50,348 nt of DNA, taken from the NCBI GenBank assembly GCA_017548125.1, contig JAFYNK010000038.1, positions 1 to 50,348 of the forward strand, in the 5' to 3' direction. Within the stretch, counting starts at the first letter, position 1. Each line of letters opens with the position of its first letter. The stretch is from Bacteroidales bacterium. Its GTDB lineage: Bacteria > Bacteroidota > Bacteroidia > Bacteroidales > F082. The notes below the pieces were generated by a model. The model had not been told where the DNA came from, searched no databases, and was given only the letters and a program-made list of their open reading frames with translations. The position numbers and the translations under genes are program-made. This document shows, piece by piece, positions 1-50,348 of this stretch.

Positions 1-2837
1 GCGCTTACTTCGTTGTTCCATTCGTTAGCTGTGAAGTCGCCTGTTTCGAAGTCTTCGAAGCCGTTGCTGTATCTTCTCATACCCCATACCAATTCAACAG
101 CGTCTTCTGTTTCTGTTGCTGTGATATATTTAACAGGGTTGAATATTTCATACATTAATACATTAAGAACAGCTGTTTGACCATATTGAGCCAAAACTTC
201 AATATTTGCATCTTGGTAATCAGCCACTGTAGCTACTGCGAGGTAGTTACCTGCTAAGATTTCGCCTGAGAAAGCACCTGTTTCGTCTGCTACGAATGTG
301 TATGATACTTCAGCGCCTAATTCATCAGCACCGTTGAGAACGATAACGCCGCCAAGAACTGGAGTTGTACCATCTTGTTCGAAGAAGTTACCAGCAACTT
401 CTGTCATGCCAGTTACATAAACATAAACTGATTCGCTCATTGCTGATTCGCCTTCGTCATAAACAGCAGCAACATTAATCTTGTTACCTGTGCTCATGTT
501 GTATGGAAGGTTTTCCAATACGTATGATGTTTCTTTAATAACTTCTGTGTTATATTTTTCACCATTTACATAAACATTGTAACCACGATATGAACGGTCG
601 TTAACAGCGTTCCATGTGAGAGTTGTTGTTTCGCCTTCATAAAGTTTTTCAGCTGTTAAAGCTAAACCTTGTGGTACGTTGAATGTTGTTGTGAATGACC
701 ATACATCACCGTAAGTTGTACCGCTGGTGTTACGTGTGTTAACTTGCCAGAAGTAGTTCTTGTTGTTGTATAAGTCAAATAATTGGTGACCGATTTCGAG
801 ATTGTTTGTCCAGTCGATAACAACATCTTTTGGAGGATATGAAGTTCCTAACAAAACTTGATATTCAATTGCGTAAGCGCCAAAGCTCCATGATAATGTT
901 GGATTTTGAACGTCTTTAGCGAAGTTAGCTGGAGTTGGTTGAGTTGATTTTTCTGGAGCTGGTATTGCTTCAGCGTTAGCGTTAACTGTGAATTCGCCTG
1001 TTGAAGAAGCTGCGAAGTAGTATTTACCTGCTGGAAGAACCATAGCATTGATGCCAGAACCTCTCTTAGCTGGACGGCTTGTCAATCTGATGTCATCAAC
1101 GAAGATCATGTCTTGACCTGTACAGTTGAAGTGACGGATAGCGATATATAATTCTTGATTTGCATATTCGCCGAGAGCAATTGTTTTCTTTGCCCATTCA
1201 CCTAAACCACGTACTTCTGAACGTGTGCCTTTTGATTTAGCGCCATTGTCTAATGATTCTTCGAAGATTGTTGTGAAGTTTTCACCGTCTGTTGAAATAG
1301 CAACGCCATAATATTCTGCTGGGTAAACTTCATTGCATGTAACGTAGAATGAAAGCTCTGAATTTTCTGTGATAGAATATTTATCTTTTGTTACTAAATA
1401 GTTGTCTGGTGTTAATGCTTCATCCCAGTATGCGTGGTATGATTGAGAAACAGCGCTGAACAAGCTATTGTAACCGAATGTGTCGTAGTAACCTAAAAGG
1501 TCGATTGAGTTTTCCCACTCGCAGTTGTCACCGTCAGCGTCGATTGACTTGAAGATACCTAAGTTACCATAGTCTTCGAAGTCGCAGAAGAATGATGGAG
1601 CTGCTTTTTCTGGAGCTACGCCAACAACTGGACCGTTATAGTCGTTGTCAGCCATAGGACCTTCAGCACCTGCGAAATCTTCTGTATAAACAGCGACTTT
1701 ACCGTTAGCGCCTTCTACGTTAGCTGTGAAGAGAACGTCATTGTTGAATGTCATTTCATAAACAACGTCAGCACCGTCAGTTTCGTTACCTGGCAACAAG
1801 TAGTTGTCGTATGTTGTTTCTAAACTTGGTGTTGCTGAGAATGGGAATGAAATAGCTTCTGCTGTTTCAAAAACGTCGTTTGCAGCTGGTGTATAAGCTG
1901 TAGCTGTCAAGTCGATGAGTTGAATTGATCTTGCGTTGTTATAAGCAATTGCTAACTGACCGTTAACTTGACCTTGAGCATCGCCACTTGTAATATCGAG
2001 AACGAGAGGGTTTTTCTTTGTTACTGTTGCAGGCATGTCAACATCTGATACTTTGAAGTATGAGTTTGTTGATTCGATAGCTGATACATTGATATTGCCA
2101 GCTCTTGAGCCGATAGAGATTTCTGATGGACGCATCCATGCACCATTTGGACGTGCGCCTAAATCGAGTGAACCTGGTTTAATAACAATAGGGTCATATT
2201 CACCTTGGATTGCGATATTGAACATGACTTGTGTGTTTTGATAGTTCAATGCACCATCTATGTATGTAGATACAAAATATCCGTATGTTGGCATGTTGTC
2301 ATGTGCATACTTTGTACCGTCATTTGCTCTATACATAGATCTTGAGTTACTACCAGCACCATAAGTGTAGAATGGAATAGCTGATACATACGAACCTGTT
2401 TGGTCATATACAGTGAGAAGGATGTTCTCGCCAGTGTATTCAAATGGAGTTGCGAACTCAATGTTCAATAATCCATCTTGAGCATCAGCATAACTTACTT
2501 GACCTGAGAAAACGAGGTCGCTTTCTGAGACAGGAGCAAAGTCGTAAGTTGAAGCGAACATTTCCTTGTCTGTATTAGACATGTAAACTGCATAGGTACG
2601 TGTTAAATTGCTAGAAATAGCTAATTTAAACGCAACTGATGAAATAGTACCTGTCAAGTTCTGCATTTCTTCTGCTGTGAAAATCTGCTGAGAAACAGAA
2701 TACTTGTAGTACTCGTGAACAGGAAGCATCTGTGATGAAGTGGTGCCTTCACCAACATTAACTTCAATCTGTGTTTGTGCGTTGAGACTGAAAAGTCCAA
2801 ATAAGCACATCATCGTAAAAAGAAACAATCTTTTCAT
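1..2837 (-). CDS. Giant secreted adhesin-like protein, C-terminus beyond window (paralog 1 of 3)
   Basis: The frame is open from ATG at 2837 to the left edge (at least 945 codons), so the C-terminus is missing. The N-terminus is a signal peptide ending FSLNA, followed by QTQIEV. A beta-rich module of about 180 residues follows; it contains YSVSQQIFTAEE and FEYTGENILL and recurs in the proteins at 3470-9754 and 42885-47306. Next come an Ig-like stretch and a choice-of-anchor-J (cleaved-adhesin) domain at about residues 405-590, beginning FFCDFEDYG and ending FVDDIRLTS. Fibronectin-III-like segments follow (YEGETTTLTWNAV), and another FEDFETGDF motif at the edge suggests a second anchor-J domain. 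By analogy with its paralogs it is probably exported by Sec, then T9SS, and displayed at the surface; the sorting domain itself lies outside the window. Adhesion is inferred. Confidence 0.88.
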   Translation of the reverse strand, partial: MKRLFLFTMMCLFGLFSLNAQTQIEVNVGEGTTSSQMLPVHEYYKYSVSQQIFTAEEMQNLTGTISSVAFKLAISSNLTRTYAVYMSNTDKEMFASTYDFAPVSESDLVFSGQVSYADAQDGLLNIEFATPFEYTGENILLTVYDQTGSYVSAIPFYTYGAGSNSRSMYRANDGTKYAHDNMPTYGYFVSTYIDGALNYQNTQVMFNIAIQGEYDPIVIKPGSLDLGARPNGAWMRPSEISIGSRAGNINVSAIESTNSYFKVSDVDMPATVTKKNPLVLDITSGDAQGQVNGQLAIAYNNARSIQLIDLTATAYTPAANDVFETAEAISFPFSATPSLETTYDNYLLPGNETDGADVVYEMTFNNDVLFTANVEGANGKVAVYTEDFAGAEGPMADNDYNGPVVGVAPEKAAPSFFCDFEDYGNLGIFKSIDADGDNCEWENSIDLLGYYDTFGYNSLFSAVSQSYHAYWDEALTPDNYLVTKDKYSITENSELSFYVTCNEVYPAEYYGVAISTDGENFTTIFEESLDNGAKSKGTRSEVRGLGEWAKKTIALGEYANQELYIAIRHFNCTGQDMIFVDDIRLTSRPAKRGSGINAMVLPAGKYYFAASSTGEFTVNANAEAIPAPEKSTQPTPANFAKDVQNPTLSWSFGAYAIEYQVLLGTSYPPKDVVIDWTNNLEIGHQLFDLYNNKNYFWQVNTRNTSGTTYGDVWSFTTTFNVPQGLALTAEKLYEGETTTLTWNAVNDRSYRGYNVYVNGEKYNTEVIKETSYVLENLPYNMSTGNKINVAAVYDEGESAMSESVYVYVTGMTEVAGNFFEQDGTTPVLGGVIVLNGADELGAEVSYTFVADETGAFSGEILAGNYLAVATVADYQDANIEVLAQYGQTAVLNVLMYEIFNPVKYITATETEDAVELVWGMRRYSNGFEDFETGDFTANEWNNEVS

Positions 2838-2979
2838 AATAGTACGATTTAGTTAATAAATATGTTAATTTAATTTTATTTGTTTTTTAAATTATTGACA
2901 ATTTAACACTTTAATTACTCATTTAGTTTTACAAAACATTAATTTTTTTCAACTAACTAATAGTGTATAATCAGCGCGA

Positions 2980-2987
2980 CAAACTTA
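2980..2987 (-). promoter_or_regulatory. Candidate -7 element for the adhesin gene at 1-2837
   Basis: The minus strand reads TAAGTTTG, a match to TAnnTTTG. It would give a leader of about 138 nt to the ATG at 2837. The leader is AT-rich and no -33 motif is evident, so confidence is modest. The terminator at 3034-3062 separates this unit from the operon upstream. Confidence 0.4.
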
Positions 2988-3033
2988 ATAAAAAATAAGA
3001 TTTTATACAATAATTTTTTTCTTATTTTTTAAA

Positions 3034-3062
3034 CAAAAAAAGGCTGCTTCACAGCAGCCTTC
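3034..3062 (-). terminator. Rho-independent terminator after the 9754-3108 operon
   Basis: A 9-bp perfect stem (AAGGCTGCT / AGCAGCCTT) with loop TCAC or GTGA. On the minus strand it is followed by a run of T (plus-strand A tract at 3035-3040). It lies 46 bp after the stop of the small gene at 3108-3473. Confidence 0.85.
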
Positions 3063-3107
3063 CGGAGCCTCATGTCACGACATGCGGCAATTTGATCAAA
3101 TATAATA

Positions 3108-3473
3108 TTATTGTTTTCTTCTATTTACAGTCATATATCCAAGACCCATTCCTAACAACATCAACAGGCCTGAACCGAGTGGAGCCTCAGCTGCTACATC
3201 GTATCCGTAACCATGTGAGCTTGGCAATACTGGCAAATTGCCCCATTGGTCCATCTCACGATATTCTTGATAGTTTGTTGTGAAGAAACCATCTGTTGTC
3301 AGTTGGTATTGACTTTCCACTTGCTGATAAATATCAACTTGTTGTTGGATGATTTCCATTTGTTGAGAAATCTCCATCTGTTGTTGATTTTGCATTTGCA
3401 TATAATCAAGCTGACAGTAAGCGATATTAAAGCTTAGAAATACAACTGTTATCAATAATGCTATCTTTCTCAT
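3108..3473 (-). CDS. Small Gln-rich exported protein with C-terminal PLGSG/TM/RR tail
   Basis: 121 residues. A signal peptide ends SFNIAYC and is followed by QLDYMQ. Residues about 21-60 are very rich in Gln with a heptad-like pattern (QQMEI, QQQVDIYQQV), suggesting a coiled coil. The C-terminus is tripartite: APLGSG, a hydrophobic segment (LLMLLGMGLGYM) and a basic end (NRRKQ). This resembles a cell-envelope sorting tail; which sorting enzyme would read it is unknown. Its ATG overlaps the stop of the giant T9SS protein (ATGA, 4 bp), so translation is probably coupled and the two products are likely needed together, for instance as a partner or anchor. I do not recognise a named family. Confidence 0.75.
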   Translation of the reverse strand: MRKIALLITVVFLSFNIAYCQLDYMQMQNQQQMEISQQMEIIQQQVDIYQQVESQYQLTTDGFFTTNYQEYREMDQWGNLPVLPSSHGYGYDVAAEAPLGSGLLMLLGMGLGYMTVNRRKQ

Positions 3474-6400
3474 AATATGACTATTTTTTGTGTTCTTACT
3501 ACATTTTCTGAGATATTGCGTACGATGTAAGTTGCGCCTTTCAAGTTGCTTACATTGATTCTGTTGTTGCTGCTTTCAACGTCATTGTTATAGACCATTC
3601 TGCCCATGACATCAATGATTTGGATTGTGCCTTCAGCTTCAACGATGAGTTCATCACCACTTTGATATACGAAATTGCCATCTATTGCTGACTGACCATT
3701 ATCCAATCTGATGAAGAAACGGTCTGGATTTTCGTTAGCTGTTGCTGTGAATGAATATGAATCGAGCAACATGTTTGTTTCAGCGCCAGTCTTACGGTCA
3801 ACCAAAGTTACGTTTTGGAACTTGCCGTTTGGCTCGATGCTGATGTTATAGTTACCCATTTCCTTAGCGTCGAAGAAGAGTTCAATTTCTGTGACGTCTC
3901 TGTCGTAACCTAAGACGCTGTATTGTCTGCCGTTGTTCTTGACATAAATATCAGCGATGCTTTGGTTAAGGTTTTCGAGTTTTGAGAAACCTTTTTCTTC
4001 TTTGCCAGCGAGTTTGATGATAACGTTGTTGCTACCTTGTCTGCCAGAAGCGATAACATTGATATATTCATATTTTTCGCCTCTTGACTTGCTTGCTGTG
4101 CCGTAAGAGATTGATGGGTCATCAGCTATAGCTTCAACGAAGAAACCGTCACCGACAGGAATTGTTGTAATACCTGATTCAATAGATTTAACATAACCGC
4201 CTGTTAAAGGATCTACAGTAGCAAATGCTGGATAAACATTTTCCAATGCAACATTGCTCCAGTCCATATTGAATGGGAATGGGTTTCCGAGGAGGTGGAA
4301 GTTAGCTAATTCGTTGCCTTCACCTGCCGTGTAAGTTACTTCTGTGAAATTGAAATAATCTTTGTTGTAGAGATAACCCGACAATGTAGCTTTATCTAAT
4401 GTTTCGTATGAAGCGAGGTAACCGCGACCGTTAACGAATGCTTCTTCAAAGCCACCGTCTTTATGGTTGTTCCATTCTGCACCTTCAGCAGTTCCATCAT
4501 ATTTATACAAGTCGTATGATTTAGGAGCCCAGCTAAAACCTGTGAAGTTAATAATACTTGAACCATTGAATGGAGAAGCGATGAATTGCCATCCGTCTTC
4601 GCTAACGCCCCAAGTTGTTGGATTTACAATATTCATATTGTATGTAACGTAAACGTTTTCATTGCTTTGGAATATTTGTCCACCGTCATTGAGAACGATG
4701 CTGCCGTTGTTGGTGATTGTACCTGTAACAGTGAGAGCGCCGCCATTTTTAACTGTTAATGAACAACCAGATTGGAGTTTAAGATTCTCAACATCTGCTT
4801 CTGAAGAAACCTCTGCATTAGCTGAAATAAGTACGTTTTCGCCTGTTGGAACAACACCTGTACTCCAGTTATTTGGATTATTCCAGTCATTGTCTTCAGC
4901 AGCTGTAAATTCTATACTTGCTTTCTTTTCTACAGGAGCTGACCAGTTGACTGCTGATTCAGAAGATATAGAGATCGAAGGGAATACAACATAGTCAATA
5001 GCTGAACATCTGCCATACTTAACATCTGTACAGAAAGCAATATAAACTTGTTGATTTTTGTAAGCAGTTAAATCTGCTGCATCCCATGTCCAACCTGTTG
5101 TATGTCCTCTCTCATTATTCCAAACCTCAGTCCATGGGCCTGTTGCTGATTCTGTTGAAACCAAAACAGATAATTTATTTGTATAGTTTGTGCCAGAATA
5201 AGATGTGCTATATTGTGGAGTATGGTAATAGAATGAAACTACAGGATTTTCTATACCTGTCAAGTCGTATAAAGGAGCGACGAGATAGAACTCACCATAA
5301 GTTGAACTGCCAGAACCATTAGTATTATTACTGTAAACAGCATAACTTCCTTCTGTTGGAGATACATTATAAGCATAAGTAGTAGGTGTCCAATCGAATG
5401 TTGAACTTGTTCCTGTATGATAAGTTGTCCAACCGTCAGGAAGATTGCCACCGTTTTCAAAACCTTCTGTATATGATTTATTAACTTCTATACATGCAGA
5501 AACACCATATTCGTATGTACCGTTTTCTAATGTACTCCAATTGTAGTCTGTTGCTGTTAATGATGTGACATCTGAATAAATGCGTGTCACATTACCTTCG
5601 CTGTCTCTTCTATAGACTTTGTATGAAGTTGCGTTTTCTGGAGCTGTCCAGCTAACATTAACATATTCGCCTGATTCAACGGCTGTGACATCGAATTCTA
5701 CTACAGCGTTTTGTTCCAAGACAATATCCAAGACAGTAGTAATGCCATAAACGCTTTCAATGCCGCTGTAGCTATAGTCTTTGTAATCGTATCTTGTAAC
5801 TGTTAAGTCATATTCACCAACTAAAGCGTTAATTTCGTATGAACCATCAGCAGCTGTTGTGGTAGTGTAATTTCTTGAAACGCCACTATATTCATTATAA
5901 TAAGAAATTGCTACGACAGCGCCCTCAATTGGGTTTGTGCCGTCTGTTACAGTGCCTGAGATAAGGCCCTTGCCTGTTATTTCTACCAATTTGTCGGTCT
6001 TGGCTGATTCTCCGAAACTATAGACAGCAGAAACTGCATAAGCAGCAAAATAGCTGCCTGGAATGTATTCTAAACTTTCAACGGTGAATGTTGTGTCTGT
6101 TATAGTTTCTGTATTTATTAATGTGTATTCATATTCATAAGTTTCATAACTATATTCACCTTGTTTATATATATTGTAAGCGATAGCGCCTTCAACCTTG
6201 TTCCATGTCAATACCATCATATCTTCGCCAGCAACATATATGCCTTTGTCTGTTTCTACATACTCTGGACCTACGTATTCTAAAGTGATGTCTTTTACAT
6301 AGACTTCTCCGTTAGAAACCTCATTTGAATTGATGTAGAAATATGCTACATTTGCATATTCTTTTGATATATTTACTGCTAAAGAAGCATACGTCCAATT

Positions 6401-9400
6401 AGGATCACCATATTCGCATGGCAATGCTAAAGTTTGAGTTGCTTTACCGTCAGCGTCTGTATATAATGTGTCTATAGCAGGAACGAGTTGGTAATATTCG
6501 TCATAATAATTTATTGTGTTGAAAGCAACAACTGCATTTTCTATAGCATTGCCTTCAGTATCTTTAACGTTTACTACGAGATTAAATGTACCAGCCATCT
6601 TGACGTTAACAGCTTCGCTATGTGCTGATTCGCCTAATGTATGAACAGCTGTAACTGTGATGGCGTTGCCTGGGTTAACGTTGTGTGGAAGGTTTGTCAA
6701 TTCGAATGATGTTCCTTCAATTGCTTCAGCAAATAATACTTCATTTACGTAAATATTATAAGATGTTGCACTTTCGGCAGCTGTCCATGTGAGTGTTGTT
6801 GTTTCACCTGGATATAATTCTGCATCTGTGACAGCAAGTTCTGTAGCTTTGTTTAATGGAGTGATGAATGAATAAACTTCACCTGTTGTTGTACCGACTA
6901 CATTTCTCGCATTGACTTGCCAGTAATATGTTGTTTGATTTGTCAAACCTTCTGTTTGGAATGATGTCGCGAGTTCTGATGACCAGTCAACAACAACTTC
7001 TGTTGGAGGATTTGTTGTACCCAACAACACTTGGTATTCACTTGTATATTTACCGAATGTCCATGACAATTTAGGATTATTTTGTTCCATTGCGCCGTTT
7101 TCAGGAGCTGTGTATGTAACAGCTTCTGGAACAGGAAGTGTAGTTGTTTCGATAGTTACTGAGAAAGCGTCTTCAGCTGCTGCAACGAGATAATATTCAC
7201 CTGCTGGATATTGAACAGCGTCTATTTGAGCGCCGCGGTTTTTAACTGAACCATCTGATAAACGAAGGTTATCAATTTGTATGCTGTAAATATCTGTACT
7301 TTGTTGATGATGTAATGCGATATAATAATCTCCATAAGCGAGACCTTTTTCAGCAAGTTTTGCACCTAAATCCACAGTATTACCATATATCCAACTTTGA
7401 CTATTTGGTTCAACAGTTTCAATAAGAGTAAACACCTCTCCATCAGTTGAAACTTTAACCATTACATTATCCCATCCATTCCATTGTCCGCCACACTTAG
7501 CGTCAAATGTCAATTTAGAGTTGGCATTTATTCCATATAAAGACTTAGTAATGATATAATTATCAGCTTTATTAACACCTGTTGTATAAGAGTATGATAC
7601 AAGGAATTTGTTTTCCACGCCATATTCATTAGTAATTTGCCAATGATTATTATTACCATCATATTCAACAAGATTAAAATCTTCTAAGCTTCCATCTTCA
7701 AAATCATAGAAGAATGATGTTGGTGCAGTTGGAGCAACTTCAGCAACTTCACCTTCATAATTATTATTTGAAGAAGGTCCTGCTTGGTTTTCTAAATCTA
7801 TGTCACCTGCTTTATAAACAGCAGCTACTGCATTAGTACCTGTAACGTTTACTGTCAAAGTACCTTCGTTTTCCATTGTGAAGTGGTAAACAGCGTCAGG
7901 AGTGCTGCCTTCTGTTGCTTCGCCTGGGAGGATATAGTCGTCGTGTAATGTAGCGAAGTCTGGTGTATTAGTATAAGTACCTTCTGTAAATGTTACATTT
8001 GTTGCAAGTTCAATAACGTCTGCCTGTTCTGGAGCGTATGCTGTTGCAGAAACAGGAATTTCTACAATTGAAGCTTCACCTTCTATTTCGTATGAGATTA
8101 CGATATTGCCGTTTTGAGTACCTGCGTATGAAGTCTCTGTCTTGCATGTTACATTGAAGACAATATTACTTGCTGTAAGGTCTATATTTTCTGACAATAC
8201 GAAGAAATCGTTGCTGCTTTCAATAGATGTAATATCAGCGCCGATGTTTTCCACCTTAACTTCAGCTGATGGAGCAGTATATTTTTCTGACCAGTAGTTG
8301 CCTAATCTTATTACTTCTGCAAAGTTGACAGACTCAACATTTGGTGTTACGCCAGGTTGTGACTCAACAAAGAATTTTATTTGGTTGTTTTGATTTAATG
8401 CTAGTGTATATTTACCAGCTACATTAAGTGGGTCATAATTGTTAACTGAAGAATCATCAAATCTATAATTTGCTCTACAATTAGCTGTATTATTGCCCTT
8501 GAATGTTGGAGCCTGTACATAAGAGCCAGTATTATCGTCAACACAGATTAAGATATTGCCACCTGTATATTCAAAGTTTTTGCTGAAAGCTATTTCGCAC
8601 CATCCGTTAACGAATGTATATGTGCCACTATAAACCTTATCTTCAGCGGTCATATTAACCATATCATAGCCACCTGTGAAAGAATCTTTTGTTGTGTTTG
8701 TGATATATACGTCTATATTTCTGCTTACTGCTGAACCATTGTTATAGAATGCTATTTTTGTAACATTGCCAGCGCCGAAGCCAAGTTCGTCAGCAGTATA
8801 GATTTGCTGTGTTGTGGAATAGTTGTAATATGTATATGTTGGAATATAGTCACCTGTTGCATCACCTGCACCAACCAAAACTTCTTTAACCAAAGGAGCT
8901 TTTGCTGTTTTTGCGCAAGCTTGTTCAGAAGCTGCAGACTCTTTTTGGCCGCGAACGCCTGTTACTGTGAAACAATATTCTGTATTTGCATTAAGACCTT
9001 CAACTAAATAAGATGTTGTTGAAGCGAAACCAATAGAAGTGCCGTTTTGATAAACGTTATAGCTCTTTGCGTTTTCGGCTTCGTCCCATGTCAAAGAGAT
9101 TGAGTTATGGTTAACAGCTGTAGCTACGAGGTTTGTAGGAGTTGCAGGTTCTAAGTCATCTTGTGCTTCACCGAAAGTGAATCTGATAGAAGGTTGGCGA
9201 GTACTAGAAAAACCACCGCTTGCAGAAACAGGGCTTGAACCATTTACATATAATGTAGCATTTCTTGAAAGAGTTTTGTAGGCTTTACCAGCGCTCCAAA
9301 CATAAGTGTATGAACCTGTATTATCAGCTGATGTAAGGAGAATATTGCCTCCAGTATATTCAAAAGGAGTATCTAATTCAAAAGTAATCCAGCCGTCTGT

Positions 9401-9754
9401 TGGAGCTGTGCTTATAGCATCGCTATGGAATACCATATCAGCGTCTGTATAAGCTTCCCAGTTTGTCAAAGATTCTGTAGTAGTGTTTTTCAAATAGAAT
9501 GTAAGGTTTCTTGTTTGCGTCACATTTACTTTAAAAGCGATTTTTTCGATTGTGCCAGCAGCATGGTTGATTTCGCTTGCTGTGTAAACGTGTTGGCTAA
9601 GTTGGTAGTTAGCTCCGAAAGCAATTGGATAATAGACATTATAACTTGTCGCATCACCTCCAATTGTAACTTCATCTTGTGCGTTAAGCACGTTTAAATT
9701 CATTCCACCCAAAAGGGCAAAAATCATCAATAAAAAAGTAATTTTTTTCTTCAT
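3470..9754 (-). CDS. Giant T9SS-secreted adhesin-like protein, 2094 aa (paralog 2 of 3)
   Basis: Signal peptide residues 1-25 (NVLNA|QDEV). Order of modules: the paralog-family N-terminal beta module (about 28-195, with FEYTGGNILL), a fibronectin III domain (about 200-285), a second copy of the beta module (about 288-470, again FEYTGGNILI), and an Ig-like stretch. A choice-of-anchor-J/cleaved-adhesin domain begins near residue 683 (YDFEDGSLEDF). Fibronectin III and carboxypeptidase-regulatory-like repeats follow, then a second anchor-J domain near 1433 (EGFENGGNLPDGW) and a WNNPNNWS segment near 1621. A T9SS type A sorting domain occupies about 2030-2094 (IQIIDVMGRMVY, ending TQKIVIL). It is probably exported by T9SS and anchored to surface lipopolysaccharide; binding to host or matrix is inferred. 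It forms an operon with the small gene at 3108-3473. Confidence 0.93.
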   Translation of the reverse strand: MKKKITFLLMIFALLGGMNLNVLNAQDEVTIGGDATSYNVYYPIAFGANYQLSQHVYTASEINHAAGTIEKIAFKVNVTQTRNLTFYLKNTTTESLTNWEAYTDADMVFHSDAISTAPTDGWITFELDTPFEYTGGNILLTSADNTGSYTYVWSAGKAYKTLSRNATLYVNGSSPVSASGGFSSTRQPSIRFTFGEAQDDLEPATPTNLVATAVNHNSISLTWDEAENAKSYNVYQNGTSIGFASTTSYLVEGLNANTEYCFTVTGVRGQKESAASEQACAKTAKAPLVKEVLVGAGDATGDYIPTYTYYNYSTTQQIYTADELGFGAGNVTKIAFYNNGSAVSRNIDVYITNTTKDSFTGGYDMVNMTAEDKVYSGTYTFVNGWCEIAFSKNFEYTGGNILICVDDNTGSYVQAPTFKGNNTANCRANYRFDDSSVNNYDPLNVAGKYTLALNQNNQIKFFVESQPGVTPNVESVNFAEVIRLGNYWSEKYTAPSAEVKVENIGADITSIESSNDFFVLSENIDLTASNIVFNVTCKTETSYAGTQNGNIVISYEIEGEASIVEIPVSATAYAPEQADVIELATNVTFTEGTYTNTPDFATLHDDYILPGEATEGSTPDAVYHFTMENEGTLTVNVTGTNAVAAVYKAGDIDLENQAGPSSNNNYEGEVAEVAPTAPTSFFYDFEDGSLEDFNLVEYDGNNNHWQITNEYGVENKFLVSYSYTTGVNKADNYIITKSLYGINANSKLTFDAKCGGQWNGWDNVMVKVSTDGEVFTLIETVEPNSQSWIYGNTVDLGAKLAEKGLAYGDYYIALHHQQSTDIYSIQIDNLRLSDGSVKNRGAQIDAVQYPAGEYYLVAAAEDAFSVTIETTTLPVPEAVTYTAPENGAMEQNNPKLSWTFGKYTSEYQVLLGTTNPPTEVVVDWSSELATSFQTEGLTNQTTYYWQVNARNVVGTTTGEVYSFITPLNKATELAVTDAELYPGETTTLTWTAAESATSYNIYVNEVLFAEAIEGTSFELTNLPHNVNPGNAITVTAVHTLGESAHSEAVNVKMAGTFNLVVNVKDTEGNAIENAVVAFNTINYYDEYYQLVPAIDTLYTDADGKATQTLALPCEYGDPNWTYASLAVNISKEYANVAYFYINSNEVSNGEVYVKDITLEYVGPEYVETDKGIYVAGEDMMVLTWNKVEGAIAYNIYKQGEYSYETYEYEYTLINTETITDTTFTVESLEYIPGSYFAAYAVSAVYSFGESAKTDKLVEITGKGLISGTVTDGTNPIEGAVVAISYYNEYSGVSRNYTTTTAADGSYEINALVGEYDLTVTRYDYKDYSYSGIESVYGITTVLDIVLEQNAVVEFDVTAVESGEYVNVSWTAPENATSYKVYRRDSEGNVTRIYSDVTSLTATDYNWSTLENGTYEYGVSACIEVNKSYTEGFENGGNLPDGWTTYHTGTSSTFDWTPTTYAYNVSPTEGSYAVYSNNTNGSGSSTYGEFYLVAPLYDLTGIENPVVSFYYHTPQYSTSYSGTNYTNKLSVLVSTESATGPWTEVWNNERGHTTGWTWDAADLTAYKNQQVYIAFCTDVKYGRCSAIDYVVFPSISISSESAVNWSAPVEKKASIEFTAAEDNDWNNPNNWSTGVVPTGENVLISANAEVSSEADVENLKLQSGCSLTVKNGGALTVTGTITNNGSIVLNDGGQIFQSNENVYVTYNMNIVNPTTWGVSEDGWQFIASPFNGSSIINFTGFSWAPKSYDLYKYDGTAEGAEWNNHKDGGFEEAFVNGRGYLASYETLDKATLSGYLYNKDYFNFTEVTYTAGEGNELANFHLLGNPFPFNMDWSNVALENVYPAFATVDPLTGGYVKSIESGITTIPVGDGFFVEAIADDPSISYGTASKSRGEKYEYINVIASGRQGSNNVIIKLAGKEEKGFSKLENLNQSIADIYVKNNGRQYSVLGYDRDVTEIELFFDAKEMGNYNISIEPNGKFQNVTLVDRKTGAETNMLLDSYSFTATANENPDRFFIRLDNGQSAIDGNFVYQSGDELIVEAEGTIQIIDVMGRMVYNNDVESSNNRINVSNLKGATYIVRNISENVVRTQKIVIL

Positions 9755-9886
9755 AAGCAGTTTTTATTAATTTTATTTTATTTCTCTATATTTCTTAAAC
9801 TTTCTATTTTATCAATATTTACTCGTATTTCGCTATTTTTCAGAATATTATAACCTACAATTTTCTCAAAATAAAAAAAACGGTCA

Positions 9887-9894
9887 CAAATATA
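9887..9894 (-). promoter_or_regulatory. Candidate -7 element for the 2094-aa adhesin gene
   Basis: The minus strand reads TATATTTG (TAnnTTTG). The leader would be about 128 nt, similar to the candidate leader of the paralog at 1-2837. No good -33 is seen. Confidence 0.35.
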
Positions 9895-9953
9895 TGAAAA
9901 TTTATTAAAATTTTGTAAGGGAAATCTTAATTTTTTTAACAGATTTATTCCGT

Positions 9954-10085
9954 CTTAATGAAAAATCTGTGCAATCTGTGGTGCATGTACAATCTGTGCA
10001 ATCTGTGTAATCTGTGGTTTATATCCAAACGCAAGTATTTAATAAGCCATACGTCCGTATGTCTTTACGTGAGATTTGTGTAAAG
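9954..10085. repeat. Direct repeat flanking the RhuM gene, copy A
   Basis: It starts CTTAATGAAAAATCTGTG and contains several CAATCTGTG units, then TTTATATCCAAACGCAAGT, CATACGTCCG and TACGTGAGATT. The same order of words recurs at 11284-11382. Copy A carries about 27 extra bases made of further CAATCTGTG units, plus a few extra bases near 10065. Confidence 0.85.
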
Positions 10086-10203
10086 CGCAAGAGGGCTTGT
10101 GGCTTGAAAAGGAAAGTTCTTAATCAAAATTAACAATAAATCTTAAAATTTCTAAAAAATCGTAAAAAATGACAATGATGGACAAAATTTCCGTGTAAAA
10201 GCC

Positions 10204-10234
10204 TTGACGTTTCATTTTGTTTGCTATAAATTTG
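10204..10234 (+). promoter_or_regulatory. Bacteroidetes-type promoter of the RhuM gene
   Basis: TTG at 10204-10206, a 20-base spacer, then TAAATTTG at 10227-10234. The promoter lies inside the longest possible reading frame, which could begin at TTG 10204. This argues that translation begins at the ATG at 10261. Confidence 0.75.
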
Positions 10235-10260
10235 CAAGAGAGAACAAAAAATACAAGTTT

Positions 10261-11265
10261 ATGGAAAATAATGTAAAAAGCAATGGAGATGTCATCATCT
10301 ACCAGTCGGAAGATGGTGCTACTAAGATTAATGTCAATCTTCAAGATGAGACGGTATGGCTGTCACAACAGCAGTTGGTAGAATTGTATCATACGTCAAG
10401 AACTAATGTTGTTGAACATATCAGAAATATTTACAATGAAGGAGAATTAGAGGAAAAACAAACCTGTCGGAATTTCCGACAAGTTCGAATTGAAGGTAAT
10501 AGAGAGGTTAATCGAAGTATTCCGTATTACAATCTTGACATGATAATCTCATTGGGTTATCGAATAAAGTCATTGGTTGCTACTAAATTCCGCATTTGGG
10601 CTACGCAACGTCTGAAGGAATACATGATAAAAGGCTTTGTCATGGACGACGAACGACTGAAAGGAAATCATGGCGGCAGCTATTGGCGAGAACTCGTAGA
10701 TCGCATTCGTGACATACGAGCGTCGGAAAAAGTGATATTCCGTCAGGTCCTTGACCTATATGCCACAAGCGTTGACTTCAAACCTGATAGCGAGGAGTCG
10801 GTGATATTCTATAAGATAGTGCAAAACAAACTTCATTATGCGGTTCATGGTCGCACCGCAGCGGAGTTAATATTTGAGCGAGCTGATTCAAGCAAGCCTT
10901 TTATGGGATTGACATCTTTTTCTGGAAAATTGCCGTCAGTTAGAGATGTTTCTATTGCAAAGAATTATCTCAGTGAAAAAGAGCTGATGATATTGAAGAA
11001 TCTGGTTTCAGGCTATTTCGATTTGGCGGAGATAAATGCGATGGAACATAAGCCGATGTATATGAAGGATTATATCAGGATGTTAGATAATCTTTTGAAG
11101 ACAGGAGATCGTAAGGTCCTGTCAAGCGCAGGTACGATGAGTAACGACAAGGCCGTTGAAAAGGCAATCGCAGAATATAGAAAATATCAAGTCAACACCT
11201 TGTCACCAGTGGAAGAAGCATATCTTAAAACGATTAAAGAAACATTGGATATAATAGAATCGTGA
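10261..11265 (+). CDS. RhuM-family (virulence-associated) protein
   Basis: 334 residues from ATG 10261, chosen because the promoter overlaps the upstream in-frame codons. The N-terminus has the RhuM pattern: IIYQSEDG, VWLSQQQLVELYHTSR with a helix-turn-helix flavour, HIRNIYNEGEL, YYNLDMIISLGYRI, and KFRIWATQRLKEY. The C-terminal half has RIRDIRASEK, LHYAVHGRTAAELI and NAMEHKPMYMKDY, also seen in this family. Length matches the usual 330-350 residues. RhuM proteins are common on genomic islands and near restriction systems, but their biochemical role is not established. It stands alone with its own promoter between two direct repeats, suggesting recent gain. No terminator was found; copy B of the repeat follows 18 bp after the stop. 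Confidence 0.88.
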   Translation: MENNVKSNGDVIIYQSEDGATKINVNLQDETVWLSQQQLVELYHTSRTNVVEHIRNIYNEGELEEKQTCRNFRQVRIEGNREVNRSIPYYNLDMIISLGYRIKSLVATKFRIWATQRLKEYMIKGFVMDDERLKGNHGGSYWRELVDRIRDIRASEKVIFRQVLDLYATSVDFKPDSEESVIFYKIVQNKLHYAVHGRTAAELIFERADSSKPFMGLTSFSGKLPSVRDVSIAKNYLSEKELMILKNLVSGYFDLAEINAMEHKPMYMKDYIRMLDNLLKTGDRKVLSSAGTMSNDKAVEKAIAEYRKYQVNTLSPVEEAYLKTIKETLDIIES

Positions 11266-11283
11266 TGGTAAGGAACTAAGGAA

Positions 11284-11382
11284 CTTAATGAAAAATCTGT
11301 GCAATCTGTGTAATCTGTGGTTTATATCCAAACGCAAGTGTTTAATGAGCCATACGTCCGAATACGTGAGATTCGTGTAAAA
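11284..11382. repeat. Direct repeat flanking the RhuM gene, copy B
   Basis: About 99 bp, nearly the same as 9954-10085 but lacking ~27 bases of CAATCTGTG units. Single-base differences (for example AAGTG versus AAGTA, AATGAGCC versus AATAAGCC) show the copies are diverging. Confidence 0.85.
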
Positions 11383-11424
11383 CACAGACCCTCTAATTCC
11401 TCTCAACTCTCTCAAAAAAAATTT

Positions 11425-11432
11425 TATCTTTG
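11425..11432 (+). promoter_or_regulatory. -7 element of the ldcA-DUF2461 unit
   Basis: TATCTTTG, 27 bases before the ATG at 11460. The element overlaps an alternative upstream start at 11430, which supports the downstream start. Confidence 0.6.
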
Positions 11433-11459
11433 CAATGTGTTAACTTCTTATCATCCAAA

Positions 11460-12329
11460 ATGAAAATATCATTGATAGCGCCGGCGAGGAAAGTCTCTGA
11501 AGAAGAGATGTCTTTCGCCATAGATTATATAAGAAACAGCGGATTTGAGCTTGTCTATGACAAGCGTCTTTTCAATTCTTACAACCAATTTGCTGGTGAT
11601 GATGATGTTCGTGCGTCTCTGATCCAAGAATATCTCGACCGCGATGACATCGACGCTATTTTCTGTGTAAGAGGAGGTTACGGCAGCGTACGCATTATCG
11701 ACAGACTTAACTTCGACAAATTTCTTAAAAAACCTAAATGGGTCGTAGGCTACAGCGACGTCACTGTGCTTCATGCTAAGTTACAGAGTCTAGGCTGCGA
11801 AAGTCTCCATGCCACCATGCCTATCAATTATGCCGATAACACTAAGGCTTCTCTCGACTCGCTTTTCAACTTTTTGAAAGGTGAAAGTCTGTCGTACGAG
11901 ATAGATTCTACACCTATTAATATATATGGAACTGCCGAGGCTGAATTGGTAGGAGGCAACATCTCAGTTCTTTACAGCCTGCTCGGTTCTGACATTTTCC
12001 CCGACACCGACGACAAGATTCTTTTCCTCGAAGACTTGGACGAATATCTCTATCATATCGACAGGATGATGACAGCTCTCGTGCGCGCCGGCAAACTCGA
12101 CAACATAAAAGGACTCGTCGTTGGCGGCTTGACAAAAATGCACGACAACAACGTGCCTTTTGGCATGACAGCCGAAGAGATAATACTGGAAAAAGTGAAA
12201 GGCAAAAACATGCCTGTCTGCTTCAATTTCCCGGCAGGTCATATCAACGACAACAGAACCTTGATATTAGGAAGAAAAGCTAAACTCACAGTTGGAGAGA
12301 AAGTTACTCTTAACTTTAAAACATTATAA
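11460..12329 (+). CDS. ldcA: LD-carboxypeptidase, peptidase family S66
   Basis: 289 residues from ATG 11460. It cleaves the terminal D-Ala from the L-Lys/DAP-D-Ala bond of muropeptide tetrapeptides during cell-wall recycling. The S66 signature is visible: ISLIAPAR at the N-terminus, CVRGGYGS near residue 70, nucleophile Ser99 in VVGYSDVT, the acidic segment FLEDLDEYLYHIDRM (catalytic Glu near 191-195) and His261 in FPAGHINDNRTL. There is no signal peptide, so the enzyme is cytoplasmic as expected. The DUF2461 gene follows after 24 bp and is probably co-transcribed. The gene symbol is by family resemblance. Confidence 0.9.
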   Translation: MKISLIAPARKVSEEEMSFAIDYIRNSGFELVYDKRLFNSYNQFAGDDDVRASLIQEYLDRDDIDAIFCVRGGYGSVRIIDRLNFDKFLKKPKWVVGYSDVTVLHAKLQSLGCESLHATMPINYADNTKASLDSLFNFLKGESLSYEIDSTPINIYGTAEAELVGGNISVLYSLLGSDIFPDTDDKILFLEDLDEYLYHIDRMMTALVRAGKLDNIKGLVVGGLTKMHDNNVPFGMTAEEIILEKVKGKNMPVCFNFPAGHINDNRTLILGRKAKLTVGEKVTLNFKTL

Positions 12330-12353
12330 AACAACAAAAAAGACAATTATTTT

Positions 12354-13028
12354 ATGAAGGACGTCATGACTTTTCTCAACGGCGTTTTGGTCAACAACAA
12401 CCGCCCTTGGTTTCAGGATAATAAGGACTTATATCAAAAGGCACAGAACAAAATTTACGCTATGGCAGAGCTGCTCATCAGCGGCATTTCCAAATTCGAT
12501 TCGTCGATAAGGAACCTCAGCGTGAGCGACTGCACTTATCGTATCTACCGCGACATACGTTTCTCCTACGACAAACGTCCTTACAAGACACACATGGGAA
12601 TCTACGTCTGCCCTTACGGCAAAAAATCAGGACTCGCTGGATATTATCTTCATTTTGAAGGCGATGAGGCTGAATATATCGGCTGCAACGGCCTTTTCAC
12701 CGGACTATGGAATCCCGATAAAGACACTCTCAAAAGCATAAGAGAAGACATCAGCTATGACGGCAATGCTTTTGAAGAAGCAATAAAAAAAGCAGCTAAC
12801 TTCACCTTGGACACTTCCAACAGTCTTACAAAAAATCCTAAAGACTTCCCTAAAGACACGCCTTACGATTATCTGCTTCGCCTCAAACAATATAATCTCG
12901 TACAAAAGCTTCCTGACGGCATGCTCTACTCTGACAAACTGATTGACTGGGCATTAGAGGAATTTAAGACATCTTTGGAATTTAACAACATGCTCAACAA
13001 AGCAGCTCTGTTTGCAAGAGAAAATTAA
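12354..13028 (+). CDS. DUF2461 family protein
   Basis: 224 residues. The start motif FLNGVLVNNNRPWFQDNKD and the central RIYRDIRFSYDKRPYKTHMG are characteristic of DUF2461/TIGR02453 proteins, followed by GYYLHFEGDEAEYIGCNG. The protein is cytoplasmic with no signal peptide or membrane segment. The family's function is not known. It lies 24 bp after ldcA on the same strand, so co-transcription is likely. The short gap to the sigma factor gene (70 bp) holds no terminator that I can see. Confidence 0.88.
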   Translation: MKDVMTFLNGVLVNNNRPWFQDNKDLYQKAQNKIYAMAELLISGISKFDSSIRNLSVSDCTYRIYRDIRFSYDKRPYKTHMGIYVCPYGKKSGLAGYYLHFEGDEAEYIGCNGLFTGLWNPDKDTLKSIREDISYDGNAFEEAIKKAANFTLDTSNSLTKNPKDFPKDTPYDYLLRLKQYNLVQKLPDGMLYSDKLIDWALEEFKTSLEFNNMLNKAALFAREN

Positions 13029-13098
13029 TTTCTTCATAAATAAAACATCGTGCAGCAAATTATTTCCTTCTTCGTTTAATAATTGAAAAAACAAGAAT

Positions 13099-13629
13099 AT
13101 GTCTAATTTCGAAAATTTGCTGAAAGAATGTAAGAGACAAAACCCTCAGGCGATGTTGAAACTTTACAACATCTGCGCTCAGCCTGTCTTTAACACATGT
13201 CTTCACATCGTCATGAATGACTTCGACGCAGAAGAGATAATGCAGGATTCTATTCTGAAAGCATTCGGCATGACCGACAGATTTCTTGGAACACAAAAGG
13301 ACTTCATCGCTTTTGTTAGAAAAATAGCTGTCAACAAAAGCATAGATTGGTATAGAAGACATAGCAAAGAACCTATTTTCACGGAGATAGAAAACGAGAC
13401 CGACACCCAGCCGGATGATTCGGATGAAGAGACATATCCAATAGAAAAAATCATTGAAAAAATGGAGCTTCTCCCCAATGGCTACAAAATGGTGCTGAAA
13501 CTCCATCTTCTCGACGAGCTAGACTTCGTAGATATTGCTGAAATCTTGAACATAAAAGCATCCAGTGTAAGGTCGCAATATGTGAGAGCTTTGGAACGGT
13601 TGAGACAATTCATAATTCATAATGCATAA
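13099..13629 (+). CDS. ECF-type RNA polymerase sigma factor
   Basis: 176 residues. Sigma-70 region 2 spans about residues 20-85 (FDAEEIMQDSILKAF, IAVNKSIDWYRRHS). An acidic linker (ENETDTQPDDSDEE) leads to region 4 at about 125-172 (LPNGYKMVLKLHLLDEL, DIAEILNIKASSVRSQYVRA). Such factors redirect RNA polymerase to envelope-stress or surface-gene promoters and are normally held by an anti-sigma factor; the next gene encodes a single-pass membrane protein that fits that role. The last codons (FIIHNA) are written in an intergenic repeat word that also occurs after menG, so the C-terminus has been remodelled by the repeat. Confidence 0.92.
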   Translation: MSNFENLLKECKRQNPQAMLKLYNICAQPVFNTCLHIVMNDFDAEEIMQDSILKAFGMTDRFLGTQKDFIAFVRKIAVNKSIDWYRRHSKEPIFTEIENETDTQPDDSDEETYPIEKIIEKMELLPNGYKMVLKLHLLDELDFVDIAEILNIKASSVRSQYVRALERLRQFIIHNA

Positions 13630-13632
13630 TTG
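13607..13632. repeat. TTCATAAT/GCATAAT word repeat forming the end of the sigma gene
   Basis: Tandem ATTCATAAT words with one GCATAATT variant. A 25-bp word here is the same as one at 40524-40556 after menG. It supplies the last six codons and the stop of the sigma factor. Confidence 0.8.
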
Positions 13633-13645
13633 ATAGTTAAAGGTC

Positions 13646-14137
13646 ATGAATATAGAAGATTTAATAAAAGCAAACAAAAAGAGATTTGAAAGCGAACTGT
13701 CTGACAGTCATCAGGCTCGTTTTGCCATGAAGCTGCAGTCGCAGACAATCAAGAAGAACAGGATGACACGTCTGTGTCTAGGCATTCCTTCAGCAGTGGC
13801 AGCAGTTGTGTTCATCGCTTTGACATTCAAAAATCAAGATAAGATAAAACCGCATTTGTACCAGAAAAACGACAAGGTGGTGGAGATAAGATGTATTTAT
13901 GAACAACAAATAGACGAAGCTGTCATGTTGTTGGAGAATGTATTGAAAAACGTGGATGACTCAACGAAGATGGAAATCAACAAGGTGATAGAAAACCTCA
14001 ACACCACAGCGGATATATTCACAGAGATAGCTCCTCTTCCTGAAGAAAAGCAATTGGCAATAACATCGCAGGTTTATAACAATCATCTGGAAACATTAAA
14101 CATAATATACAGAAAAATCAAAAAAGAGGAGAATTAG
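13646..14137 (+). CDS. Single-pass membrane protein, candidate anti-sigma factor
   Basis: 163 residues. The N-terminal ~40 residues are cytoplasmic in character and highly charged (KANKKRFESELSDSHQARF). One transmembrane segment lies at about 43-61 (LCLGIPSAVAAVVFIALTF), followed by a helical, probably periplasmic domain. The gene lies 16 bp after an ECF sigma gene and 2 bp before an exported solenoid-like protein. Position and topology fit an anti-sigma factor; no known anti-sigma domain is recognisable by eye, so the role is inferred. Confidence 0.7.
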   Translation: MNIEDLIKANKKRFESELSDSHQARFAMKLQSQTIKKNRMTRLCLGIPSAVAAVVFIALTFKNQDKIKPHLYQKNDKVVEIRCIYEQQIDEAVMLLENVLKNVDDSTKMEINKVIENLNTTADIFTEIAPLPEEKQLAITSQVYNNHLETLNIIYRKIKKEEN

Positions 14138-14139
14138 TC

Positions 14140-15138
14140 ATGAAAGCAAAAATCCTAACTTTAATAATCTGTTTAACAACATTGTTCGCTTTTGCAGAAA
14201 ACGGCGCCAACCATTCTTACAAATATTCCACAAAAAGGACAATAGACGCAAACTTTGAAGTCTCCGACAGCAGCAGCATTTCCCTAATAGGAAAATTCAG
14301 CGATTATAAAATATCCACATGGAACGAGAATTTCGTGAGCTTCCATATTGAAATAATAGCAAATGCCGACAAGCAAGAAAAAGCCAACGAAATGCTTTAT
14401 GTCATCGACGTGGATTTCAACAACAACAAAAACAAGAAAAATATAACAGCAGAGACGGTCATTAAAAAGCATAACATCAAGAACGTCAGCTTCCAGATTT
14501 CTTATCATGTGATGGTTCCACAATACATTTCATTAAGCATATATAATCTATATGGCGATGTGCTGATGGACGAAGCTCACAACAATCTATACGTTGAGAT
14601 GAAATACGGCGATTTCTCCATCGACGAAATCCTCACTTATGCCGAAATAAACATGCTTTACGGAGACGCCAATATCAAAAAAGCCAATCAGATAAGCGCA
14701 TACGTAAGCTACGGCGATATAAATGTCGCCAATATGAATAAAGCATTGATAAACATGAATTATGGCAGCGCCAAACTTGATGCCGTCAATATCTTAAACG
14801 GAAAATTCAACTATTCAGATATAGTTCTAGGCAATGTAACCCAAAGCGCCGACATTGACATAAACTATTGCGACGCTAAAGTCAGCAATATGAGCGACAG
14901 CTTCGAACTGATAAAAATGAACACCAATTATTCCGACATCGAGCTTCATCTCGATGAGAAGCTGAGTTTCAGCTACGACATCACGCTCTTGTATGGCGAA
15001 ATAAAAAGCGATATGTTAGAAAAACATGCGAGAAAGATAACAGAAAAGAATTATCAGAAACATATATCTGGGAACATCAACGACGAAGAGCAGCAACACA
15101 AGATTGTTATCAAAGGAAATTATTCGGAGGTAGAGTGA
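14140..15138 (+). CDS. Exported beta-solenoid-like protein (DUF4097/adhesin-head type)
   Basis: 332 residues. A signal peptide ends LFAFA and is followed by ENGAN. From about residue 135 there is a ladder of at least nine Y-G-D-like rungs about 20 residues apart (NLYGDVLM, MKYGDFSI, MLYGDANI, VSYGDINV, MNYGSAKL, FNYSDIVL, INYCDAKV, TNYSDIEL, LLYGEIKS). This is the pattern of a right-handed beta-solenoid as in DUF4097 or auto-transporter adhesin head domains. It is the third gene of the sigma/anti-sigma operon and probably its sensed or effector envelope component. No T9SS domain or membrane anchor is seen, so the periplasm is the likely location. Confidence 0.75.
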   Translation: MKAKILTLIICLTTLFAFAENGANHSYKYSTKRTIDANFEVSDSSSISLIGKFSDYKISTWNENFVSFHIEIIANADKQEKANEMLYVIDVDFNNNKNKKNITAETVIKKHNIKNVSFQISYHVMVPQYISLSIYNLYGDVLMDEAHNNLYVEMKYGDFSIDEILTYAEINMLYGDANIKKANQISAYVSYGDINVANMNKALINMNYGSAKLDAVNILNGKFNYSDIVLGNVTQSADIDINYCDAKVSNMSDSFELIKMNTNYSDIELHLDEKLSFSYDITLLYGEIKSDMLEKHARKITEKNYQKHISGNINDEEQQHKIVIKGNYSEVE

Positions 15139-15203
15139 TAGAGAGCGACTCAAACACCTCAAAAAAAATCAAAAAAAAGGAAAAAAGCGGAACAAAAATT
15201 GTT

Positions 15204-15211
15204 TAACTTTG
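15204..15211 (+). promoter_or_regulatory. -7 element for the TonB-receptor-like gene
   Basis: TAACTTTG, 41 bases before ATG 15253. The surrounding sequence is A-rich and no -33 is convincing. It suggests the gene is transcribed separately from the sigma operon. Confidence 0.5.
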
Positions 15212-15252
15212 GTGATTGAAAAAACAAAGTTATTTAACGAAAAGGAATAGTC

Positions 15253-17691
15253 ATGAAGAAGTTGTTGCTTATATTTTCATTGATATTTTTCAACATTAAT
15301 TTATTCTCACAGAATTATGTCAGCGGCGTTTTGGTTGACAGTCTAAACAACGAGAAACTGCCTTTTGTGAATGTCGGTTTGATGCGTGCCGTTGATTCTG
15401 TTTTTGTTTCTGGCACCTCGTCGAATGAGAATGGATATTTCAAGGCGGAGCATATTCCAGATGGCAAATATATCTTTTTAGTTTCTTCAATAGGCTATGA
15501 ATCAATAAGAAGAATCATTGACGTTGGCGACAACATGGACATGGGTGTCATCAAGATGAAGTCGGGCAGCACCAGATTAGATGAAGTTGTCATCGTTGAG
15601 AAGCGTCCTTTGTTCAGCAGCGAGGGTGAGAAGACATTATATAATGTAAGCGACGACCCGAGCGTTCAGACCGGCACCGTTTCTGACGCATTGCAGAACG
15701 CTCCAGGCGTTGAGGTTGACGTTGATGGCAATGTCTCCTTACGCGGCGTCTCATCAGTGGAGGTCTGGATCAACGGACAGCCTTCCAATCTCAACGAAGA
15801 AAACCTGAAGACATATTTACAGCAGATGCCAGCCAACGCGCTCGAGAGAATTGAAGTCATCACCAATCCATCGGCACGTTATTCTTCAAACAGCGACGGT
15901 GGCATCATCAATATCGTCACCAACTCCAAAATCAAGAAGAACCAATTTCTCAGTTTCGGTTTAAGAGCGTCGTCTTCGCCAAACGCCTCGCCTTGGGTTT
16001 CGTACGTCTGGGCCGACGAGAAAATGTCGCTCAACCTCTTCGTCAACGGCTCTTATTCCCAATGGAAAAACGCCACCAACGGCTACAGCACCTCCTTTGC
16101 AGATAACGCCGACCACACCGGATTAGATACAACAAACCACACCTCTTATAACGGCAATTCGTTCTCAAACAATTACGGCGGAGGCTTCAACATCAACTTC
16201 GACTATAACATCGACACGATGAACACAATATCCGTCTGGGTGGGCGGATGGCCTAACGCTTCAAGAAGCGAGAGCTTCAACGAGACATTCCGTCACGAAT
16301 ACTTACAAGACTCAGGAATGTACCATTACAAAACATACGGAGAGTCATCAGGACACGGCAACTTCTTCCACGGCGGATTGCAATATCTTCATAAGTTCAA
16401 CAACGAAGGCCATAACATAAGCCTCAGAATGACAGGCAATATCGCTGATGGAAAAGATAACAATTATCAAAGAAGAACATACGAGACACAGACTTGGATG
16501 AATGTCGATTACAGAGAGCTATCAAATTATAACGATTTAGGCTGCGGCATCAACCTCGACTATTCGCTTCCTTATTCTGAAAACGGCGAGATAGGATTAG
16601 GCGCTTCATACGAATACAGCCCTGATACATATTACATCAACTATGATACTCTTGCAGGCGATGTGTATGTCAAGGATATAATGCGCAGCTTCGACAGAGA
16701 AGTAGGTTCCAACGAATATGACCTTTATTTTACTCTTCAACAGAAATGGGGCAACTTCGTCTTTAAGCCTGGCATCAGAATGGAATATGAAAAACTATGG
16801 TGTAATATCGATGGTTATACATCAAGCAATACAACCAAAGACTATCTCAACTGGCGTCCGTCAATACATCTCTCATATAGGACCAAGTCGATGCATAACT
16901 TCAACTTGAGTTATTCACGCCGCATCGCACCGCCAAGCGCAAGAAACCTCACCGACTATAAATTCTATACAACAGAATCATTCTCAACAGGCAACCCTGA
17001 CCTTCTTCCAACATACACCACATCCATCGAAGGAGGCTGGACTAAATACTGGATGAAATTCGGTTCAGTGGGATTGACAGCATATTACAGAGATTCAAAG
17101 AACACCGTTGATAATATCAGCGACGTCATGTACGATGATTTCTTCGGAAGATATGTTCAATACTCATATCCTGTAAATGTCGGCAAGTCATCGAGAAAAG
17201 GCTTGGAGGCCAATGTCACATATCGTCCAACAGGCATGTTTAACATGAGATTATATGCCAATGTTTATGACTATTATTTCGAGACAAAATTCAACAACGA
17301 ACTCATCAAAGACAACTCAATAGTATATAGCATGCGCTTGAATCTCTGGACCAAGTTATGGAACAAGTTAGAAATACACGCATCTGGAAACTATCGTTCG
17401 CCACAGCAGTCGCTCTTTGCTGAAAAACACGCCAACTATTCCGTCAACTGCGGATTGCGTGCCGACTTTTTCGACAGAAAGATGTCAGTCCATATCAATG
17501 TCAACGACATCTTCAACTGGAACAGATGGGACAACAACACCACGAATCCATATTATATCTCATACAGTTCGTTCAAGTTCAACAGCCGCTCTATCAGTGC
17601 AGGCCTCGTCTTCCGCTTCGGCAAGATGGAACTAGAGAGAAAGGCACAGACTGGAGGAGGCGAAGCAGAAATGCCAACACCGAATCAGTGA
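15253..17691 (+). CDS. TonB-dependent-receptor-like outer-membrane beta-barrel protein
   Basis: 812 residues. Signal peptide about 1-19 (INLFS|QNYV). A carboxypeptidase-regulatory-like beta-sandwich follows at about 20-105 (GVLVDSLNNEKLPFVNVGL). The plug domain is at about 115-235 (VSDALQNAPGVEVDVDGNVSL, NPSARYSSNSDGGIINIVTN). A long barrel of alternating aromatic strands ends in the typical AGLVFRFGKM. The set matches the OMP_b-brl_3 'outer membrane beta-barrel family', which lacks a paired SusD. The substrate cannot be told from sequence. The tail after the last strand (QTGGGEAEMPTPNQ) is an unusual hydrophilic extension. It stands alone, followed by a repeat and the glutaminyl cyclase gene. 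Confidence 0.88.
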   Translation: MKKLLLIFSLIFFNINLFSQNYVSGVLVDSLNNEKLPFVNVGLMRAVDSVFVSGTSSNENGYFKAEHIPDGKYIFLVSSIGYESIRRIIDVGDNMDMGVIKMKSGSTRLDEVVIVEKRPLFSSEGEKTLYNVSDDPSVQTGTVSDALQNAPGVEVDVDGNVSLRGVSSVEVWINGQPSNLNEENLKTYLQQMPANALERIEVITNPSARYSSNSDGGIINIVTNSKIKKNQFLSFGLRASSSPNASPWVSYVWADEKMSLNLFVNGSYSQWKNATNGYSTSFADNADHTGLDTTNHTSYNGNSFSNNYGGGFNINFDYNIDTMNTISVWVGGWPNASRSESFNETFRHEYLQDSGMYHYKTYGESSGHGNFFHGGLQYLHKFNNEGHNISLRMTGNIADGKDNNYQRRTYETQTWMNVDYRELSNYNDLGCGINLDYSLPYSENGEIGLGASYEYSPDTYYINYDTLAGDVYVKDIMRSFDREVGSNEYDLYFTLQQKWGNFVFKPGIRMEYEKLWCNIDGYTSSNTTKDYLNWRPSIHLSYRTKSMHNFNLSYSRRIAPPSARNLTDYKFYTTESFSTGNPDLLPTYTTSIEGGWTKYWMKFGSVGLTAYYRDSKNTVDNISDVMYDDFFGRYVQYSYPVNVGKSSRKGLEANVTYRPTGMFNMRLYANVYDYYFETKFNNELIKDNSIVYSMRLNLWTKLWNKLEIHASGNYRSPQQSLFAEKHANYSVNCGLRADFFDRKMSVHINVNDIFNWNRWDNNTTNPYYISYSSFKFNSRSISAGLVFRFGKMELERKAQTGGGEAEMPTPNQ

Positions 17692-17712
17692 TAGTTTGGA
17701 GTTTGGAGTTGA

Positions 17713-17773
17713 TGTAGAGACGTATCAAATCACACCATAAATATAAACAATATGTAATTGATGCGTCTTTAAA
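17713..17773. repeat. GTAGAGACG-type imperfect inverted repeat
   Basis: AGAGACGTATCAAAT pairs with ATTGATGCGTCTTT across an AT-rich loop of about 30 bases. Similar arms occur at 47720-47770, and a related GTAGGGACG palindrome is at 30522-30547. It looks like an intergenic REP/MITE-like family. Confidence 0.6.
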
Positions 17774-17808
17774 ATTATATGTTATGAATTATAAATTAAT
17801 TTAATCTT

Positions 17809-18798
17809 ATGTTAAAAAAAATATTCGTCATATCGTTGATAGTGTTATCAATCGCGTCTTGCGACAAGAAACAAAATTCTAAACCTGCAGCGCAGACTGT
17901 TCCTCAAAAGCAGGAGATAAAAGTCCCAGAGTTCAATGCCGATTCTGCATATAAATATGTTAAAAAACAATTAGATTTCGGTCCGCGTGTACCAGAAAGC
18001 GAGGCTCATGCTCAATGCGCTGAATGGTTCATCAATTTCTTCAACGACAAAGCCGACACTGTTTATGTCCAAGAATTTAGGACAAGACTTTATAACGGCA
18101 AAGGCATCGACGGCAAGAACATCATCGCTTCTTTCAATCCAGAAGCCAAGAAAAGAATATTACTCGCAGCTCATTGGGACTCGCGTCCTTACGCCGACCA
18201 CGACATCGACAGAACTAAATGGAACACCCCTATCGACGGAGCTAACGACGGAGCCAGCGGCGTCGGCGTCTTGATGGAAGTAGCCAGAGTGCTGAACGAA
18301 AACCCTATCAACACAGGCATCGACATCATCCTCTTCGATTTGGAAGATTATGGAGCACCACAATATCTTAATCTAATGACAAACGACGACTGGGCCTTAG
18401 GATCTCAATATTGGTCAAAGAACCCACACATTTACAACTATAAAGCCTATTTTGGAATATTATTAGACATGGTTGGAGCATCGAATCCAAGATTCCCAAA
18501 AGAATATTATTCACAGCAATTCGCTCCTTCGTTGAGCAACGAGATATGGAGAATGGCACGCGAATTAGGATATTCAGATTATTTCACAAACGAAATAGGC
18601 CATCCTATCAACGATGACCATATCTATGTTAATATAAATGCTAATATCCCTATGATTGACCTTATCCATTTGGAAGACAATGAAAACAGTTCATTCTATC
18701 CTTATTGGCATACAATCAATGACAACATAGAACAAATCGACGCAAAGACTTTAGGAATGGTCGGTGATGTTGTTCTAAATGTAATCTACAGAAAATAA
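17809..18798 (+). CDS. Lipoprotein glutaminyl-peptide cyclotransferase (M28-like, zinc-dependent)
   Basis: 329 residues. A lipoprotein signal ends SIAS|C18. The fold is that of M28 peptidases and the type II glutaminyl cyclases: LLAAHWDSRPYAD, PIDGANDGASGVGVLMEVAR, ILFDLEDYG, and a C-terminal FYPYWHTINDN. Probable zinc ligands are Asp147, Glu179 and His301. It would convert N-terminal Gln of exported proteins to pyroglutamate, probably from the periplasmic face of a membrane. This fits the window: most Sec substrates here have Gln at +1. An aminopeptidase role is the alternative, since the folds are the same; the WDSRPYADxD signature favours the cyclase. It converges with the transporter gene 4 bp away. 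Confidence 0.85.
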   Translation: MLKKIFVISLIVLSIASCDKKQNSKPAAQTVPQKQEIKVPEFNADSAYKYVKKQLDFGPRVPESEAHAQCAEWFINFFNDKADTVYVQEFRTRLYNGKGIDGKNIIASFNPEAKKRILLAAHWDSRPYADHDIDRTKWNTPIDGANDGASGVGVLMEVARVLNENPINTGIDIILFDLEDYGAPQYLNLMTNDDWALGSQYWSKNPHIYNYKAYFGILLDMVGASNPRFPKEYYSQQFAPSLSNEIWRMARELGYSDYFTNEIGHPINDDHIYVNINANIPMIDLIHLEDNENSSFYPYWHTINDNIEQIDAKTLGMVGDVVLNVIYRK

Positions 18799-18802
18799 AT
18801 CG

Positions 18803-19666
18803 TTAATTTTTGTTAAATCTTACTTTAACAACGCCTACGTAAGTCAGCAGAATGACATTCATAAGCAATGCATAAATGATTGCTGGTATCGCCATTTCTC
18901 CGCTATTGAAGATAAAAGGAGAACTAGCTATCGCTATAGCCTGAGCCGCGTTCTGCATACCGACTTCTATAATGATGGTTCTTCTTACGGCAACGTCAGA
19001 TTTTGTCATTCGTGACAACACCGAGCTACATAACATTGCCAACAGAATCAATATCGTAACGGCTACGCCCAACACTGCGAAGTTATCCTTTATCTCTTGT
19101 GTATATTGTAAAAAGAACACCAATGCCAGAGTCATCAATGCAGGGAAAGCCAATTTGCCAAGCACTTTGTTTACTTTAGCAGCAGGCTCTGGAAACAAAT
19201 GTCTGAACATAATTCCGATGAGGAGAGGTACGAAAAGAAGCACAATATTTTGTACGATAAGCTTTCCGAAAGGGAGATTAACATCCACACCGCTTTGTTC
19301 GGAGACGAAACGAGCCACAAACTCCATAATGACAGGAATAGTGAATAATGTCAAGATGCTGCTTATCGCTGTCAGGGTCACCGACAAAGCGACATCGCCT
19401 TTTGCTAACATAGAGAATACGTTAGAAGAGCTGCCGCCTGGACAACAAGCGACGAGTACGAGACCCATAAAATATACAGGAGGCAATTTTAAAGTCCATG
19501 CCAAAGCGAAAGCAATGACAGGAAGTATTATTATCTGTCCTATCATTCCGATAAGGACAGCACGCGGATTACGCGCTACATCAGTAAAAGATTTCTTGTT
19601 CAAATCAGTGCCCAACAAAAACATCAGAACGATTAGAATGGGCATTACAATCCAGACAGTGTTCAT
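18803..19666 (-). CDS. Bile acid:sodium symporter (BASS) family transporter
   Basis: 287 residues with eight to nine predicted membrane helices. Family motifs are visible: LGTDLNKKSF early, GLVLVACCPGGSSSNVFSML near residues 90-110, and VGMQNAAQAIAIASS near 240. The family couples organic-acid uptake to sodium; members move bile acids, pantoate, pyruvate or keto-acids, and the substrate cannot be inferred here. It lies 71 bp after atpC on the same strand, with a repeat between, so co-transcription with atpDC is possible but unproven. Confidence 0.9.
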   Translation of the reverse strand: MNTVWIVMPILIVLMFLLGTDLNKKSFTDVARNPRAVLIGMIGQIIILPVIAFALAWTLKLPPVYFMGLVLVACCPGGSSSNVFSMLAKGDVALSVTLTAISSILTLFTIPVIMEFVARFVSEQSGVDVNLPFGKLIVQNIVLLFVPLLIGIMFRHLFPEPAAKVNKVLGKLAFPALMTLALVFFLQYTQEIKDNFAVLGVAVTILILLAMLCSSVLSRMTKSDVAVRRTIIIEVGMQNAAQAIAIASSPFIFNSGEMAIPAIIYALLMNVILLTYVGVVKVRFNKN

Positions 19667-19671
19667 TATAA

Positions 19672-19733
19672 AGTCTCTAAGTCAACAAGACACCGAGTCA
19701 CCAAGACTTGCTGACTCAGTGACTCGTTGTCTT
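19672..19733. repeat. GACTC/CAAGACAC word repeat between atpC and the BASS gene
   Basis: Tandem variants of GTCAACAAGACACCGAGTCACCAAGACTTGCTGACTCAGTGACTCG, written here as one description of short words (GAGTCACC, GACTCAGTGACTC). A related word set (AAGTCAACATGACTACAAGACTAC) lies at 27371-27397. Confidence 0.55.
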
Positions 19734-19737
19734 ATTA

Positions 19738-19971
19738 TTATTCGGCGAGGACAAGTATTCTGTTGTTCAACACTTCCACTATGCCGCCGTTTATTTCTAT
19801 AAATTTAAAATTATTATCATTACCTATTTTCACCTTACCTTTTCCCAAGGCTGCTATCATAGGAGCGTGGTTTTTCAATATCTCGAACAAGCCGTCAGTT
19901 CCAGGCAGCTGTACCAGGTCGGCTTCGCCATCGAAGATATGTTTTTCCGGTGTTATGATTTCTAGTTTCAT
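19738..19971 (-). CDS. atpC: F1-type ATP synthase epsilon subunit, short form
   Basis: 77 residues. It covers the N-terminal beta-sandwich only (MKLEIITPEKHIFDGEA, LPGTDGLFEILKNHAPMIAAL, GGIVEVLNN). The C-terminal helical hairpin, which in longer homologs can inhibit ATP hydrolysis, is absent. The short form is common in Bacteroidetes. It sits 13 bp after atpD, as usual. The remaining F1Fo genes are not adjacent. Confidence 0.93.
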   Translation of the reverse strand: MKLEIITPEKHIFDGEADLVQLPGTDGLFEILKNHAPMIAALGKGKVKIGNDNNFKFIEINGGIVEVLNNRILVLAE

Positions 19972-19984
19972 TACTAACTCCTAA

Positions 19985-22155
<2,171 letters not shown>

Positions 22156-22554
22156 TTATTTCTTTTGTCCCATTTTTGCCTCAACACTTAAGGTTGCATG
22201 TGGTACGGCACGCAATCTTTCCTTTGGGATAAGCTTGCCTGTCATACGACATACACCATAAGTCTTGTTTTCTATACGAATCAATGCATTTTCCAAGTTC
22301 TGAATGTATTTGTACTGACGAGCAGCCAACTGACTGTTTTCCTCTTTTGACAATACATTAGAGCCTTCCTCCAGAATTTTAAAAGTAGGAGCTGTGTCAT
22401 CAGCATTGTTACCATTTCCTGAAATATTATCATTCAACATTTCAAGGTCTTTGCGCGCTCTTGCCAATCTTTCCAAAAGCAATTCTTTGAATTCAGCAAG
22501 TTCTTCATCAGAATATCTGACTTTGTCAGAAGCATTATTTATGTTTGTTTCCAT
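22156..22554 (-). CDS. DksA/TraR family regulator with degenerate zinc finger
   Basis: 132 residues. An N-terminal coiled coil runs over about 15-105 (EELAEFKELLLERLARARKD, ENSQLAARQYKYIQNLENAL), followed by the finger region GVCRMTGKLIPKERLRAVPHATLS. Canonical DksA has four Cys; only one remains here, so a structural zinc is unlikely. Proteins of this family bind the secondary channel of RNA polymerase and modulate initiation with ppGpp. It heads the dksA-lspA-atpD-atpC run, behind its own promoter. Confidence 0.9.
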   Translation of the reverse strand: METNINNASDKVRYSDEELAEFKELLLERLARARKDLEMLNDNISGNGNNADDTAPTFKILEEGSNVLSKEENSQLAARQYKYIQNLENALIRIENKTYGVCRMTGKLIPKERLRAVPHATLSVEAKMGQKK

Positions 22555-22581
22555 AATAACTCTTTTTTAAATTATCGACGT

Positions 22582-22612
22582 CAAAGTTAATAACAATTAT
22601 CCAATAACACAA
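22582..22612 (-). promoter_or_regulatory. Promoter of the dksA-lspA-atpDC unit
   Basis: On the minus strand TTG (22610-22612), a 20-base spacer and TAACTTTG (22582-22589). The leader to ATG 22554 is about 22 nt. Confidence 0.75.
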
Positions 22613-22623
22613 GAAAATATTTC

Positions 22624-25600
22624 TTAATTCTTGCTTATTTTTAACTTAACAGAAATATTGTCTATAAGTTCAATTGCTTCAATTTCTTCACCGATAGCGT
22701 CAACCATATTCAAATCTGCCAATGTCTCTGAACAGATATAATCTTGGTATTTCTCAACGACAGCATTAACAGCATCGTTCTTTTCTATTGTCAAGATGAT
22801 ATGGTCTGTGACTTCGAAGTCGCCGTCTTTTCTCATGTTTTGGATTCTGTTGACGATTTCTCTTGCCAAGCCTTCTTCTGCCAATTCTGGTGTCACAGTG
22901 ATGTCCAAAGCAACTGTGGCGTCGTCTTGTGTTGCTACTGCCCAGCCTGGAATATCTTCTGTTGTGATGATAGCGTCAGAGAGTTCTAAGTGAAGCTCTT
23001 GTCCTTCCAATGTCACGTCAAGATAACCAACGTTTTCAAAAGTTCTGATTGTTTCTTGTTCTATCTCAGCGAAGAACTGTGTTATAGGTTTTATCATCTT
23101 ACCATAACGACGGCCTAAGTTTCTGAGATTTGGCTTAACTTTCTTAACCAAAATATTCTTGTCAGCTGTGAGATATTCTATTTCCTTGACGTTGACTTCA
23201 GAAAGAATGAGTTGCTCAACCATCTTGAATTGTTCGAGTTCTTTTTCTGAACCTACTGGAATCATAATCTTTGAGAGTGGCTGACGAACGCGGATGTTGG
23301 CTTTCTTTCTCAACGACAATACCATTGATGATGCGAGTTGTGCCATTTCCATTCTTTCTTCCAAATCCTTGTTGATGAGTGCTGGATTTGCTTTAGGGAA
23401 GTCGGTGAGGTGTACTGATTCAGCTGCTTCGCGTCCTGTTGCTTCGTTCAAGTCTTGATATAAACGTTCTGCGAAGAATGGAGCGATAGGGCTTGAAATC
23501 TTTGCCAATACATCCAAGCATGTGTATAATGTCTGATATGCAGAAGTCTTGTCTGACGAAGCGTCGCTCTTCCAGAAACGACGACGTGAGAGACGTACGT
23601 ACCAGTTGCTCAAGTGTGCGTCAACGAATTCTGCTATAGCACGACCTGCCTTTGTTGGTTCGTAGTTTTGATAGTCATTATCGACTTCTTCTATCAATGA
23701 GTTCAATTCTGATAAAATCCATCTGTCTATCTCAGGGCGTTCTTCGTAAGGAATTTCTGCTTCTGAGAAATCGAATTTATCGATGTTAGCATATAATGCG
23801 AAGAATGCGTATGTGTTATATAATGTTCCGAAGAACTTACGACGTACTTCGTCAACGCCTTCTTGGTCAAACTTGAGGTTGTCCCAAGGTTGTGAGTTGG
23901 TAATCATATACCAACGTACTGCGTCAGCGCCGTATTTTTCTATTGCTTCGAATGGATCGACGCCGTTGCCAAGACGTTTAGACATCTTGTTGCCGTTCTT
24001 GTCGAGAACCAAACCGTTAGAGATAACTGCCTTATATGATACAGAGTCTGAAATCATTGTTGCGATAGCGTGCAATGTGAAGAACCAGCCGCGTGTCTGG
24101 TCAACGCCTTCTGCGATGAAGTCAGCTGGGAATGTCTCAGCATTGAGTTTATCTTTCTCGCCCATGTAGTGGATTTGAGCGTATGGCATAGCGCCTGAGT
24201 CGAACCAAACGTCGATGAGGTCTGGCTCACGGAACATCTTCTTGCCATCTGATGAGACGAGGATTACATTATCTATATAAGGTCTGTGTAAGTCGAAGCT
24301 GTTATAGTCTTCTGAAGCGTATGGGTTTTCTGTCATGAAACCAGCCTTAACTGACTCGTCAATTCTTTGGCGTAGTTCAGCTACGCTGCCGATACATACC
24401 TCTTCGCTGCCGTCCTCTGTGCGCCAGATTGGCAATGGAGTTCCCCAGTAACGTGAACGTGAGAGGTTCCAGTCAACGAGGTTTTCGAGCCAGTTGCCGA
24501 AACGGCCGCTACCTGTTGCTTCAGGTTTCCATGTGATGGTCTTGTTGAGTTCAATCATTCTATCCTTCAAGGCAGTGCTGCGGATGAACCAGCTGTCTAA
24601 TGGATAATAGAGAACAGGCTTGTCGGTACGCCAGCAGTGTGGATAGTTGTGAGTATGTTTTTCGCTCTTGAAGAGCTTGCCTTCTTCTTTCAACATAACG
24701 ACGATGTCAACATCCAACGACTTGTCTTTGTCTGTCTTTGTTGCATCGAAAGCGTTCTTGACGAATTGACCTGCGTATGGAGCGTAAGCTTCAACATTCA
24801 TGAAGTTCTTAACGAACTCAGCGTCGAGGTCTTCTATCAAGAAGAACTTACCGGCTCTGTCAACCATTGGCTGAGCCTTACCATCTTTGTCTATCATTTG
24901 GAGTGGAGGGATGCCGCTTTGTTTTGCCACGCGGTCGTCGTCTGCACCGAATGTAGGAGCGATGTGAACGATACCAGTACCGTCTTCTGTGCTGACGTAG
25001 TCGCCGTGGATAACGCGGAATGCGCCTTCACCTGGGTTGACCCAAGGGATGAGTTGTTCATAATCCAAACCAACGAGGTCTTTACCTTTACATGTACCGA
25101 GAACTTCGTAAGGAAGTTTCTTGTCGCCCACTTTATAGTCTTCGAAAGCAGGTTTTTCAGCTTCGCTTGGGAAGAATGCGCCCATCAATGAGTTAGCAAC
25201 AACGATATAAGCGATGTCGCCGCTTACTGGGTTGACAGTCTTGACGAGGTTATAATCGATGCTGTTGCCAACACACAACGCTGTGTTTGAAGGCAAAGTC
25301 CAAGGTGTTGTTGTCCAAGCAGCGATTTGGATGCTGTTGAAAGGAACGTCAACGCCGAAAGGATTGTTCTTGACTATGTTTTGTTCTGCTTTAACGCGGA
25401 AGAGAGCAACGCAGGTGAGGTCTTTAACGTCGCGGTAGCAACCAGGCATGTTAAGTTCGTGAGAGCTCAAGCCTGTACCAGCTGCTGGTGAATAAGGTTG
25501 GATTGTGTAACCTTTATAGAGGAGACCTTTCTTGTAAATCTCTGACAAGAGATACCATAATGTCTCGATATATTCGTTTGTGAATGTGATATAAGGATCG

Positions 25601-26040
25601 TCGAGGTTGACCCAGTAACCCATAGTACGAGTAAGCTCATCCCATAAGTCTTTATACTTCATAACCTCTTCACGACAAGCCTTGTTATATTCATCGACAC
25701 TGATTTTTGTGCCTATGTCTTCTTTGGTGATACCTAATTTCTTTTCAACGCCGAGTTCAACAGGGAGACCGTGAGTATCCCAGCCAGCTTTACGAGAAAC
25801 TCTTTTTCCTTTGAGAGTTTGGTAGCGGCAGAAGATGTCTTTGATAGTACGAGCCATCACGTGGTGGATGCCCGGAGTTCCGTTTGCTGACGGTGGACCT
25901 TCGAAGAATACGAATGCAGGACCGTCCTTACGATTGTCTAAACTCTTTTGGAAAACGTCGTTGTCTTCCCAGTATTTACGAACCTCTTTAGCAATAGTTG
26001 TGAGGTTCAGATTCTTATATTCTCTATATGAGCCTTTCAT
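22624..26040 (-). CDS. ileS: Isoleucyl-tRNA synthetase
   Basis: 1138 residues, a class I synthetase. The HIGH-type motif is PPSANGTPGIHHV (residues 49-61), then SRKAGWDTHGLPVE. KMSKR lies near residue 687 (NGNKMSKRLGN). The editing domain and the anticodon-binding domain (LSNWYVRLSRRRFW) are present. The length and the WDTHGLPVE signature fit the longer, eukaryote-like IleS class found in Bacteroidetes. The downstream dksA-like gene has its own promoter in the 69-bp gap. A long antisense frame at 24637-25191 is a shadow. Confidence 0.96.
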   Translation of the reverse strand: MKGSYREYKNLNLTTIAKEVRKYWEDNDVFQKSLDNRKDGPAFVFFEGPPSANGTPGIHHVMARTIKDIFCRYQTLKGKRVSRKAGWDTHGLPVELGVEKKLGITKEDIGTKISVDEYNKACREEVMKYKDLWDELTRTMGYWVNLDDPYITFTNEYIETLWYLLSEIYKKGLLYKGYTIQPYSPAAGTGLSSHELNMPGCYRDVKDLTCVALFRVKAEQNIVKNNPFGVDVPFNSIQIAAWTTTPWTLPSNTALCVGNSIDYNLVKTVNPVSGDIAYIVVANSLMGAFFPSEAEKPAFEDYKVGDKKLPYEVLGTCKGKDLVGLDYEQLIPWVNPGEGAFRVIHGDYVSTEDGTGIVHIAPTFGADDDRVAKQSGIPPLQMIDKDGKAQPMVDRAGKFFLIEDLDAEFVKNFMNVEAYAPYAGQFVKNAFDATKTDKDKSLDVDIVVMLKEEGKLFKSEKHTHNYPHCWRTDKPVLYYPLDSWFIRSTALKDRMIELNKTITWKPEATGSGRFGNWLENLVDWNLSRSRYWGTPLPIWRTEDGSEEVCIGSVAELRQRIDESVKAGFMTENPYASEDYNSFDLHRPYIDNVILVSSDGKKMFREPDLIDVWFDSGAMPYAQIHYMGEKDKLNAETFPADFIAEGVDQTRGWFFTLHAIATMISDSVSYKAVISNGLVLDKNGNKMSKRLGNGVDPFEAIEKYGADAVRWYMITNSQPWDNLKFDQEGVDEVRRKFFGTLYNTYAFFALYANIDKFDFSEAEIPYEERPEIDRWILSELNSLIEEVDNDYQNYEPTKAGRAIAEFVDAHLSNWYVRLSRRRFWKSDASSDKTSAYQTLYTCLDVLAKISSPIAPFFAERLYQDLNEATGREAAESVHLTDFPKANPALINKDLEERMEMAQLASSMVLSLRKKANIRVRQPLSKIMIPVGSEKELEQFKMVEQLILSEVNVKEIEYLTADKNILVKKVKPNLRNLGRRYGKMIKPITQFFAEIEQETIRTFENVGYLDVTLEGQELHLELSDAIITTEDIPGWAVATQDDATVALDITVTPELAEEGLAREIVNRIQNMRKDGDFEVTDHIILTIEKNDAVNAVVEKYQDYICSETLADLNMVDAIGEEIEAIELIDNISVKLKISKN

Positions 26041-26075
26041 ATATCACCTATTATTTTAATTTTTATAATAAGCGA

Positions 26076-26083
26076 CAAAGATA
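26076..26083 (-). promoter_or_regulatory. -7 element of ileS
   Basis: The minus strand reads TATCTTTG, 35 bases before ATG 26040. Confidence 0.6.
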
Positions 26084-26132
26084 TGATTTTTTTCTCAAAA
26101 AACCTTAAAAAAATCTTAAAAAAAGACTTTGA

Positions 26133-26270
26133 AAAACCATTGAACTTTGAACCATTGAACTTTGAACCCCTCATCTATTACACTCCGAATTCCCAAACAC
26201 CTCTCCACCCTCTAATACCTCTAATCCCTCTAAAAAAACTTTTGCCTTTTGCCTTTAGTCGTTTGCCTTT
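26133..26270. repeat. Cluster of word repeats: GAACCATTGAACTTT, CCTCTAAT, TTTGCCTTT
   Basis: Three word families lie side by side: TTGAACTTTGAACC copies (26140-26168), CTCTAATACCTCTAATCCCTC (26208-26232, shown as short words CTCTAAT) and TTTTGCCTTT copies (26239-26270). Related words recur at 47535-47600, 39756-39785, 29787-29850 and 40570-40630. Confidence 0.6.
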
Positions 26271-26275
26271 TTTTA

Positions 26276-26283
26276 TATCTTTG
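26276..26283 (+). promoter_or_regulatory. -7 element of the DUF3109 gene, leaderless arrangement
   Basis: TATCTTTG, only 5 bases before ATG 26289. Transcription would begin at or next to the start codon. Confidence 0.6.
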
Positions 26284-26288
26284 CCAAC

Positions 26289-26846
26289 ATGATAATAGTA
26301 GATAATGTAATAGTTTCAGACGAGTTCATCAATGCTCGTTTTTGTTGTCATCTTGCACGTTGCAAAGGTGAATGTTGCGTTGCTGGTGATGCCGGCGCTC
26401 CTTTAGAACCTGATGAAGTTGGTCTCATCGAGGAATATATCGAAGAGATAAAGCCATATATGCGTCCTGAAGGAATTGAAGTCATTGAGAATAATGACGT
26501 TTACGATTATGACGAGAAAGGCGCTCTTGTCACCGCATTGGTCAACGATGAGGAATGTGCTTTCGTTTATTTCCATGAAAACGGCACAGCATTATGCGCG
26601 ATAGAGAAGGCTTATCTTGAAGGCAAGATCGACTTCTGGAAACCAATCAGCTGTCATCTCTACCCTATCCGCCTCGAGGAGAAAAACGGATTCATCCACG
26701 TCAACTACCACGAATGGAGCGTTTGCGTACCTGCCAAGAGAAAAGGCGAGAAAGATGGAATCCCATTATACAAATTCCTCAAAGGTCCTATGATCAGACG
26801 CTTCGGCGAAGACTGGTACGAAAGATTCGTGAAACAGATAAAATAA
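26289..26846 (+). CDS. DUF3109 family cysteine-rich protein (YkgJ-like)
   Basis: 185 residues, cytoplasmic. Nine Cys at 19, 20, 25, 29, 30, 90, 103, 122 and 146 form the family pattern: FCCHLARCKGECCVAGDAG, then EEC, ALC, ISCHLYPIR and SVCVPA. Proteins of this type are predicted metal or Fe-S cluster binders; their role is not known. The N-terminus MIIVDNVIVSDEF agrees with the usual family start, so the near-leaderless promoter placement is probably real. It converges with the gene at 26880-27347 across a shared terminator. Confidence 0.88.
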   Translation: MIIVDNVIVSDEFINARFCCHLARCKGECCVAGDAGAPLEPDEVGLIEEYIEEIKPYMRPEGIEVIENNDVYDYDEKGALVTALVNDEECAFVYFHENGTALCAIEKAYLEGKIDFWKPISCHLYPIRLEEKNGFIHVNYHEWSVCVPAKRKGEKDGIPLYKFLKGPMIRRFGEDWYERFVKQIK

Positions 26847-26880
26847 AGAGGGTCAATCATCATCTGACCCTCTTTTATTT
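26847..26880. terminator. Bidirectional terminator
   Basis: A 9-bp perfect stem AGAGGGTCA / TGACCCTCT, followed by TTTTATTTT on the plus strand and preceded by AAATAA on the other side. It begins at the DUF3109 stop and ends at the stop of the convergent gene. Confidence 0.85.
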
Positions 26881-27347
26881 TAAAACTCTCTCACCTTAAC
26901 ATCTGTCTGTGGGATAAAGTCGAATGGTTCGTATTTGAAGAGCTGCAACGCAGCGAATTTCCTGTCTTTAGAATGAACGACATAAAGCTGCACATTGCCT
27001 TCGTCAACTCTCTTGAATTTATCCAACGCATCAAACCTTCCTTCTTCGATGGCTGATTTAATATCGTAGAAATCAGCTGCGCCGAAATATATCTGACGTT
27101 TTATTATTGGCGAGTTGGTCTTTGCATACACCTCTGCGTTCAACTTCGCGATGAGTAGGAACAAGGCAAAAACAACGCTCACTATTCCAAAGAAAATCAT
27201 CGCCGACGAAAGCATATTGCCATCTATATTTTTTGAATACATAAACAAGAATACGCCGAATCCGACTAATACTATACCTGATAATAATGTTGAGACGCTA
27301 AATCTCTTTTGAATAAAATCTAATTGTGTGTTTTGAATGTTTGTCAT
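26880..27347 (-). CDS. Hypothetical two-TM membrane protein
   Basis: 155 residues. Two membrane helices at about 18-37 (VSTLLSGIVLVGFGVFLFMY) and 47-67 (AMIFFGIVSVVFALFLLIAK), then a soluble domain of about 85 residues with KRQIYFGAADFYDIKSAI and YEPFDFIPQTDVKV. I do not recognise a family. The layout resembles small membrane proteins with a C-terminal PH-like or beta-rich domain. It probably stands alone. Confidence 0.7.
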   Translation of the reverse strand: MTNIQNTQLDFIQKRFSVSTLLSGIVLVGFGVFLFMYSKNIDGNMLSSAMIFFGIVSVVFALFLLIAKLNAEVYAKTNSPIIKRQIYFGAADFYDIKSAIEEGRFDALDKFKRVDEGNVQLYVVHSKDRKFAALQLFKYEPFDFIPQTDVKVREF

Positions 27348-27360
27348 AATAATACGTTTT

Positions 27361-27490
27361 TTAGAGTCTATAAGTCAACATGACTACAAGACTACAAGTT
27401 TTTTAGTAATGAAATAATTTAGTAATGAAGCAATGGAATTTTGAGATTCTGAATTCCTCAGTTCCTCAACCCCTTAGTTCCTCAGTTCCT
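27361..27490. repeat. Word repeats: ACTACAAG, TAGTAATGAA, TTCCTCAGTTCCT
   Basis: GACTACAAGACTACAAG at 27379-27395, TTTAGTAATGAAATAATTTAG-type words at 27401-27430 (TTTAGTAATGAA twice), and GTTCCTCA/AATTCCTCA units at 27451-27488. The last family recurs at 49437-49480. Confidence 0.6.
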
Positions 27491-27893
27491 AAATAATAAG
27501 GTGTTTTATTATGACGATAAGGTTTTCCTTTGCTGACAAAGGCAATGAGAAGTGTTTGTTGTATCTGTTGGTTGGTGTCACTTCCGAAGGTAGGTGTTTC
27601 AGCATGAGGAATGCCGAAAGGTTTTGCTGAGATCTTTTCTGAGATGTAAGAAGCCGCGCCGATGGCGAGGGCATGGAGTCGTTTATTTCTGGCAGCGTTG
27701 TCATGCCCGAGCCTGCCGCCTCTATATATGACTCAACATCCGAACGCTGTCCGTCAATAATCTCAGAAATATGTTCAGAGTGCGTCTGCAAGCACCTATA
27801 ATCCACCGACTTATGACAATTTATCATCATACTCATCATGAGAGCAATCCCAATCAGAGCGACTGATAATATCATTTTAAAATATCTTGTCAT
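27489..27893 (-). CDS. Hypothetical membrane-anchored or exported small protein
   Basis: 134 residues. One N-terminal hydrophobic segment (about 7-24, MILSVALIGIALMMSMMI) is followed by NCHKS, which could be a weak lipobox or simply a signal anchor. The remainder is polar with no recognised domain and ends in a hydrophobic tail (NLIVIIKHLII). A TATCTTTG-like -7 element (TATTTTTG at 27924-27931) upstream supports it being expressed. The C-terminus abuts a word repeat. Family unknown. Confidence 0.5.
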   Translation of the reverse strand: MTRYFKMILSVALIGIALMMSMMINCHKSVDYRCLQTHSEHISEIIDGQRSDVESYIEAAGSGMTTLPEINDSMPSPSARLLTSQKRSQQNLSAFLMLKHLPSEVTPTNRYNKHFSLPLSAKENLIVIIKHLII

Positions 27894-27923
27894 TTCTTAA
27901 GTCAGTGTTTCGTTAAACGCCTG

Positions 27924-27931
27924 CAAAAATA
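27924..27931 (-). promoter_or_regulatory. Candidate -7 element for the gene at 27489-27893
   Basis: The minus strand reads TATTTTTG (TAnnTTTG), 31 bases before ATG 27893. Confidence 0.45.
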
Positions 27932-28058
27932 ACATTTTTCAAATAATAATGTTCAGGGAAGGAGAGATTTTTTAAAGGGGTTAGAGGGTGGAGAGGGTTT
28001 TAGGATTATAAAATAAAAAAGGAGTCAGGAACAACTCCTAACTCCTAATTCCTAACTA

Positions 28059-29135
28059 TTAAAACTTCACTGAAAGTTGTGCTTGGAATAAATTGCCAAA
28101 ATTGTCATATCCTGGCTTATCTTTCACTGTGTAGTTGACCAAGAGACGAAGGTTGCTATATGGCCACCAGTCGATACCAACCATATAATATGGTGAATTC
28201 ATCTCAGGATTTTCAATGTCTCGTCTCAAGAAATCGTAACGTGCAACAGGACGAATCTTTTGGTTCTTCATATTAAACCAGTAACCGCCTGCTACGTAGA
28301 AACCATCAGAATTGAGTGTATATATTTCACCTGATTCAGCCATTTCTGTAGTACCAATGATATATTCAGAACGGACTGTAAGTCTGCCGTTTTCATATTT
28401 ACCGCCTACTGTAAAACGATCTCTGTTAGCGTTTCTTTCATCACTGTTAAGATAATAATTTCCGCCATAATATGAAGCTGCAAACATCAAACCTTTTACA
28501 CGAGGACATACTTCAATACTACCTGCGATGTCTTTTGCAAAGTTGGCATCTTTGTTATTCATACCGTTACCATTGAAAACACCTAATTTATACTTAAGGA
28601 TAGGTATTTCTTTTCCGTCTCTTTCAAAACTGAAAAAATTACCGTAAATCATAACACCGACATCACGGCCGCCTGAATATGTCTTAACACCCGACATATC
28701 GCTATAACCAGAAAGCTTGCTGATTACTTGTGCGTATTCTATACCTTCAAGAGTAAGAGGTGATTGTGGATTTTCGAATGTGAAAGGAATCTTGAACTGA
28801 CCTACTTGGATGTTAAAATATTTTTGCAATTTAATTTTAACAAAACCGTCAACTAATTTTGGTGTTCCTGCCAAGTCACCATGAACGCGAAATTCTACAT
28901 TTTTGCTAATGTTGCCTTTGAAGTCGAGACGAGCGCGGCGAACATTGAAAGTGTTGATTTCGTCTAATGTAACACCGTCATTTTGCAATTGACGTTCGTA
29001 ATCATATTGGATGTTCATCCAACCACTGATTGACAAATAGTCACCGATTAATGATTTTTTTTCTTGAGCATTGATTGTTAACAATGATGTCAATGCAAAC
29101 ATCACCACGATTAAAAGTAAAGATTTTCTTCTCAT
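28059..29135 (-). CDS. Porin of the phosphate-selective OprP/OprO family
   Basis: 358 residues. Signal peptide (LLTINA|QEKK) and then a 16-strand type barrel: FNVRRARLDFKGNISKNVEF near the N-terminus, VGQFKIPFTFENPQSP, GRDVGVMIYGNFF, LKYKLGVFNGNGMN, and a last strand LFQAQLSVKF ending in Phe as outer-membrane barrels do. The motifs match the OprP/OprO (PF07396) family in Bacteroidetes. Whether it is anion- or polyphosphate-selective cannot be judged. It stands alone between word repeats. Confidence 0.9.
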   Translation of the reverse strand: MRRKSLLLIVVMFALTSLLTINAQEKKSLIGDYLSISGWMNIQYDYERQLQNDGVTLDEINTFNVRRARLDFKGNISKNVEFRVHGDLAGTPKLVDGFVKIKLQKYFNIQVGQFKIPFTFENPQSPLTLEGIEYAQVISKLSGYSDMSGVKTYSGGRDVGVMIYGNFFSFERDGKEIPILKYKLGVFNGNGMNNKDANFAKDIAGSIEVCPRVKGLMFAASYYGGNYYLNSDERNANRDRFTVGGKYENGRLTVRSEYIIGTTEMAESGEIYTLNSDGFYVAGGYWFNMKNQKIRPVARYDFLRRDIENPEMNSPYYMVGIDWWPYSNLRLLVNYTVKDKPGYDNFGNLFQAQLSVKF

Positions 29136-29206
29136 ATCTTATTTCTTAAATTCATAATTCATAATGGTTACAAAAGCACTCTCAACCCTACACTCTACAC
29201 TCTCAA

Positions 29207-29770
29207 CTATTTATTATTCATCTGATTCATAGTTTGGTCAACGCCTTGAGTCACGAAACTTTTAATGAAGTTAGCGGCTATTTCGAGGCGAGGATTTATG
29301 ATGTCGAGTTCAGAAGGCTTCCATTTTCCCAACACGAAATCTATTTGCTTTCCACGAGGGAAGTCGTCGCCTATTCCAAAGCGCAATCTTGGAAAGACGT
29401 TTGTGCCTAAACTTTCAATTATATTAGCGAGTCCGTTATGGCCAGCATCGCTGCCTTTTTTTCTCATTCTCAATGTGCCGAGAGGCAGCGCTATTTCATC
29501 AAGAACGACGAGGACATTTTCGATTGGAATCTTCTCTTGCTGCATCCAATATTTAACGGCCTTGCCGCTGAGGTTCATATAAGTCGTAGGTTTTATCACG
29601 ACCATAGTGCGACCTTTATAACGAAGCTCCGACACCTGAGCGAGACGTCCTGTTGTAAAGGTTCCTTTCAAATCTTCATTAAGATAATCGGCAACTTTAA
29701 AACCGATATTATGTCGAGTGTCGTCATATTCGACACCAATATTTCCTAGACAAGCGATTAAATATTTCAT
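29207..29770 (-). CDS. pth: Peptidyl-tRNA hydrolase
   Basis: 187 residues. It releases tRNA from peptidyl-tRNA that has dropped off ribosomes. Key residues are visible: Asn10 and catalytic His20 in CLGNIGVEYDDTRHNIGF, then KPTTYMNLSGKAV, VLDEIALPLGTLRMR and GSDAGHNGLANI. The usual neighbour rplY lies upstream, 143 bp away. Its -7 element sits 4 bases before the ATG, giving a near-leaderless start. The C-terminus ends in QTMNQMNNK, somewhat polar. Confidence 0.95.
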   Translation of the reverse strand: MKYLIACLGNIGVEYDDTRHNIGFKVADYLNEDLKGTFTTGRLAQVSELRYKGRTMVVIKPTTYMNLSGKAVKYWMQQEKIPIENVLVVLDEIALPLGTLRMRKKGSDAGHNGLANIIESLGTNVFPRLRFGIGDDFPRGKQIDFVLGKWKPSELDIINPRLEIAANFIKSFVTQGVDQTMNQMNNK

Positions 29771-29774
29771 GGTG

Positions 29775-29782
29775 CAAAGATA
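29775..29782 (-). promoter_or_regulatory. -7 element of pth, leaderless arrangement
   Basis: The minus strand reads TATCTTTG, then 4 bases (CACC), then ATG. The same motif and nearly the same spacing occur in front of the DUF3109 gene. Confidence 0.6.
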
Positions 29783-29853
29783 GGAAAAAGGCTAAAGGCT
29801 AAAGTTTTTTTTACATCACAACTTTCGTCATTAGCCATTAGACATTTGTCAAT

Positions 29854-29883
29854 AAAAAAAGAGGAACCATTTCTAGTTCCTCT
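29854..29883 (-). terminator. Terminator of rplY
   Basis: An 8-bp perfect stem AGAGGAAC / GTTCCTCT with an 8-base loop. On the minus strand the hairpin is followed by a T-run (plus-strand A tract 29853-29859). Confidence 0.85.
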
Positions 29884-29913
29884 CCTATTTTGAGTAGTAT
29901 TTTTAACAAAGAA

Positions 29914-30483
29914 TTATTCTTCTGTTTCTTCAGTGATAGCTGATTTCTTAGCTTTAACATCACAAATAATGTTGTTAGCAGCTACTAATGGAGTAACGTT
30001 TTCGATAGCGATGTCTTTTACTCTGATAGCTTGGTTAACATTTAATTCTGAGATGTTTATCATAACGATAGCTGGAAGGTCTTTGATTAAACCTTTAACT
30101 TTAAGGCGAGGGATTCTCACTTTAAGTTTACCACCACGCATAACGCCTGGAGATGTACCTTCTGTACGAACTGGAAGAGTTACTGTGATAGGTTTGTCTT
30201 CTGTTACTTGTAAGAAGTCAGCGTGGAGAACTTCGTCTGTAAGTGGGTGATATTGGATATCTTGGAGGATTGTACGGTAAACTTTACCATCGATTGTGAA
30301 GTCAACGATGTAAGTTTCTGGAGTGAAGAGGATAGTTTTGAAGCTTTTTGCTTCTGTGCAGAAACGTACTTCTTCGCCTTGACCGTAAATAACGCATGGA
30401 ACTAAGCCATTAGCGCGTAATTGTTTAGCATCTTTTTTCCCTACGTTCTCACGAAGAGAACCGCTCAATGATACTGAATTCAT
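29914..30483 (-). CDS. rplY: 50S ribosomal protein L25, long (CTC) form
   Basis: 189 residues. The N-terminal 5S-rRNA-binding L25 domain spans about 1-92 (GSLRENVGKKDAKQLRANG, VPCVIYGQGEEVRF). The C-terminal TL5/CTC beta domain spans about 93-180 (LPVRTEGTSPGVMRGGKL, LIKDLPAIVMINISELNVNQA). The acidic end (AITEETEE) is typical of the family. It lies between prs and pth, a frequent order in Bacteroidetes. Its own promoter was not found. Confidence 0.95.
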   Translation of the reverse strand: MNSVSLSGSLRENVGKKDAKQLRANGLVPCVIYGQGEEVRFCTEAKSFKTILFTPETYIVDFTIDGKVYRTILQDIQYHPLTDEVLHADFLQVTEDKPITVTLPVRTEGTSPGVMRGGKLKVRIPRLKVKGLIKDLPAIVMINISELNVNQAIRVKDIAIENVTPLVAANNIICDVKAKKSAITEETEE

Positions 30484-30521
30484 AATTTAATTTTTAATTT
30501 GTTTGTTAATAATTTATAATG

Positions 30522-30547
30522 TGTAGGGACGCGGCAAGCCACGTCCG
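30522..30547. repeat. GTAGGGACG palindrome (REP-like)
   Basis: GTAGGGACGCGGC, AA, GCCACGTCCGTAC: an imperfect palindrome with two mismatches, between prs and rplY. It could form a transcribed hairpin and may be one of a dispersed family. Confidence 0.7.
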
Positions 30548-30555
30548 TACGTGAT

Positions 30556-31491
30556 TTATTTCTTGAATAAGTCGCTTAATGATTCGTAGTTTTCAACGCG
30601 TTTGATAACTTCTGCGAAGAGAGGAGCTGTTGAAAGGACGTGAATCTTGCTGCTTGGGTTTGTCAATGGAATAGTGTCTGTTACGATAACTTCGTCGAAT
30701 ACTGAGTTTTCGATTCTTTCCATAGCGCTACCTGAGAAGATTGGGTGAGTTGCGACAGCGCGGACGCTGCGAGCACCGCTATCTTTAATTAATTGACCAG
30801 CTTTTGTGATTGTGCCAGCTGTGTCGATCATATCGTCGATGAGGATAACATCTTTATCTTTAACGTCGCCGATGAGCAACATTTGTTCGATAGCATTTGG
30901 TTTTGAACGTTGTTTGTGACAGATTGAAAATACTGTGTTCAACATCTTAGCATAAGAAGCAGCGCGACGAGTACCGCCAGCGTCTGGAGATGCTACCATT
31001 AAATTAGGTAAGTTAAGGCTTTCGATATAAGGAACGAAAATCTTTGAAGCGAAGATATTGTCAACAGGAACGTTGAAGAAACCTTGGATTTGGTCAGCGT
31101 GGATGTCCATAGTGATGATACGTGTGACACCAGCTGTTGTCAATAAGTCAGCCATCAATTTAGCTGCGATACTGATACGTGGGCGGTCTTTTCTATCTTG
31201 ACGTGCGAAGCCGAAATAAGGGATAACGGCGATGATTCTACGTGCTGAAGCGCGTTTTGCAGCATCAACCATCAACAATAATTCCATCATGTTTTCTGTT
31301 GGTGGGAATGTTGATTGAATCAAAAAGACATCTCTTCCACGGATGTTTTCATCGAAACTTGGTTGGAATTCACCATCGGAGAAAACCAAAACGCTTGATT
31401 CTCCAAGAGGTTTGCCATAATGCTTAGCGATTTCATCTGCTAAATAGCGAGTGGCTCTACCTGAAAAAATCGATACTAAAGGCTCTTGCAT
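30556..31491 (-). CDS. prs: Ribose-phosphate pyrophosphokinase
   Basis: 311 residues from ATG 31491. It makes PRPP from ribose 5-phosphate and ATP for nucleotide, His and Trp synthesis. The start MQEPLVSIFSGRATRYLADE fits the family. An upstream in-frame extension to 31557 is rejected because the -7 element (31525-31532) lies inside it. Other motifs: GEFQPSFDENIRGRDVFLIQ, PYFGFARQDRKDRPR, TMDIHADQIQGFF and the PRPP loop VILIDDMIDTAGTI. Its promoter is divergent from that of tRNA-Leu. Confidence 0.96.
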   Translation of the reverse strand: MQEPLVSIFSGRATRYLADEIAKHYGKPLGESSVLVFSDGEFQPSFDENIRGRDVFLIQSTFPPTENMMELLLMVDAAKRASARRIIAVIPYFGFARQDRKDRPRISIAAKLMADLLTTAGVTRIITMDIHADQIQGFFNVPVDNIFASKIFVPYIESLNLPNLMVASPDAGGTRRAASYAKMLNTVFSICHKQRSKPNAIEQMLLIGDVKDKDVILIDDMIDTAGTITKAGQLIKDSGARSVRAVATHPIFSGSAMERIENSVFDEVIVTDTIPLTNPSSKIHVLSTAPLFAEVIKRVENYESLSDLFKK

Positions 31492-31524
31492 GACGTTAAT
31501 TTTTATGTGTTCAAAAATTTTTTG

Positions 31525-31558
31525 CAAAAATAATAAAATTTTTCTTTGCCGTAACAAA
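31525..31558 (-). promoter_or_regulatory. Promoter of prs
   Basis: On the minus strand TTTG (31555-31558), a 22-base spacer and TATTTTTG (31525-31532). The leader is about 30 nt. It overlaps the divergent tRNA promoter. Confidence 0.55.
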
Positions 31559-31574
31559 AAAATTATTACTTTTG
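31545..31574 (+). promoter_or_regulatory. Promoter of tRNA-Leu
   Basis: TTTG (31545-31548), an 18-base spacer and TACTTTTG (31567-31574), with the tRNA starting 29 bases after the -7 element. Confidence 0.65.
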
Positions 31575-31602
31575 CACTCGCAAATCGATCATTGAAATGA
31601 AT

Positions 31603-31686
31603 GCCTAGGTGGCGGAATTGGTAGACGCGTCGGTCTCAAAAACCGATGAGGTAACACTCGTGCCGGTTCGATCCCGGCCCTGGGTA
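31603..31686 (+). tRNA. tRNA-Leu (anticodon CAA)
   Basis: An 84-base class II tRNA. Acceptor arms GCCTAGG / CCTGGGT (two G-U pairs) with discriminator A. Anticodon stem TCGGT / ACCGA encloses loop CTCAAAA with anticodon CAA at 31637-31639, reading UUG. The long variable arm GAGGTAACACTC and T arm GCCGG-TTCGATC-CCGGC are complete. The 3' CCA is not encoded. Confidence 0.95.
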
Positions 31687-31690
31687 CGAA

Positions 31691-31724
31691 GAGAGCTTCA
31701 GAATTTTCTGAGGCTCTTTTTTTG
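31691..31724 (+). terminator. Terminator of tRNA-Leu
   Basis: An 11-bp stem AGAGCTTCAGA / TCTGAGGCTCT (one G-U pair) with a 4-base loop, followed by seven T. Confidence 0.9.
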
Positions 31725-31730
31725 TTTTGG

Positions 31731-31825
31731 CCAATGGCTAAGGGCTAAGGGCTAAAGACTAATGGCTAAAGACCAAAGGCTAAGGGGAAAAACACTCAAT
31801 TTCTCAATTCCTAACCAAATTCATT
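31731..31825. repeat. GGCTAA-type word repeat
   Basis: Tandem variants of AATGGCTAA, GGGCTAA, GGCTAAAGAC (31733-31786), then TCTCAATTCCTAACC. Related reverse-complement words (TTAGCCATTAG) occur at 29831-29841 and 40608-40620. No coding potential. Confidence 0.65.
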
Positions 31826-31830
31826 TGTTT

Positions 31831-31904
31831 TATTCCTAAAATTGTAAAAATAGGAATAATATATGTAGTTTTGTTGCATTAAAATACAAAAATAGGAATA
31901 ATAT
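31831..31904 (+). promoter_or_regulatory. Promoter with candidate operator (TAGGAATA repeats) of the Fic gene
   Basis: TTG at 31842-31844, a 21-base spacer and TAGTTTTG at 31866-31873. An inverted pair TATTCCTA (31831-31838) / TAGGAATA (31851-31858) flanks and overlaps the -33 element. A third TAGGAATA (31893-31900) lies in the leader and supplies the AGGA before the ATG. The 17-bp word AAAAATAGGAATAATAT is perfect in both direct copies (31846-31862 and 31888-31904). The arrangement suggests repression by a dimer binding at the promoter, possibly the Fic protein's own N-terminal HTH-like domain. Confidence 0.6.
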
Positions 31905-32823
31905 GAATTATATTAAAGTTTCAGAAGCAGCTGCTAAATGGGGAATTTCTGCAAGACGAGTAAGACTATTGTGTGAACAAGGTCGCATTGCCGGCGTAGA
32001 GAGAAAAGGTAATCTGTATATGATTCCAGAAGATGCAGAACAACCTATAGATGCAAGGACTTACACAAAAACAAGTCTCAAGAAATCATACACACCTATT
32101 CTAGAACAGATCAATTCGCTTAAAAAATCTTTGGATTCATACCGCCCATTAACTCCAGCAGAAGTTGATGCAATCAAAGAGGTTTTCCTTGTCGAACACA
32201 CCTATAATAGTAATGCCATTGAAGGTAATACTCTCACTTTACAAGAAACTGCACTCGTTCTTCAAGGTGTCACAATAGACAAAAAACCACTAAAAGACCA
32301 TTTAGAGGCAGTAGGTTACAAAGAAGCATTCCAATATGTTGAGGAACTTGCAAAACAAGATAAAGATTTATCCGAGTTTGACATAAAAAGCATCCACAAC
32401 TTGGTATTGGCGGACCGTCCCGAAGACAGAGGCACCTTCAGACGTGTCAACGTACGCATCGCTGGCGCATTAACAACACCTGTTCAACCTTATTTAATAG
32501 AGCCCAAAATAGAAGAATTGCTAAATAATTATAATGTATGGTCTAAAAGCATGCACATCGTTGAACGTGTCGCGAATTTCCATTTACAGTTTGAAAGCAT
32601 ACATCCATTTATTGACGGCAATGGCCGTACAGGCAGATTGATAATGAATCTTCAGCTTATAAAAGAAGGCTTACCAGCTATCAACATCAAATTTGCTGAC
32701 AGAAGAAAATATTACGATGCTTTTGACGAATATTCTAGAACCGGTTCATCTGAAGCAATGACAAAATTAGTAGGAGAAGCCGTTATTTCAAGATTAAGAG
32801 AAATGATTGATATGATAAAATAA
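31903..32823 (+). CDS. Fic family AMP-transferase, class II, with N-terminal HTH-like domain
   Basis: 306 residues. The N-terminus (about 1-45) resembles a MerR/excisionase-type winged helix: VSEAAAKWGISARRVRLLCEQ. The inhibitory helix motif S103-x3-E107-G108 (SNAIEGN) lies before the catalytic core, defining class II Fic. The FIC motif is complete: H234-PFIDGNGRTGR. The enzyme transfers AMP (or another nucleotide moiety) to a target hydroxyl and is auto-inhibited by Glu107. The N-terminal domain and the operator-like repeats suggest transcriptional self-control. It stands at the left end of an accessory block just after a tRNA gene. The target is unknown. Confidence 0.9.
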   Translation: MNYIKVSEAAAKWGISARRVRLLCEQGRIAGVERKGNLYMIPEDAEQPIDARTYTKTSLKKSYTPILEQINSLKKSLDSYRPLTPAEVDAIKEVFLVEHTYNSNAIEGNTLTLQETALVLQGVTIDKKPLKDHLEAVGYKEAFQYVEELAKQDKDLSEFDIKSIHNLVLADRPEDRGTFRRVNVRIAGALTTPVQPYLIEPKIEELLNNYNVWSKSMHIVERVANFHLQFESIHPFIDGNGRTGRLIMNLQLIKEGLPAINIKFADRRKYYDAFDEYSRTGSSEAMTKLVGEAVISRLREMIDMIK

Positions 32824-32859
32824 CATATTGCCTAACACATATTTAAGAAAGCATTTATC

Positions 32860-32900
32860 AATATCCGTTGTGGTTTTTATATCACAGCGGATATTTTTTT
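32860..32900 (+). terminator. Terminator of the Fic gene
   Basis: A 13-bp stem AATATCCGTTGTG / CACAGCGGATATT (one G-U pair), 10-base loop, then a T-run. It isolates the Fic gene from the unit that follows. Confidence 0.9.
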
Positions 32901-32932
32901 TGAATTTAGCGAAACAATGTCCCAATAGAGTG

Positions 32933-32961
32933 TTGTTCGTTTGATTTTTTGTGTAACTTTG
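32933..32961 (+). promoter_or_regulatory. Promoter of the structured RNA / SPFH operon
   Basis: TTG (32933-32935), an 18-base spacer and TAACTTTG (32954-32961). Transcription would begin near 32966, at the first hairpin. Confidence 0.7.
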
Positions 32962-32964
32962 CGG

Positions 32965-33240
32965 TGCTATTGGATAAATAGCAGACATATTGAAAGTGTT
33001 TTCGCAGTCCTTGTTAGAAAATGTGGAAGTTTTCAAAGCTGAAGGATGTACGAACAGCACTCACTCCTTGTATAGCTATGTGGCTATGCACTCTCTGTGC
33101 ATATACCCCATACTGTCCAAGTGTGGGGCATTGTATCGTTTATTTCAGCTTAGGTCTTTCCACAACCTTCTAACGGATAAACAGAGAGCAACTCCACACT
33201 TTCTTTTTTTATATAAACATTATAATCCTTTGGAGTTGGG
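32965..33240 (+). ncRNA. Candidate structured leader RNA or ncRNA upstream of the SPFH operon
   Basis: About 280 nt between a promoter and the ATG at 33258. Visible helices: TGCTATT/AATAGCA (32965-32983); long-range GTTAGAA (33013-33019)/TTCTAAC (33168-33174) with GTGGAA (33023-33028)/TTCCAC (33158-33163). Nested inside is AAGCTGAA (33036-33043)/TTCAGCTT (33144-33151). Local hairpins are TATGCAC/GTGCATA (33085-33103) and CCCCATAC/GTGTGGGG (33106-33128), then CAACTCCA (33189-33196)/TGGAGTTG (33231-33238). An alternative pairing AAGTGTGG (33119-33126)/CCACACTT (33194-33201) would break two of these. A TTG-initiated 86-codon frame spans the same interval but lacks a ribosome site. I do not recognise a known RNA class. 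Confidence 0.6.
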
Positions 33241-33257
33241 GTGTTTGTAAAAATGAT

Positions 33258-34352
33258 ATGAACATAGCCGATGTTGTCAAATGGGAGGTAAACACAAGAG
33301 AATTAGTTCATAAGTTCGAATCGGATTCGTTGCGTCTCGGTTCGCAACTTGTCGTTTATCCAAGTCAAACTGCCTTATTCGTCAAAGGCGGTGTTATCGC
33401 TGATGAATTCCAAAGCGGTACATATACAATAAAATCCGAAAACATTCCAATTCTCGGAAAACTGATAAACATACCTTTCAATAACGAAAGTCCTTTCAAA
33501 GCTGAAGTTTGGTTCGTCAATCAGGTTTCTATACTTGATTGCAAATGGGGCACTGCTAACAATATTCAAATTGAAGACCCAAAATATAAAATCATTGTAC
33601 CTGTAAGAGCCTACGGACAATATGGTTTCAGCATTACATCACCTCGCACATTCTTGGAATCATTTGTTGGAAATATGTCATCGTTCTCAACTGAAAAAAT
33701 GATTGAATATTTCAAGGGAATCATAATATCCAAACTTACAAGTATCATTTCCGAAAAACTTCTTCAAGACGATGTCTCTGTCGTTAATATAAGCAGTTAT
33801 GTTGATGAACTATCACAATACAGCGAAATGACTCTTAACAAGTTTTTCCTTAGATATGGCATTACATTAAGCAATTTCACTATAATGTCTATATCCGTCA
33901 AAGATAACGATGAGAGTTTTAGAAAACTTAAAGAAGCGAAAGATTTAGCCGCTAAGATTTCCGTTGTAGGAACTCAAAACTACAAAATGGAAAGAAGTTT
34001 CGATGTTCTTGACAAAGCCGCTTCTAATGGAGGTGGCATAATGGGTTCATCACTTGAACTTGGTGCAGGTTTGGCAGTTGGAACACAAGTCGGACACATG
34101 GCTTCAGAACACCTTAATATAAATCCTCAGGCAGCTCCACCGATTCCTGTTACATTATACTATTTGGCAATAAACGGAACGCAACAAGGTCCTTACAATT
34201 TCGAGCAGATAAAGTCAATGATTACTTCTAATTCTGTTACACCGAATGTTCTTGCATGGAAAGAGGGAATGGCAGCTTGGGCTTCATTATCTTCACTTTC
34301 TGAATTTCAAGCATTCTTTAGACAAGTACCGCCACCGATACCAATGATTTAA
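33258..34352 (+). CDS. SPFH/Band-7 protein with C-terminal GYF_2 domain
   Basis: 364 residues, no signal peptide. About 20-225 is an SPFH-like domain of the 'virion core protein'/YdjI type: LRLGSQLVVYPSQTALFVKGG, FQSGTYTIKSENIPILG, and later ISSYVDELSQYSEMTLNKFF. A Gly-rich stretch (ASNGGGIMGSSLELGAGLAVG) leads to a GYF_2 domain at about 300-352 (YYLAINGTQQGPYNFEQI, VLAWKEGMAAWASL), a fold used for peptide binding. SPFH proteins form membrane-associated rings or scaffolds. It is the first gene of an AT-rich seven-gene run and lies 18 bp after the structured RNA. Confidence 0.85.
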   Translation: MNIADVVKWEVNTRELVHKFESDSLRLGSQLVVYPSQTALFVKGGVIADEFQSGTYTIKSENIPILGKLINIPFNNESPFKAEVWFVNQVSILDCKWGTANNIQIEDPKYKIIVPVRAYGQYGFSITSPRTFLESFVGNMSSFSTEKMIEYFKGIIISKLTSIISEKLLQDDVSVVNISSYVDELSQYSEMTLNKFFLRYGITLSNFTIMSISVKDNDESFRKLKEAKDLAAKISVVGTQNYKMERSFDVLDKAASNGGGIMGSSLELGAGLAVGTQVGHMASEHLNINPQAAPPIPVTLYYLAINGTQQGPYNFEQIKSMITSNSVTPNVLAWKEGMAAWASLSSLSEFQAFFRQVPPPIPMI

Positions 34353-34363
34353 TTTGAAATATT

Positions 34364-34708
34364 ATGAAACAGTTCATTATCACATTAGGAGCGATATTTC
34401 TATTAGTCAATATCGCATTTGGACTTGCATTGAAGTCATTTGAGACATTCAATCTCGTTTTCAGCAGTGGAGTTATTGTTGCTACCACAATCATTCTCTT
34501 CTTGGTTGATTACATCAAGATGAAAGACGCTTTCAAAGTGTCACTATTCTTAATCAATGGCATTTGCGGATTGATAGAATACATCATAGCATTGATTGCC
34601 GAAAGAGATATGCCGAACAATTGGTATTATGTCATACTGATTGTCATTCTCGCTTTTCAGTTAATTCTGATTACGACAACAAACATCACATCAAAGAAAA
34701 TTTCTTAA
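34364..34708 (+). CDS. Hypothetical four-TM membrane protein
   Basis: 114 residues, almost all membrane: four hydrophobic segments (about 5-24, 31-48, 57-77, 87-105), with a short charged end. No family recognised. It follows the SPFH gene after 11 bp and is probably its membrane partner by position. Confidence 0.7.
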   Translation: MKQFIITLGAIFLLVNIAFGLALKSFETFNLVFSSGVIVATTIILFLVDYIKMKDAFKVSLFLINGICGLIEYIIALIAERDMPNNWYYVILIVILAFQLILITTTNITSKKIS

Positions 34709-34729
34709 AAATATTAAAAACTATTTAAT

Positions 34730-34939
34730 ATGAATGCTATTACAAGAGAAAAATTACTCAAAGCAGGGTTCACTGAGAGTATTATGAATGGATTTAAAAT
34801 ATACACTCGTGATGGATTTTCGCTTCTTCACAATGATATAGCATGGTGTCCTTGCAATACAGACTTTGGTGAAGTCACAATACAAAAACTGTATTTGAAT
34901 ACAATGGAGCAAATAGAACATCTTATTCTTCAAAGTTAA
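34730..34939 (+). CDS. Hypothetical small protein (69 aa)
   Basis: 69 residues, soluble, no signal peptide. ITREKLLKAGFTE and WCPCNTDFGEVTIQKL are visible, including a CPC pair; the end (NTMEQIEHLILQS) is helical. Family unknown. The gene has tight spacing on both sides (21 and 12 bp), which supports its being real. Confidence 0.65.
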   Translation: MNAITREKLLKAGFTESIMNGFKIYTRDGFSLLHNDIAWCPCNTDFGEVTIQKLYLNTMEQIEHLILQS

Positions 34940-34951
34940 AAATATGTAATT

Positions 34952-36097
34952 ATGGCAACACAATTTACACCATGTCCTGCTTGTGGAGCAGTAGGCAAAG
35001 TTGGTAGCGCATGTCAATTTTGCGGAACAACAATCATATTAAGAGAAGGCACAACATCATCAACAGAGCGCATTCCACAAAAAAGAACCGTCACACCTCA
35101 ACAATATGCTGAGAAAATATCAATCTATCACAATATAAAACCATTAGGCGAAAAGCTATTATGGGTTTCTATAGGGAATCAATATGGAATTGTGAATATG
35201 AATGGAGATATTGTTTATCCTTTGGGAAACGATGAAATATGTATAGCATCTGAAGACACCATAAAATTGGGGCATAAATATGAGGAAACATTGATAAATG
35301 CTTATAAAAAATGGAATCCGTCATTAGGAATATGGGAGTACAAGGAAGCTATAACAAGTGAGAAGTTTGTAACGAAGCGATATTTCAATCCTGAAACTGG
35401 TGCGTTTGCAAATTTAGATGGATTTGTTAGCGATAAGGATAATCCTGGCAAATTACACCGTGTTGATGTAAATAAAGGGTGGAAACCAATAAACACGTAC
35501 ACGAATTTAGATGGCAAAGTACATTCGTATGATTATGCGGAAGAAATAGTAATAAAATGCGATGATTCATTCATTCAACAAAGGAGCATATTCCTCCTTC
35601 ACCAAGGCAACAAGTGTTCTCTTTGGATTCTTTATAACCAATATCTTGATGAAGAATATTTTGACAGTATTGAATTATCAGATGAACAATATGACGACAT
35701 AATGAGTCACGACACAAAATCTCCAATATGTGTATTAGAAGGAATTTACGAGAACTATAAACTTGAAAGGACTAATACCAGATTACAGATAGCATTACGA
35801 ACAGTTGAAGATATAGATGTTGTTCTAACTTTAGCAAAAAAAACCTATGACGAAGATGGAGACGCTGAGTGGATAGAGTACGACTTTAACCATATATACA
35901 AGCAGTGGTGTAAAGCAATAAAAAAACAAGTTCCACAAGACAATGCCCCAAACATTAATGTTAATGAGAAAGATTCTAAAGATAATATCACTGAAGACAC
36001 AGAAGAAAATAATGGTCTATGGGGATACTCCAAAAAAGAATGGATTATTACAATCACAGGTTTGATATTGTGGACGCTATACATAATATTTTTTTAA
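34952..36097 (+). CDS. Zinc-ribbon, tail-anchored protein of unknown function
   Basis: 381 residues. An N-terminal zinc ribbon has Cys8, Cys11, Cys21 and Cys24 (CPACG then CQFCGT). A WG-repeat-like strand pair follows (GNQYGIVNMNGDIVYP, about 72-87), then a long domain I cannot place. The C-terminus is an acidic linker (EKDSKDNITEDTEENNG) and a single terminal membrane helix (WIITITGLILWTLYIIFF) preceded by GLWGYSKKE. The same kind of tail ends the product of 36382-37001 (GGPWSDPKQ plus a helix), suggesting a shared membrane partner or a common origin. Confidence 0.72.
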   Translation: MATQFTPCPACGAVGKVGSACQFCGTTIILREGTTSSTERIPQKRTVTPQQYAEKISIYHNIKPLGEKLLWVSIGNQYGIVNMNGDIVYPLGNDEICIASEDTIKLGHKYEETLINAYKKWNPSLGIWEYKEAITSEKFVTKRYFNPETGAFANLDGFVSDKDNPGKLHRVDVNKGWKPINTYTNLDGKVHSYDYAEEIVIKCDDSFIQQRSIFLLHQGNKCSLWILYNQYLDEEYFDSIELSDEQYDDIMSHDTKSPICVLEGIYENYKLERTNTRLQIALRTVEDIDVVLTLAKKTYDEDGDAEWIEYDFNHIYKQWCKAIKKQVPQDNAPNINVNEKDSKDNITEDTEENNGLWGYSKKEWIITITGLILWTLYIIFF

Positions 36098-36142
36098 AAT
36101 CAAAGACATCAATATAAATCAATTAATTATAAAACATAAATT

Positions 36143-36385
36143 ATGAATATTATTATCAATAAAAGCATACAGCTATCCATAGAAAATAAAAAGGATTTTT
36201 CAATATTATTAAATGATATTTTAAACAATTTTGAAAATATAAAATCAATTTCATTCGACATAGAAACTTATGATATGGCTTTTAACAAAACATATTTGAA
36301 TTTAGAAAAACAAGAACGAATTGATGTAAATTCTCTCCAATACAAAAAACTTATGGATATACTTTCTAAAAACAATAAGATATGA
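36143..36385 (+). CDS. Hypothetical small protein, paralog of the one at 37044-37289
   Basis: 80 residues, acidic and Asn-rich, no signal peptide. It aligns over its whole length with the 81-residue product of 37044-37289: FSILLNDILNNF versus FVNFLNELLDNF, SFDIETYDMA versus SLQIETKDMA, and YKKLMDILSK versus YEKLMDALSK. Its stop overlaps the next start as ATGA. Function unknown. Confidence 0.7.
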   Translation: MNIIINKSIQLSIENKKDFSILLNDILNNFENIKSISFDIETYDMAFNKTYLNLEKQERIDVNSLQYKKLMDILSKNNKI

Positions 36386-37001
36386 ACAATACTAATTATT
36401 TTGCAAAAGTTGCTCAACAAAATAAGTTAAACGAGTTATCAGATATTCTTAAGGATATTGAAATTAACCAATCATTACTTGCTCAAATTAAAAATTATAT
36501 GCAAGAAGTTAAAGCAAATCCTGAATGTGGAAAGTATTGGTATGTAAAATTATATGATGTAGGAGAAATTGGATTTTACATCCAAAACAATACAATACAA
36601 TACAAGTAGAAGGATATATATTACCCAATGAACATGGTGTCAGTTTGGTAGCCTCGGGATATGATGATGATAAAAAATTTAAAAATTGTAAATTATTTGA
36701 TCTATTTGAAGAATGTCAAGAAGAAGAGTATATAAATTGCCATTATATAAACTTTTCTTTTGATGCAGAATCTTTATGCGTTGCCATTCAACATTTGGCA
36801 GAATGTTACGGATGTCCTTCTGATAAAATCAAATTAGAAGCCGAACCATTCGGTTCTCCAAATATAAAAGACATCATTTCAGATACAGGTACAGATACAG
36901 AAGGTCTTTCCTCAGATGGCGGTCCATGGAGTGATCCAAAACAATGGTTAATTGCAGGTATTCTTGGCATTATATGGATACTATATTGCATTTTATCTTA
37001 A
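36382..37001 (+). pseudogene. Tail-anchored protein gene split by a 5-bp repeat frameshift
   Basis: Two frames, 36382-36609 (75 codons, ending NNTIQYK) and 36645-37001 (118 codons from a weak TTG), are adjacent. They rejoin when exactly one ACAAT unit of the tract at 36587-36605 is removed (…NNTIQVEGYILPNEHG…), giving about 204 residues with a C-terminal membrane helix (PKQWLIAGILGIIWILYCIL). The start is coupled to the preceding gene by an ATGA overlap. This may be phase-variable, a true pseudogene or a sequencing error. No known family; an acidic and Gly/Ser linker precedes the tail, as in the product of 34952-36097. Confidence 0.75.
36587..36605 (+). repeat. (ACAAT)n pentanucleotide tract
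   Basis: Three full ACAAT units plus ACAA. Loss of one unit, or gain of two, restores the reading frame of the gene at 36382-37001. Confidence 0.85.
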
Positions 37002-37043
37002 TATCTTCAATATTTTTATTTATTAACCATTAAATTAAGTATT

Positions 37044-37289
37044 ATGAAATTTTATCTTAACAACATCACAGAACCTATTGAGATAAATAAACAAGAGTTT
37101 GTAAATTTTCTTAATGAATTATTGGATAACTTTGATTCTTTAAATTTAGTTTCCTTACAAATTGAAACGAAAGATATGGCTCTCATAAAAAAATGCAATA
37201 ACGAACAAATAGCTATAGATGAAAACAATCCTTTATATGAAAAACTAATGGATGCGCTATCTAAAACAGATATGAAACCACATATATAA
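37044..37289 (+). CDS. Hypothetical small protein, paralog of the one at 36143-36385
   Basis: 81 residues. Same layout and motifs as its paralog (FLNELLDNF, IETKDMAL, LYEKLMDALSK), at clear but not close similarity. It closes the AT-rich operon. The two copies flanking the split gene could be variants of an immunity or adaptor protein; that is only a guess. Confidence 0.7.
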   Translation: MKFYLNNITEPIEINKQEFVNFLNELLDNFDSLNLVSLQIETKDMALIKKCNNEQIAIDENNPLYEKLMDALSKTDMKPHI

Positions 37290-37373
37290 CCATTTATTTC
37301 TAAAAGAACAAGACTATAACACTGTTGTACCCTGCTCTTAACATATAAATGGCACAAAATAGCTATGTCACAA

Positions 37374-37406
37374 ACAAGACTCCCGAAATGATATCGGGAG
37401 TCTTGT
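37374..37406. terminator. Palindromic terminator between convergent genes
   Basis: A 13-bp perfect stem ACAAGACTCCCGA / TCGGGAGTCTTGT with a 7-base loop. Flanking sequence is T-rich on the plus side. It separates the SPFH operon from the DUF1016 gene. Confidence 0.75.
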
Positions 37407-37417
37407 TGTTTGAGAAG

Positions 37418-38452
37418 CTATTTCATATTTCTTTTCTTTATCTCATTTGTAATCATTGCTTCTAGTTTGTTTTGTGGCAAGAGATATTGAAATTCAGCAA
37501 CGCCTATTGGTTTGTTGATGTCTTGTAAAGCAAGTTCTACTTCCAAATGATCTTTGCTGGCGCAAAGAATAATACCAATGGAAGGATTCTCATCTGGTGC
37601 TTTTTCCAATTTATCTAACAATGATAAATAAAAGTTCATCTTGCCAATATATTCAGGTTTGAATTCGCCTATTTTCAGTTCAATGGCAATCATAGAACGT
37701 AATTTACGATGAAAAAACAATAGGTCAACGTGATATTCCTTATCATTATATGACAAGGTATGTTGGTTTCCGATAAAACTGAAACCATTGCCTAATTCCA
37801 TAATAAAAGAGGTGATTTTATTGACTAAATGTCGTTCTAAATCCAATTCTTTCAAAGGCTCAATGGCATCAATGAATCCAAGATGATAGTGACTTCTGAA
37901 AATCTCATTGGCATATTCTGCATTTTCTTCAGACATGGTAATTGCAAAATTGTTAGTCTTCTCGCTTGCTTGTATTGAAAGATGATATTTTGATTTCAAA
38001 GCGAGAAGTAGCATACTACGAGACCAATTCTTTGAGATGACTTCATTGGCGTAGAAAAGAATATGCTCAGATGATAAATCGTTGTTTAATAATAGTAGAT
38101 TATGACCCCATGGCAAAACTGCAACAGCTTGTTGCAGTTTTGTATCTTCTTGATAATAGCGAAGATAGAAACGCTTCATCTCCCATAAGTTTCTTGGTGA
38201 CACCCCCATATTAGGATATCTCTTTTTCAGATCTACTGATAATCTTTTTACAATTTGATCTCCGTGTTTACTGTCGAGTTTGCGTTCTTCTAAAAGTTTG
38301 CCAATCTCCCAATGAGAAGATATGACATGCATATTGATTTGTTTAGCAATACGAACTCGTGAAGATTCTATAACTGCGATAGTATCGTACAGTAATTCCT
38401 GATAATCCTTTTCATCGTAATTTCCAGATGAACTTAAAAAGTTATTTCTCAT
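37418..38452 (-). CDS. DUF1016/YhcG family protein with PDDEXK nuclease domain
   Basis: 344 residues. An N-terminal DUF1016 helical domain (about 15-150: RVRIAKQINMHVISSHWEIGK, NMGVSPRNLWEMKRFY, LPWGHNLLLL) leads to a PDDEXK fold (about 200-340). The active-site pattern Asp243 ... Glu258-x-Lys260 (YHVDLLFFH, AIELKIGEF) is intact. These proteins are common beside restriction-modification and mobile genes; a nuclease role is predicted. It lies at the right end of the accessory block, on the opposite strand, with its own promoter. Confidence 0.9.
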   Translation of the reverse strand: MRNNFLSSSGNYDEKDYQELLYDTIAVIESSRVRIAKQINMHVISSHWEIGKLLEERKLDSKHGDQIVKRLSVDLKKRYPNMGVSPRNLWEMKRFYLRYYQEDTKLQQAVAVLPWGHNLLLLNNDLSSEHILFYANEVISKNWSRSMLLLALKSKYHLSIQASEKTNNFAITMSEENAEYANEIFRSHYHLGFIDAIEPLKELDLERHLVNKITSFIMELGNGFSFIGNQHTLSYNDKEYHVDLLFFHRKLRSMIAIELKIGEFKPEYIGKMNFYLSLLDKLEKAPDENPSIGIILCASKDHLEVELALQDINKPIGVAEFQYLLPQNKLEAMITNEIKKRNMK

Positions 38453-38478
38453 GATTTCTAAATTTCGGTTAATACTGC

Positions 38479-38509
38479 AAAGCTACAGCCTCATCAATCT
38501 TTTGTCAAG
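38479..38509 (-). promoter_or_regulatory. Promoter of the DUF1016 gene
   Basis: On the minus strand TTG (38507-38509), a 20-base spacer and TAGCTTTG (38479-38486). The leader is about 25 nt. The rest of 38510-38743 is AT-rich with a separate -7 element for rlmN. Confidence 0.75.
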
Positions 38510-38656
38510 CGTTTGCAAAGGAAATGTTTCGCTTTTAACATTTTTTAACATAAATATTAATGAAATTAAGAAAATTGTGTTAAAATTTGTTAAGACTAAG
38601 TCCTCTGAGTTTCTGAATTTCTAATAAAAACCTCCAATGGTTCTGAGTTTTTTTCT

Positions 38657-38664
38657 TAAATTTG
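38657..38664 (+). promoter_or_regulatory. -7 element of rlmN
   Basis: TAAATTTG, about 80 bases before ATG 38744. No clear -33. Confidence 0.5.
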
Positions 38665-38743
38665 CACACTTCTCAACGAAGTTTTAACTGGACAAAGACT
38701 ATTCTGTTGTCCGTTGTCTGTTGACCTATAAAAATATCATATC

Positions 38744-39757
38744 ATGAAAGCATTATTAGGATTATCTTTAGCTGAAATACAGGAAATCGTCAACCAACAT
38801 GGTTTACCAAAGTTCACAGCCAAGCAATTAACCGAATGGCTCTACAAGAAACACACTGGCAGCTTTGACGAGATGACAAACCTCTCTAAAGCGACACGCC
38901 AGCTTCTTTCAGAGAACTACACTACTGGCTATCGTAACTTCGAAACAGTACAAGAGTCTAATGACGGCACCAAGAAATATCTCTTCCCTGGCGCTGACGG
39001 ATTCATAGAGTCAGCATATATACCTGACAAAGAACGTGCAACATTATGCGTTTCATCACAAGTGGGCTGCAAAATGAACTGCCTTTTCTGTCAGACCGGC
39101 AAACAGGGTTTTCAAGAAAATCTTCCTGCAAGCGATATCTTGAACCAAATCCTCAACCTCCCAGAGTATGAGAAACTCACCAACTTCGTATTTATGGGCA
39201 TGGGCGAGCCTATGAACAACTACGACAACCTGATGCGTACGCTCAACGTGATGACATCAGACTGGGGTCTCGCCATGAGTCCAACACGTATCACCGTCTC
39301 AACAGTGGGCGTCATCCCTTATATGAAACGCTTCCTCGAAGAGTCGAAATGCAACCTCGCCGTCAGCCTCCACTCTCCTTTCCACGACGAGAGAATGAAG
39401 ATCATGCCTGTTGAAAAGGCTTATCCTATCAGAGAAGTCATCCACGCTATCCGTCAGCACGACTGGAGCGGACAACGCCGCGTCTTCTTCGAATATATCG
39501 TATTCAAAGGCCTCAACGACACCTCCGACCATATCAAAGAACTCGCTAAACAACTGGGCAGCCTACGTTGCAGAGTTAACCTCATCAGATTCCACAACAT
39601 ACCAGGCGTCAACCTACAAAGCCCAACAAACGAGGACATGATAAGATTCCGCGACAGACTCAACGACAAAGGCATCATCGCTACAATCAGAGCGTCAAGA
39701 GGACAAGACATCGACGCCGCTTGCGGTTTGCTGTCAACAAAGAATAAATTGGGTTAA
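38744..39757 (+). CDS. rlmN: 23S rRNA (adenine-C2)-methyltransferase, radical SAM
   Basis: 337 residues. It methylates A2503 of 23S rRNA and A37 of some tRNAs. The radical-SAM cluster motif is Cys109-x3-Cys113-x2-Cys116 (VGCKMNCLFCQTG). FVFMGMGEPMNNYDN, ISTVGV-type residues (TVSTVGVIPYMKRF) and a C-terminal conserved Cys in AACGLL (methyl-carrier) follow. Length is typical. GC content is visibly higher than in the accessory block just upstream. menG follows after 48 bp. Confidence 0.96.
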   Translation: MKALLGLSLAEIQEIVNQHGLPKFTAKQLTEWLYKKHTGSFDEMTNLSKATRQLLSENYTTGYRNFETVQESNDGTKKYLFPGADGFIESAYIPDKERATLCVSSQVGCKMNCLFCQTGKQGFQENLPASDILNQILNLPEYEKLTNFVFMGMGEPMNNYDNLMRTLNVMTSDWGLAMSPTRITVSTVGVIPYMKRFLEESKCNLAVSLHSPFHDERMKIMPVEKAYPIREVIHAIRQHDWSGQRRVFFEYIVFKGLNDTSDHIKELAKQLGSLRCRVNLIRFHNIPGVNLQSPTNEDMIRFRDRLNDKGIIATIRASRGQDIDAACGLLSTKNKLG

Positions 39758-39805
39758 GGTTTAAAGTTTAAGGTTTAAGGTTCAAAGTTATTAGTTATTA
39801 AAAAA

Positions 39806-40525
39806 ATGGCCGATAAAAATTTCGTGAGAGCGATGTTCAATAATATCGCTCCTACTTACGACAAACTCAATCATATCCTTTCTCTTAACATTGATAAAAT
39901 CTGGAGAAAGAAAGCTGTCAAACGCATCTGTAAGGAACTCAGGGGTTCAGGCCCTCAGGACTTCAGGGATGAAGCTCACGTTCTTGACGTGGCTTGCGGC
40001 ACTGCTGATTCTAGCATCGCTTTGGCTAAGGCAGGCGTCCCTTTCGTTACCGGCATCGACATCTCCGAAGGTATGATAAAAATAGGCGAAGAGAAAATAG
40101 CAGCATTAAACCTTAATAATATAAGCCTTAAAGTAGATGACTGCGAAAACCTCAGCTTCAACGACAACACCTTCAACTCTGCCTTCATCGCTTTCGGAAT
40201 CAGAAACTTCGAAGACAAGAAAAAAGGTCTGAATGAACTGAGACGCGTCTTGAAAGACAACGGTCACCTTCTAATCCTAGAACTCTCCGTGCCTCAAAAC
40301 TTCATCTTATTGTCTTTATATAAACTGTATTTCCTCCATATACTTCCTTTCATCGGCAAGAAAATATCAGGCGACAGCAAGGCTTACACCTATCTCCCTA
40401 TGTCTGTCATGAATTTCCCTAAACCTAAAGAATTCATGAAGATGATGGAAGAATGCGGTTACAAAAACGTCAAACAGAAAGCGCTGACATTCGGACTCTG
40501 CAGAATCTATGAAGGATTTGTTTAA
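39806..40525 (+). CDS. menG: Demethylmenaquinone methyltransferase
   Basis: 239 residues, class I SAM-dependent methyltransferase of the UbiE/MenG family. VRAMFNNIAPTYDKLNHILS at the N-terminus and the SAM motif VLDVACGTADSSIALA are typical, as are AFGIRNFEDKKKGL and TYLPMSVMNFPKP. It makes the last step of menaquinone synthesis, consistent with menA just downstream. Its stop codon is the first bases of a TTCATAAT word repeat. Confidence 0.95.
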   Translation: MADKNFVRAMFNNIAPTYDKLNHILSLNIDKIWRKKAVKRICKELRGSGPQDFRDEAHVLDVACGTADSSIALAKAGVPFVTGIDISEGMIKIGEEKIAALNLNNISLKVDDCENLSFNDNTFNSAFIAFGIRNFEDKKKGLNELRRVLKDNGHLLILELSVPQNFILLSLYKLYFLHILPFIGKKISGDSKAYTYLPMSVMNFPKPKEFMKMMEECGYKNVKQKALTFGLCRIYEGFV

Positions 40526-40630
40526 TTCATAATTCATAATGCATAATTCATAATTACTTTAAAACAAAGTCTAAAGGCAAAAGCTTTTTAACAAATATGA
40601 ACTTTAGCCATTAGCCTTTTGTCCTTTGTC
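40524..40630. repeat. TTCATAAT words plus AGCCATTAGCC words between menG and menA
   Basis: Tandem TTCATAAT/GCATAAT at 40524-40556, sharing a 25-bp word with 13607-13632, followed by AAAGTCTAAAGGC and TTAGCCATTAGCC-type words to 40630. Confidence 0.7.
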
Positions 40631-40645
40631 TAAAAAAATAAAATT

Positions 40646-41527
40646 ATGTTAAAAAAAATTAAGAAATGGGGATCAATCATTAGGCCAAGGACTTTACCTG
40701 TGTCGATGGCATCCGTTATCATGGCAATCGCTTTGTCTTTTGTAAAAGACGAGAAACAATGGTTGCCTGCTGCTCTTTGCCTATTGTTCGCGGTTCTGGC
40801 GCAGATTGTCTCTAACCTCGCCAACGACTACGCCGACTTCAAGACTGGCAGCGATAATGAAAACAGCCTCGGTCCTGAGAGAAAACTGGTAAGTGGCGAA
40901 ATAACAGCAAAAACGATGCTCAAAGCCATAATCATCGCTGCATCAGTATGTTTCTTGGTTGGATTGAGTCTTTTATATTGGGGCGGATGGATATTGCTTC
41001 CATTCGGATTATTGATAATGGCTGTAGCGTTCTGCTACTCAATGGGACCTTTCCCTTTGTCATACCACGCGTTAGGCGACGTTGCCGTCATCTTGTTCTT
41101 CGGAATAGTTCCAATAACTTTCACATATTATATTTTAACAAAAGAAATAAACTGGGAAATAATAGCTGCCGGCATCTCAATGGGCATCGTTGTTGATGAA
41201 CTGCTCATCGTCAACAACGTGCGCGACGAAAAAGAAGACATCTTGCACAACAAAAAAACTACAGTGGGTTTGTTAGGAAGCAAGTTCATGAAGAAAATGT
41301 TTCTCCTTAATCCATTCATCGCATGCGGATTGGGATTTTATTTCATGAAAGACATCTGCGATTATAAAGTATGGGCAATAGCCATAATACCAATGCTGAT
41401 TTACTCTATCAGCGTTTATATAAAATTAGAAAGATATAAAGGCAAACAACTCAACGCATTATTGGGACAAGCGTCACTCGAAGCGATAATATTCGCCATG
41501 ACAGTGTTGGCAGTCACCTTATTATAA
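40646..41527 (+). CDS. menA: 1,4-dihydroxy-2-naphthoate polyprenyltransferase
   Basis: 293 residues with eight to nine membrane helices. It attaches the polyprenyl chain to dihydroxynaphthoate before MenG acts. Asp-rich motifs are visible: LANDYADFKTG (about 65-75) and VNNVRDEKED (about 187-196), the UbiA-superfamily pair. RPRTLPVSM at the N-terminus is typical of MenA. The last base of its stop abuts the stop of the convergent regulator. Confidence 0.95.
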   Translation: MLKKIKKWGSIIRPRTLPVSMASVIMAIALSFVKDEKQWLPAALCLLFAVLAQIVSNLANDYADFKTGSDNENSLGPERKLVSGEITAKTMLKAIIIAASVCFLVGLSLLYWGGWILLPFGLLIMAVAFCYSMGPFPLSYHALGDVAVILFFGIVPITFTYYILTKEINWEIIAAGISMGIVVDELLIVNNVRDEKEDILHNKKTTVGLLGSKFMKKMFLLNPFIACGLGFYFMKDICDYKVWAIAIIPMLIYSISVYIKLERYKGKQLNALLGQASLEAIIFAMTVLAVTLL

Positions 41528-42127
41528 TCACTCGTAAATATCAGATTCTTCCACGAGATTATTAAGCAAAGCATAAACAGTGAGACCGGAAACAGACTTG
41601 ATTCCAGTTTTTTTCACGATATTCTTACGGTGCGTTACGACAGTATGAACCGAGATATTCAACATGTCTGAAATATCTTTATTCGTCATGCCTTTTGCAA
41701 CGCATATCAAAACGTCAGTCTCGCGATTCGACAAATCGACACTTTCATTTTGCAACATCGAGTCGTCATTATTATTAATGAGATTGAAAATCTTATTCGC
41801 GACTCTTTGCTTATTATCGCTCAACTCTATTATTTCCTTAAAATATCTTAACAGGCTTTTATCGATAAAAGTCGTGACAAGCGCAACACATATTGTATCA
41901 GGATAATTCTGGTTTATTTGCCTGATAATATTATTGTTGGTATAACCCATCATCAAAGGATTGACAATCAACACATCTGGATTATATACTATCATTTTAT
42001 CATTTAAATCATCCACATTGTCAATCACAGAAACGACTTGCAACTGGTTCAAATCCTCGAAGAATCTGAGCAGACCTGCTGATACTATTGGAGATGGTTC
42101 TGCTATGACTATCTTATTTATTTTCAT
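41528..42127 (-). CDS. LuxR-type response regulator with degenerate receiver
   Basis: 199 residues. The N-terminal receiver fold (about 1-120) has Glu-Pro in place of the usual Asp pair (IVIAEPSPIVSAG) and Asn56 where the phospho-acceptor Asp should be (PDVLIVNPLMMG), so phosphorylation is unlikely. The C-terminal LuxR/NarL HTH is intact (LSNRETDVLICVAKGMTNKD, SVHTVVTHRKNI). It overlaps the hemerythrin gene by 14 bp, so the two are co-translated. It may respond to a ligand or to the hemerythrin partner. Its own gene is the second of the pair. Confidence 0.88.
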   Translation of the reverse strand: MKINKIVIAEPSPIVSAGLLRFFEDLNQLQVVSVIDNVDDLNDKMIVYNPDVLIVNPLMMGYTNNNIIRQINQNYPDTICVALVTTFIDKSLLRYFKEIIELSDNKQRVANKIFNLINNNDDSMLQNESVDLSNRETDVLICVAKGMTNKDISDMLNISVHTVVTHRKNIVKKTGIKSVSGLTVYALLNNLVEESDIYE

Positions 42128-42815
42128 AGCATTTCCTTTCTAAAAGTTCGACAAAAGGCACAAGCACGCGTTCTTCAACAAGAGTATGACAATTCAAATC
42201 GGATGACAAATCCATTATATCGAGAGATATTTCTATTCTTTCTTTAGGGAAAATATCAGCTGGGAGATATTTAATGAGTATATTCATCAGATCTCCGAGT
42301 TTGTCTTCAATATTACTATGTGTCGATTTAAATTCATGGATGGAGAATTTATTCTCTGAATCATTGCCCAATGAATTGATATAAGGGAACACTGTCTCCT
42401 CCTCATATTTAAAATGATTTGCCACTTCGTCTTTATATTCTTTGAAGAAACGCTGCAAGGTATTACCGAAGCGTTCTGGACAGGCTTCAACTATTCTATT
42501 GAGGTGATGTTCTATATGTGGTATTCTTTCTTCCACATAATATCTATGAGACACTGACAGATAAGATATTATTGTCTCCGTATTGACAGAATCCAGTTCT
42601 ACTGACGAAGGGATATAATCTGGATTTGCATATAAATTACAAATCAACAAAAAGAATGACGAACTTACATTAGCTTTCTCGCACACTTCTTTCACGTTAT
42701 GGTCGCCAAATCCGAGTTCTATACCAAATCTCGACAAAGTGAGCATCAGTTTAGGGTTAGAAATGACAAGTTCTGCCATTTTAGTTTTTTCAGAGAAAAG
42801 TTCGTAAGAAACCAT
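42114..42815 (-). CDS. Hemerythrin-domain protein, RIC/ScdA/YtfE-like
   Basis: 233 residues. The N-terminal ScdA_N-like region (LTLSRFGIELGFGDHNVKE) lacks the CC pair of the classic family (GF instead). The di-iron helical bundle follows: YVEERIPHIEHHLNRI, NHFKYEEETVFPYI, STHSNIEDKL and HTLVEERVLVPFVELL, with His and Glu ligands at the expected places. RIC proteins repair Fe-S clusters damaged by nitrosative or oxidative stress; other hemerythrins sense or carry O2. A partner to the overlapping LuxR regulator suggests a redox- or O2-responsive pair. It has no visible promoter motif. Confidence 0.88.
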   Translation of the reverse strand: MVSYELFSEKTKMAELVISNPKLMLTLSRFGIELGFGDHNVKEVCEKANVSSSFFLLICNLYANPDYIPSSVELDSVNTETIISYLSVSHRYYVEERIPHIEHHLNRIVEACPERFGNTLQRFFKEYKDEVANHFKYEEETVFPYINSLGNDSENKFSIHEFKSTHSNIEDKLGDLMNILIKYLPADIFPKERIEISLDIMDLSSDLNCHTLVEERVLVPFVELLERKCYENK

Positions 42816-42837
42816 ATTTTAATTTTTGCTTATTATC

Positions 42838-42876
42838 ATTAAAAAAAGGTTTTGAGCAATCATACTCAAAACCTTT
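42838..42876 (-). terminator. Terminator of the 1473-aa adhesin gene
   Basis: A 13-bp perfect stem AAAAGGTTTTGAG / CTCAAAACCTTTT with an 8-base loop; the minus strand continues into a T-run. Confidence 0.88.
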
Positions 42877-42884
42877 TGATTATC

Positions 42885-45800
42885 TTATTTAACGACATTC
42901 ACTCGTTCAACAGCGACGCCGTTTTCTGTTATTATACGTACCATATACAAACCAGATTCGTATTGTGACATATCGATGACTTCATTATCAGAGTCAACGG
43001 CTACGTCATAAACCATCTGACCTAATGCGTTGATGATGCTGATACGTCTCATATCTTCTGCTGAAACATTCAAGTTAGATTTTGTTGGGTTTGGATAAAC
43101 CATCAAATCTTCGAGTTCGTTTTCAACTATAGATTCGCCTTGGCATGTCAAGCATGACATAGCATAGTAAGAAACGTTAGGCAAGCCGCCGTGAACCACT
43201 TTAAGGCAGTATTCTGCGTCAGCGTCAGCTTCATCGGTGAATGTGTTGCCTGTAACAGGTTCGCTCACTACGAGTTCGCCGTCACGGTAAATCATAGTAC
43301 CGATGATATCGTTTTCCATTCCTGGATATGTACCTTCGTAGTTAACGAAAGCGCGGATGTTCCAAGTGTAGTTCCATTCGATGTCGGTCCACATATCCCA
43401 CCATGTTTCGCCGTCTTCTGAGATCCAGCGTCCGTTAGGATTGCCAGTGTTAGCGCCAGCTGGAGCGATATATTGTCCGTTATAGTTGTAGAATACAATC
43501 CAGATGTTTTCGTTGCCGATAGGAATTGCTGTTGTCAAATCAAACTCAACATATTGTTTTGAGCCGTAGCAATAATAAGGCTGAGTATGAATCTTGTTGA
43601 TAGGAGCTGTATCGCCGCCTGTATAGATTTGTATTTCACCATTGTGATATGCATAGTCGTAAGTCATGACTTTGAGCAATTTCTTGCCAACGTAAGGAGC
43701 CAAGTCGGCTGCTGGGAACATGATACCCCAGTAGAATGAGCCGCCGCTGTAACGACCGACGCCGTCAACATTTTCGCCATCGTCATAGAATAACGCGTTG
43801 CCTGCTGATTCGTTTTCGTGGCTTACTTCTGGCATTGTCCATGTCAAAACGTTTTTGCCGTCAACATTTTCGACTTTTATTTCTGAAGCATATTCAAAAT
43901 CATCACATTCTCTGAAAGTCCATGATGTCTTGGCAGCTGCGCTTGAACCTGTTGTGTAGTTTGCGATAACGGTTGTTGTATAGACTGCACCTTCTTCAAA
44001 AGCGTAAGCAGCGATGTCGTGTTGATAATATGGAGTTGTCACTTCATCGACTTTAGAGCCGTTTAATTTGATGGTGTAAGAAACCAGCTCTCTTGAATTG
44101 TCAGCGTCCCATTTAACCCAACCTGTTGGTGACACATAAAGATTTTCAACTGCTGACAATACTTCTTGAAGCACGATGTCAAATTCTTGAGCGTCCCAGA
44201 TTTCAACCACTTTGCTTTGATATTCTGAAGTGAAACCAGGTTTTTCAACTGTCAATTCATATTTACCCTTACGGAAGTTGTTCCATTTGTGTGAGCCTGA
44301 GTTGTTGATTACAACGATATAGTCTGTTGTCTCAACCATATTGATGAAGCTGACTGTTGTTCCCATTGCTGAGTCGCCGCTGTTTGTCTCAACATTAACC
44401 TCAACAGATGTTGTCATTCCTGTATCTATAGTGTTAGACCAAACGATAGCTGACTCATTAGAGTTATTGATGACTTTAAGGTTGTCGATACCTACGCAAT
44501 ATCCGTAATGGTTTTCATTAACGAAAGCGATATAAGTATCTTTTTGAGTATATTGTGACAAATCTACATTAGCTTCTGTCCATGTTGCCACGTCGGCTCC
44601 ATTTGTTGACCACACCTCGGTCCAAGGTCCTGTTGGTGAATTAGCGACTTTCACTTTCAACACGTTAACGTCGCCATCCCATGCTGGTGCAACATATTGG
44701 AATTTCATTATTACACTTGAACATAATGAAAGGTCAAGCGCTGATGTCACCATATAATAAGTTGATGTTGAAGCTGAGCCTTGGCTAAATGCTGAGTAGC
44801 TTCCGTCGTAAGCGTAAGTATTATATGAACTGCTCTTAACTGTCCAGTCTGAGATATAATATTCTGATTCTGGTGTTTCATACACTGTCCATCCTTGTGG
44901 CATTGAACCTGATTCGAAATCTTCTTCGAGTATTATCTTATCAACGCGATTGCCTTCATAAACAGCAGAAACGCCCCATTTGTAAGTACCTGGTTCCAAT
45001 GAACTCCATTCGTTGTCGGTGTATGTCGTTTCTGAGATGTTCTTAACGAGAGGTTCGACGATGTCGCCGTGGATGTTTGTTCTATAAACGTTGTAGCTTG
45101 TAAATGCACGTTCTCCCATTTCCCATTCAACTTTTACCGAGTTAGATATTTCTGTTGCCACAACATTTTCAACTGTCTGATAATCTTCATACATCAAGAA
45201 ATCGAGTGTTAAAGGCTGGCCATATACAAGTTCCACCTCTTCTGTCATTGTTTGATAACCTGCTGCTGTTGCAATAACGCTGTATTCACCTACGATAATA
45301 TCTTCCATATATGTTCCATCTTCGATGTGGATTTTATATGTATGTGAAACGTTATAGTCATCTCTACCAACAAAGGTAATATCGCCTGATTGAATTATTG
45401 TGTTGCCGTCTATTTCAAGAAGTCTGCCTTGTACTGTCGTTGTGCCTGTTACATAAATATTGACAAATTCAGTAGGTGCTGACTCACCATATTGATAAAC
45501 TGCTGTCACTGTGATATTATGACCGTTGATGTTATAAGGAAGTTCGTTTGTTGAATATGATAAAGTTGTAAGGACTTCATCGTTGAGTTTTACATTATCG
45601 GCATAAACATTATAACCGATGCACAATGTGTTAGAAACAGAAGGCCATGAGATAGTCACATTATCGCCTTCATAAATCATGCTGTTAGAGACAATTACGC
45701 CAGCAGGAGCTTCAAATGGTGTAGAGAACATCCATACGTTACCTGTTGTTGTTCCTGATGAGTTACGTGTGTTGACTTGCCAGAAATATGTTGTATTGTC

Positions 45801-47306
45801 AGTCAAGCTTCCTGCATTATATTGAGTTTGGAGGTTGTTAGTCCAATCTACAGCTACGTTTTGAGGAGGGTTTTGTGTTCCGAACAACACTTGATATTCC
45901 ACTGTGTTAGCGCCGAAGTTCCATGACAAAGTTGAGTTTGTCACATTTTGAGCGTTGTTGGCTGGTGTTGGGTTGCTAGCCATTGATGCCAATGGACTTG
46001 CTTCTGTTTCAATATAAAGCATGAATGACTGAGGTGCAGATGCTACGAGATAATAAGTACCTGCTGGAACCAACATGTCTGAGATAACAGCGCTTTCTTG
46101 AAGTGCGTAGTAGTTATCTGAATGAGGGCCGCCTTTTCCGTTGAAGTCTTCTTCATACAAAACAGTCTTAGCGCCTGTGGCTGTTGGTGTAACTGTCAAC
46201 ATTTGGTCTGTAGCGAAGACGAGTTTATAAACAGCGTCAGGACCGTCTTCACCACCGAATGGCAATGTATAGTTGTCATATAAATTAGCGAAGACTGGCA
46301 TAGCCAGATTAGGATATGTTGATATTGTTTCTGCCATTTCCCAGACGTCATTGCCTGTTGGATTATAAGCTACTGCTGACATCTCAACGACTTCTGTTTC
46401 ATTTGTATCGCCGTATGCAATGGTGAGCTGTCCCGTCTTGCTACCTGAGCCTGAGCCTGGAGTGATTTCAAATGTCATAGGTGTGCCATAGACTACATCT
46501 GTTGGAGTGCTTACGCCTGACAAATTGAAGAAAGCGTTTGATGATGTTATTGAGCTGATGGTCATCGCTGCGATATTTGAAGCGACACTCACTTCGTATG
46601 GAGCTTTCCATTTTCCTATAGGGCAGTATCCCAAGTTGATTGGATTAGGAGTGACTGTCACTGAAGGAACCACGTCGTCAGAGATTTCATAATCAAAAAT
46701 AACTTGGCTGTTATAATAAGGATTTGAACCAGTGTAATTACCATAGACGCTGCTTAGGCTGCCAGCGTTGTATGAATACTGCAAAGAAGCTTTATTGAGT
46801 GATCTTGGTGTTGAGCCTGTTGAGTAGGTATAGAATTTTGATTCATCTTCATAGTTTTCATACAAGGCAGTGTTGTCGATGACGCAAAGTATAGCGTTGC
46901 CGCCTTCATAGATGAAATCGTTTTGGAAAACGACTTTCGCCCATTCTCCTTCAGCGCCTGGATATGTCAACGGTCCTGAATAAACGAGATTTGTCTCTGG
47001 AATGTTAACCCAGTCCTGAGTATGAGTGAAAGACTCCTTGTCAGTATTAACCATATAAACCATGATGCTACGAGTAACGGCTGATGCATTAGCCATTTTG
47101 AAAGACACAGCTGTGATATTGCCTGCTGTTGCTAACAACTCTTCTGCTGTATAAATTTGTTGTGTGACACTGTACTTGAATCCGTCTTCAATAGGAAGGA
47201 CTCCGCTGTTAGTATCACCTTCACCAATGGTGATTTCAATTTGTGCGTTTACGGAATATGAGAGACCGCAAATACACAACATTAAAAAAAGAAAAAATCT
47301 TTTCAT
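42885..47306 (-). CDS. Giant T9SS-secreted adhesin-like protein, 1473 aa (paralog 3 of 3)
   Basis: Signal peptide residues 1-21 (YSVNA|QIEI). The paralog-family beta module is at about 22-205 (FKYSVTQQIYTAEELL, DFIYEGGNAILCV). An Ig-like stretch follows, then fibronectin III segments (LSWNFGANTVEYQVLFG, TYFWQVNTRNSSGTTTG), a carboxypeptidase-regulatory-like unit and a choice-of-anchor-J domain near 790-950 (LEEDFESGSMPQGW, VGIDNLKV). Another anchor-J-like or beta segment and a fibronectin III unit follow. A T9SS type A domain is at about 1398-1473 (LMVYPNPTKSNLNVSAED, ESGLYMVRIIT, ending ERVNVVK). Same family and export route as 1-2837 and 3470-9754, but located 33 kb away. Confidence 0.93.
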   Translation of the reverse strand: MKRFFLFLMLCICGLSYSVNAQIEITIGEGDTNSGVLPIEDGFKYSVTQQIYTAEELLATAGNITAVSFKMANASAVTRSIMVYMVNTDKESFTHTQDWVNIPETNLVYSGPLTYPGAEGEWAKVVFQNDFIYEGGNAILCVIDNTALYENYEDESKFYTYSTGSTPRSLNKASLQYSYNAGSLSSVYGNYTGSNPYYNSQVIFDYEISDDVVPSVTVTPNPINLGYCPIGKWKAPYEVSVASNIAAMTISSITSSNAFFNLSGVSTPTDVVYGTPMTFEITPGSGSGSKTGQLTIAYGDTNETEVVEMSAVAYNPTGNDVWEMAETISTYPNLAMPVFANLYDNYTLPFGGEDGPDAVYKLVFATDQMLTVTPTATGAKTVLYEEDFNGKGGPHSDNYYALQESAVISDMLVPAGTYYLVASAPQSFMLYIETEASPLASMASNPTPANNAQNVTNSTLSWNFGANTVEYQVLFGTQNPPQNVAVDWTNNLQTQYNAGSLTDNTTYFWQVNTRNSSGTTTGNVWMFSTPFEAPAGVIVSNSMIYEGDNVTISWPSVSNTLCIGYNVYADNVKLNDEVLTTLSYSTNELPYNINGHNITVTAVYQYGESAPTEFVNIYVTGTTTVQGRLLEIDGNTIIQSGDITFVGRDDYNVSHTYKIHIEDGTYMEDIIVGEYSVIATAAGYQTMTEEVELVYGQPLTLDFLMYEDYQTVENVVATEISNSVKVEWEMGERAFTSYNVYRTNIHGDIVEPLVKNISETTYTDNEWSSLEPGTYKWGVSAVYEGNRVDKIILEEDFESGSMPQGWTVYETPESEYYISDWTVKSSSYNTYAYDGSYSAFSQGSASTSTYYMVTSALDLSLCSSVIMKFQYVAPAWDGDVNVLKVKVANSPTGPWTEVWSTNGADVATWTEANVDLSQYTQKDTYIAFVNENHYGYCVGIDNLKVINNSNESAIVWSNTIDTGMTTSVEVNVETNSGDSAMGTTVSFINMVETTDYIVVINNSGSHKWNNFRKGKYELTVEKPGFTSEYQSKVVEIWDAQEFDIVLQEVLSAVENLYVSPTGWVKWDADNSRELVSYTIKLNGSKVDEVTTPYYQHDIAAYAFEEGAVYTTTVIANYTTGSSAAAKTSWTFRECDDFEYASEIKVENVDGKNVLTWTMPEVSHENESAGNALFYDDGENVDGVGRYSGGSFYWGIMFPAADLAPYVGKKLLKVMTYDYAYHNGEIQIYTGGDTAPINKIHTQPYYCYGSKQYVEFDLTTAIPIGNENIWIVFYNYNGQYIAPAGANTGNPNGRWISEDGETWWDMWTDIEWNYTWNIRAFVNYEGTYPGMENDIIGTMIYRDGELVVSEPVTGNTFTDEADADAEYCLKVVHGGLPNVSYYAMSCLTCQGESIVENELEDLMVYPNPTKSNLNVSAEDMRRISIINALGQMVYDVAVDSDNEVIDMSQYESGLYMVRIITENGVAVERVNVVK

Positions 47307-47400
47307 CTTTTAAAAAAAATTTGATAGTTAATAATTAAAATTGTTTCAAATCAAGATTTTAGCTCATTTTCCGACTCGAAAACAAACAATTTGTAAAGAT

Positions 47401-47436
47401 AGAAAAAAAGTCGGTTCGCGGACTGACTTTTTTTAG
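47401..47436. terminator. Candidate bidirectional terminator hairpin
   Basis: AAGTCGGT / ACTGACTT (one G-U-type mismatch) flanked by A-run and T-run, 95 bp upstream of the adhesin start; it could end the minus-strand lipoprotein transcript. Confidence 0.5.
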
Positions 47437-47608
47437 AAATTCAGACTTTTCAATCTTTTTCTGGGAGGAATTGCTTGATTCCCATTATATTACACTTGTA
47501 AAGGGAAAGATGAATTAAAGGGATTAGAGGGGAAACCATTGAACTTTGAACTAAGAACTCTGAACCTTAAACTTTAGTCTTTTGTCTTTTGTCATTAGTC
47601 ATTTTTCT

Positions 47609-47703
47609 GGGCGTTCCGGCTACGCTTACAGCTCCGCCGTCGGGCTTTCCGCTCTATCTTTTTCCGCTGCGCTTCAAAAGGATGCCGCTCCAATCCCTAA
47701 CGC
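47609..47703. repeat. GC-rich GGGCGTTCCGGC...CAATCCCTAACGC element
   Basis: A stretch of visibly higher GC than its AT-rich surroundings. Ordered words are GGGCGTTCCGGCTACGC, CCGTCGGGCTTTCCGCT, ATCTTTTTCCGCTGCGCTTC, AAAAGGATGCCGCT and CAATCCCTAACGC. I recall similar ordered words in intergenic DNA of other Bacteroidetes; that is memory, not a search. No ORF or known RNA explains it. Confidence 0.6.
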
Positions 47704-47770
47704 ATTGGAGGCTCCAATGCAGAGACGCATCAATGATTCATATAAAATAAACAAACATTGATACATCTCA
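47702..47770. repeat. 19-bp palindrome and GAGACG-type inverted repeat
   Basis: GCATTGGAG-G-CTCCAATGC is a perfect palindrome (47702-47720). Adjacent arms GAGACGCATCAATG / CATTGATACATCTC (47722-47770) form an imperfect inverted repeat like that at 17713-17773. Confidence 0.75.
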
Positions 47771-47855
47771 AAATGATTCATGTTTTCATAAAAAGCTCTT
47801 AAATGCCCGACGGAAATAAATCAAATGAATCAAATGAACCGAATGCGCTTCGCTT

Positions 47856-48869
47856 TTATTCTGTGATAGGGCGTACAGTCAAGCCATAGTAGCGGCCGTT
47901 GCCCCAACCCACGAACTCGCTACCATCGTAGAAGCCGAGGCCGTACGCGTCGCCGTCGTAGTAGCCGTCCGGCGTAGAACTCCAATAGTAGCCAAAGTTG
48001 CCCTCATTGCTGAGCGATGACCAGTTACGGTAGCCCGCAGAAGGAAGGAAGATGCAATGTCCGTTAGGTCCTACCACCCTAGCACCATTCACTCCATTTA
48101 TTTGTGTCCACTCCCATTCGCAATTATTCTCCAATTCCCGCATTTCATCTATTGTCGGCATTCTCCAGCCTCCGCCCCAGTTGGCGGTAGCAGCATCATA
48201 TTGTACACTTCCAGAAATATCCGAATTAATTGTCGACTCTCCATAATCCCAATCTCCATCTCCATCCGCATCAACCCAATGCTGATAGTTTTCCAATGTG
48301 TATTCAGCTTTAGGGCTAGTCTCTCCCCATGCATAATAGTTGCCGTAGCCTTCTGGAGATGATGCACCTACATTGCATGTTGCCCATTTCTTACCGCTTG
48401 GCAGTCCAAGGTCAACATATTCGTGACCGTTATGCATTGGTGTTTCTGGTTCTTCTGGTTCATCACCTGGTTCTTCTGGCTCATCACCTGGTTCTTCTGG
48501 GGTATCTTCTAATGTTGTTATAGTCTTTTCATCGCCATAGCTCGTACCTGCTTTATTGGTAGCGTACGCTCTTACATAATATTGGGTATTGGGAACGAGG
48601 TCAGTGATAATAACATCGTAACTTCCTAGTCCACCTTCAACGTCTTTTACTCGGTAGTCTAAAATAGTAGGTGTTCCGTCACTACTCCAGCAGGCACCGC
48701 GCTCAGTAACTTCAGCGCCGCCGTCTGCTGCAACCTGTCCCACTACCTTTGCACTTGTTTCGGTAACCTCTCCAACAGATTTTGTAACAACTGTTGGTTT
48801 CTCTACTTCTGGCTTACAAGCCAATAACAATGCGCATAGCATTGTCATTACTAAACAAACTTTTTTCAT
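47856..48869 (-). CDS. FISUMP-domain lipoprotein with fibronectin-III-like unit
   Basis: 337 residues. Lipoprotein signal ending ALLLA|C. A fibronectin-III-like unit follows at about 25-120 (SVGEVTETSAKVVGQVAADGG, NTQYYVRAYATNKAGTSYGD). A linker has the repeated unit EEPGDEP three times. A FISUMP/DUF1566-type C-terminal domain (about 145-337) contains YVDLGLPSGKKWATCNVGAS, YYAWGETSPKAEY, GGGWRMPTIDEM, FLPSAGYR, GYYWSSTPDGYYD and GLTVRPI. The protein is probably surface exposed. The function of FISUMP domains is not known. No promoter was seen close to its start. Confidence 0.9.
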   Translation of the reverse strand: MKKVCLVMTMLCALLLACKPEVEKPTVVTKSVGEVTETSAKVVGQVAADGGAEVTERGACWSSDGTPTILDYRVKDVEGGLGSYDVIITDLVPNTQYYVRAYATNKAGTSYGDEKTITTLEDTPEEPGDEPEEPGDEPEEPETPMHNGHEYVDLGLPSGKKWATCNVGASSPEGYGNYYAWGETSPKAEYTLENYQHWVDADGDGDWDYGESTINSDISGSVQYDAATANWGGGWRMPTIDEMRELENNCEWEWTQINGVNGARVVGPNGHCIFLPSAGYRNWSSLSNEGNFGYYWSSTPDGYYDGDAYGLGFYDGSEFVGWGNGRYYGLTVRPITE

Positions 48870-48966
48870 TATTTATAAATTTTAGGTGGGTGCTATTTAT
48901 TATCAATTTTCCTACATCAATGGATAGAACCCATTTTTCCATATCAGTAGTTTGATCTATTTCTTA

Positions 48967-49011
48967 AAAAAATCTCCCGATAAACTCGTCAATCAGACGG
49001 TTTATCGAGAG
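48967..49011 (-). terminator. Terminator of the micro transcription unit
   Basis: On the minus strand CTCTCGATAAAC-CGTC pairs with GACGAGTTTATCGGGAG (one bulge, one mismatch; about 15 bp), followed by a T-run. It overlaps the stop codon of the 22-codon ORF. Confidence 0.85.
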
Positions 49012-49070
49012 ACGTATTCTATGAACTTGTTTTTCCCTAGAATCTGTATGTCGTTTTTAACTTTCTCCAT
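49002..49070 (-). CDS. Candidate 22-residue microprotein
   Basis: ATG at 49070 with AAAGG six bases upstream; the reading frame starts MEKVKNDIQI, ends FIEYVSR and stops at TAA. It is a basic amphipathic-type peptide without a signal sequence. A Bacteroidetes promoter (TTTG, 19 bases, TAACTTTG, 49090-49120) gives a leader of about 14 nt, and a terminator (48967-49011) follows at once, so the transcript would be about 115 nt. It could also be a non-coding sRNA. No family recognised. Confidence 0.5.
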   Translation of the reverse strand: MEKVKNDIQILGKNKFIEYVSR

Positions 49071-49089
49071 ACCTTTAATTTTAGTTCCA

Positions 49090-49120
49090 CAAAGTTATAT
49101 TTTTATTTCTAACTTCCAAA
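49090..49120 (-). promoter_or_regulatory. Promoter of the micro transcription unit
   Basis: On the minus strand TTTG (49117-49120), a 19-base spacer and TAACTTTG (49090-49097): one of the best promoter matches in the window. Confidence 0.75.
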
Positions 49121-49242
49121 CTCTTTAAAAAAATATTTTTAAAGAAAATGGGGGGGCAACTAATTGACTATCTATTGTTTACTACATATTTTTACTATAC
49201 AACTTCGCAACTATTCCATTTCAACTTTCAGTTTTCAATAAA

Positions 49243-49298
49243 AAAAGCGCCGAAAGCGCGACAGAATATGGATGATTTTTTCTGTCGTACCTTCGGCA
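49243..49298 (-). terminator. Terminator of the T9SS gene at the right edge
   Basis: Two stacked stems GCCGAA/TTCGGC and CGACAGAA/TTCTGTCG, with a T-run on the minus strand (plus A-run at 49240-49246). It lies 182 bp after the stop at 49481. Confidence 0.85.
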
Positions 49299-49317
49299 CT
49301 TTGATTAATGTTTGGTC

Positions 49318-49390
49318 TTAATTGCAGGCATTCCGAGCTCCGCTCTCCATACCTGCCTAGGAACTGTCGTCCCTAACGGGACTATTTCAA
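49318..49390. repeat. GC-rich intergenic element with CCCTAACG
   Basis: GCAGG ... CCTGC (49324-49356) encloses GAGCTC, and GTCCC (49369-49373) pairs with GGGAC (49378-49382). It contains CCCTAACG like the element at 47609-47703. Confidence 0.5.
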
Positions 49391-49394
49391 AACT

Positions 49395-49555
49395 CCAAAA
49401 TTCAAACCCTGAATTTCTGAATCCCTATTACCCTGAACTCCTCAGCTCCTCAATTCCTCAATTCCTCAATTCCTCAGATCCTATTTCACCCATTTCCCGC
49501 TCTCCACTTCCTTCATTCCTAATTCCTCATTCCTAATTCCTAATTTCCAAACGTA
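49395..49555. repeat. AATTCCTC / AATTCCTAATTCC word repeats entering a coding region
   Basis: CTCAATTC words from 49440, then ATTCCTAATTCCTCATTCC at 49514-49550. The last part is read in frame on the minus strand inside the sorting domain of the gene at 49481-50348. Confidence 0.75.
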
Positions 49556-50348
49556 AGTTCCACTTTGCCATTTAGAAGCATCTACCGAAGTGACGTCGTC
49601 TGCTATTTCCTGTTCATGGATTTTTCTTCCGTTAATATCATAAACGGTTAAAACAGCATTTCTTAAACCAGTTCTTATGTTCATCACATCACCGCCTGGA
49701 TTAGGATAAGCGACAGCGAGATGTAAACCATGGGCGTGGGCTTCTTCGATGTTGACAAAGGCAGATGCTGGGAATTTGACGATATATGGCTCCCAAAAGA
49801 GATCTCCACCCATCTCAAATCGTATTCGGCCCAATAAAATAACACCGTCGTCCTTTGTAGGATATATATTAAATATATGCTGGTTGTAATTTTTCCCAAT
49901 AGTGTAGTACCATTCCGACTTCTTTTTCATATTTGAGTCGAAGACAGGCATATAAATCCAGTAACCATTCGGTTTAAATTGCACCCACAAATCAGTATTA
50001 TAAGCAGCTTGTCCAATAATATCGCCATTGGACATGAAACATAGATTTGTTCCAACAGCATTATCTACACGAAGATCTTTTGGTGTAGTCGTTAGCCTCA
50101 AACAATTTACCTTATTGTTTTCAACATCTATTTTAAACGCACATCTGTCTTTCTGTGTGTACATGTCATATTTATTTCCTAAACCATATATTTTTCCATC
50201 ATAAGGATTTTGACTCCAGTTTCCGCCGAATGACTGAAGATCAATAGGAGGATCTGAAACAAATGGTATCTGTTTTGTCAGATTTAAATCCATATCAAAG
50301 ACATTCATAAAATAACCATACGGATGTTCTGTACTGTTATATGACACA
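49481..50348 (-). CDS. C-terminal part of a T9SS-sorted protein, N-terminus beyond window
   Basis: The frame is open to the right edge; about 289 codons are visible. Most is beta-rich with no domain I recognise (GNWSQNPYDGKIYGLGN, MPVFDSNMKKKSEWYYTIG). The C-terminal ~80 residues are a T9SS type A domain: AYPNPGGDVMNIRTG, AVLTVYDINGRKIHEQ, WQSGTYVWKL. The last strand is extended by GIRNEELGM, encoded by an intergenic word repeat, before the typical KEVESGKWVK end. The protein is presumably surface-located. Any start codon within the window is not the true one. Confidence 0.85.
   Translation of the reverse strand, partial: VSYNSTEHPYGYFMNVFDMDLNLTKQIPFVSDPPIDLQSFGGNWSQNPYDGKIYGLGNKYDMYTQKDRCAFKIDVENNKVNCLRLTTTPKDLRVDNAVGTNLCFMSNGDIIGQAAYNTDLWVQFKPNGYWIYMPVFDSNMKKKSEWYYTIGKNYNQHIFNIYPTKDDGVILLGRIRFEMGGDLFWEPYIVKFPASAFVNIEEAHAHGLHLAVAYPNPGGDVMNIRTGLRNAVLTVYDINGRKIHEQEIADDVTSVDASKWQSGTYVWKLGIRNEELGMKEVESGKWVK

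Follow-up and report, generated by a model that had tools for sequence, protein, structure and literature searches.

A probable SPFH-GYF membrane scaffold operon in Bacteroidales and a putative pseudoknotted leader RNA shared by exchangeable operons

Results

Layout of the operon

The window, as we call the whole 50,348-nt stretch of Bacteroidales DNA analyzed here, contains an operon composed of the following genes.

33258..34352, + strand: SPFH-GYF gene, 364 aa; PF13421 (Band_7_1), E 3.1e-45, and PF14237 (GYF_2), E 1.5e-16
34364..34708, + strand: gene of a small 4-TM protein, 114 aa; hydropathy peaks at 5, 30, 61, and 90
34730..34939, + strand: 69-aa ORF, not conserved; an unrelated 89-aa ORF lies at the same place in the sister genome
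34952..36097, + strand: zinc-ribbon protein gene, 381 aa; CxxC at 8 and 21, C-terminal TM at 363
36143..36385, + strand: 80-aa protein gene, paralogue of 37044-37289 (phmmer E 4.5e-10)
36382..37001, + strand: broken zinc-ribbon/tail-anchor paralogue without the zinc ribbon; a 75-aa piece, a frame change at 36583-36605, and a tail-anchored piece
37044..37289, + strand: 81-aa paralogue of the 80-aa gene

The preliminary description of this DNA had listed seven tightly spaced genes of low GC, two of them encoding paralogous proteins of ~80 aa, with recognizable domains in the first product only. The operon, its coordinates, and its spacing are real (adjacent ORFs are separated by at most 46 nt, and one pair overlaps by a few bases), the GC content falls to 27% at 36001-37000, and the paralogy of the 80- and 81-aa proteins stands, but only six of the genes are intact, and the seventh, the supposed second tail-anchored protein, is broken. 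The statement on domains holds for Pfam, which places GYF_2 at residues 301-350 of the SPFH protein, and no operon protein scored over the cut-off in NCBIfam. The zinc ribbon was assigned from CxxC pairs in the sequence, without a profile match, and the SPFH protein, read by eye, has no CxxC. By eye, the zinc-ribbon protein contains what looks like a WG-like repeat, which Pfam does not find and which is not claimed.

The zinc-ribbon gene is a mosaic when compared with its relatives, the 5' end being conserved (34948-35140, 86%) and the middle exchanged. Relatives of its product occur in the source genome and in one other among 173 family genomes, and none was found in plasmids or phages; its predicted structure reached a pLDDT of only 40, and that of the 81-aa protein 57. 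The C-terminal anchor, with the zinc ribbon at the other end, suggests a protein on the cytoplasmic face of the membrane. In the broken paralogue, the frame of the 75-aa ORF (36382-36609) differs from that of the piece whose end is at 37001, and the change of frame sits at a (CAATA)4.6 repeat (36583-36605). Searched separately, both pieces match the C-terminal half of an intact 443-aa zinc-ribbon protein of a sister genome (L034:9739-11067), with E values of 9.9e-7 and 2.8e-29, respectively. A gene of the 80-aa family stands behind each zinc-ribbon/tail-anchor copy in the window, and a similar 57-aa gene is present in L042. In the sister locus, phmmer detected no homologue of the 80-aa protein.

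Recurrence of the core genes

When the same gene set was sought in other genomes, as had been proposed in the preliminary description, the 4-TM homologue adjoined the SPFH gene in 15 of 20 compared loci (window included) and a zinc-ribbon gene was present at all 20 SPFH loci, which are not fully independent: L060 and L061 are very similar, and the window and L034 match at 95% in the SPFH gene. Because these genes recur together, the core of SPFH-GYF, 4-TM, and zinc-ribbon genes forms a module rather than a chance cluster; neither the small genes nor the broken tail-anchored gene belongs to what is conserved among the compared loci. Close SPFH relatives are sparse: with an E limit of 1e-100, 6 of the 173 family genomes have a match. 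A search of the source genome (completeness estimate 100) for PspA (PF04012) gave no match at E 0.001; as a control, the same search was positive in 9 of 14 genomes.

The leader RNA and its fold

The region upstream of the SPFH gene contains the following elements.

32954..32961, + strand: TAACTTTG, a putative Bacteroidota-type -7 element
32968-33257, + strand: leader, ~243 nt to the U-tract and 290 nt to the start codon; the transcript probably starts near 32968
32984..33009, + strand: P0, a 5' hairpin read by eye; similar hairpins, also read by eye, lie ahead of other copies
33011..33210, + strand: RNA core of model R1, with hA/hB/hC, apical P2a hairpin, P3, P2b, and U-tract (RNAalifold, permutation test)
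33120..33128, + strand: P2a, AGTGTGGGG, pairing locally with 33106-33114 or distantly with P2b
33192..33200, + strand: P2b, CTCCACACT, followed by the U-tract; its pairing crosses hA-hC (pseudoknot)
33189..33195, + strand: P4a, CAACTCC, with four bases common to P2b
33232..33238, + strand: P4b, GGAGTTG, 20 nt ahead of the SPFH start codon

The claim of an own structured leader was borne out, with a fold z of -5.1 and conservation and covariation in many genomes. RNAalifold gave 55 pairs, 20 of them with compensatory change, in six sequences none of which had been fetched by an RNA model. In a permutation test on 55 non-redundant copies, pairing in each helix was better with own than with exchanged partners (z of 28 for hA, 18 for hB, 9 for hC, 9 for P2, and 10 for P4), and none of 2000 permutations reached the real value for any helix, while shifted controls gave z of -0.7 to 3.6. 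The values for hA-hC are biased, because R1 holds these pairs and favors matches that pair; P2 (own partner 15.4 versus 12.9 for others) and P4 (11.9 versus 9.2) are the cleaner evidence because the model by which most copies were retrieved does not contain them. Both covary, and they are mutually exclusive through their shared bases; that the terminator-like P2 and the downstream P4 share bases suggests a switch. P2 spans a long loop, and a terminator scan listed a hairpin ahead of the promoter (32860-32895) and not P2.

The 55 copies were obtained by 8-mer overlap from 66 (54 from the family and order searches plus 12 earlier ones), the window being represented by the near-identical L034. 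Left out of the 66 were L033 and L095 (which duplicate L034 and the window), another match in L129 (its second), L063:13414, L041, L062, L069, and the 12 phylum matches. The anchor pattern used for P4 and P2 replaced a first one that had missed several copies.

Distribution of the RNA

Model searches found the RNA in at least 44 of 173 family, 50 of 393 order, and 40 of 395 phylum genomes; these counts are lower bounds because 14, 6, and 9 candidates, respectively, were scored per genome. Other orders of the same class also have matches, and weaker ones, by score alone, lie beyond it (nine genomes, best E 5e-6 to 7e-5). Those read as loci comprised 25 new ones from the family search, 29 from the order search, and 12 from the phylum search. 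Genomes often hold more than one copy, and the source genome holds three. A same-strand ORF lies within 150 nt in 50 of 55 copies, against 12 of 55 on the opposite side, at a median distance of 49.5 nt, and 43 of the 55 have TAnnTTTG in the 110 nt ahead of them, against 7% of random windows. Four of the 12 best phylum matches have no 45-aa ORF within 150 nt.

By the models, the RNA stands directly ahead of the SPFH gene in 8 of 20 loci. The RNA and the SPFH module are separable because the other 12, including L044, which lacks upstream sequence, have no model-supported copy directly upstream. R1 was trained on the window (222.7 bits), L034, L096, L097, L042, and L043, and R2 on 20 copies, all of which match by construction, although L068 was in the R2 training and is not listed by R2; detections upstream of SPFH genes that are independent of training are L036, L038, and L068 (R1) and L041 (R2). 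Six of the 20 R1 matches were dropped, four lying opposite true copies and two being short (L041:15338, L096:6840). With R2, too, L034 and the window showed weak matches on the opposite strand (E 0.03-0.04). In L062 and L069, an RNA was seen by eye only, missed by R1 at E 10 and by R2 at E 1.

Scans of the window and other loci with Rfam 15 (cmscan, one scan at cut-off only) gave no hit on the RNA that reached or approached the cut-off. The hits in the scanned loci were to tRNA, Flavo-1, rteR, and DUF805b, with sub-threshold ones to sR47, plastid elements, MIR398, and mir-36; one sub-threshold microRNA match (27 of 55 bits) overlaps the L115 copy of the RNA. No description of the RNA was found in the open-access journal articles searched; the available part of one study (PMC8040213) reports thousands of RNA candidates, one of which might overlap the leader. 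As judged from sequence comparison, the leader is a pseudoknotted RNA belonging to a structured family widespread in Bacteroidota that has no Rfam family.

Exchange of the genes behind the RNA

Comparison by blastn with the sister genome G076 delimited an exchanged segment.

33214..38730, unstranded: segment exchanged versus G076

Identity to G076 is 96% over 31402-33213, followed by no match until 38731. The window carries the SPFH operon and a YhcG-type nuclease in this segment, and G076 has one lipoprotein-like gene instead; the Fic gene lies outside. Homology to G059 and G051 continues through P4 and ends just ahead of the start codon. At the same chromosomal site, then, the RNA is followed by other genes in relatives, and homology ends at the U-tract or before the start codon. 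The genes found behind RNA copies, which include those of envelope scaffolds, surface lipoproteins, BspA-like proteins, caspase-like peptidases, restriction-type enzymes, and TerB operons, share no function, which would be odd for a metabolite riboswitch.

Discussion

The reading that we lean toward, on somewhat better than even terms, is that the locus comprises a YdjI-type membrane scaffold operon whose leader is a cis-regulator reused by exchangeable operons. An oligomeric SPFH protein with GYF at its end would be held at the inner membrane by the 4-TM protein, probably as a scaffold, and might display or recruit the tail-anchored zinc-ribbon protein, which varies between genomes; the role of the operon is probably the handling of membrane or envelope stress without PspA. 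Transcription would proceed through the leader RNA. With P2a in its local hairpin, the polymerase would read through, whereas the pairing of P2a with P2b would form a pseudoknot ending in the U-tract and presumably stop transcription; in the full-length mRNA, P2b would be taken up by P4. Because P4b is made after the U-tract, P4 cannot simply decide termination, and a ligand or another trigger of the switch is presumed. Accessory operons would be exchanged behind the RNA, which keeps its position and may offer the homology for recombination. Whether the leader is also the founding member of an unrecognized, phylum-wide class of pseudoknotted RNA, acting as a switch ahead of whatever accessory operon recombines in, seems to us an evenly balanced question.

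An unlikely alternative, which nevertheless deserves serious weight, is that the RNA is a trans-acting sRNA with its own promoter and terminator, located at a recombination hot spot, and that it does not regulate the downstream genes. The promoter motif and U-tract, the persistence of the RNA at one site while the genes behind it change, the phylum matches without a nearby ORF, and the functional diversity of the downstream genes would all suit such an sRNA. Against it speak P4, a covarying helix that joins the RNA to bases downstream of the U-tract, the bias toward closely spaced same-strand ORFs, and the homology to G059 and G051 that runs through P4 almost to the start codon. Repetitive DNA of the MITE or REP type, whose hairpins reflect transposition and not RNA function, is extremely improbable as an explanation of the leader: the presence of more than one copy per genome agrees with this idea, but the copies are diverged and yet keep their helices by compensatory change, their orientation relative to genes is biased, and their pairings include a pseudoknot.

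As for the operon, the preliminary description had suggested a membrane stress or phage-defense role. In a phage-defense system, the parts of sensor and effector would fall to the SPFH scaffold and the variable zinc-ribbon proteins. The variable, low-GC, and exchanged cargo fits phage defense, as do the neighboring Fic and YhcG genes, which match PADLOC candidate families, and the position of the operon in G054 near tRNA-Arg and ORFs that by eye resemble serine recombinases. We found no positive evidence for it, however, and consider it quite improbable: eight operon pieces searched against PADLOC gave a single weak match (SPFH, 40 residues, E 5.6e-4) and no good one for any operon protein, one scan of a viral collection yielded no SPFH relative, and a related gene set in Bacteroides finegoldii has pgeF, obgE, and a gene for adenylate kinase as neighbors. 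Nor did the expected co-occurrence with defense genes emerge, the flanks of the other loci resembling, by eye and uncounted, mostly ordinary genes. A polymorphic effector/immunity pair, formed by the zinc-ribbon/tail-anchored and 80-aa genes with displaced remnants downstream, would explain the conserved N terminus and exchanged middle of the zinc-ribbon protein, the downstream broken paralogue that lacks the N-terminal ribbon, and the 80-aa-family (or, in L042, 57-aa) gene behind each copy. This is very improbable in view of the absence of significant toxin-domain matches in Pfam, NCBIfam, and PADLOC, of a secretion signal visible by eye, and of an 80-aa homologue by phmmer in the sister locus, and also of the probable cytoplasmic-face location of the zinc-ribbon protein.

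If the reading of a scaffold operon behind a reused cis-regulator is true, the leader, a complex RNA that compensatory changes have preserved in many genera of one order, would be an orphan switch and would control accessory and surface genes quite generally in gut and environmental Bacteroidota. Among known RNAs, it resembles attenuator and riboswitch leaders in its complexity, its 5' position, and its competing stems, one of which precedes a U-tract, but differs in having no Rfam match near or above cut-off and in preceding genes without a common function. DUF805b RNA (RF02914) is likewise a small cis-regulatory element, which can intervene between a leader of this kind and the gene behind it, as in L113 (30.1 bits, below the cut-off of 35.6), but it is a 35-nt element of other structure that is absent at the leader of the window and does not cover the leader RNA.

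The closest counterpart of the encoded proteins is the pspA-ydjGHI system of Bacillus subtilis, and the earlier comparison with Psp-like systems was apt in this respect: according to the available text of PMC8581546, the SPFH protein YdjI is without its own hydrophobic anchor and needs the two membrane proteins YdjG and YdjH. Calling the operon an undescribed membrane-associated system was, for its YdjGHI-like core module, too strong. Both systems have an SPFH protein assigned to PF13421, a family that the B. subtilis control also matches, and an SPFH gene encoded together with one or more membrane proteins, which in B. subtilis, in the same partial source, anchor YdjI; the 4-TM protein is likened to YdjG and YdjH by its presumed role and its position. 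They differ in that PspA was not found in the source genome by the PF04012 search, that a leader RNA precedes the Bacteroidales operon, and that the zinc-finger motif at the C terminus of YdjI, as given in that text, is replaced by a GYF domain, the zinc ribbon of the operon being on a separate, variable tail-anchored protein. A PF13421 scaffold with a small C-terminal domain is also seen in the Band_7_1-SHOCT proteins, Band_7_1 being the family with which the SHOCT domain is found most often in the available part of PMC3581485, but the SPFH protein of the operon has GYF_2 in place of SHOCT. The operon can be viewed as a probable PspA-free relative of the YdjI scaffold, one partner of which is exchanged between close relatives.

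Organization of the operon

The preliminary description had recognized an operon of seven genes at 33258-37289, and the operon was indeed found there, in a source genome of Bacteroidales type (2.73 Mb, 97 contigs) of which the window is contig C25. The expected gene order also matches, but only six of the genes are intact and one is broken. The features considered here, in forward-strand coordinates, are as follows.

Features of the window
3470-9754, minus strand: very long ORF (2094 aa)
31903-32823: Fic-type neighbor, strong match to PADLOC candidate family PDC-S04
33011-33210: core of the leader RNA
33258-37289: operon, in the order SPFH-GYF gene, 4-TM gene, 69-aa ORF, 381-aa zinc-ribbon protein with a C-terminal TM helix, 80-aa ORF, broken gene, 81-aa ORF
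37418-38452: YhcG-type neighbor, strong match to PADLOC candidate family PDC-S02
42885-47306, minus strand: very long ORF (1473 aa)

As had been proposed, Pfam recognizes domains in the first gene product only, namely SPFH and GYF, and the paralogy of the two proteins of about 80 residues holds for the 80- and 81-aa proteins in a sequence search. The second tail-anchored protein, previously taken for the product of an intact gene, is actually split into a 75-aa ORF and, in a different frame, a tail-anchored piece, each of which matches part of the C-terminal half of a single intact 443-aa protein from the related genome G054. The frame changes at a pentanucleotide repeat, (CAATA)4.6 at 36583-36605, which is a possible slippage site, and the break, seen in a single genome, may reflect decay, phase variation, or an assembly error.

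Recurrence of the SPFH module

A comparison of 20 loci including the window, with SPFH proteins about 46-95% identical, gave a positive answer, for the core genes, to the question of whether the same gene set occurs in other genomes. A protein with two CxxC pairs is encoded in the same gene run as SPFH in all 20 loci (upstream of SPFH in one), and a 4-TM homolog lies directly 3' of the SPFH gene in 15. Zinc-ribbon proteins with a CFI-box-like end occur in three of the five loci that lack the 4-TM gene and in two that have it. The intervening small genes showed no conservation across the 20 loci; a 57-aa product in L042 resembles the 80/81-aa proteins (33% identity in an alignment) and is absent from the phmmer listing. 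Close SPFH relatives (E 1e-100 or better) are sparse, being found in 6 of 173 genomes of the family and 5 of 393 of the order, the source genome counted in both. A more distant set, consisting of an SPFH protein (34%), a hypothetical protein, and a zinc-ribbon protein, adjoins pgeF and obgE in Bacteroides finegoldii. This set and the co-occurrence over the SPFH loci indicate that SPFH, 4-TM, and zinc-ribbon genes form a recurrent accessory module, not a one-off assembly. In a Vibrio coralliilyticus plasmid, a related SPFH gene lies near a divergent TIR-domain gene.

A structured leader RNA

The operon was also suspected to possess its own structured leader, and this proved correct: the 290-nt region upstream of the SPFH gene, which contains a promoter motif, folds (z -5.1 against shuffles, none of 200 as good) and covaries. 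Other SPFH genes are preceded by the same RNA, directly 5' in 8 of the 20 loci by model and in two more by eye, and the alignment fold comprises 55 pairs, 20 of them with compensatory changes in six sequences. For the helices of the long arm (hA-hC), P2 (33120-33128 with 33192-33200), and P4 (33189-33195 with 33232-33238), the pairing score of each 5' strand with the 3' strand of its own copy was compared with its scores with 3' strands from other copies.

Helix covariation in 55 non-redundant copies (0 of 2000 permutations reached the value of any helix; the covariance model R1, built on 6 copies, contains the hA-hC pairs and so favors matches keeping them; P2 and P4 lie outside R1)
hA: own 16.2, other 8.1, z 28
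hB: own 15.4, other 9.0, z 18
hC: own 15.6, other 12.7, z 9
P2: own 15.4, other 12.9, z 9
P4: own 11.9, other 9.2, z 10

With the windows displaced by -400, -250, +300, and +500 nt as controls, z ranged only from -0.7 to 3.6 (hC highest), and base composition therefore does not explain the covariation. P2 crosses the long arm and thus makes a pseudoknot, and because its 3' strand shares four bases with the 5' strand of P4 in the window, P2 and P4 are mutually exclusive. The leader RNA accordingly has competing pairings, the 5' strand of P2 having another partner in a local hairpin (33106-33114 with 33120-33128). Termination, its trigger, and the direction of control are what we infer: P2, ending at the U-tract, would act as a terminator, and P4 would be formed in the longer transcript only. 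The rival explanation, that the RNA is a trans-acting sRNA, seems to us less likely.

A same-strand ORF of at least 50 aa starts within 150 nt after the RNA in 50 of the 55 copies (median 49.5 nt; 12 of 55 on the opposite side), in a set that carries some bias, since six copies stand directly before the SPFH genes that led to them and two more are within an SPFH locus. The motif TAnnTTTG lies upstream in 43 of 55 copies, versus 7% of random windows. A crude signal rule, which overcounts in that TerB-like and LytTR proteins are also marked, classed 29 of the 50 first downstream proteins as exported- or membrane-looking. Pfam searches of 20 first proteins (19 of the 50 and that of the third copy in the source genome) revealed caspase, N6-methylase, TPR, LRR_5, LytTR, CsgG, outer-membrane, TerB, and other families, with two nuclease-like matches below cut-off and four proteins without a match at E 0.001; no common function was found among these 20.

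Distribution of the leader RNA

At E 1e-3, R1 matched at least 44 of 173 family genomes, and at E 1e-4 at least 50 of 393 order genomes, from 31 of 206 genera. R2, built on 20 copies, was run on 395 phylum genomes from 171 genera; with the same threshold of E 1e-4 it matched at least 40 genomes, from 23 genera. Of these 40, 3 belong to the order, 28 to other parts of the class, and 9 lie outside the class. The long arm is visible by eye in all 12 best phylum matches, of which 1 comes from the order and 11 from the rest of the class; the nine from outside the class, judged by model score, are weaker than these. Nine loci from outside Bacteroidota gave no R2 match at E 1. The RNA is absent from Rfam 15, no description was found in the papers searched, and we regard it as a candidate new family. 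DUF805b RNA (RF02914) appears downstream of the leader RNA below cut-off at L113:1693-1723, L129:1440-1474, and L148:2373-2405, and above cut-off (49 bits) at L130:2580-2614, about 0.9 kb away.

Besides the window copy, the source genome holds one on contig C82 (L100:4267-4880), preceding a TerB-type gene and a series of small genes of unknown function, and one on C80 (L172:1857-2305), preceding a 97-aa ORF that is HTH-like by eye and lacks a Pfam match. An integrase-like remnant was seen by eye upstream of the C82 copy, and a 107-aa gene similar to the 97-aa gene follows the RNA at L061:13658. Among 99 viral-collection loci preselected by exact 14-16-mers, five contain the RNA (L272:3183-3365, L192:9932-10070, L187:4465-4598, L186:11181-11313, and L188:7439-7556; E 4e-8 to 2e-4), and mobile elements may therefore carry it.

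Probable exchange of cargo and of protein parts

The window and the related genomes G076, G059, and G051 share a site with the layout Prs, tRNA-Leu(CAA), RNA, cargo, RlmN.

Cargo at the site
Window: SPFH operon and YhcG nuclease
G076: 154-aa lipoprotein-like gene
G059: 115-aa and 442-aa genes and more
G051: 155-aa lipoprotein-like gene

The window is 96% identical to G076 up to 33213, with no further blastn match before 38731; this break coincides with the end of the U-tract (33210), and the short 3' strand of P4 is still recognizable by eye in G076. The blastn matches to G059 and G051 extend to 33256 and 33253, stopping immediately short of the SPFH start codon at 33258. Since homology ends at the U-tract or just before the start codon, what is conserved as a unit is the RNA, with P4 included or not. 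The simplest reading of these alignments would be an exchange of cargo, in either direction, with the RNA as shared homology. G054 carries the RNA and the SPFH operon at a different site, close to a tRNA-Arg and to two ORFs that look serine-recombinase-like by eye.

Against G054 the operon itself is a mosaic. The leader, SPFH, and 4-TM genes (32864-34724) are 89% identical, the following small gene is unrelated, the start of the zinc-ribbon gene (34948-35140) is 86% identical, no similarity could be detected in its middle, and the match resumes in the broken paralog (36478-36533 and 36743-37051). Such a pattern places the exchange in the central portion of the zinc-ribbon protein and in its small neighbor. 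Downstream of the operon, a stretch of 92 bp (37291-37382) has an inverted match in G054 (83%).

Comparison with known systems

The phage-defence role once suggested for the operon is unsupported. A control search also matched the Pfam family of its SPFH protein in B. subtilis, where the SPFH protein YdjI and the membrane proteins YdjG/H are encoded with PspA, whereas a profile search found no PspA in the window's genome. For these reasons the operon most likely works like the YdjGHI part, yet is not a Psp system. The SPFH operon is a variant of an already known kind of module, the YdjGHI type.
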